A stretch of DNA of 34,153 nucleotides. Source: Acidimicrobiales bacterium. GTDB lineage: Bacteria; Actinomycetota; Acidimicrobiia; Acidimicrobiales; SHLQ01. The number at the start of each line of letters is the position of its first letter. The first letter of the stretch is position 1. The DNA is taken from assembly GCA_020629635.1 (NCBI GenBank), contig JAHDCX010000016.1, forward strand, positions 1 to 34,153, in the 5' to 3' direction. This document shows, in pieces, positions 1-34,153 of the stretch. Made by a program: the position numbers and the translations under genes. The notes beneath the pieces were generated by a model that was not told the origin of the DNA, did not search any database, and saw only the letters and a program-made list of their open reading frames with translations.

Positions 1-203
1 TACGTCCTACCACAAACCAAAACCCGCTTGTGGCGTGTTCGCCCAAAATTCACTTACGGCCGCGCCTGGGAATGAAGTCACGCCGCCTGGTCGGAAGGCG
101 ACCCCGGGGCGGCAGTCAAGCTCGGGAACCCTCATCTCCGAACGATCCCTTCGCCGTACCACTCTCGAGAGAGCTCCAACTGCGGATGGCGGAGGAGGCA
201 GGG

Positions 204-599
204 CTACGGGGTCACGACGTTGTCGACGTCCTCTCGGCGCATGGTGACGTCCGCTGAGGCCGTTCGGGGAACCAAGTTCACCAGCGGGACGAGCGGAATC
301 TCGCGCTGCACCCTGACCTCGACCCAGCGTGCGCCGACCCGGACGGTTGTGGTCGCCTGCGGGGCGGATCTGGCGACGGCGTCGAGCGCGCGGCGCGTCG
401 CCGTGTCTGGGTCAGCTGCAGCTGCTCGGGCACCCTCCCTGGCTGCATGCTCGAGCCGAATTTCGAGGAGCGCGACCTGACCGACCTGGAGCAGCAGAAG
501 AGCGCCGATCACGAGCAGCGGCAGGATCAACGCAAACTCCACCGTCGCCTGGCCCCGATCCCCGGGCGCAAAGGCCCGGGGACCATGAGCCGGCCGCAT
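204..599 (-). CDS. TadE-like pseudopilin
   Basis: This is a 131-residue TadE-family protein. A short basic N-terminus is followed by a prepilin-like motif (RGQATVEFAL, residues 15-24) and one hydrophobic helix (about 22-46). If cleaved after Gly16, Glu21 is at position +5, as in type IV-type pilins. TadE proteins are minor pseudopilins of the Tad secretion/pilus machine, acting at the inner membrane. The rest is a small soluble domain rich in Arg and Val. The ATG at 599 shares one base with the stop of the upstream pilin gene (TGATG), so the two are probably co-translated. It is the last recognisable gene of the leftward Tad operon in this window; a TadG-like partner would be expected beyond the left edge. 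Confidence 0.82.
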   Translation of the reverse strand: MRPAHGPRAFAPGDRGQATVEFALILPLLVIGALLLLQVGQVALLEIRLEHAAREGARAAAADPDTATRRALDAVARSAPQATTTVRVGARWVEVRVQREIPLVPLVNLVPRTASADVTMRREDVDNVVTP

Positions 600-808
600 C
601 AGACCCGCCCGATCACCGAATCGATGACGGCGTCGAACAGCTCCCCGATCTTGCCCGTCCCGGTCGCCCAGGTGACGACGAGGAGCGCGATCGTTGCGGC
701 GCCGAGCAGCAACAGCGCGTACTCCGCCGTCGATTGACCGCGGTCTCGATTCGATCCCGACACGAGCAGTCGGAGCAGGAAGGTGTGCAGATGAGTGGTC
801 ATGGCCAC
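599..808 (-). CDS. Flp/DUF4244-like pilin subunit
   Basis: This is a 69-residue small pilin precursor. A basic leader of about 24 residues ends in Gly24, followed by QSTAEYALLLL, which is the Flp-type class III signal with Glu29 at +5 after the predicted cut. One hydrophobic helix (about residues 27-48) and a short tail follow, giving a mature peptide of about 45 residues. In actinobacterial Tad loci a DUF4244/Flp-like gene sits exactly here, between tadC and tadE, and supplies the major fibre subunit. The start can be the GTG at 808 or the ATG at 802; neither has a clear ribosome binding site. About 50 bases separate it from the TadBC stop. Confidence 0.8.
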   Translation of the reverse strand: MAMTTHLHTFLLRLLVSGSNRDRGQSTAEYALLLLGAATIALLVVTWATGTGKIGELFDAVIDSVIGRV

Positions 809-858
809 GTCGCTTTCGTGAGTCTTGTGTGAAGGGCGACCAGGTCGCCGAGACGGCC

Positions 859-2052
859 TCAGATGCGGAGCTGATCGAGCGAAGACACGAGCAGCGGCAC
901 GAAGGCGATGAGAACAAAGGCGGGAAGAATGCAGAGCACGAGCGGAGCGAGTGAGACCATCGCCGCTCGTTGCGCCGCAAGTTCGAGTGCGGCCTCACGT
1001 GAGGCCCGGAGATCTCGAGCGAGCCACTCGAGATGCAGGTCGACATGGTCGCCGTCGCGCTCGGCCCGAACCAAGACGTCGGCCAACTGTTCGAGCAGTG
1101 CGTTCGACGCCGCAGGTTCGAGCGCAGATCGAAGATCGAACCCGGCCCCGATCCGTGCCGAGGCGTGACGAAGATGCACCGCAACCGCCCCGTCGCCGTG
1201 TTCGGCTGCGAGACCAACCGCATCGCGGATGGTCGCGCCGGTCTGCGCACCGAGGCGGATGAGCATCAATGACTCCGCCAACGACGAACGGATGGGGTCG
1301 CGGTCGACCTCCACACCGCGTGCGAGTCGACGCATCCACGCCAGTCCAGCAACGTCGAGTGCTACTCCGGCGGCGATCGCGACGAGGGCGATCGGTCGAT
1401 CCGGGATGCCGCCGCCGGCCAGCCCGGTCGCCAAGAGCCCGAAGAGGAGCGGCAACGAGACGAGGGCGCCGGCCTGCATGCGCGTCTGGGCGGTCAAGGC
1501 CCGGCGTCGATCATCGAGTTCGTGTTCGGTCCGGATGTCCTCGGCGATGCGATCGAGTCCCGCCGTCACGTCTGCACCGTGCTCGTTTGCGATCGACAGC
1601 GCCAGCGCAATTCGGCGTTCGTGAGGATCCGTCGTGGTCGAACCCCACCGGCGGATCGTGGCGTCGACGTCGAACCCGATTCCGACATCGGTGGCGGCAC
1701 GAAGGGGGTCGACGACACCGAGTTGGGCCCAACGTGACTCGGTTGCCATCGACGCCAGGGTGCTCGACACCGGACGTCCGGCGGCCAACCCGCGAGAAAG
1801 CACTCGACACGCGTCGATGAGCCCGCGTCGGTGGCGGCGCGCTCGACGGCGATCCGCCACTCGGTGGACCCCCACAAACCCCAGCGGCAGGAGGACAATC
1901 GCCGCGACGCCGTGGATTCCGAGTGTGGCCACCCCGACCAGAACGATCAGTGCGCTCAGCGCGACAACGAGTTGGTCGGCGGACAACAACGACGTGAGTC
2001 CGAGTTCGTCGATGTCGTCGCGGACCATCGCCCGAATCGAGTGCGGAGTCAC
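859..2052 (-). CDS. fused TadB-TadC pilus assembly membrane protein
   Basis: This 397-residue protein appears to carry two type II secretion system F (T2SSF) domains in one chain. An N-terminal membrane pair (about residues 28-66) leads into a first cytoplasmic T2SSF domain (about 80-190: LIDACRVLSRGLAAG ... EDIRTEHELDDRRRAL). A second membrane pair follows (about 195-240), then a second T2SSF domain (about 260-360: SLAESLMLIRLGAQTG ... WLARDLRASREAALE) and a last hydrophobic stretch (365-392). TadB and TadC are usually separate inner-membrane platform proteins of about 250-320 residues that couple the CpaF ATPase to pilin polymerisation. The GTG start at 2052 overlaps the CpaF stop as GTGA. 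The two-domain reading comes from the repeated sequence pattern; a single unusual TadB is less likely at this length. Confidence 0.8.
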   Translation of the reverse strand: MTPHSIRAMVRDDIDELGLTSLLSADQLVVALSALIVLVGVATLGIHGVAAIVLLPLGFVGVHRVADRRRARRHRRGLIDACRVLSRGLAAGRPVSSTLASMATESRWAQLGVVDPLRAATDVGIGFDVDATIRRWGSTTTDPHERRIALALSIANEHGADVTAGLDRIAEDIRTEHELDDRRRALTAQTRMQAGALVSLPLLFGLLATGLAGGGIPDRPIALVAIAAGVALDVAGLAWMRRLARGVEVDRDPIRSSLAESLMLIRLGAQTGATIRDAVGLAAEHGDGAVAVHLRHASARIGAGFDLRSALEPAASNALLEQLADVLVRAERDGDHVDLHLEWLARDLRASREAALELAAQRAAMVSLAPLVLCILPAFVLIAFVPLLVSSLDQLRI

Positions 2053-3104
2053 CAGTCGAGCCCGTTCACATCGGCCACCGATCCAATTCGCCGCCCGCCG
2101 GTCGAATCTCGTTCGACGTGCACGACGAGATCGAGACAGCTTCGAATCTGACGGCGGATCGCCTCGATCGGCAACCCGGCGTCAGCGGAGAGGACGAGGG
2201 TTTCCAGCCGCCGAAGCGCATCTGCGGGTGAGTTGGCGTGGATCGTCGACATCGAACCGCGGTGTCCCGTGTTCATCGCCTGGACGAGGGCCAGCGCCTC
2301 CGGGCCGCGGACCTCTCCGCAGATGATTCGGTCTGGCCGCATGCGCAGCGCGTGACGCAACAGATCGGCGATCTCGACCGCGTCGACCTCGGCGCCGTCG
2401 GCTCGGGTCTCCAAGCGCACGACGTGGTCACCCGGCAATCGGAGCTCGGCCGCGTCCTCGATCGTGATCACCCTCGCCCCCGGCGGGAGGTGAGCGCCGA
2501 GCGCGTTCAGCAAGGTCGTCTTTCCCGACGAGGTCGCTCCGGACACGAGGATCGAACACCCCTCGGCCACCGCCGCGCGAAGCCGATCGGCCTCGCCCTG
2601 ATCGGCGAACGCCTCCAGCCCGAGCTCTTCGGCCCGGAACCGACGAATCGTCAAACACGGGCCATCGACGGCGAGCGGCGGCAGGATCGCGTGGAGCCGG
2701 GAGCCGTCGTCGAGACGCACATCCACCGCGGGACGGCGGACATCGATTCGGCGGCCGGCGGACGCAGCGAGGCGACGCGCGAGCTGTTCGCGTTCGTCGA
2801 CGCCCAGCCGAAGCGCGGTGGCCGCCAGCGCGCCCGAACGCTCGACCCATACTCGCCCGTCGGCGTTGACCATGATCTCGGAGACGTCGACGTCATCGGC
2901 GAGAGGCTGCAACGGACCGAGGCCCCGCATTCGGGCATCGAGCTCGTCGAGCGTCTGCTCGAGCGCTCGTTGCGACACGAGAGGCTCGATCTCTCGGATG
3001 ACGACCGTGGCCCGCTCGGACAGCGTGTTCGGATCGAGTGCAGCCTCGTCGCGCCGCCAGAGACGGTCGTGGACCCGGTCGACGAGGCGGGTGTCGACGG
3101 TCAT
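2049..3104 (-). CDS. cpaF: CpaF/TadA-type secretion ATPase
   Basis: This 351-residue hexameric secretion ATPase of the VirB11/PulE class powers Tad pilus assembly. The N-terminal domain (residues 1-150) contains the [17 protein letters not shown] segment typical of CpaF. Walker A is GATSSGKT (189-196), the Asp box is ITIEDAAEL (213-221), the Walker B region is [13 protein letters not shown] (259-271) and the His box is [13 protein letters not shown] (279-291), so all catalytic motifs are present. The reading frame is open further upstream to 3194, but the ATG at 3104 overlaps the stop of the CpaE-like gene as ATGA and places the first residue at the start of the conserved domain, so that start is preferred. 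Its own stop overlaps the TadBC start. Confidence 0.93.
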
Positions 3105-3793
3105 GCCGCCGTCCGAAGGAGTTGTGGCCGTCGTTGCAGCGTCCGGACCGCTCGCCGGAGTGGCCGCGGCATTCGCACGCGGGTGAGGCCGCAATCGACG
3201 GCGCGAGCGATGCCGGGATCGAGCGGCACACGGAGATCAACGGGCTGCTGGAGAACCCCTTCGATGTCGACGGTTCGCAACGAGCGTCCGGGCTCGACGA
3301 CCTCGACCACGTCGTCCACGGCAACGCTGAGTCGCCTCGCACGGCTGAGGCCGAGATAGCAGGCACGGACGACCAGGGATCGCCGGTCGCTGGTGGCCGC
3401 AAGTAGCGCGACGTCGCTGATCTGATCGGGAGGAATGACACCCAGATCGACGATGACGAGATCCGCCGTCGCGAGCGCCGCAGAGCGAAGGGCCTGCATG
3501 CGCTCCCCCACCGGCGAGGCGCCGATGTCGAGCGAGCCCGGGCCGATGAGGCGCAGAGAATCGCCGACGGGTCGAGCGATCTGGTCAAGCGCGTCGACGC
3601 CCACCGTCTCGTCGGCACGTAGCCAATCCCGGACGCCCTGGTCCGGGAGATCCGAGACGGCGAGGATCTCGGCCGCGTCGCCGCACCAGTCGATGAGCAG
3701 GACGGTTTGGTCTCGGGCCGCCTCGAGGGCGAGCGCGGCGGACAGGACGGACGCGCCGCTGCCGCCCTTGGCGGTGCACACACTCCAGAACAC
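3101..3793 (-). CDS. CpaE/TadZ-like MinD-family ATPase
   Basis: This is a P-loop ATPase of the MinD/ParA superfamily that heads the Tad operon; such CpaE/TadZ proteins localise the pilus machine. With the GTG at 3793 it has 230 residues and starts MFWSVCTAKGGSGAS, which places the deviant Walker A (KGGSGAS, 9-15) right at the N-terminus as is usual. A GGGAG sequence lies five bases upstream of that GTG. VLLIDWCGD (31-39) is the A' motif and DLVIVDLG (111-118) the second Asp motif. The N-terminal receiver-like domain of proteobacterial CpaE is absent, as in other actinobacterial versions. The frame is open to a TTG at 3886, so a longer start cannot be excluded. Its stop overlaps the CpaF start. 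Confidence 0.82.
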   Translation of the reverse strand: MFWSVCTAKGGSGASVLSAALALEAARDQTVLLIDWCGDAAEILAVSDLPDQGVRDWLRADETVGVDALDQIARPVGDSLRLIGPGSLDIGASPVGERMQALRSAALATADLVIVDLGVIPPDQISDVALLAATSDRRSLVVRACYLGLSRARRLSVAVDDVVEVVEPGRSLRTVDIEGVLQQPVDLRVPLDPGIARAVDCGLTRVRMPRPLRRAVRTLQRRPQLLRTAA

Positions 3794-3942
3794 AGGGACT
3801 CCCAACGACCCAGCACGAACTGCGGGGTGATGGTCCACGGGGGAAGTGGTGCATGGACCTTCGCGCGAGTCGAACCGACTCGACAACTCGGGAGCACGTC
3901 GGTGCCTCCTGACCCGGTCCGCTGCGCCTCTAGGGTGGAGTC

Positions 3943-4758
3943 ATGGAGCCGCCTCCGATCCCGCGGAGCGATGACGACGGCGTTGGTGCCTTCTTCGATC
4001 TCGACAAGACCACCATTGCCACCGCGTCGATGTTTGCGTTCAGCGGGACGCTTCGTGCCGAAGGGCTCCTCGATCCGCACACGGTGGTGCGGGCGTTGTG
4101 GGGGCGACTCGTCTTCAAGTACCTGGGCGCGGACCACGACCGCATGGAGGACATGCGCAACTCCGCGCTGCGCCTCTGCAAAGGCTGGGACCGGGCGCGG
4201 ATCGACGCCCTCGTCCGCGAGACGATGGAAGACGTCATCGACCCGATCGTGTTCGAAGACGCCATCGCCGAAATGGAGGCGCACCGCGCGGCCGGTCACA
4301 AGGTGTTCATGGTGTCGGCGTCGCCCGAGGAGATCGTGCGACCCCTCGCCCAACACCTCGGCGCCGACGGCTCGGTGTCGACACTCGCAGCCGTCGACGC
4401 AGACGGCAAGTACACCGGCGAGGTCGAGTTCTACTCGTACGGGCCATACAAGGTGATCGCCATGGAGGCGCTGGCCCTCGAACACGACCTCGATCTCGAG
4501 CGCTCGTACGCGTACACCGATTCGGTGACCGATCTCCCCATGCTCGAAGCCGTCGGCCACCCGATCGCCGTCAACCCCGACAAGGCGCTGGCCAAGATCG
4601 CCCAAGAACGCGGGTGGGAGATCCGGACGTTCACCAACACGATCCCGCTCCGTGAACGAGTCAATGAACATGCGCGAACGGGCGCCGTGGTCGCCGCCGG
4701 AGCGAGTGCGCTCGCCGGCGCCAGTTGGCTGGTCCGACGCCGCAAGCGAGCCGCCTGA
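3943..4758 (+). CDS. HAD-IB family hydrolase (SerB-like phosphatase)
   Basis: This 271-residue phosphatase belongs to the haloacid dehalogenase superfamily, subfamily IB. Motif I is FFDLDKT with nucleophile Asp19 and acid/base Asp21; motif II is VSAS (Ser125); the motif III lysine is in GPYK (about 170); motif IV is YTDSVTDLPML (Asp193, Asp197). The helical cap lies between motifs I and II. A glycine/alanine-rich C-terminal segment ending in RRRKRAA could be a short membrane anchor or amphipathic tail. It is transcribed away from the Tad operon across a 149-base divergent spacer. HAD-IB members include phosphoserine phosphatase and lipid phosphatases; the substrate cannot be told from sequence. 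Confidence 0.9.
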   Translation: MEPPPIPRSDDDGVGAFFDLDKTTIATASMFAFSGTLRAEGLLDPHTVVRALWGRLVFKYLGADHDRMEDMRNSALRLCKGWDRARIDALVRETMEDVIDPIVFEDAIAEMEAHRAAGHKVFMVSASPEEIVRPLAQHLGADGSVSTLAAVDADGKYTGEVEFYSYGPYKVIAMEALALEHDLDLERSYAYTDSVTDLPMLEAVGHPIAVNPDKALAKIAQERGWEIRTFTNTIPLRERVNEHARTGAVVAAGASALAGASWLVRRRKRAA

Positions 4759-4771
4759 CGCCCATCGGTCG

Positions 4772-5977
4772 TTGCTTTATAGAGATTTTTACGGTTTTAC
4801 AAGATCTAGTAAACCTCAGATACTCCTCGATCGCCTGAGTGATGGCCGTCCCGAGCAGTCGATGATCATCACGGGCCTCCGTGGGGTCGGCAAGACCGTT
4901 CTTCTGAACGCATTTCGCGAAAAGGCGATCGAACACAAATGGGTCGCCCTCGAAATCGAGATCTCGAAGCACAACGACGACGAATTCAAACGGATCCTTG
5001 CGCGCGAGTTGCGGCGCGCGCTCTTTGAAATTGCTCCCAAGAAAAAGTGGGCTGACCGGGTCAAGCGGGCGGCGGCAGTTCTCGCATCCTTCACCGTCAC
5101 GATCGACCCAGACGGTCGACTCAGCGCAGGATTGGAGGTGGAGCCCCACGAAGGACAGGCGGACAGCGGAGCTCTCGATGCAGATCTCACCGACGTCCTC
5201 ATCGCGTTGGGGGAAGCGGCGCAAGCACACGACACGGGTGCAGTCTTTCTCCTCGACGAGATCCAGTTCCTGTCACGCAACCAACTCGAAGCGCTCATCG
5301 CGGCACTCCACAAGACGGTCCAACGAGAACTGCCCGTCACCTTGACCGCCGCTGGACTTCCACAACTCGCTGAGCTCGCTGGGGAGGCAAAGTCATACGC
5401 CGAGCGTCTGTTCCACTTTCCGACGATCGGGAAGCTGGAGGCTTCCGAAGCGCGACGGGCGCTCGCGGCACCGGCGGAGGACAATGGCGCTTCGTTCACG
5501 CCAGCCGCGCTCGACATCGCACTCGAGTTCACCGAGGGATACCCCTACTTCATCCAAGAGTTCGGTCTCGCCACATGGAACCTCGCGGACGGGCCATCGA
5601 TCACCAAGCGCGACGCCGAACAAGCACAGGTTGTCGTCGAAGAGAAGCTCGATTCAGGCTTCTTCCGCGTCCGGCATGACCGAACCACTGAACTCGAACT
5701 CGCCTATCTTCGAGCCATGGCCGAGCTCGGGCCCGAGCCGCAACTCGCAGGTGCGGTTGCGGAACTACTCGATCGCACCTCACAGCAGTGCGGGCCCACA
5801 AGATCCAAGCTGATCGAGAAGGGCCTGTTGTTCACCCCAGAGCACGGCTACGCGGCCTTCACGGTTCCGCAGTTCGATCGATACCTGGTTCGAGCGGTCC
5901 CTGATCTCATCGTTCCGCGTGTGAAGAAGAGAAAGAAAAATGAAGAAGAGAAAGAAGAGGCGCGAGTGACTAGCTAG
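4772..5977 (+). CDS. AAA-family ATP-binding protein with uncertain start
   Basis: This is a P-loop ATPase resembling the archaeal-ATPase/Orc1-Cdc6-like AAA proteins common in actinobacteria. Measured from a TTG at 4772 it has 401 residues: Walker A GLRGVGKT (35-42), Walker B VFLLDEIQF (158-166), sensor segment LPVTLTAAGLPQL, then AERLFHFPTIGKL, a C-terminal helical lid and a winged-helix-like region. The tail is very rich in Lys and Glu (KKRKKNEEEKEEA). The frame is open back to an ATG at 4652, but that stretch is the out-of-frame shadow of the HAD gene. No good start codon or ribosome binding site lies between the HAD stop and the conserved part, and bases 4775-4815 are markedly AT-rich. The gene may have lost its original 5' end or been inserted here. 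Its function is unknown. Confidence 0.78.
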   Translation: MLYRDFYGFTRSSKPQILLDRLSDGRPEQSMIITGLRGVGKTVLLNAFREKAIEHKWVALEIEISKHNDDEFKRILARELRRALFEIAPKKKWADRVKRAAAVLASFTVTIDPDGRLSAGLEVEPHEGQADSGALDADLTDVLIALGEAAQAHDTGAVFLLDEIQFLSRNQLEALIAALHKTVQRELPVTLTAAGLPQLAELAGEAKSYAERLFHFPTIGKLEASEARRALAAPAEDNGASFTPAALDIALEFTEGYPYFIQEFGLATWNLADGPSITKRDAEQAQVVVEEKLDSGFFRVRHDRTTELELAYLRAMAELGPEPQLAGAVAELLDRTSQQCGPTRSKLIEKGLLFTPEHGYAAFTVPQFDRYLVRAVPDLIVPRVKKRKKNEEEKEEARVTS

Positions 5978-7389
5978 CCGGGCACGATCCGGAGGAGGTC
6001 GCCACCACGACTGATCGCAATGAGCTCGCCAGAAGCGTCGGTCACGATGTTGGACAACTGCCCGACCCGACCGACGTTCAGCACCTCGAGCCCCGACGAT
6101 CCGTCGGAGCGGAAGCCGAAGATCTCGCCGGTGCAGAAATCGCCGAACACGTACGTGCCGACGAGCGCCGGAATCGCCCTTCCGCGATAGACCTGTCCGC
6201 CGGTGATCGAGCACCGTCCGCCCGCATGCGCGTAGGTCACGATCGGGCCGACGTGGTCGGCGGGCTCGCTGCCGCTTCGGTACGGCTCGGCGCCCTCCAT
6301 CTCGTTCCAGCCGAAATTGGCGCCGTTCCCGCGTCCGGTCGAGCTGCGGGCGACTGTGACCTCCTCGAATCGATCCTGGCCGACGTCGGCGACCCACAGG
6401 TCTCCGTTGGCTGGATCGAAGGAGAACTGCCAGGCGTTGCGGATGCCCCAGACGAACACTTCGGGCGCCCCTCCTCCGTCGACAAACGGATTGTCCGCGG
6501 GGATGGCATACGCCACGGTGGGGTCGGAGATGTCGAGCCGGAGGATCGAGCCGAGCAGGCTGCTCGGATCCTGCCCCGTCTCGAACGGGTCGCCCCCGCC
6601 TCCACCATCGCCGAGACCAATCCAGAGGTGCCCGTCCGGGCCGATGGCGAGCTGGCCGCCGTTGTGGTTGCCGCGTGGCTGGCCGATGCCGATGACGGTG
6701 GCCTCTGACACCTCATCGACGCTGGTTCCGGTGATGGACCAGCGCGAGATCAACGTGTCGCCCTGGCCATCGGTGTGGTTGGTGAACAGGGTGCGACCAT
6801 CGGGGGTGATCGCGAGGCCGAGCAGCCCTTGCTCGTTCGCCGACGAGACCCGGCCACCGAGGTTGAGCACCGTGTCGGCGCCGTCGGCCCCGATCCGGAC
6901 GATCCGGCCGCGTTGCTCGACGACCCACAACTCGCCCGTCGAGGGATGCACCGTGGCGGCGACCGGGCCGACGAGATCGGCGACACCCTGGACCCCGAGG
7001 GGTATCCGTTCGAGTGCCGTCGATGGGATCGTGGTCGTCGTCGGGGTGGTTGTCGTTGTGGTTGTCGTGGTCGACGATGTTGTCGTGGTGGTTGAAGCGG
7101 TCGTCGTGGACTCCGCCTCGGTCGAGGTCGTTTCCGCCGTGGTGTCGTCGGTCGTGGAGGTGGGCTCGTCTGAGGTGGACGTCGTCGTGTCGGCCGCGGT
7201 GGCGCCCGAGGTCGTCGACGACTCGGAATTTTCGGTCGACGCTGCGTCGGTCTCCGTCGTCGACATCTCGTTCTCGATCGCGGTCGTGGTCGATCCGTCC
7301 GCCTGTTCGAGGTCGTCGCTGCCACTTCCACAGCCGATGGCGATCAGGCAGAGGCCGGCGGCTACGAAATCCCGCACGTGTCGTCGCAT
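5974..7389 (-). CDS. PQQ-dependent sugar dehydrogenase-like lipoprotein
   Basis: This 471-residue exported protein has a lipoprotein signal (basic start, hydrophobic stretch, Cys20 in AIGCGS), a low-complexity Thr/Ser/Glu linker of about 90 residues (about 25-120) and a beta-propeller of the soluble aldose sugar dehydrogenase (YliI/GSDH) family. Diagnostic segments are the catalytic-His region GNHNGGQLAIGPDGHLWIGL, GDGGGGGDPFETGQDP, VWGIRNAWQFSFDP and DLWVADVGQDRFEEV. The family oxidises aldoses outside the cytoplasm with PQQ; the electron acceptor is unknown here. The ATG at 7389 gives a proper signal peptide; an in-frame GTG at 7410 would add seven residues. Its stop codon interlocks with that of the convergent AAA gene in one CTAG. 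Confidence 0.88.
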   Translation of the reverse strand: MRRHVRDFVAAGLCLIAIGCGSGSDDLEQADGSTTTAIENEMSTTETDAASTENSESSTTSGATAADTTTSTSDEPTSTTDDTTAETTSTEAESTTTASTTTTTSSTTTTTTTTTPTTTTIPSTALERIPLGVQGVADLVGPVAATVHPSTGELWVVEQRGRIVRIGADGADTVLNLGGRVSSANEQGLLGLAITPDGRTLFTNHTDGQGDTLISRWSITGTSVDEVSEATVIGIGQPRGNHNGGQLAIGPDGHLWIGLGDGGGGGDPFETGQDPSSLLGSILRLDISDPTVAYAIPADNPFVDGGGAPEVFVWGIRNAWQFSFDPANGDLWVADVGQDRFEEVTVARSSTGRGNGANFGWNEMEGAEPYRSGSEPADHVGPIVTYAHAGGRCSITGGQVYRGRAIPALVGTYVFGDFCTGEIFGFRSDGSSGLEVLNVGRVGQLSNIVTDASGELIAISRGGDLLRIVPG

Positions 7390-7453
7390 GACCCAACGGT
7401 AGGTCAGCACCTTGCCTGCTCACGGTCAGGCCTCGACCATCTACGCTGCGGAC

Positions 7454-8113
7454 GTGACCAGTGACATCGCGTTCCTGACCGACGGCATCGGGGCCTACGT
7501 CAACGCCCACACCGTCCCTCCAACCCCGCTCGAGCAGCGCCTCATCGACGAAACCCACGAGCTCGGCGGCGTGAGCGTCATGCAGATCGGACCGGCTCAG
7601 GCTCGGTTCATGGCCCTCCTCACCCGGATACTTCGGCCGAAGGTCGCCGTCGAGATCGGCACGTTCACCGGCTACTCCGCACTGGTCGTCGCCCAGGAGC
7701 TCGCCGCCGACGCCATGCTCATCGCCTGCGACATCAGCGACGAATGGACCTCCGTCGGTCGCCCCTACTGGGAAGACGCGGGCGTGGCCGATCGGATCGA
7801 CCTTCGGATCGGTCCAGCCGCCGAAACCCTCCGTGCGTTCGACTCGGAGATCTCGGTCGACCTGGCCTTCATCGATGCCGACAAACCCGGGTACTGGACG
7901 TACCTCGATCTGTTGGCGCCGCATCTCCACGAGCGCAGCGTCGTGCTCGTCGACAACGTCTTGTGGGATGGCCAGATCCTCGAAACCGACGACGACTCGC
8001 CGGACACGGTGGCCCTTCGCGACTTCAACGACCGGGTCCTCGCCGATCCCCGATTCGACGTCGCACTCCTCCCGATCGGCGACGGCATCTCGTTCATCAC
8101 CCGGGCTCGATGA
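7454..8113 (+). CDS. class I SAM-dependent O-methyltransferase (CCoAOMT-like)
   Basis: This 219-residue methyltransferase is related to caffeoyl-CoA/catechol O-methyltransferases (Methyltransf_3). The SAM-binding motif is VAVEIGTFTGYSAL, the acidic loop is LIACDIS, and the metal-binding segments are FIDADKPGYWTYLDL and VLVDNVLWDG. The N-terminal QIGPAQARFMALL helix is typical of the family. The GTG at 7454 gives the family's usual N-terminus (VTSDIAFLTDG); the frame is open to a TTG at 7412 that would overlap the divergent promoter region. The VOC gene follows after one base, so the two are probably co-transcribed. The methyl acceptor is unknown, probably a catechol-like compound. Confidence 0.88.
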   Translation: MTSDIAFLTDGIGAYVNAHTVPPTPLEQRLIDETHELGGVSVMQIGPAQARFMALLTRILRPKVAVEIGTFTGYSALVVAQELAADAMLIACDISDEWTSVGRPYWEDAGVADRIDLRIGPAAETLRAFDSEISVDLAFIDADKPGYWTYLDLLAPHLHERSVVLVDNVLWDGQILETDDDSPDTVALRDFNDRVLADPRFDVALLPIGDGISFITRAR

Positions 8114-8114
8114 G

Positions 8115-8513
8115 ATGCACCTGGACCTCGTGACCGTGATCGTCGCCGACTACGACCGGGCGATTGCCTTCTTCACCGACGTTCTCGGTTTCGAGCTCGT
8201 GGCCGATGACCCGTCCACCACAAACGATGGCCGCCCGAAGCGGTGGGTCGAGGTGCGGCCGCCCGGTGGTGGAACGGGCCTTCTCCTCGCCCAAGCGGAC
8301 GGGGCCGACCAGGTCGCAGCCGTGGGACGTCAGATGGCGGGGCGGGTCGGCTTCTTTCTCCGGGTCGAGGACTTCGACACGACCTACGAACGGATGGTGA
8401 CTGCCGGGGTCGAGTTCGTCGGGCAGGTCCGCCACGAGCCCTACGGCTCGGTCGTCGTCTTTCGAGACTGCGAAGGAAACCGCTGGGACCTGCTCGGACC
8501 CGCCCCGAGCTGA
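8115..8513 (+). CDS. VOC-family (glyoxalase/bleomycin-resistance fold) protein
   Basis: This 132-residue single-chain vicinal-oxygen-chelate protein has two beta-alpha-beta-beta-beta modules. The first is LVTVIVADYDRAIAFFTDVLGF and the second is centred on VGFFLRVEDFDTTYERMVTAGVEF, ending PYGSVVVFRDCEGNRWDLLGP. The residue pattern (D-x-x-G-N near the C-terminus) resembles small VOC proteins annotated as glyoxalases or extradiol-dioxygenase-like. It begins one base after the methyltransferase stop and is probably translated from the same mRNA. No substrate can be assigned. Confidence 0.87.
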   Translation: MHLDLVTVIVADYDRAIAFFTDVLGFELVADDPSTTNDGRPKRWVEVRPPGGGTGLLLAQADGADQVAAVGRQMAGRVGFFLRVEDFDTTYERMVTAGVEFVGQVRHEPYGSVVVFRDCEGNRWDLLGPAPS

Positions 8514-8522
8514 CGACGCCGA

Positions 8523-9749
8523 TCAGGCGCCCGCGCACTCCGTGCACACGACGTCGTCCACCGGTCGTCCTTCGACCAGGTCGGTCAACCAGTCGATGAA
8601 GACTGCGTCGCCAACGGCCTCGGTGTAGAGGCGGTCGTCCATCAGAATCGTGTGCTCGTCGCCGGGCGAGATCCAGCTGGCGGTCGGGCCGGCCTCCGCG
8701 TCGATCTCGGCGTCGTGCGCGATCAGGTCGGAGAGCAGATCGTCGGCGGGCACACCGAGGACCTGTCGGAACAGTTCTTGCACGTCGTCGTACGCGTTGT
8801 CGTAGCGAGCCTGGGTGATGTTCGGGTTGTGCTGCTTCACCCGCCACAGGATCGTTGGGATGCCCAACTCGTCTGCGGGCACGCCATCGAAGACGTCCCA
8901 CTCCGGCAACATCTCCATGGCGCCGTTGCCCTCGATGATGGCCCCGTACTCGGGCGCGGTCGGATAGCCACCTGATGCGTCGCTGAGCGTCGTCACCCGG
9001 GCGTTGGGCAGCTCGTCTGCCAACACGCCGCCATACAGCGGCGCAGGGATCGATCCGGCGCTCATCCCGGCCACGAAGAGGTCCTCGACGTCGGCGTACT
9101 GCTCGACGACCCAGTCCATCGCGACACGTGCGTTGATCGCGCCCCGATGCTGCACCGTGGCCTGCTCGCTGTAGGTCACCTCGGCGTTGCCCAGATGCAC
9201 ATCACCGGTGCAGTACGGGACGAAGACGACGGTGTAGTCGGCGAGCGGGTTGGCGGGGTTGTCGGCGTCGAACACGCCACCGATCTCGGTGAGCACTGCG
9301 GCGTCGTATCCGTCTCGACCATCGAGGACCGTCTGCTTGTAGAAGCCGGCCTCGGGCAGGCACGTCACGGCCGACCAACACGCGCCTCCGCCTTCGAACA
9401 TCACTATCACCTTCGCGGCCGGGTCCGCAGCCTCGCGCACGTAGAAGTTCCACTCCGAGCCGTCGGAGCACTGACACGGCTCCTCCCCGGCGTCGGGAAG
9501 GTGCCCGACCTCGAGCCAGCCGTCGCCGAGCTCGGTGAGGTCGAACCCGTCCGGCGAGGTGGACGTGTCCTCCGCAGGTGCCTGGGTGGTGGTCTCTGCC
9601 GCGGTCGAGGTGGGTGCCTCGGACGTCGTTGTCTCGGCCACCGCCGCCTCGGTGGTCGGCGGTGGTTCGACCACGGTCTCCGAATCCGATGAACATGCGC
9701 TGGCCAGCAGCACGACGCCCAGCACAATCGTTCGAACCGTTCTCCCCAT
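8523..9749 (-). CDS. pectin-acetylesterase-family lipoprotein
   Basis: This 408-residue exported protein has a lipoprotein signal (MGRTVRTIVLGVVLLASAC, Cys19) and a Thr/Ala/Pro-rich spacer to about residue 65. It then has a pectin-acetylesterase-like alpha/beta hydrolase domain: KVIVMFEGGGACWSAVTC (oxyanion-hole region), VPYCTGDVHLG, the nucleophile elbow GMSAGS and a C-terminal SPGDEHTI with the probable catalytic His. Bacterial members are predicted carboxylesterases or deacetylases of polysaccharides; activity on pectin itself is not implied. The ATG at 9749 has a strong purine-rich ribosome binding site (GAGGGGGAA). It converges with the VOC gene and is divergent from rmuC. Confidence 0.87.
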   Translation of the reverse strand: MGRTVRTIVLGVVLLASACSSDSETVVEPPPTTEAAVAETTTSEAPTSTAAETTTQAPAEDTSTSPDGFDLTELGDGWLEVGHLPDAGEEPCQCSDGSEWNFYVREAADPAAKVIVMFEGGGACWSAVTCLPEAGFYKQTVLDGRDGYDAAVLTEIGGVFDADNPANPLADYTVVFVPYCTGDVHLGNAEVTYSEQATVQHRGAINARVAMDWVVEQYADVEDLFVAGMSAGSIPAPLYGGVLADELPNARVTTLSDASGGYPTAPEYGAIIEGNGAMEMLPEWDVFDGVPADELGIPTILWRVKQHNPNITQARYDNAYDDVQELFRQVLGVPADDLLSDLIAHDAEIDAEAGPTASWISPGDEHTILMDDRLYTEAVGDAVFIDWLTDLVEGRPVDDVVCTECAGA

Positions 9750-9814
9750 CGTTTCCCCCTCAAGAATCGATGGCACGAACCTAGGTGTCACACGCCATCC
9801 GTACTGTCTCGGGC

Positions 9815-11122
9815 ATGGACATCATCGTGTTGCTCATCGCCCTCGCCCTCGGTCTCTGCGCCGGTCTGGTCGTACTCGTCGTCGCGCTTCGCCAACTCGG
9901 CGAGCGGCACTCCGCCGGCCAGGAGGCGGCCGTCGCCGCCGCGGTTTCGGCCGCTGTCGCTGAGCGAGAAGCAACCGCCGAGGCCCTGCATCGCGACCGC
10001 GAAGCAACGGTGCAGGCGGCCGTCACCCGGGCGAACGAGGTCGCCCAAGCCAACTTCACGGCCCACATGCGCCACGGCACCGAGCAGCTCGACGCACGCA
10101 TGCGGCTCGGCACCGAGCAACTCGATGCTCGGATGACCCAGGGCAACGAGCAGATTGCGTCGAGCGCGGCGGCGTTCGAGAAGCGAACCGCGGAGATGAG
10201 TGCAGAACTCCGGCGCATGCAGAAGATGGTGACCGACCTTCAGGAGAAGGCTTCGGGCCAACAAGGTGCGATGATCCGCGGCCTCGAAGAGGCGGCCAAG
10301 GCAACGTCGGAGCTCCGAGCGACGACGGGTGGTCTCCGCGAGGCCCTCGCCAGTCCCAAGACCCGTGGCCAGTGGGGCGAACGTATGGCAGACGACGTCT
10401 TGCGTGCCGCCGGGTTCAAGGAAGGCATCAACTACGTCAAGCAACGGGCCATCGCGAGCGGCGGCATCCCCGACGTCACGTTCCTGCTCCCGCACGACAT
10501 GCATCTGCACATGGACGTGAAGTTCCCGATCGACAACTACCTCCGGCACCTCGAGGCGATCGAAGCTGGCTCGGCGGACGCCGACCAGTACCGCAAACAG
10601 TTCCGTCGTGACGCCAAGGCCAAGATCACCGAGCTCGCGGACCGCAGGTACTCCGAAGCCACCAACTCGGTCGACTACGTCCTGCTGTTCATCCCCAACG
10701 AGTCGGTGTACTCCTTCGTCCACGACAACGACCCCGACATCCTCGACACGGCGCTCGGATCGAAGGTCGTCCTCTGCGGTCCATCGACCCTGTTCGCCGT
10801 GCTTGCGGTGATCCGCCAATCGATGGACAACTTCCTGCTCGAACGCCGTGGCGAGGAGATCCTCGACTGCCTGGCCGACTTCTCGTCGGAGTGGTCCAAG
10901 TTCGGCGAGCAGATCGACAAGGTCGGCCGACACCTCGACACGGTGCACAACTCCTTCGAGGCCCTCCGTGGCACGCGTTCCAACGTGATGCAGAAGAAGC
11001 TGCGGCGCATCGACGAGCTCCAGTCGGGCCGAGACCAGTCGGCATCCATCAGCGAGCCGGCAGACCCCGAGCTGATGGTGGCCGACCTTCCCCGCCCCAT
11101 CCTGCGTGAGGTCTCCGCCTGA
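9815..11122 (+). CDS. rmuC: RmuC-family DNA recombination protein
   Basis: This 435-residue RmuC-domain protein has an N-terminal membrane helix (about residues 2-24), a long coiled coil (about 30-170) rich in Ala, Glu and Arg, and the RmuC nuclease-like core: SPKTRGQWGERMADDVLRAAGF, DVTFLLPHDMHLHMDVKFPIDNY, YVLLFIPNESVYSFV and KVVLCGPSTLFAVL. RmuC limits recombination at inverted repeats and may act as a PD-(D/E)XK nuclease; the D-x-K in MDVKFP is visible. The coiled coil contains a three-unit 11-residue repeat (see the repeat at 10076-10174). An ATG at 9815 right before the membrane helix is preferred to an upstream in-frame start. Confidence 0.93.
   Translation: MDIIVLLIALALGLCAGLVVLVVALRQLGERHSAGQEAAVAAAVSAAVAEREATAEALHRDREATVQAAVTRANEVAQANFTAHMRHGTEQLDARMRLGTEQLDARMTQGNEQIASSAAAFEKRTAEMSAELRRMQKMVTDLQEKASGQQGAMIRGLEEAAKATSELRATTGGLREALASPKTRGQWGERMADDVLRAAGFKEGINYVKQRAIASGGIPDVTFLLPHDMHLHMDVKFPIDNYLRHLEAIEAGSADADQYRKQFRRDAKAKITELADRRYSEATNSVDYVLLFIPNESVYSFVHDNDPDILDTALGSKVVLCGPSTLFAVLAVIRQSMDNFLLERRGEEILDCLADFSSEWSKFGEQIDKVGRHLDTVHNSFEALRGTRSNVMQKKLRRIDELQSGRDQSASISEPADPELMVADLPRPILREVSA
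10076..10174 (+). repeat. 33-bp tandem repeat in the rmuC coiled coil
   Basis: Three consecutive 33-bp units begin at 10076, 10109 and 10142 and encode GTEQLDARMRL, GTEQLDARMTQ and GNEQIASSAAA. The first two are near-identical and the third has diverged. An 11-residue period is compatible with a continuous coiled coil, so the duplication lengthens the stalk without breaking the frame. Confidence 0.8.
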
Positions 11123-11131
11123 GCGGTCCGC

Positions 11132-11671
11132 TCAGCGCAGGCCCACGGCGTCGAGGCGCCAGAACACGTCGGGATAGACGAGCGTCCCGGTCATCGACGG
11201 CTCGTGGGTCGCCAGCGGGATGGTTTGGAAAGCGGCGTCGGGGATCCGATCCGACGGCTTGCGCACACCAAAGTCCCCTCCCGGGCGGAACCCGAACCTC
11301 GGGTAATACCTGGGGCTGCCTTCCAAGAAGACGTACGGCTCGGGTCGGCCGTCGAGCCGGGCGAGCGACTGACGGACGAGTGCATCACCGATTCCCTGGC
11401 CGTGGAGTTCGGGGAGCACACCGAGCGGGCTGAGTACCAGCACGTCGATCAGTCGGTCCGGCGCATCAAGGATTGCCGTGGTGTAGAGAACCTGCCCGAC
11501 GATCCGTCCGTCGAGTTCGGCGACGAACGCGAGTTCAGGGATCCACGCCCACGACGCGCGTAACTCGTCAAGCAAGCCCCCAATCGTTTCGTCCCCGAAC
11601 GCCCGCACGCCGACGTCGCGCATCGCGTCCCACTCGCCATCTGCGAGCGGACGAACGACCACCTCACCCAT
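11132..11671 (-). CDS. GNAT-family N-acetyltransferase
   Basis: This 179-residue protein has a single GNAT fold of the YhbS type. It has VVVRPLADGEWDAMRDVGVRAF at the N-terminus, strand 4 LIDVLVLSPLGVLPELHGQGIGDALV with the acetyl-CoA pyrophosphate loop (Q-G-I-G), and YVFLEGSPRYYPRFGFRPG, the typical YYxRFGF signature. The substrate is unknown. The ATG at 11671 is used here; a GTG three bases upstream is equally in frame. The gene lies just downstream of the long inositol operon on the same strand but is separated from it by a strong hairpin (11681-11723), so it is probably a separate unit. Confidence 0.88.
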   Translation of the reverse strand: MGEVVVRPLADGEWDAMRDVGVRAFGDETIGGLLDELRASWAWIPELAFVAELDGRIVGQVLYTTAILDAPDRLIDVLVLSPLGVLPELHGQGIGDALVRQSLARLDGRPEPYVFLEGSPRYYPRFGFRPGGDFGVRKPSDRIPDAAFQTIPLATHEPSMTGTLVYPDVFWRLDAVGLR

Positions 11672-11680
11672 CACTGGCTT

Positions 11681-11723
11681 CTGTGGACTGCCAGCCCCCG
11701 TATCGGGGGTTGAGCGTCCACAG
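11681..11723 (-). terminator. nested hairpin at the end of the inositol operon
   Basis: An outer perfect 8-bp stem (CTGTGGAC at 11681-11688 with GTCCACAG at 11716-11723) encloses an inner perfect 6-bp stem (CCCCCG at 11695-11700, CGGGGG at 11704-11709, loop TAT). It begins six bases after the aldolase stop codon. No U-run follows on the minus strand, so it would be a U-less actinobacterial-type terminator or an mRNA 3'-end stabiliser. Confidence 0.6.
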
Positions 11724-11728
11724 ATTCC

Positions 11729-12616
11729 TCATCGTTCGCGCCACGGCTGGGCGGTGGAGATGGCGAGTGACCGGAGCGTCTCAAACCGGTCGACGACCTC
11801 GCCGGCGATGACGTCGGCCCGGATCGTCTCGGGAGCGTCGCTGGCCGGCCGCCAGATCGCCCGACCTCCGGTGAATCCGGAGCAGCCGTTCGCGAAGGCG
11901 ACCGCGAGCTGTGCCTCGTACTCCTCGAAGGTCACCCCCGAGGAAAGCAGCACCCATGGCTCGGCCGCAGCGGCATCGACCGCGGCACAGGCATCGGCCC
12001 AGCCTTCGGGGCTGGCGGGGTCGCCGGGGAACTCGAGCTTGAGGACGTCGATCCCGAGCCCGGTGAGCTGTTGCACCGTTTCGACGACGATCCGCGATCG
12101 GTCGGGTCCGGCCATTCCGAATGCCACGGGCTCGACGAGCAAGGCCAGATCGAGCTCGGCGCAGAGGCCGGCCGTTTCGGCGACTACGGCGCGCTGTTGC
12201 TCGGCATGCTCTGGGCGATCGGGGTGGTACGGCAACAACAACTTTGCGGCGCTCGCACCCACCTTCTTGGCTGCCAGCGCGGAGAAACCCGGCAGCATCT
12301 GCGTGGGGCCCGCCCACGGGTCCTGCAGGTACCCCTGGGCCTCGAGGGCAGCCATGAAGCCGACCGATCCGGCGAGCGCACCCGACTCGATGGCGTGAGG
12401 GATCGAGTATTCGGGCTCGAGCATGGTGCCCGACGCTCGCGACCCGACACCACGAAGCAGTTGCAGCTTGAAGTCGGTGATCTCGGCATCGGTCACCTCG
12501 CCGGGGAGCACCGCACGAAGCGAGTCCCGATGATCGATGGCGAGGACGCAGAACACCCCCTCGTCGGTGGCGAGCGTGTCGAGACCGCGCATCTTGCCTG
12601 GTGTTCGTGCGCTCAC
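11729..12616 (-). CDS. LacD-type class I aldolase, candidate DKGP aldolase
   Basis: This 295-residue TIM-barrel aldolase is related to tagatose-1,6-bisphosphate aldolase LacD and sulfofructose-phosphate aldolase YihT. Visible features are VFCVLAIDHRDSLR, ASAAKLLLPYHPD, LLVEPVAF, the probable Schiff-base lysine in IDVLKLEFPGDP, and the C-terminal CSGFTGGRAIW phosphate-binding loop. It is the last gene of the inositol operon. No IolJ-type class II aldolase is present in the window, so this enzyme is the best candidate to split 2-deoxy-5-keto-gluconate 6-phosphate into dihydroxyacetone phosphate and malonate semialdehyde. That role is inferred from context. The GTG at 12616 overlaps the IolB stop as GTGA; an ATG at 12592 is the alternative. 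Confidence 0.85.
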   Translation of the reverse strand: MSARTPGKMRGLDTLATDEGVFCVLAIDHRDSLRAVLPGEVTDAEITDFKLQLLRGVGSRASGTMLEPEYSIPHAIESGALAGSVGFMAALEAQGYLQDPWAGPTQMLPGFSALAAKKVGASAAKLLLPYHPDRPEHAEQQRAVVAETAGLCAELDLALLVEPVAFGMAGPDRSRIVVETVQQLTGLGIDVLKLEFPGDPASPEGWADACAAVDAAAAEPWVLLSSGVTFEEYEAQLAVAFANGCSGFTGGRAIWRPASDAPETIRADVIAGEVVDRFETLRSLAISTAQPWRER

Positions 12617-13467
12617 TCCGCTGCTCCGAGGTTGGGGGCGTCGATGACCGGTTGTGTCCAGGCGCCGGCGTCCCAATCGTCCTGGATCCAGGTGTACGCC
12701 TCGTGAAAGCACGGCGGCGTCGTGCGCTTGTCGTCCACCAGCTTCCCGGCCAGATAGTTCAGGAAGAACATGTTGCTGCTCGGGCAGGCGACCGAGGAGT
12801 GGTAGCCCTTGGGCACCAGCGCAACGTCGCCGTCGTGCAGGATCATCGTCTCGTCGAATCCGTCCTCGGGTGCCCAGTTGCGATGCATCGCAAATCCGTC
12901 GCCCGGGTCGAGCCGGAAGAAGTACGTCTCCTCGAGGTACGGCGCACCGTCGACGCCGTCGTGGCGATGCGGCGCCCACCCCGACCAGGTCCCGCGCGGC
13001 ACGTAGACCTCGTAGAGAATCAGCCGCTCCGCAGGCAGCGGCGGCGCGAGCACGTGATTGACCTGACGATGAGCTGCTCCCCCGCCCCGCACTTCGCTCT
13101 TCATGTCGTCGGGCGTGAACAGCCGGATCGGGTACTTGCCCTCGGCGGGCGCCGAGCCGATCGCGAACTCGAAGTCGGTGGTCGCGTCGATGCGCATCGG
13201 CGCGCCGGGCGGGGCGTACGCAATGTGGGGCATGTCGGTGAAGACACTGCCGCGCGTAACCTCCCAGGACTGGTCGCCGACCGAGATTGTCGCCGACCCC
13301 TGCAGGGGCACGATCGCGGTCTCCTGGTCGGCGCGTTCGTCGTGGTGCGCCTGACCCGCGGCCAACGCGATGACCGAGAACGACAAGAACTCCCACCCGG
13401 CGTTGCCGGGGTCGATGTCGACTCGGACGCCGGGGCCACCGGGATTGGTCACAAGGCTGGTGGTCAC
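12613..13467 (-). CDS. iolB: 5-deoxy-glucuronate isomerase IolB (first copy)
   Basis: This 284-residue bicupin is the IolB type, which converts 5-deoxy-glucuronate to 2-deoxy-5-keto-gluconate. The C-terminal cupin keeps the expected metal-site pattern: APHRHD, then LEETYFFRL, and VPKGYHSSVACP near the end; GGGAAHRQVNHVL is also typical. The GTG at 13467 overlaps the SDR stop as GTGA, which fixes the start; the long upstream extension of the frame is a shadow of the SDR gene. A second, clearly different IolB lies at 21693-22601. The two may have different substrates, or one may be an ancestral duplicate. Confidence 0.9.
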   Translation of the reverse strand: MTTSLVTNPGGPGVRVDIDPGNAGWEFLSFSVIALAAGQAHHDERADQETAIVPLQGSATISVGDQSWEVTRGSVFTDMPHIAYAPPGAPMRIDATTDFEFAIGSAPAEGKYPIRLFTPDDMKSEVRGGGAAHRQVNHVLAPPLPAERLILYEVYVPRGTWSGWAPHRHDGVDGAPYLEETYFFRLDPGDGFAMHRNWAPEDGFDETMILHDGDVALVPKGYHSSVACPSSNMFFLNYLAGKLVDDKRTTPPCFHEAYTWIQDDWDAGAWTQPVIDAPNLGAAE

Positions 13468-14342
13468 TGGTCCTCCCAGGGGAAGTGTTCGGGAACGGGT
13501 TCGGCGCGTGGCAGGTCGCCGGCTCCGGGGATGGTCTGGTCGAAGTCGACGCTCGCTCCGGTCATCATCCCCGACTCGTCCGACGCCAGGAAGCAGATTC
13601 CACGTGCGACTTCGGTCGGCTTGAGAATGCGCTTGAACGGCTGAGCCGCTTCGGCGGCGACGAGCCAATCATCTGGGGCGTCGTGGAACCGCTTCTGCGT
13701 GTCGTGCTCGGCGGGCGTGTCCATCCAGCCGGGGTTGATCGAGTTGATGCGAATACCTTCGGGCATGAGCGAGAACGCGGCCGACTTCACGAGCGTCTCG
13801 AGTGCGTGCTTCGAGGTGCTGTACGGCCACAGGACCGGCGCGCCGCCGTGATGGGCGACGCTGCTCACCAGCACCATCGAGCCCTTGATGCCCTCCCGCT
13901 TCATGAGCGTGGCCATCCCGGTCACGAGCAGACCGGGCATCTTCACGTTCATGTGGAGCATCTCGTCCCACATCTGCGGTGTCGTGTTCCACACCGTGCC
14001 TCGCCAGGTGGCGGCAGCGCAGTTGACGAACGCATGCACTCTCCCGAACTCATGCTCGGTCGCCTCGATCACCGAGGCGACGCCGTCGTCGGTCGAAAGA
14101 TCAGCCGACACAAACTCGACCTGACAGTCGGCCGCGGACAAGGAAGCGGCAGCGGCCTGGCCCTTCTCGACGTTGCGCCCGACGAGCAGAAGTCCGCCAG
14201 CCCCCCGGGCCTTCATCAACTGTGCGGTCGCATAACCGAGGCCCTGCGTTCCACCGGTGATGACGGCGATCTGCCCACGCATCGACGCATGCCGGTGCGG
14301 CTCGTCCGGGTCGAGTGACTGATCGGGATGACCGATGCTCAC
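13464..14342 (-). CDS. SDR-family NAD(P)-dependent oxidoreductase
   Basis: This 292-residue classical short-chain dehydrogenase has the cofactor motif TGGTQGLG (about residues 29-36), NCAAA in strand 4, catalytic Ser in LVSSVAHHG, and catalytic Tyr and Lys in YSTSKHA. NPGWMDTP follows the active site and the C-terminus carries GICFLASDESGMMTGASVDFDQT. It has an N-terminal extension of about 20 residues rich in His, Asp and Pro before the first strand. The GTG at 14342 overlaps the IolG stop as GTGA. Being inside the inositol operon, it probably oxidises or reduces a cyclitol or sugar intermediate; the exact substrate is not evident. Confidence 0.9.
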   Translation of the reverse strand: MSIGHPDQSLDPDEPHRHASMRGQIAVITGGTQGLGYATAQLMKARGAGGLLLVGRNVEKGQAAAASLSAADCQVEFVSADLSTDDGVASVIEATEHEFGRVHAFVNCAAATWRGTVWNTTPQMWDEMLHMNVKMPGLLVTGMATLMKREGIKGSMVLVSSVAHHGGAPVLWPYSTSKHALETLVKSAAFSLMPEGIRINSINPGWMDTPAEHDTQKRFHDAPDDWLVAAEAAQPFKRILKPTEVARGICFLASDESGMMTGASVDFDQTIPGAGDLPRAEPVPEHFPWEDQ

Positions 14343-15349
14343 GCCGACACCTCCGAGGTCTTGACCGGCCGACCCTCACGCACGGACATCCATGCGGCAA
14401 GGCCGATGACGAGCGGGGCGCGCCCGTCTTCGATCGTCAGTGGCATCGTCCCCGAGGACAGCCCCTCGACGAAGGCGTGCCATTCGGCGAGGTAGCTCGG
14501 GATGTACCGCTCGAGGAAGAAGTACGGGATGTTCTGCTGACGTGTCCCGTCGGCCGTGTGGACCTCGGCGGTGTGCTCACGCGGGTTCTCCGACACGGCC
14601 ATGCCGGCCGAGCCGAACACCTCGACGCGCTGGTCGTAGCCGTAGACGGCTTGCCGACTGTTGTCGATCGTCGTGATCACACCGTTCTCGTGCGTGAGCA
14701 TGACCACGGCGGTGTCGACGTCTCCGGCCTCGCCGATGGCGGGGTCGATCATGACTGCACCCTTGGCGTAGACCTCGGTCACCTCGGATCCGGTGACGAA
14801 GCGGGCCATGTCGAAGTCGTGGATCGTCATGTCGCAGAAGATCCCACCGGACACCTTGATGTATTCGATCGGCGGCGGCGCCGGATCTCGGCTCGTGATC
14901 TTCACCATCTGCACGTCCCCGACGGCACCGTCAGCGACCGCCTTCTGGACCGCTGCATGGGCGGCATCGAAGCGACGGTTGAAGCCCATCTGCAGCTGTA
15001 CGCCAGCCGCGTTGACCGCGGCGACGCAGCGATCGACCTCGGCGAGGTTGAGCGATACGGGCTTCTCGAGAAAGATCGCTTTGCCGGCTTGGGCAGCCGC
15101 GACAGCGAGATCGACGTGCGTGTCGGTACTGCTGCAGATCGCGACCGCGTCGACGTCAGACGCAAGGATGTCATCGACACTGGACATCGCCGGGACCCCG
15201 AGATCGGCTGCGACGGCCGCGGCACCCTCGGCGTACACGTCGTACACCGAGTGCAGGTCGAGGCCCGGAACTTGCCGCACGATGAGCTCGGCGTGCATCT
15301 TGCCGATGCGGCCCGTGCCGAGCACCGAGATGGTGGGGTTGTCGTTCAT
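14339..15349 (-). CDS. iolG: inositol 2-dehydrogenase IolG (Gfo/Idh/MocA)
   Basis: This 336-residue NAD-dependent dehydrogenase probably oxidises myo-inositol to 2-keto-myo-inositol. The Rossmann motif is VLGTGRIGKMHAE, the EKP motif is FLEKPVSLNL with the active-site lysine, and the IolG-typical segment GGIFCDMTIHDFDMARF supplies the catalytic Asp and His. QMGFNRRFDAAH is also characteristic. Of the three Gfo/Idh/MocA proteins in the window this has the most canonical IolG signature. The ATG at 15349 overlaps the stop of the desaturase-Rieske gene as ATGA, and its stop overlaps the SDR start. Confidence 0.93.
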   Translation of the reverse strand: MNDNPTISVLGTGRIGKMHAELIVRQVPGLDLHSVYDVYAEGAAAVAADLGVPAMSSVDDILASDVDAVAICSSTDTHVDLAVAAAQAGKAIFLEKPVSLNLAEVDRCVAAVNAAGVQLQMGFNRRFDAAHAAVQKAVADGAVGDVQMVKITSRDPAPPPIEYIKVSGGIFCDMTIHDFDMARFVTGSEVTEVYAKGAVMIDPAIGEAGDVDTAVVMLTHENGVITTIDNSRQAVYGYDQRVEVFGSAGMAVSENPREHTAEVHTADGTRQQNIPYFFLERYIPSYLAEWHAFVEGLSSGTMPLTIEDGRAPLVIGLAAWMSVREGRPVKTSEVSA

Positions 15350-16752
15350 GGCTTCGCTGCTTTCTGTGAGGACGGTTTTCGAGAGACGTGTCCCGAGCCG
15401 TCGATCTCGAAGGTTTCGATCGGCTCAGACACCGGCCGGCGGGTGGGTGCGCCAGTTCGCACATCGAATCGCCCGTTGTGCTTGGGGCACTCGATCTCGC
15501 ATCCGATCAGCGCGCCGTCGGCGAGTTCGGCGTCGCCGTGCGTACATCTGCTGGCGACCGCGTGAAGCGATCCGTCGTCGATGCGACAGACCACGACCGA
15601 GGCGCCGTCGATTTGGGTCCGGCGCATCTCTCCGACACCGATCGACGCGACGTCGACGATCACTTCCGCACCGTCGCCGGACGGCCACTCAAACCCCTGC
15701 ACGACTGCGCCTCTGGCTCCTTCGACGTCGGGTACGGCGAGGTCGATCTCCCAGCTCGGGTCGACGCTCTGCTCGCGGATCGCACCAACGATCTGGCGGT
15801 AGGCGGCCCACGTCGACGGCAGCGGAGGCGCGAGTTGGTCGGCGATCTCGGCATGGAGTTGGGGCAGCCGGTGGTACGGCACCGCCGGAAACATGTGGTG
15901 TTCGACGTGGTAGTTCATGTTGAGGTACAAGAACCGGAAGATCGGGTTCATCAAGACGGTCCGGGTGCTCCACCGATGATCCAGCGTGTCCTCGCGAAGG
16001 CCGGTGTGCTGGGTCGCCCCGAAGAACACCATCGCCCATGCGCCGTAGATGGTGGGCCCGCCGATCAGCAGCAACGGGTACAGCGATGTGGTCGCCACCG
16101 CCCAGACGATCGTGGCCATCCAGATCGTGGTGTAGACCCGCGCTTCCCAGACCACGCGGCGGATCTCGCTCGACGGCACCAGCTCGTGGGTGACGTCGTC
16201 GAGCCTGCCAAACGCATGCCGGATGGTTCCGGCCATGAGCGTCGGTCCGCCCACCAGGTTCGTGTACGTGAGCGCGAACGCCCCGAGCGATGGCGGCCGA
16301 GGAAACACGATCTCGGGGTCCCTGCCGACGATGATCGTGTCGGTGTGATGACGGAAGTGCGACCACCGCCAGTAGGTCGCCTCACGCGCCAAGAAGAACG
16401 ACGCCGGATAATAGATCAGGTCGTTGAGCCAGCTGGTCCGGAACGCCGTGCCGTGGCCGCATTCGTGCCAGCGCGCATCCGAGGTGCCGCCCACGATCGC
16501 GCCGTACGCCACGAACGCCGGCACCGCCCACCAGCTCCCGCGAAGACTCCACGCGAGTACGCCGAGACCAATTGCAAGGCCAAGCCAGATCACCATGTCG
16601 ATGGCCGGCCGAAGGTTGGTCCGTTGCGTCAGCTCGCGCATGCGTGCGGGGTCGATGTCCGCCTGGAACCACTCGCCGTCGGCCCGCCCGGCTTCGACCG
16701 CCTGATCCCGCTCGGGACCGACGATGGAGTAGTCGCGGACCGCAGCCGTCAT
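15346..16752 (-). CDS. fused fatty-acid-desaturase-type oxygenase and Rieske ferredoxin (MocD-MocE-like)
   Basis: This 468-residue two-part protein begins with a membrane di-iron oxygenase/desaturase domain (about residues 40-330). Its His boxes are HECGHGT, SHFRHHTD and NYHVEHHMFP, with several hydrophobic spans between them. The last 110 residues or so are a Rieske [2Fe-2S] domain with both ligand pairs, CTHGDAEL and CPKHNGRFD. In rhizobia the separate proteins MocD (oxygenase) and MocE (Rieske ferredoxin), with reductase MocF, remove the O-methyl group from the rhizopine 3-O-methyl-scyllo-inosamine. Here oxygenase and electron donor are joined and placed between two IolG-like genes, so O-demethylation of a methylated cyclitol is the leading inference. 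No MocF-like reductase is seen. ATG 16752 overlaps the upstream stop as ATGA. Confidence 0.87.
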   Translation of the reverse strand: MTAAVRDYSIVGPERDQAVEAGRADGEWFQADIDPARMRELTQRTNLRPAIDMVIWLGLAIGLGVLAWSLRGSWWAVPAFVAYGAIVGGTSDARWHECGHGTAFRTSWLNDLIYYPASFFLAREATYWRWSHFRHHTDTIIVGRDPEIVFPRPPSLGAFALTYTNLVGGPTLMAGTIRHAFGRLDDVTHELVPSSEIRRVVWEARVYTTIWMATIVWAVATTSLYPLLLIGGPTIYGAWAMVFFGATQHTGLREDTLDHRWSTRTVLMNPIFRFLYLNMNYHVEHHMFPAVPYHRLPQLHAEIADQLAPPLPSTWAAYRQIVGAIREQSVDPSWEIDLAVPDVEGARGAVVQGFEWPSGDGAEVIVDVASIGVGEMRRTQIDGASVVVCRIDDGSLHAVASRCTHGDAELADGALIGCEIECPKHNGRFDVRTGAPTRRPVSEPIETFEIDGSGHVSRKPSSQKAAKP

Positions 16753-17738
16753 CGCAGGTAGAGCCCTGGGGTAGCCGGCACGTCGACGCTCACCGCCGTC
16801 CCCGAACCGATCGACTCGAGCGCCGCGTCGGCCACGACTTGCGCGGCGTACCCGTCGAACACCGACGGACCCGACGCTGCCTCGGCAGACAAGGACTCGA
16901 CCCACCGGCGATCCTGGATGCGATACGCGTCGGCGAACCACCCAAACCAGTCGTCGCCGATCGGCATGCGATGGTCGCCGTCGATCCGCACCCTCGGTCG
17001 CGCCGGCGGCGCCGTCATCACCATTCCGCCGGCGGCGGTCGCCTCGACCTCGACTTCGTACGCGTACGTGTCGTCCGAGAATTCGATCACCGCGGTCGCT
17101 CCAGACGCCAGGCGGCACACGAGCAGCACATGGAGCAGGCCCTCGTCGCCGCGGGGCACGACTCGAGCGTCGACCTCCGTGATGTCCCCGCCGAGCCACC
17201 GGACCGTGTGCAGGTCGTGGATCAGCGACTGCACGATCACCGTCTCCGCCGAACGAATCTCGGCGTTCGTGTTGCGATGCGTACACCGCAGCAGATGGAG
17301 CTCGCCAAGGCCAGCGAGCTGGTCGGCCATGGCGACATGCGCCGGATCGACCTCACGCATGAAGCCGAGTTGCACCCGGCGAACCCCGAGGGCCAGCTCC
17401 GCGTCGAGCACCGTGCGGGCGGTGTCGAGATCATGCGCGAGCGGTTTCTCGCACAAGACCCGGCTTCCCGCCGCCAGGGCGGCGAGCGTCAACTCGGCAT
17501 GCGTGTGGTCGGGTGAGGCGATGACCACCCCGTCGTATCCGCCGGACGCAACCGCAGCCGGATCGGTGTTCCAGGGCGCACGAACCGCTTCGGCCACGGC
17601 GCGAGCCGTCGGCTCGTGCGGGTCGGCGATCGCCGCGACCTCCACCCCCGGCAGGGCGGCCAGCGTCTCGGCGTGGAATCGACCCATCCCACCCGCGCCG
17701 ATGACGGCAACGGTTTTGGGCGCCGACCGGTCGGGCAC
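16749..17738 (-). CDS. Gfo/Idh/MocA dehydrogenase, actinobacterial IolG-like
   Basis: This 329-residue NAD(P)-dependent dehydrogenase has Rossmann motif VAVIGAGGMGRFHAE, EKP motif VLCEKPLAHDLD, GFMREVDPAHVAM, LLRCTHRN and a catalytic IHDLHTVRWL segment. The GFMR and LRCTHRN features resemble inositol dehydrogenases of streptomycetes and corynebacteria more than the other two family members here. The GTG at 17738 is four bases past the IolD stop and gives the normal N-terminus; longer readings run into iolD. It probably acts on a different inositol isomer or derivative than the enzyme at 14339, which is inference from co-occurrence. Confidence 0.88.
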   Translation of the reverse strand: MPDRSAPKTVAVIGAGGMGRFHAETLAALPGVEVAAIADPHEPTARAVAEAVRAPWNTDPAAVASGGYDGVVIASPDHTHAELTLAALAAGSRVLCEKPLAHDLDTARTVLDAELALGVRRVQLGFMREVDPAHVAMADQLAGLGELHLLRCTHRNTNAEIRSAETVIVQSLIHDLHTVRWLGGDITEVDARVVPRGDEGLLHVLLVCRLASGATAVIEFSDDTYAYEVEVEATAAGGMVMTAPPARPRVRIDGDHRMPIGDDWFGWFADAYRIQDRRWVESLSAEAASGPSVFDGYAAQVVADAALESIGSGTAVSVDVPATPGLYLR

Positions 17739-17742
17739 GAGA

Positions 17743-19605
17743 TCAGCCGATGCGCTGGTCGGCCTTGCCGGCCACCACGTCGGCGCGGGCCTGCAGGACC
17801 GAGTCGAGCTCGGACACTTCCGGAACGCCGACCTCCCAGTACGACCCACCCTCGGTCCAGCTGTACGCGTCGGTCACCAGCGCGATCACCGTTGTGCGAT
17901 CGTTGGCCAACGCTCGGTCATAGGCCGCTTCGAGCTCGTCGATCGTCGACACGGTCTCGGCGATCGCCCCCATTGCCTCGGCGTGCTTGGCGAAGTCGAC
18001 GGCGACCGGGTTGGTGACGGTCGGGTTGTCCTTGATCAAGTTGTTGTATGGCTCGCCGCCCATGTTCGTCTGCAACCGGTTGATCACGGCGAAGCCGCCG
18101 TTGTCGCACACGATCACGATCATCTTGTGACCGTGCAGCACCGAGCTGTAGATGTCGGAGTTGAGCATCATCCACGAGCCGTCGCCGCAGAACACGACGA
18201 CGTCCTTGTCGGGCATCGCCATCGCTGCGCCCCAGCCGCCGGACGTCTCGTACCCCATACAGCTGTAGCCGTACTCGCAGTCGAAGCTGTTGAGCTGCTT
18301 GGCCCGCCAGCCGTTGTTGACCTCCCCGGGGAAGCCACCGGCAGCGGCGAGGGCGAAGGTCTTGTCGTCGGCCTTGCGGTCGATCGCGCCGACGACCTGG
18401 GCGTACGTGGGCAGACCCGAATCGCTCGACGCTTCCTTCGACGCGATCTTGTCGATGTAGGCGTTGTGCTGGGCGATCTCGGTGGCGACGGTCGTGCTCC
18501 ACTCGTCGCCAGCCCGATAGTCGCCGAGCATCGCCGACATCTCCGTGAGGGCTTCGCGGGCGTCACCAACGACCGGTGTCGAATGGTGCTTGGTCGCGTC
18601 GAAGCGGGCGGTGTTGACGCCGATGATCTTCACGTTGTCGTTCTTGAACACCGTCCACGACCCGGTCGTGAAATCGAGGAGCCGAGACCCGACTGCCACG
18701 ACGACGTCGGCTTCGGCCGCCAGCGCGTTCGCCGACGTTCCGCCGGTGACGCCGATCGGACCGCCGTACATCGGGTGATCCCACGTCATGCAGCTCTTGC
18801 CCGCAACGGTCTCGACCACCGGCACGTTGTGCGTGACGGCGAAGTCGGCCAGCGCCTCCTCGGCGAGCGAATAGTGAACGCCCCCACCGGCCACGATCAA
18901 CGGCTTCTCCGCGCCACGCAGCAGGCGCACGGCCTCGGCGAGTTGTGCCGAATCCGGGCGAGGGCGAGAGATGTCGTGCACCCGCTCCTCGAAGAACGCG
19001 AGCGGAAAGTCGTACGCCTCGGAACCCACGTCCTGTGGCAGTCCGATGAACGCCGGGCCGCAGTCCGCCGGATCGAGGATGGTCTGGATGGCGTGCGGCA
19101 GGGACGTGGTGAGCTGCTCGGGCTTGGTGATGCGATCCCAGTAGCGAGTCACCGCTCGGAACGAATCGTTGACCGTCTGGGTCGGGTCGCCGAAATGCTC
19201 GACCTGTTGCAACACGGGATCCGGCAAACGAGAGGTGAACGTGTCGCCCGAGATCAACAGCAACGGCAACCGATTGGAGTGCGCCACCCCGGCGGCGGTC
19301 ACCATGTTGGTGGCGCCGGGCCCGACCGAGCTCGTGGCCACCATGATCTGGCGGCGCCGCTTGGCCTTGGCATAGGCCACACCGGCGAGCGCCATGCCCT
19401 GTTCGTTCTGCCCGCGGAAGGTCGGCAGCTCGTCCTTCGCCCGCTCGAGCGCGTGCCCGAGCGCGGTCACGTTCCCGTGCCCGAAGATCGCATACACGCC
19501 GCCGAACAACGGCTCGACCGAGCCATCGACCTGCACCGATTTCTGCGCAATGAGGTACTTGACGATCGCCTGCGACGTCGTCAGTCGGATGGTGTCACTG
19601 CTCAC
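17743..19605 (-). CDS. iolD: 3D-trihydroxycyclohexane-1,2-dione acylhydrolase IolD
   Basis: This 620-residue thiamine-diphosphate enzyme opens the inositol ring, hydrolysing 3D-(3,5/4)-trihydroxycyclohexane-1,2-dione to 5-deoxy-glucuronate. The N-terminal pyrimidine-binding domain has the catalytic Glu in FRGQNEQGMA and the IolD-type IFGHGNVTALGHAL. The C-terminal domain has the ThDP/Mg motif CGDGSWMMLNSD ... VCDNGGF. The length is that of the family. The GTG at 19605 has a GGAGG ribosome binding site about seven bases upstream, inside the end of the preceding gene, with which it overlaps by eleven bases. IolD is diagnostic of inositol catabolism. Confidence 0.96.
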   Translation of the reverse strand: MSSDTIRLTTSQAIVKYLIAQKSVQVDGSVEPLFGGVYAIFGHGNVTALGHALERAKDELPTFRGQNEQGMALAGVAYAKAKRRRQIMVATSSVGPGATNMVTAAGVAHSNRLPLLLISGDTFTSRLPDPVLQQVEHFGDPTQTVNDSFRAVTRYWDRITKPEQLTTSLPHAIQTILDPADCGPAFIGLPQDVGSEAYDFPLAFFEERVHDISRPRPDSAQLAEAVRLLRGAEKPLIVAGGGVHYSLAEEALADFAVTHNVPVVETVAGKSCMTWDHPMYGGPIGVTGGTSANALAAEADVVVAVGSRLLDFTTGSWTVFKNDNVKIIGVNTARFDATKHHSTPVVGDAREALTEMSAMLGDYRAGDEWSTTVATEIAQHNAYIDKIASKEASSDSGLPTYAQVVGAIDRKADDKTFALAAAGGFPGEVNNGWRAKQLNSFDCEYGYSCMGYETSGGWGAAMAMPDKDVVVFCGDGSWMMLNSDIYSSVLHGHKMIVIVCDNGGFAVINRLQTNMGGEPYNNLIKDNPTVTNPVAVDFAKHAEAMGAIAETVSTIDELEAAYDRALANDRTTVIALVTDAYSWTEGGSYWEVGVPEVSELDSVLQARADVVAGKADQRIG

Positions 19606-20770
19606 GGAGGTCCTCCACGTCTTGCCAGGTTCCGGTTTCGGTCGACTTCAGCAACGCCGCCTGCACGGACACGTAGTCGACTGCCTCGGCGAAGCTCGCC
19701 GAGTGCTTGGTGCCCGCGGCGACGGCGTTCAGGTACTCGTAGTCCTCGATCGTCACGAGGTCTTCGAACGCGATCGAGTTGGCGTCACCGGGCACGAACG
19801 CGCCGTGGTACGGGTAGCGGTCGCCGCCCCGCACGGTCGTGTAGCCGCGGGCCTCGTCCTTCAACAAGAACAAGCCCATCTCGTTCATCGTCTCGAGGTT
19901 CCAGTGGGCGGCGCCCTTGGTGCCGTACACGTCGAACGCGTTCTGCGACTCGGGGCCGATGATCGACCGACTCGTCTCGAACGTGCCGATCGCGCCATTG
20001 GCGAACTCGACCATTGCGCCGAAGTAGTCCTCGTTGGTGACCGGCCCGGTCGGATCACCAGGCTCGCCCCGGTCGTAGTGGGTACCGCCCGGCTTGGGCA
20101 TCGGACGTTCGGTGATGAACGTCTTCTGATAGCCCATCACCCGCTCGATCGGGCCGACGAGCATGTGGGCGAGATCCATCGAGTGACTGAGGATGTCGGT
20201 CGAGACGCCGTACCCGGCCTGATCGACCTCGAACCGCCAGCTGAGCAGCCCCATCGGGTCGGCGCCGTACATCGAGAAGAAGCGGCCCCGATAGTTCGTG
20301 ATCTCGCCGAGCTCACCCGCCTCGATCAGACCCTTGAGGTACTGCACGAGCGGGGCGAAGCGGTAGTTGTAGCCAACCCCGGTCACGACACCGGCGTCTC
20401 GACACGCCTTTTCGACCCGGACGGTCTGGTCGGGCTTGCCCCCGACCGGTTTCTCACAGAAGACGTGCTTGCCGGTCTCGGCAGCCGCAACGCAGATCTC
20501 CTCGTGCAACATGTTGGGTGCGGTGCAGGTGACCACGTCGATGTCGTCGCGGTCCATGATCTCGCGCCAGTCTGCGACTGCGGTCTCGAACCCAAAGCTG
20601 TTGACGGCCATGTCGCGGCGGTCCTCGAGGTTGTCGGCGCACACGGCGAGCACCGGGTCGTAGGCCCGGTCCTCCCAGAGCATCGGGATGCGCGCGTAGC
20701 TTCGGCTGTGGGCCTGGCCCATCCAGCCGAGGCCGATGACGGCGATACGAAGTGGTTGGCGGTCGGTCAC
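19595..20770 (-). CDS. Gfo/Idh/MocA family oxidoreductase
   Basis: This 391-residue member is longer than the other two Gfo/Idh/MocA proteins in the window. The Rossmann motif is VIGLGWMGQAHSRSYA, the EKP motif is HVFCEKPVGGKPDQT, and VGYNYRFAPLVQYLK and STDILSHSMDLAHML carry the substrate-side residues. An insertion rich in Gly, Pro and Asp (about residues 225-245) is not seen in the other two. Members of this subgroup include dehydrogenases of scyllo-inositol and other sugar derivatives, so a modified-cyclitol substrate is plausible. The GTG at 20770 overlaps the hydroxyacid dehydrogenase stop as GTGA; the C-terminus overlaps iolD. Confidence 0.88.
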   Translation of the reverse strand: MTDRQPLRIAVIGLGWMGQAHSRSYARIPMLWEDRAYDPVLAVCADNLEDRRDMAVNSFGFETAVADWREIMDRDDIDVVTCTAPNMLHEEICVAAAETGKHVFCEKPVGGKPDQTVRVEKACRDAGVVTGVGYNYRFAPLVQYLKGLIEAGELGEITNYRGRFFSMYGADPMGLLSWRFEVDQAGYGVSTDILSHSMDLAHMLVGPIERVMGYQKTFITERPMPKPGGTHYDRGEPGDPTGPVTNEDYFGAMVEFANGAIGTFETSRSIIGPESQNAFDVYGTKGAAHWNLETMNEMGLFLLKDEARGYTTVRGGDRYPYHGAFVPGDANSIAFEDLVTIEDYEYLNAVAAGTKHSASFAEAVDYVSVQAALLKSTETGTWQDVEDLREQ

Positions 20771-21696
20771 GAGATTCTCCGTGCGGGATGATCGAGTACG
20801 GCGGGATTGCGAAGTTCGGTTGGGGTCTGACCCCGAAGCGCCATGACGACCTGTTCGGCGGCCATGCGCTCCATCCGGGCACGACCAGCGATGGTCGAGC
20901 TGGCGATGTGCGGCGTGACGATCACGTTGTCCATGTGCAGCAGCGGATGGTCAGCTGGCAACGGCTCTGGATCGGTGACGTCGAGCCCCGCACCCATGAG
21001 GTGGCCCGACTGCAGCGCAGCGACGAGGTCATCGGTCACGACGATGGGGCCACGGGCGCAGTTGATCAGGACCGAACCGGGCTTCATCTTGGCGAGCATC
21101 GTGGTGTCGAACAGGCCCGCCGTCTCCGATGTCACTGGGAGATGCAGCGACACGATGTCCGCCCGCGCGAGCAGCTGGTCGAGTGGTACCGAATCCTGAC
21201 GAGCCGGATCGTGGACGAGCACGCCGAGATCAAACCCGGCCGCCATTCGAGCAACCGCCCCACCGATACGTCCTGCGCCAACGAGTCCGAGGGTTCGCCC
21301 AGCGAGCTCCATCGACCGTTGCTGGGCGATGTAGTTGCCCGAGCCCGCCCGAAGACGCGCGGCGGACGCGGCGAGTTCGTGCGAGACGGCGAGCATCAGC
21401 GCCATCGTGTGTTCGGCAGTCGAGGTCGTCGGCCCGTCGGGCGTGTTGGTGACCATCACCCCAGCCTCAGTACAGGCGGCCAGGTCGATGGCGTCGATTC
21501 CGATACCCGTCCGAGCGATCAGCCCGAGCTCCGGGAGGTCGGCGAGTTCGTGCGCGGTGTAGGGCTCACTCCCGGCGATCGCCACGTGCGCGCGGCGTCG
21601 ACCATCCGCCGACGGGCCGACCACCTCCCAACCGGCGTCTCGAACGAATTCGATGAGATGGTCAGGGCAGCCTCGCGAGAACCAGACCGTGGTCAT
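20767..21696 (-). CDS. D-isomer-specific 2-hydroxyacid dehydrogenase
   Basis: This 309-residue NAD-dependent dehydrogenase is of the D-2-hydroxyacid/phosphoglycerate dehydrogenase family. The catalytic-domain segment LIARTGIGIDAIDL is followed by the NAD motif GLVGAGRIGGAVARMA, then the active-site Arg in LINCARGP, Glu in DVTDPEPLP and His in VTPHIASS. All three catalytic residues are present. It is not part of the standard inositol pathway; in the operon it may process a side product such as a hydroxyacid or ketoacid. ATG 21696 overlaps the IolB stop as ATGA and its stop overlaps the next gene. Confidence 0.9.
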   Translation of the reverse strand: MTTVWFSRGCPDHLIEFVRDAGWEVVGPSADGRRRAHVAIAGSEPYTAHELADLPELGLIARTGIGIDAIDLAACTEAGVMVTNTPDGPTTSTAEHTMALMLAVSHELAASAARLRAGSGNYIAQQRSMELAGRTLGLVGAGRIGGAVARMAAGFDLGVLVHDPARQDSVPLDQLLARADIVSLHLPVTSETAGLFDTTMLAKMKPGSVLINCARGPIVVTDDLVAALQSGHLMGAGLDVTDPEPLPADHPLLHMDNVIVTPHIASSTIAGRARMERMAAEQVVMALRGQTPTELRNPAVLDHPARRIS

Positions 21697-22601
21697 GCCG
21701 GTCCCGCTGCGGTCATCAGCGGCAGCCGGTCATCCATCGGCTGGCTCGACAATTCATCGCGCACCCAATGGTGCGTGGGGTCGTCGCAGAACGCCATCGA
21801 GCGTTCGCCACCCGGACCCGCGAGCACGTTCAGGTAGTACATCGTGTACCCCGGCGCGGCGATGCATGGGCCGTGGTACCCGCGTGGGACGAGGAACACG
21901 TCTCCGTCGTGAACGACGACATTCTCGTCGATCACGGGCATGCCCTCGTGGCCGATGCCGGTGTAGGTGCGATGCATGCCAAAGCCGACATCGGTATAGG
22001 CCGTGCGCCCGGCCTCGCCGATGCGGAAGTAGTAGATCTCTTCGTTGTTGACCTCGCACTCAGGCGAGTCGTCGTGCTTGTGCGGCGGGTAGGACGACCA
22101 GTTGCCGTCCGGCGTGTACACCTCGACGCACATCAGCTTGTCGGCGCCTGCGAACTGCTCGGGAGAGCAGAAATTGTTGATCTGTCGGCTCGCCTGTCCA
22201 CCGCCTCGCAGCTCGACCGACACGTCCTCGGCGGGACCGTGGTGAAGGTCGGTGCGTCGCGTGGCCCGGGCCGAACAGAGGGCGACCTCGATCGGAAGAT
22301 CCGACGTCGACGTGATCGTCATGGCCGTCTCGATCGGCATGTACGCCCAATCGGTCACGCGGGCGAACACGGTGTCTCGGCCCACGAGGGCAAGCCGCGA
22401 ACCTTCGGCGTCGACGGTGCAACCGCCGCCCGACAGTGGCAGCACGGCGAACTCCTCGGCACCGGTCGCAATCGTGCGTGACTCGCCGGGAAGGAGTCGA
22501 AGCACCCGGAGACCGCTGTAAGTCCACCCCGCCTGCTCCGGTGTGAGCGCAAGGGAGTCGGCACCGTCGGCGAGCGTGCCGTGCGGGTGATGGAGACTCA
22601 T
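21693..22601 (-). CDS. iolB: 5-deoxy-glucuronate isomerase IolB (second copy)
   Basis: This 302-residue bicupin is IolB, next to IolC. Visible features are VFARVTDWAYMP, the GGGQASRQINNF segment, the metal-site PPHKHD, the following NNEEIYYFRI and VPRGYHGPCIAAPGY. It isomerises 5-deoxy-glucuronate to 2-deoxy-5-keto-gluconate, the substrate of IolC. The ATG at 22601 overlaps the IolC stop as ATGA. It differs along most of its length from the copy at 12613-13467, so the pair is not a recent duplication. Confidence 0.92.
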   Translation of the reverse strand: MSLHHPHGTLADGADSLALTPEQAGWTYSGLRVLRLLPGESRTIATGAEEFAVLPLSGGGCTVDAEGSRLALVGRDTVFARVTDWAYMPIETAMTITSTSDLPIEVALCSARATRRTDLHHGPAEDVSVELRGGGQASRQINNFCSPEQFAGADKLMCVEVYTPDGNWSSYPPHKHDDSPECEVNNEEIYYFRIGEAGRTAYTDVGFGMHRTYTGIGHEGMPVIDENVVVHDGDVFLVPRGYHGPCIAAPGYTMYYLNVLAGPGGERSMAFCDDPTHHWVRDELSSQPMDDRLPLMTAAGPA

Positions 22602-23554
22602 GAGGCGTCCCGTTCTGCCAGGAGATTCTCGATGTCGGCGATCGTCGGCATGTCGTCCGCGCACATCAACCGGCCCGCAACGATCGCGCCGGCTGCGTTG
22701 CCCCACTTGATGATCGTCTCGGGATCCCAGCCCTCGAGCAGGCCGTGACAGAACGCGCCGCCGAAGGCGTCGCCCGACCCGAGACCGCACACGACGTCAA
22801 CCCAGTAGGGAGGAACCGAGACGCGCGTGCCGTCGGCCGTGGCGATCATGACGCCGTCGGCGCCCAGCTTCATGACCGCCATCTCGAGGCCGCGTTCGAG
22901 GAGGCGGTCGGCCGCCTCGTTCATGTCGCGGGTCCCGACGGCGATCTCGCACTCGTCCTTGTTGCCGATGGCGATCGTGACGTGATCGAGAATCGGGGAG
23001 ATCGCCTCCGTGGCCTGTTCGGGCGATTCCCAGAACATTGGTCGCCAGTCGAGATCGATGACCGTGTGGGTTGCTCGCTTGCGAACGTTGAGCAGCGACC
23101 GCATCGTGTCCGCGGCGCGCTCATCGGAGAAGCGTGACGCGGGAAACCAGAAGATCGGCACGTTGGCGACCACGTACGGATCGATGTCGGCGGGGTTGAT
23201 GTTCAGATCCGGCGCCCGAGGCTCGCGGTAGAAGATGATGGACGGCTCTTCGGGCGGATCGAGCTCGGCGAAGGCGAGCGGCGTCTTGAGATCAGGGTCC
23301 GTGCCGATGAATCGGTTGTCGACGCCGAAGGTGTGCTCGAGTGCATGTCGGACGTAGTCGCCGAACTGGTCGTCGCCGACCTTGGTCGCCAACGCCGCCG
23401 ATCGCCCGAGTCGCGCTGCCGCAACGGCCACGTTGGTGGCCGTCCCACCGATCGACTTGCGGAACGACGTCACGTTCCGCATCGGCTCTCCGAGTTGTTC
23501 GGCGTAGAGATCGACGCTGACGCGTCCGACCGTCAGCAGTTCGAGCTCAGCCAT
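22598..23554 (-). CDS. iolC: 5-dehydro-2-deoxygluconokinase IolC
   Basis: This 318-residue PfkB-family kinase phosphorylates 2-deoxy-5-keto-gluconate at position 6. The N-terminus is LLTVGRVSVDLYAEQLG with the substrate-binding SIGGTATNVAVAAARLG, and the C-terminal PfkB signature CGLGSGDAFGGAFCHGLLEG contains the catalytic Asp. The DUF2090 aldolase-like domain fused to IolC in some bacteria is absent, which fits the separate LacD-type aldolase in this operon. The ATG at 23554 lies five bases after the ABC ATPase gene and the stop overlaps the IolB start. Confidence 0.94.
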   Translation of the reverse strand: MAELELLTVGRVSVDLYAEQLGEPMRNVTSFRKSIGGTATNVAVAAARLGRSAALATKVGDDQFGDYVRHALEHTFGVDNRFIGTDPDLKTPLAFAELDPPEEPSIIFYREPRAPDLNINPADIDPYVVANVPIFWFPASRFSDERAADTMRSLLNVRKRATHTVIDLDWRPMFWESPEQATEAISPILDHVTIAIGNKDECEIAVGTRDMNEAADRLLERGLEMAVMKLGADGVMIATADGTRVSVPPYWVDVVCGLGSGDAFGGAFCHGLLEGWDPETIIKWGNAAGAIVAGRLMCADDMPTIADIENLLAERDAS

Positions 23555-23558
23555 GTCG

Positions 23559-24359
23559 TCAGTCGCCGTTGCCGTTTCCGGTCGCCGCAGCGAGTTCGTG
23601 TTCGAGCGCTTCGAGTTCGGCACCGCCCGCCATCAGCTGTGTGAGCTCGTCGATCGTGATGTCTTCCTTGGCGAACGAGCCCATCGACTGGCCCCGATTC
23701 AGGATCAAGAAGCGGTTGCCCACCGGATAGGCGTGGCGCGGATTGTGCGTGATGAAGATCACGGCGAGCCCTTGGTTGCGAGCTTCCACGATGCGCTTCA
23801 GCACGACGCCTGACTGCTTCACGCCGAGCGCAGAGGTCGGCTCGTCGAGGATCAGGACCTTGGCGCCGAAGTAGCCCGCGCGGGCGATCGCGACCGACTG
23901 ACGCTCGCCACCAGAGAGGGTGCCGACGGCTTGTTCGGTGTCGCGGATGTCGATGCCCATCTTGGCCATCTCTTCCTTCGCGATCTGCTTGGCCGTGGAT
24001 TGGTCGATCCACTTGAACGGGCCGAGACGCTTCGTTGGCTCTGCCCCGAGGAAGAAGTTCCGCCACACCGACATGAGCGGGACCATTGCAAGGTCCTGGT
24101 ACACCGTTGCGATACCGGCACTGAGCGCATCACGAGGAGAGTTGAACATGACCTCCTCGCCGTTGAGCCGGATCGTTCCCTCGGATTGTTGATGCACGCC
24201 CGCGAGAATCTTGATGAAGGTCGACTTGCCGGCCCCGTTGTCGCCCAACACGCAGGTGACCTCACCGGCGTTGACGACGGTGCTGACTCCCTTGAGGGCG
24301 ATGATGTTGCCGTAGAACTTCGAGATGTTGTCGAGCTCGAGCAGATGTTGATCAGCCAT
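23559..24359 (-). CDS. sugar ABC transporter ATP-binding protein (single domain)
   Basis: This 266-residue ABC ATPase belongs to the carbohydrate-uptake class 2 importers. Walker A is GDNGAGKST, the Q-loop is VYQDLAMVP, the signature is [14 protein letters not shown], Walker B is [11 protein letters not shown] and the switch His is in FITHNP. Only one nucleotide-binding domain is present, as in FrcA, whereas RbsA/MglA-type proteins have two in about 500 residues; two copies would pair in the complex. The ATG at 24359 has an AGGAG site six bases upstream. It lies between the permease and iolC and energises uptake of the pathway's substrate. Confidence 0.94.
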
Positions 24360-24375
24360 TGCGTTCTCCTCTCGA

Positions 24376-26289
24376 TCAGCGTCGGGCCGAGTCGGCCCGG
24401 TCGCGAATGGCACGATTCGAGATGACCGCCAACAGCAGGATCACCCCAAGGAACACGAACCGCCAGTCGGAGTTCCACCGCGCCGAGGCGATGCCGACAG
24501 CCGACATCGCCATGATTGCTGCGCCGATTGCCCCTCCGAGGGCTGTGCCGTAGCCGCCAGTCAGCAGCGTTCCTCCGACGACGGCCGCGATGATGAACTC
24601 GAATTCCTCTCCGTCACCGGCCGATGCCTGCAGACTGTTGAGTCGGAATGCGAGCAACATGCCGACCAGCCATGCGGCTCCGGACACGATCATGAAGAGC
24701 TGGGTCTTCGTGCGGGCCGCCGGAACACCGACCTGGCGAGACGCCTCTTTGTTGCCGCCGACCGCAAAGGTCCACGACCCGAACCGGGTGTTTCCGAGGA
24801 TCCACACCATCACCGCAGTGAAGCCGAAGAACCACAGCATCCGGACCGAGAACTTCGCGGGGTTGACGCCAGCCTCGAGTTCGGCGTCGGTGACGAACAA
24901 ATGGCGAATGATCACGGCGAACACCAGCAGCGCAACGCCGAGAAGCAGGCCACGGGTCCCGAGCCGATCGGCGGATGCGTCAGTTCTGCGTCGCTCTTCG
25001 AATCGGGTCCCGAGCACTGCCCACGCAAACAGCGCAAGGGCGCACAGCAACAACACGGAGAACAGCTCCGTTCGGAATTTCGCGGCTTCTGACGACGCAC
25101 GGACGACGAAGGCGAAGCCGGCGAGCGCCGCTGCAATCACGGTCGACACGGCGCCCTTGGTGATTGGATTGACGCTCAAGGCTCGATTTGCGGCGACCAT
25201 CGCCAACATGAATCCAACGCCGACGAAGACCATGATGAGCACCGCGCGTAGGCCCTGGACCGTGAAGGGGAAGAAGAGCGTCTCGCTGTTGGCGGAATCA
25301 ATCGCGAAGGCACAGGCGACGGCGATGCCGATCGAGACGAGCCCGGCCACGAGGTAGTTCGTGATGCCAGCGTTGAGCCGGAGACCGCCAGCGGCGGCAA
25401 CGGGCTCGTACCGCCACTGGCCAAATCCGACCATTGCGACGACGACCGATACGGCGAGCACCGCTGCGGCCACGAAGTTCGCCCCGACGCCGTCGGTGGT
25501 GTGGAACAACACGATTGAGGCGACGAAACCGGCCATCCCGAGGCCAAATAGCCCCAGTCCGGCGGGCTTCGGCTCGGAGCGACGCACGAAGTGCATCTCA
25601 CAGACAGACAGCGTGATGAGAATCGTCCCCACCAGAAACATCCCGATGTAGAACAGATCACGTCCGTTCCAGACATGGGAGTTCCGCTCCCATTCGGCTG
25701 CGAAGATCCGCTGCCAGAACGCGTATCCGTGGGCATCGTTCGTGAAGGTCACCGAGATCTGGCCGACGATCAGCTTCGCAAGGCCCAGCTTCGCGCCTTT
25801 CAATATGAAGAACGTGGCCAAGGTCACGATGAAGCTCGGTAGCGCCGTTTTCTCGACCATCCAGCCGTTGAAGAATCCCACGGCCATGGCGAACGCGAAG
25901 GAAAGCGGAACCGCGATCCAGATCGATGCGCCAAGGCCGCCGAGCTCACCCGTCTCGCGGATGAGAAGGATGAAGAGAATACCCATCGCACCGGTGTTGG
26001 CACCCGAGGACAGGTCGAACTCGCCACCAATCATAAGCATCGAGACCGCAACCGCCATGATGCCGAGCGTCGAGGCCGAATCAAGCCAGTTCTGCGTGCC
26101 TCCGGTTGTTCCGAAGTTCAGCGAAACGGCCCAAAAGAACGTCCATACGCCGATCGCACCGATAATTGCCCCGATCTCCGGCCTGATGAACAGCCGTTGA
26201 AAGATGCTTCGATATGCGAGCCGCTCGTCCGCCTCGCCGGCGTCGTTTGCCGTCGCAGAGTTCGCGTCCACGGCACTCACGTCGGTCAT
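24376..26289 (-). CDS. oversized sugar ABC transporter permease (RbsC/FrcC family)
   Basis: This 637-residue permease is about twice the normal family length (320-350). The family's N-terminal half (about residues 35-225: [40 protein letters not shown]) and C-terminal part (about 500-637: [38 protein letters not shown]) are recognisable. Between them lies an extra stretch of about 275 residues with six or seven additional hydrophobic segments. The reading frame is intact and codon use looks like its neighbours, so this is not a frameshift artefact. It is preceded by an intercistronic hairpin (26325-26364) and a G-rich ribosome binding site, and followed after 16 bases by the ATPase gene. Confidence 0.9.
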
Positions 26290-26324
26290 CCCCCTACTCC
26301 CCCTGTTTGTGTTCTCTTTGAAAG

Positions 26325-26364
26325 CGGTCGAGCCGCCCGGGAGAGGTCCCGGACGGCCCGACCG
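26325..26364 (-). promoter_or_regulatory. intercistronic hairpin between binding protein and permease genes
   Basis: Arms at 26325-26342 and 26347-26364 face each other across a 4-base loop. In the minus-strand RNA all 18 positions pair, two of them as G-U wobbles, which shows the structure is shaped for the transcript of this operon. It lies in the 122-base gap after the binding-protein gene and is not followed by a U-run. This is the usual place for a partial terminator or 3' stabiliser that raises binding-protein expression over the permease. Confidence 0.65.
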
Positions 26365-26411
26365 AAAGCATTCATTCGGATCGAGCCGATGTCACCATCG
26401 ACTCGCCGAGA

Positions 26412-27470
26412 TCAGCGGGTGCCGGCCTCCGAGAGGGCGAGCACACTTGCTGCGTTGTCTGCGGTCACGAAGCCGGGTCCGGTGAGGATCGGCTGGCCAC
26501 CGCCAATGGTGTTCGAGTTCGTCTGGAACAAGAACAGCTGCAGGATCGGCAGGTAGCCCTGCAGGTACTGCTGCTGGTCCACCGTGAACAGCACGTCGCC
26601 ACCTTCGATCGCACCAAGGAGCTCCGGCGTGAGATCGAAGCCGCCGACGATCACGTCACGACCGAGGTCGCCCGCCGCGCGAACGCCCGACATCGTGATG
26701 ACCGGACCAACGCCGAGGAACCCGTCGATCGACTCATCAGCGGCCATCGCCGCGTTGATCGCTGCCTGCTGCGCCGTGGTGTCGGCGTCGAGGTCCATGA
26801 AGTCCGTGGTCACCGTGCCCGAGAACGTGTCCTCGAGACCAGCGCAACGTTCGGTGAGACCGACGTTGTTCTGCTCCTGCTGACCGCAAAGTACGTGCGT
26901 GGCGCCAGCGGCGTTGAAGCGTTCACCAGCAGCCTGACCGGCGATGAATTCGGTCTGGCCGACGTGGGTCAGCGCGCCGATCTCCTGGTAGTCGTTGGCG
27001 CCCGAGTTGAGCGTCACCACGGGCACGCCCTGGCCAACTGCGCCCTGAAGAACCGGCACGAGGGCGGTCGGATCAGGGAGGGATGCGGCGATACCGCTCG
27101 AGCCCTCTGCGAGCGCACCTTCGATGTCCTGCACCATTTGGTTCGCGTCATTGAAGCCAGGCATCCAGACACACTCGACCCCGAGATCGGAGCATGCTGC
27201 TTCCATGCCGCGCTTCACGACAGACCAGAACGGGCCGTCTTCGGAGTGCGTGATCATGTGGAACGTGAGGTCGCCGGACTGTGCGACGTCGACCTCTTCG
27301 GTGTCGCCGGAATCACCGGAATCACCCGAGTCGCCGGAATCTCCGGAGTCGGTGCTCTCGGAGCCGGTGTCGCCGCCATCTGCGGTGTCTCCCGAATCTC
27401 CATCGCTGCCGCATGCTGCGGCAACCATGACGAGGGCCAGCAGCATGGCCAGCCAACGCATCTTCTTCAT
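26412..27470 (-). CDS. sugar ABC transporter substrate-binding lipoprotein
   Basis: This 352-residue periplasmic-binding-protein type 1 (ribose/inositol class, Peripla_BP_4) has a lipoprotein signal (MKKMRWLAML ... VAAAC, Cys20) and an acidic Gly/Ser/Asp linker to about residue 60. The binding domain starts at LTFHMITHSEDGPFWSVVKRGME and contains GIAASLPDPTALVP, VPVVTLNSGAND, THVGQTEFIAGQAAGERF and VGGFDLTPELLGAI. The ligand is probably an inositol or sugar, judging from the operon. An AGGAGG ribosome binding site precedes the ATG at 27470. Confidence 0.94.
   Translation of the reverse strand: MKKMRWLAMLLALVMVAAACGSDGDSGDTADGGDTGSESTDSGDSGDSGDSGDSGDTEEVDVAQSGDLTFHMITHSEDGPFWSVVKRGMEAACSDLGVECVWMPGFNDANQMVQDIEGALAEGSSGIAASLPDPTALVPVLQGAVGQGVPVVTLNSGANDYQEIGALTHVGQTEFIAGQAAGERFNAAGATHVLCGQQEQNNVGLTERCAGLEDTFSGTVTTDFMDLDADTTAQQAAINAAMAADESIDGFLGVGPVITMSGVRAAGDLGRDVIVGGFDLTPELLGAIEGGDVLFTVDQQQYLQGYLPILQLFLFQTNSNTIGGGQPILTGPGFVTADNAASVLALSEAGTR
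27304..27348 (-). repeat. 9-bp tandem repeat encoding Ser-Gly-Asp linker
   Basis: Five imperfect 9-bp units encode successive SGD tripeptides in the linker between the lipid-anchored cysteine and the binding domain of the substrate-binding protein. Such a repeat can change length by slippage in frame. Confidence 0.85.
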
Positions 27471-27529
27471 GTGGTTTCCCCTCCTGTGGGTTTCTTTGGT
27501 TTCTACGAGCCTCAAGACCCAGTGGCCGC

Positions 27530-28423
27530 TCACGCGGCCAATCGCGCCTCCAGGTCACGGAGATATTCGAGGCTCTCGCGAACCCCTTCGATCGGACCTT
27601 CCCCCTCAACCGGCTCCTCGCCGGTGATGGCGACGTCCTGTTCGAGCACGTACCAGCCGTCATAGCCGGACGATTCGAGCGACGTTATTACAGCAGCGAT
27701 GTCCAGGTCACCTCGCCCCACGGAGGGGAAGATTCCGCCCTGTACCGCTTCCATCAGCGTGAGCTCGCCGGCGTTGAGACGCTGGGCGACCGCAAGATCA
27801 CAGTCCTTGATGTGCACGAGGCCAACTCGGTCGCCGTGGTCTCGGGCGAAGTCGACCGGGTCGTACCCGCCAACGGCGAAATGGGCAGTGTCGAGCACGA
27901 ACCGGATCGACGAGTTGTCGACGACCCGCTGGATCTCGTCTTTGGTCTCGACGATGCACCCGACGTGTTCGTGGAGCACCTGAATGAGCCCGTGCGCCTC
28001 GGTGATCTCTTCGATGCGGGCGAACATCTCGTAGGTGTGGGCCCACTCCTCGTTGGTCAGTTCGCGGCGCGGTTTCCAGTCCCACGAGGTGACCGCCGCC
28101 GTGTTGAAGTAGGTGGCGCCGACGGTTTGGAGAAGCTCGGCCATGTCGACCATGCGCCGGAGGGTCTCATCGGCCTGGGCTGGATCGTGCACCACGGCGG
28201 GAACGAAGGCGGCGAGCATGCCAAGCCCGTGTGGTTCGAGCACCGAGCGCAGCTCCTTGGGGTCGGAGGGGAGATACCCGTCGGAGCCGAGCTCGGTGGC
28301 CGGAAAGCCCAGCGAAGCCATTTCGGCGAGCACGCGGTCGACCGGGAGCTGGATGCCCCAGCCCGGCACTTCACAGATCCCCCACGAGATCGGTGCGGTT
28401 GCCATACGTGCAGTGAATCCCAT
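27530..28423 (-). CDS. iolE: inosose dehydratase IolE/MocC-like TIM-barrel protein
   Basis: This 297-residue xylose-isomerase-like TIM barrel is of the IolE/MocC group. Segments are APISWGICEVPGWGIQLP (the IolE N-terminal signature), ELGSDGYLPSD, LHEHVGCIVE, VLDTAHFAVGGYDP, HIKDCD and IFPSVGRGDLDI, which together carry the metal-binding Glu, Asp, His and Glu positions. IolE dehydrates 2-keto-myo-inositol to 3D-trihydroxycyclohexane-1,2-dione. MocC of rhizopine catabolism is in the same group. It is the first gene of the leftward operon. ATG 28423 with GAGGGG upstream is preferred; an ATG at 28405 is also possible. Confidence 0.91.
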   Translation of the reverse strand: MGFTARMATAPISWGICEVPGWGIQLPVDRVLAEMASLGFPATELGSDGYLPSDPKELRSVLEPHGLGMLAAFVPAVVHDPAQADETLRRMVDMAELLQTVGATYFNTAAVTSWDWKPRRELTNEEWAHTYEMFARIEEITEAHGLIQVLHEHVGCIVETKDEIQRVVDNSSIRFVLDTAHFAVGGYDPVDFARDHGDRVGLVHIKDCDLAVAQRLNAGELTLMEAVQGGIFPSVGRGDLDIAAVITSLESSGYDGWYVLEQDVAITGEEPVEGEGPIEGVRESLEYLRDLEARLAA

Positions 28424-28470
28424 GTGCCCCTCAGTCACGTTCCGTGATGATCAGCGCTCTCTTCGCTGGT

Positions 28471-28488
28471 GAGTAGAGCGCTCTACTC
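28471..28488. promoter_or_regulatory. perfect 18-bp palindromic operator O1
   Basis: The sequence GAGTAGAGCGCTCTACTC is a perfect inverted repeat with the central CG typical of LacI-family operators. It lies between the predicted leftward promoter and iolE, at roughly +10 to +27 of that transcript, where a bound repressor would block elongation. The divergent lacI gene is the obvious source of the repressor. Confidence 0.8.
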
Positions 28489-28503
28489 GGTGACGCAGGA
28501 CAC

Positions 28504-28533
28504 AACCTAGAGACAGTTCGGCAGCAATGTCAA
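28504..28533 (-). promoter_or_regulatory. predicted promoter of the leftward iol operon
   Basis: On the minus strand, TTGACA (28533-28528) and TAGGTT (28509-28504) are separated by 18 bases. The -35 box is consensus and the -10 is weaker. Transcription would begin near 28497, just before operator O1, and read iolE first. Confidence 0.5.
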
Positions 28534-28575
28534 CCTAGACTCTCAAGAAATCTCGCCACTTCGAGCGAAACCTCC

Positions 28576-28605
28576 TTGCCAAGTAGAGCGCTCCACCTCT
28601 ATGGT
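28576..28605 (+). promoter_or_regulatory. predicted lacI promoter
   Basis: TTGCCA (28576-28581) and TATGGT (28600-28605) are separated by 18 bases on the plus strand. The second operator copy lies in the spacer, which would give direct autorepression. The -10 box overlaps the ATG at 28601, so if this promoter is correct the mRNA starts near 28612 and translation would begin at the GTG at 28613. Confidence 0.4.
28581..28598. promoter_or_regulatory. operator O2, imperfect copy of O1
   Basis: AAGTAGAGCGCTCCACCT matches O1 at 14 of 18 positions and keeps the AGTAGAGCGCTC core. It is immediately upstream of the lacI start. The centres of O1 and O2 are 110 bp apart, so DNA looping between them is possible. 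Confidence 0.7.
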
Positions 28606-29626
28606 CGCCACCGTGGGGCAACCAACGATGGACGACGTCGCCGCGAAGGCTGGCGTGAGCCGAGCACTCGTGTCGCTCGTCATGCGCGACTCACCGCGGG
28701 TCTCCGATCAAAGCAGAGAAAAGGTGCTCGCCGCCGCCCAGGAACTCGGGTACCGCCCAAATGTGTGGGCCCGAAATCTCGCCAGCGGTCAAACCCACAC
28801 CGTCGGCGTGATGCTCAACGACCTCCACAACCCGTACTTCACTGAGATGGCCGAAGGCGCTGCGATGGCGGCCGACGACCGCGGCCTCCAGATCATGATG
28901 ACCTCCGGCTGGCAGCGGGCCGCCGGCGAAGTCGCCGCGATCGAATCGCTGCTCGCGATGCGCACCGACGGCTTGCTGCTCGGCGCCGCGCGGCTGAGCG
29001 TTGAGGTCCTCGAGGGCTTCGGCGCCCAGGCCCCGACCGTCGCCGTGAGCACCTACTCCGAGACGGCCGTCTTCGACACGGTCAACAACGACGAAGAACA
29101 CGGCGCCAACCTGATCGTCGACCACCTCGTCGACCTTGGACACACGCGCATCGCACACATCGACGCATCGATCGCCGCCGGTGGACCCGAGCGCAAACGG
29201 GCGTTTGTCAACGCCATGACCGCACGCGGGCTGGCTCCGATCGTCGTCGACGGAGACTTCAACGAACACGCCGGCCGGGAGGCCGCGCAGCAGCTCGTCG
29301 GTCTCCACGAACCTCCGACCGCCATCTTCGCCGCCAACGACCTCGCCGCCATCGGCGTGCTCTCCCATCTCCAGGCCGAAGGCGTGCGCGTCCCCAATGA
29401 CATCTCCGTCATTGGCTACGACGACACGATCCTGGCCGGCATCGGAACCGTCTCGCTGACCACGGTGCATCAGCCCCGCCAGCGATTCGGACAGCACGCC
29501 ATCGAGCTTCTCGCCGAGCGCATCGACGGGCGCACCGACGTCCGCCACGAACTCATCCAACCCCGGCTCGTCACCCGCTCCTCCACCGGGCGGGCGGCGA
29601 CGTCCACGACCACCAAACGAAAGTGA
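28601..29626 (+). CDS. LacI-family transcriptional regulator
   Basis: This 341-residue repressor has an N-terminal helix-turn-helix ([20 protein letters not shown], about residues 10-29), the hinge segment [15 protein letters not shown] and a sugar-binding periplasmic-type domain ([21 protein letters not shown] ... [14 protein letters not shown] ... ISVIGYDDT). It lies at the head of the rightward xylA-mmsA-dioxygenase genes and is divergent from the iol operon, so it probably controls both sides through the palindromes at 28471 and 28581. The inducer is presumably an inositol or pathway intermediate. The start could also be the GTG at 28613, which gives the usual short distance to the helix-turn-helix. 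Confidence 0.93.
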
Positions 29627-29630
29627 TCCC

Positions 29631-30962
29631 ATGAGCGAGTTCTTCACGACCGTCTCCTCACCCATCGCCTACGAAGGTCCGGACTCGGACAATCCGATGG
29701 CGTTCCGCTGGTACGACAAGGACCGCATCGTCATGGGTCGCTCGATGGAAGAGCAGCTCCGCTTCGCCGTCTGCTATTGGCACTCGTTCGCGTGGAATGG
29801 CGCCGACATCTTCGGCGCGGGCACCTTCGATCGACCGTGGACCGACGCGGCGATGGACCCGATGGACGCCGCCCGGATGAAGATGGATGCGGCGTTCGAG
29901 TTCTTCGCCAAACTCGGTGCGCCGTTCTACTCGTTCCACGACCGCGACATCGCCCCCGAAGGAGCGACGTTCGCCGAGTCGTGCGCCAACCTCGACGACA
30001 TGGTCGACATCGCCGAAGCGAAAATGGCCGAGACCGGTATGAAGCTCCTGTGGGGCACCGCCCAGGCCTTCTTCCAGCCGCGCTACGCCGCCGGCGCCGC
30101 CACCAACCCGAACCCCGACGTCTTCGCCCACGCCGCCGCGCAGGTGAAGCACTGCCTCGACGCCACCCACCGACTCGGTGGGGCCAACTACGTGCTGTGG
30201 GGCGGGCGCGAGGGCTACGAGACCCTGGTCAACACCGACATGGGACGCGAGCTCGACCAGCTCGGACGCTTTCTCAACATGGTCGTGCAGTACAAGCACG
30301 ACATCGGTTTCGACGGCACGATCCTGATCGAGCCCAAGGCGCTCGAGCCCACCAAGCACCAGTACGACTACGACTCGGCCACCGTCTATGGCTTCCTCCA
30401 GCGCTACGGGCTCGAGAACGACATCAAGGTCAACATCGAGGTCAACCACGCCACCCTCGCCGGCCACGACTTCGACCATGAAGTCGCCCAGGCCGTCACC
30501 AACGGCATCTTCGGCTCGGTCGATGCCAACCGCGGCGACGATCGGCTGGGCTGGGACACCGACCAGTTCCCCAACTCGGTCGAGTCGATGAGCCTCGGCG
30601 TCTACCAGATCCTCAAGGGTGGAGGCTTCGACACCGGCGGCTTCATGTTCGACACGAAACTTCGCCGCCAGAGCCTCGCCCGCGACGACCTCTTCCACGG
30701 TCACATCGGCGCCATGGACACCCTCGCGCGGAGCCTGCTCGTCGCCGCGGCGCTCATCGAAGACGGCGAGCTCGATGCGCTCGTCGAAGAGCGCTACGCC
30801 GGGTGGAGCAGCGACGAAGGGCAACGCATCCTCGCCGGAGAGGTCGGACTCGCCGACCTCCACGCCCGGGTGCTTGCCGACAATGTCGACCCTGCGCCGG
30901 TGTCCGGACGCCAGGAGATGATCGAGAACCTGATCAATCGAACCATCGAAAGGGTCCGTTGA
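29631..30962 (+). CDS. xylA: xylose isomerase
   Basis: This 443-residue enzyme is of the class II (long) XylA family and close to the length of the E. coli enzyme. It keeps the catalytic His and Asp in [10 protein letters not shown], the metal site in [34 protein letters not shown] and [20 protein letters not shown], and the C-terminal [10 protein letters not shown] and [10 protein letters not shown] segments. It interconverts D-xylose and D-xylulose and often accepts other aldoses. No xylulokinase or xylose-specific gene is present in the window. It starts four bases after lacI and its TGA shares a base with the ATG of mmsA, so its job is tied to the inositol regulon. Confidence 0.93.
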
Positions 30963-32467
30963 TGGCTGACCTCGCACGGATCGACCACTGGATCGACGGC
31001 GAACGCACGTCACTGTCGTCGACCCGCCGGGCCGACGTGTACAACCCGGCGACCGGCCAGGCGACCGGTTGGGTCGCCCTCGCCGAACTCGCCGACGTCG
31101 ACGCGGCGGTGGCGTCGGCTCGCGCCGCGTTCGAGACGTGGGGCGAGACCTCCATCGCCAAGCGAACCCAGGTGCTGTTCCGCTACCGCGAGCTGCTCGA
31201 CGCCAACCGGATGGAGCTCGCGGCGATGATCTCGGCCGAGCACGGCAAGGTGCTCGCCGACGCGGCCGGAGAGGTGGGCCGTGGTCTCGAGGTCGTCGAG
31301 TTTGCCTGCGGGGTGGGCCACATTCTCCAGAGCCCGTTCACCGAGTCGGTGTCCACCAACGTCGATGCCTACACGATCCGTCAGCCCGTTGGCGTGGTCG
31401 CCGGGATCACACCGTTCAACTTCCCGGCGATGGTCCCCATGTGGATGTTCCCCGTCGCCCTGGCCTGCGGCAACACGTTCATCCTCAAGCCGAGCGAGAA
31501 GGACCCGACCGTCAGTCTCGCCATGGCCGAGTTGTTGACCGACGCCGGGTTGCCCGACGGCGTGTTCAACGTGCTGCAGGGCGATGCCGTTTCGGTGAAC
31601 GGCCTGCTCGAACACCCCGGTGTCGACGCCGTCAGCTTCGTCGGCTCGACCCCGATCGCCAAGCACATCCACCGCACTGCCACCGAGCACGGCAAGCGAG
31701 TCCAGGCGCTCGGTGGCGCGAAGAACCACATGATCGTGCTCCCCGACGCCGACATGGGCCAAGCGGCCGACGCGGCAGTCTCGGCAGGCTACGGATCTGC
31801 GGGCGAACGCTGCATGGCGATCTCGGTCGTCGTGGCCGTCGGCGACGTCGCCGACCGGCTCATCCCCGAAATCACGAGCCGGATCGACGACCTGAAGATC
31901 GGCCCGGGCCTGTCCGAAGATCCGATGGACATGGGAGCGCTGGTCACCGGCGATCACCGCGACCGGGTCGCCAACTACATCGACATGGGCGTCAGCGAAG
32001 GCGCAACGTTGGTCGCTGACGGCCGTGGCCTCTCGGTCGACGGGCACCCCGACGGCTACTGGCTGGGCGCCACGCTGTTCGACAACGTCACCACCGACAT
32101 GAAGATCTACGAAGACGAGATCTTCGGACCGGTGCTGTGCGTCGTTCGCTGCGACAGCTACGACGACGCCCTGCAGATGATCAACGACTCGCCGTTCGGC
32201 AACGGCACGGCGATCTTCACCAACGACGGCGGCGCCGCCCGCCACTTCCGCCACCACGTCAAGGCAGGCATGGTCGGCATCAACGTGCCGATCCCGGTGC
32301 CCATGGCGTACCACTCCTTCGGCGGCTGGAAGGACTCGCTCTTCGGCGACACACACGTCCACGGCTCCGAAGGCATCAAGTTCTACACCCGCAACAAGGC
32401 CGTCACCGAACGTTGGCCCGACCCGCACGACCGAGGCGTCAACCTCGGCTTCCCCACGATGGATTGA
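30962..32467 (+). CDS. mmsA: CoA-acylating (methyl)malonate-semialdehyde dehydrogenase MmsA/IolA
   Basis: This 501-residue aldehyde dehydrogenase superfamily enzyme performs the last inositol step, malonate semialdehyde to acetyl-CoA and CO2 with NAD and CoA. Characteristic features are GVVAGITPFNFPAMVPMW, FILKPSEKDP, GGAKNHMIVLPDAD, the catalytic Cys in AGERCMAIS and IFGPVLCVVR. The MmsA-specific GAKNH and GERCMA motifs set it apart from ordinary aldehyde dehydrogenases. The ATG overlaps the xylA stop (TGATG). It is also useful for valine breakdown, but the location supports the IolA role. Confidence 0.95.
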   Translation: MADLARIDHWIDGERTSLSSTRRADVYNPATGQATGWVALAELADVDAAVASARAAFETWGETSIAKRTQVLFRYRELLDANRMELAAMISAEHGKVLADAAGEVGRGLEVVEFACGVGHILQSPFTESVSTNVDAYTIRQPVGVVAGITPFNFPAMVPMWMFPVALACGNTFILKPSEKDPTVSLAMAELLTDAGLPDGVFNVLQGDAVSVNGLLEHPGVDAVSFVGSTPIAKHIHRTATEHGKRVQALGGAKNHMIVLPDADMGQAADAAVSAGYGSAGERCMAISVVVAVGDVADRLIPEITSRIDDLKIGPGLSEDPMDMGALVTGDHRDRVANYIDMGVSEGATLVADGRGLSVDGHPDGYWLGATLFDNVTTDMKIYEDEIFGPVLCVVRCDSYDDALQMINDSPFGNGTAIFTNDGGAARHFRHHVKAGMVGINVPIPVPMAYHSFGGWKDSLFGDTHVHGSEGIKFYTRNKAVTERWPDPHDRGVNLGFPTMD

Positions 32468-32480
32468 GAGGAGACCGCTC

Positions 32481-33326
32481 ATGTTTGAGGTCGACGTCAC
32501 TCGTCTCGACGAGCAAATGCCGGACATCATCGAGGAGTTCATCTCCGGCGCCGGCGCCGTGGTGATCCGGGGTGCGTTCTCGGCCGATGAGGTCGCCGCC
32601 GCCCGAGCGCTGATCATGGAGTACTCGGCCGACGAGGACAAAGAAACCCACTTTCAGGGCGCCAACGCCGACACACTCCATCTGCAGCGACGTGTCTGGA
32701 ACCTGCTCAACAAGGGCGAAATCTTCGAGGCAATGATCCAGCACCCCGACGTCGTGAAGATCGCGTCCGCCATCCTCGGCGACAAGTTCATCCTCGGCTC
32801 GATCGCCGCCAACCGCCTGTTGCCGGGCGGACCAGGCCAGGAACCCCACATCGACTATCCGTACTGGGACATGTACGAACGAGAGGGCTTCCCGGCGCGG
32901 ATCAATTCGAGCTACCCGCTCAACATGCAGGTGACGATCCCGCTCGACCCGTTCAACGCGACGTCGGGCGCATCGGCCTTCCTCGCCGGATCGCAGGGCG
33001 AGCTGCTGTATCCTGAGACCTCGGACCGCGAGCGTTTCTACGCCGACTGTGACCGGATGTCGGGCGATCCGGGTGACGCAATCATCTTCAATGGCATGTG
33101 CTGGCACTGTGCGATGCCCAACGAGTCCGACCACGACCGCTCGGCCATCCTCATCGAATACCTCGCCAAGTTCGTGACCCCGCTCGAGGATCAGAAGTCG
33201 GGAGTGCGCCAGGAGGTCATCGACCGCGGCACGCCCCTTCTGCATCAGCTGATGAGCCTCACCTACCCCTATCCCAAGCTTTTCGACGAAGCCGAAGGCA
33301 AGTCCCTCATCGGTAGGGACGCGTAA
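32481..33326 (+). CDS. phytanoyl-CoA dioxygenase (PhyH)-family Fe(II)/2-oxoglutarate oxygenase
   Basis: This 281-residue oxygenase has the double-stranded beta-helix of the PhyH family. The iron ligands are His and Asp in PHIDYP and a distal His in CWHCAMPN; the 2-oxoglutarate-binding Arg is in DRSAILIEY. NMQVTIPLDPFNATSGAS is the usual family core. Members hydroxylate or demethylate small molecules with 2-oxoglutarate and O2. It follows mmsA by 13 bases with a strong GAGAGGAG ribosome binding site, so it belongs to the LacI-controlled rightward unit. A role in oxidative removal of a substituent from the cyclitol is possible but only inferred. Confidence 0.9.
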   Translation: MFEVDVTRLDEQMPDIIEEFISGAGAVVIRGAFSADEVAAARALIMEYSADEDKETHFQGANADTLHLQRRVWNLLNKGEIFEAMIQHPDVVKIASAILGDKFILGSIAANRLLPGGPGQEPHIDYPYWDMYEREGFPARINSSYPLNMQVTIPLDPFNATSGASAFLAGSQGELLYPETSDRERFYADCDRMSGDPGDAIIFNGMCWHCAMPNESDHDRSAILIEYLAKFVTPLEDQKSGVRQEVIDRGTPLLHQLMSLTYPYPKLFDEAEGKSLIGRDA

Positions 33327-33329
33327 CTC

Positions 33330-33409
33330 GGGGTCAAGTCTCAACAAGTAACAAGCCGTCTCCGCGACGAGACCACAGCCGGACTTGTTACTTGTTGAGA
33401 CTTGACCCC
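33330..33409. repeat. 80-bp element with perfect 26-bp inverted arms
   Basis: The arms at 33330-33355 and 33384-33409 are exact reverse complements (outer ends GGGGTCAAG and CTTGACCCC). The 28-base centre itself holds a smaller hairpin, GTCTC (33358-33362) with GAGAC (33369-33373). It begins four bases after the dioxygenase stop and ends eleven bases before the next start. No clear target-site duplication is visible. It could be a strong terminator, a REP-like or MITE-like mobile palindrome, or both. Confidence 0.85.
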
Positions 33410-33420
33410 AACATTCCCGC

Positions 33421-33768
33421 ATGGCACAACGCACCATCGGTCTCGGTATCGCTCTCGTCCTGCTCGGCATCATCGTCACGGTGCTGTCGTCGTCGGGCAG
33501 CGTCACGTCGCTGATCCCGACCTTCATCGGCGCGATCTTCGTCGGTATCGGCCTCGTCGCGTCGCAGATGCCCGAACGGAATCGGGACATGATGCACATC
33601 GCCGCCGCCGTCGCGCTGCTCGCAATTCTCGGCAGCCTCGGCTCGCTGATCGGGCGAGGCTCCGGCGGCTGGGCGCTCTTCAGCCAGCTCGTGACCGTCG
33701 TCCTGTGCGGCGGATTCCTCTTCCTGGCCATCCAGAGCTTCAAAGAAGCCCGCGCCGCCCGAGACTGA
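33421..33768 (+). CDS. small integral membrane protein of unknown function
   Basis: This 115-residue protein has four predicted hydrophobic spans (about residues 5-23, 30-47, 58-78 and 84-104), a short basic loop after the second (QMPERNRD) and a charged C-terminus (KEARAARD). No domain is recognised. It has no visible Shine-Dalgarno sequence before the ATG at 33421 and lies just downstream of the 80-bp palindromic element, which probably separates it transcriptionally from the inositol regulon. Its stop overlaps the end of the convergent hydrolase gene region within a few bases. Confidence 0.75.
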   Translation: MAQRTIGLGIALVLLGIIVTVLSSSGSVTSLIPTFIGAIFVGIGLVASQMPERNRDMMHIAAAVALLAILGSLGSLIGRGSGGWALFSQLVTVVLCGGFLFLAIQSFKEARAARD

Positions 33769-34153
33769 TCAGCCCATCGACAACCAGTCGAGCAGCAGTG
33801 CGTTGAGCGCGTCGGGCTGATCTTCCTGCGGCCAATGGCCGGATCCGTCGATGACCTCGTAGCGCCAGGTCGACTCCACGTACTGCGCCGAGTCGGTCAT
33901 CTGCTTTGGAAGCAACGCCCAGTCCTCTGCACCCATGATCCCGAGGGTGGGGACGCTCACCGGCGGTAGCTCGGTCGGCGGGGCAATCAGCGTCTCTGGC
34001 CCGACATTGGCCCGGTACCAGTTGAGCGAGCTCGTGAGTGCGCCCGGCTTCGACAGCTCGGCGGTGCGAGCATCGAACCCCACCGGATCGCCGATGACCA
34101 TACGGAGGTTCTCCCAATCGTCGGCCCGCAACCACTCCTCGGCGACGTCGACG
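33769..34153 (-). CDS. alpha/beta hydrolase, C-terminal part (partial)
   Basis: The last 127 residues or so of an alpha/beta hydrolase of the epoxide-hydrolase/haloalkane-dehalogenase-like group run off the right edge. The end of the cap domain (ALTSSLNWYRANVGPE) is followed by VPTLGIMGAEDWALL, which carries the likely acid residue, and DGSGHWPQEDQPDALNALLLDWL with the catalytic His. The nucleophile elbow and start lie outside the window. The reading frame stays open to the last base, so internal start codons such as the TTG at 34131 are not the real beginning. Confidence 0.85.
   Translation of the reverse strand, partial: VDVAEEWLRADDWENLRMVIGDPVGFDARTAELSKPGALTSSLNWYRANVGPETLIAPPTELPPVSVPTLGIMGAEDWALLPKQMTDSAQYVESTWRYEVIDGSGHWPQEDQPDALNALLLDWLSMG

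Follow-up and report, generated by a model that had tools for sequence, protein, structure and literature searches.

We propose that two palindromic sites, O1 and O2, which both lie inside the 162-bp intergenic gap separating a divergent iol/rhizopine-like operon from a lacI gene, are the operators of the adjacent LacI protein, through which it would repress both arms of the locus and also its own synthesis. Comparative sequence analysis leads us to assign this reading a probability of about 90%, and it also supports the earlier note on this DNA, which had put forward paired operators of the adjacent LacI with autorepression. The pair is real but is a conventional bacterial on/off switch. It gives an inositol/rhizopine-type operon a well-supported predicted operator and a regulator, together with a corrected lacI start; our literature search found no paper on regulation in this lineage.

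The two sites and their conservation

O1 (28471-28488, GAGTAGAGCGCTCTACTC) is a perfect 18-bp palindrome, and O2 (28581-28598, AAGTAGAGCGCTCCACCT) is identical to it at 14 of 18 positions, with 110 bp from the start of one to the start of the other, which confirms what had been described from the sequence at first sight; as predicted operators, neither is assigned to a strand. A perfect palindrome of this length is not rare on its own, since composition predicts 0.31 per 34-kb window (the window being the whole stretch of 34,153 nucleotides analysed), and one further example is found at 31838 within the mmsA coding sequence. The number expected in the 162-bp gap is 0.0013, and a second copy matching at 14 or more of 18 positions in the remainder of the gap was produced by 0.06% of shuffles. 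The sites have the form of LacI-family operators, being even palindromes with a central CG that stand beside the regulator gene and are kept in its orthologues. A weak third site of the AGCGCTC type (28449-28466, 12/18) is found 22 bp away from O1, and such a spacing is favoured where LacI-family dimers bind cooperatively; the site was rejected as a third operator because it is absent at that distance in relatives.

The first comparison set comprised LacI orthologues of 62-72% identity from 12 other genomes, giving 13 loci together with the present one. Both sites were found upstream of lacI in 12/12 of the other orthologues and hence in 13/13 loci, with the 14-bp core of O1 (GTAGAGCGCTCTAC) identical in every one, while the match of O2 to the O1 consensus varied from 12 to 17 of 18 positions and was degenerate (12-13/18) in several orthologues (L011, L014 and L015). 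Since the DNA between O1 and O2 cannot be aligned across the loci, save in the near-identical pair L009/L010, the sites appear to have been kept against background turnover, and this phylogenetic footprint in 13/13 loci therefore removes doubt about their reality. The order iolE-like<-|->lacI is kept wherever the contigs extend far enough, and xylA, mmsA or PhyH genes follow lacI in the relatives. Whether relatives that share this gene order also keep the palindrome had been chosen beforehand as a refutation test, and they proved to keep it. A later, 14th orthologue (L114, 65% identity, from the family of G088) also has two sites, which are separated by 171 bp and altered in their outer bases.

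Among 397 genomes of the order, the exact 14-mer core was present in 17, and the reversed-pattern control in 3. The core occurred in 11/11 genomes of this sample with an orthologue of at least 62% identity versus about 6/386 without one (Fisher P ~1.5e-17, relatedness ignored). One genome (G005) has a second copy at a contig end; as that contig opens on the iolE side of this gap, the simplest reading is that overlapping contig ends carry one and the same site twice. In orthologues of 42-50% identity, which are more distant, the gap between the iolE-like gene and lacI nearly always contains a T(A/G)GAGCGCTC(T/C)A palindrome, often TTGGAGCGCTCCAA, and many of these orthologues have a single site only; L118 (45% identity) has the iolE-like neighbour and no recognised site in the gap. 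Orthologues of other orders, in which lacI and iolE are not divergently arranged, showed no site at the place examined. In the same gap, seven distant orthologues (L018, L020, L021, L040, L041, L043 and L045) have two sites just 17-19 bp apart, which is a different two-site design. A perfect palindrome, ATGTAAACGTTTACAT, lies between the two operators of L017 at about -126 from the match start and is perhaps a site for another regulator.

Promoters, regulator and proposed repression

The predicted promoter of the iol operon, TTGACA-18-TAGGTT (28504-28533, minus strand), ends so that O1 begins 15 bp past the -10 hexamer, and a TAnnnT -10 element stands at the same distance ahead of O1 in 10/13 orthologous loci, so the earlier placement of O1 just downstream of this promoter holds. 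By eye, TTGAC is found about 44-48 bp before O1 in 12/13 loci; in L007 and L012 a scripted nearest-match search picked an inner TTGAC instead. The iol transcript is predicted to start near 28497, with O1 covering approximately +10 to +27. The palindrome lies within this predicted 5' leader, where a 7-bp stem is possible, and could thus be read as an RNA hairpin or terminator and not as an operator. However, the leader fold is no better than that of shuffles (z -0.32), there is no T-run terminator, the same sequence is also found in the lacI promoter upstream of the lacI start, and the palindrome is linked to lacI across genomes. We have rejected the hairpin reading, which we consider very improbable.

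In the lacI direction, a scan of the region gave only one promoter-like match, TTGCCA-18-TATGGT (28576-28605, plus strand), which spans O2, with the site lying between the -35 and -10 elements as had been claimed from the sequence. Its placement in the lacI promoter is conserved in the relatives: in 8 loci O2 precedes the lacI start by about 48 bp, on the -35 region, and in the other 5, including this one, by about 30 bp, between -35 and -10. The locus therefore has a putative operator on the regulator's own predicted promoter, as an autoregulated local regulon would. Since the -10 hexamer of this O2-bearing promoter overlaps ATG 28601, it is probable that lacI starts instead at GTG 28613, with which the orthologue N-termini M(G/S/A)Q(P/T)TMDDVA align, and we have moved the start accordingly (lacI, 28613-29626, plus strand). 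Furthermore, since a TAnnnT-like hexamer is found 6-9 nt ahead of the lacI start in relatives, the lacI mRNA is probably leaderless, with a predicted start near 28612.

The lacI product matches the LacI-family profiles PF00356 (4e-16) and PF13377 (5.5e-37), both over cut-off, and with an N-terminal LacI HTH and a periplasmic-binding-protein-like effector domain it belongs to the LacI/GalR family; the nearest PDB structures are those of CcpA, RbsR and PurR. The IolR proteins of Bacillus and Corynebacterium are iol regulators of the DeoR or GntR type, and the regulator here, being of the LacI type, has neither domain.

The divergent operon begins with an iolE-like TIM-barrel gene (27530-28423, minus strand; TIGR04379, 163.6 bits, below the cut-off of 290). 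The rest of this arm (11729-27473, minus strand) comprises a rhizopine-type ABC transporter, iolC, iolB, NAD-binding oxidoreductases, iolD, a desaturase+Rieske protein, an SDR, a KduI/IolB-like protein and a DeoC/LacD aldolase, with the IolC and IolB profiles over cut-off and the rhizopine-type binding protein below it. On the other side, genes for a xylA-like isomerase of the xylose-isomerase family, mmsA (a CoA-acylating aldehyde dehydrogenase type) and a PhyH-type dioxygenase are closely spaced with lacI (29631-33326, plus strand). The fatty-acid-desaturase/Rieske protein is encoded at 15346-16695 in what is otherwise an inositol-type cluster (11729-28423 and 29631-33326). By homology, the sugar pathway would be of the inositol/rhizopine type, and since the cluster contains both the desaturase+Rieske protein and the rhizopine-type binding protein, its content suggests O-methyl-inositol or rhizopine (methyl-scyllo-inosamine) as the substrate. 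The gene content of both arms likewise makes an inositol-related inducer likely, and the best explanation of the adjacent LacI would be a local regulator of inositol, methyl-inositol or rhizopine-type catabolism.

Sequence and comparison show the sites and how they are conserved, their link to the repressor, where they lie on the predicted promoters and how they are phased; from this we infer protein binding, repression, an effector and possibly a loop, as follows. Without inducer, a repressor dimer at O1 would stop RNA polymerase from using the divergent iol promoter, whether at initiation, at escape or in the earliest elongation; at O2, a second dimer would block the lacI promoter, so that lacI-xylA-mmsA-phyH would be autorepressed. 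Both operators would then be released by an inositol-related inducer. The earlier note had more specifically proposed a road-block of the catabolic operon. Repression of the iol arm is supported, but a true elongation road-block acting after initiation is too specific and appears unlikely. The centre of O1 at about +18 is indeed downstream of the predicted start site; however, that start is itself a prediction, and at +10 to +27 O1 still overlaps the region reached by the usual RNA polymerase footprint. A block of initiation or escape at O1 would be as likely as a road-block.

Operator spacing and possible contact between dimers

Since the O1-O2 spacing keeps one helical phase, the dimers at the two operators may touch, either by closing a loop or in a cooperative complex. 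Across the 13 loci the spacings are 110, 122, 132, 144, 132, 132, 153, 190, 165, 153, 143, 163 and 165 bp, and they share a phase with R=0.82 at a best period of 11.05 bp (tree ignored). The probability of this phasing is ~0.0002 against uniform spacings and 0.0005-0.001 against jittered ones, with the tree again ignored for the 13 loci, and is 0.006 when only unique spacings are considered; no other period gave a comparable phase signal among these loci. The distances from O1 to the lacI start are less phased (R ~0.55). O2 falls into two position classes that are 19 bp apart relative to lacI, and both yield the same O1-O2 phase, so it is the spacing of operator to operator and not of promoter to promoter that appears to be phased. 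In E. coli the fitted in vivo helical repeat is 11.08 bp, with 11.60 from another data set (PMC1762422). It is therefore a possible, if minority, reading that the two dimers interact to close a 110-bp loop in which both promoters are repressed together, O2 serving for autorepression and as an auxiliary operator.

Against this loop, however, the regulator aligns to E. coli LacI only up to residue 339, whereas the LacI tetramerization segment comprises residues 340-357 (PMC3899939), and the orthologue C-termini are short tails with no heptad seen, so that the C-terminal segment of a lac-type looping repressor is missing. Furthermore, L012, at 190 bp, and L114, at 171 bp, do not share the phase, R falls to 0.68-0.72 and the best period shifts to 10.5 bp once distant loci are included, the phase test takes no account of the tree, and many distant orthologues have one site. 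The same absence of a tetramer segment and the same single sites in many distant relatives favour non-interacting dimers that repress the two promoters independently, for which each operator on its own promoter would suffice and the phasing would be due to chance or inheritance. The helical phase signal (P ~1e-3) counts against such independent dimers, to which we give slightly better than an even chance. The looping suggested from the first inspection would thus be in keeping with the phased spacings of the 13 loci and is opposed by the missing segment, and we put looping or dimer-dimer contact at about one in three. The fullest form of the idea, in which a LacI-family repressor without a tetramer tail links operators of divergent promoters in a phase-dependent loop of ~10 to 15 helical turns, and in which the natural spacings reveal selection for phase at the in vivo helical repeat, is rather doubtful. 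The natural series of operator spacings is well suited to a direct test of phase-dependent repression by such a tail-less protein.

Known regulators and the genome-wide search

As in the E. coli lac system, there is a predicted primary operator just past the start, a second at a distance and a spacing that may depend on phase (PMC1762422); unlike in lac, the second operator here belongs to a divergent promoter, and the tetramerization segment of E. coli LacI is absent. IpsA of Corynebacterium and Mycobacterium is likewise a LacI-type protein without the LacI tetramerization residues and is inositol-responsive and dimeric, but its targets are inositol synthesis and lipid genes, on which it acts in part as an activator (PMC3899939). 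IolQ (DegA) of B. subtilis, a LacI-family repressor of the inositol gene iolX, has two footprinted sites at +4 to +30 and +68 to +88, the former being the stronger, and differs from the present case in its core (AGAAARCGCTTKCK), in having both sites on one promoter and in not sharing an iol divergon with the gene that encodes it (PMC5504672); it is a close functional precedent for the proposed LacI repression at O1 and O2. The CelR/CebR cellulose regulators of Actinobacteria share the operator core GAGCGCTC (as TGAGAGCGCTCTCA and other variants), and differ in outer bases and target genes (PMC3377646). According to the accessible part of a comparative genomic study, LacI-family regulons include those of inositol regulators named IolR, 72% of the regulators studied are autoregulated and approximately 20% of operons are preceded by more than one site; the even palindrome and central CG are as found here, and the local catabolic regulon and autoregulation as predicted here (PMC4052901). 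In that part of the article we found neither the motif nor the orthologous group of this locus described, and its text has no IolR motif for comparison (PMC4052901). A literature search limited to an open collection found no description of the orthologous group of this LacI.

A wider regulon including reductase or formaldehyde genes had also been anticipated, and this was not borne out, as no further regulon site and no such gene with a recognisable palindrome was found in the genome assembly (96.5% complete). With one mismatch or fewer, the 12-bp core TAGAGCGCTCTA occurs solely at O1 and O2 in the 4.45-Mb genome. Another 21 places match it, every one with 2 mismatches and many within apparent coding sequence, and since the reversed-pattern control gives 136 matches, we regard these as background. 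A scan of genome contigs showed no close orthologue. At C31:507999 (G000; L003:1500-1517), GAGTAGACCGACCTACTC has outer arms identical to those of O1, without the GAGCGCTC core. One of the 21 places, TAGAACGATCTA (G000:C27:291429-291440, L135), abuts the upstream side of a paralogous lacI and is probably the operator of that gene itself.
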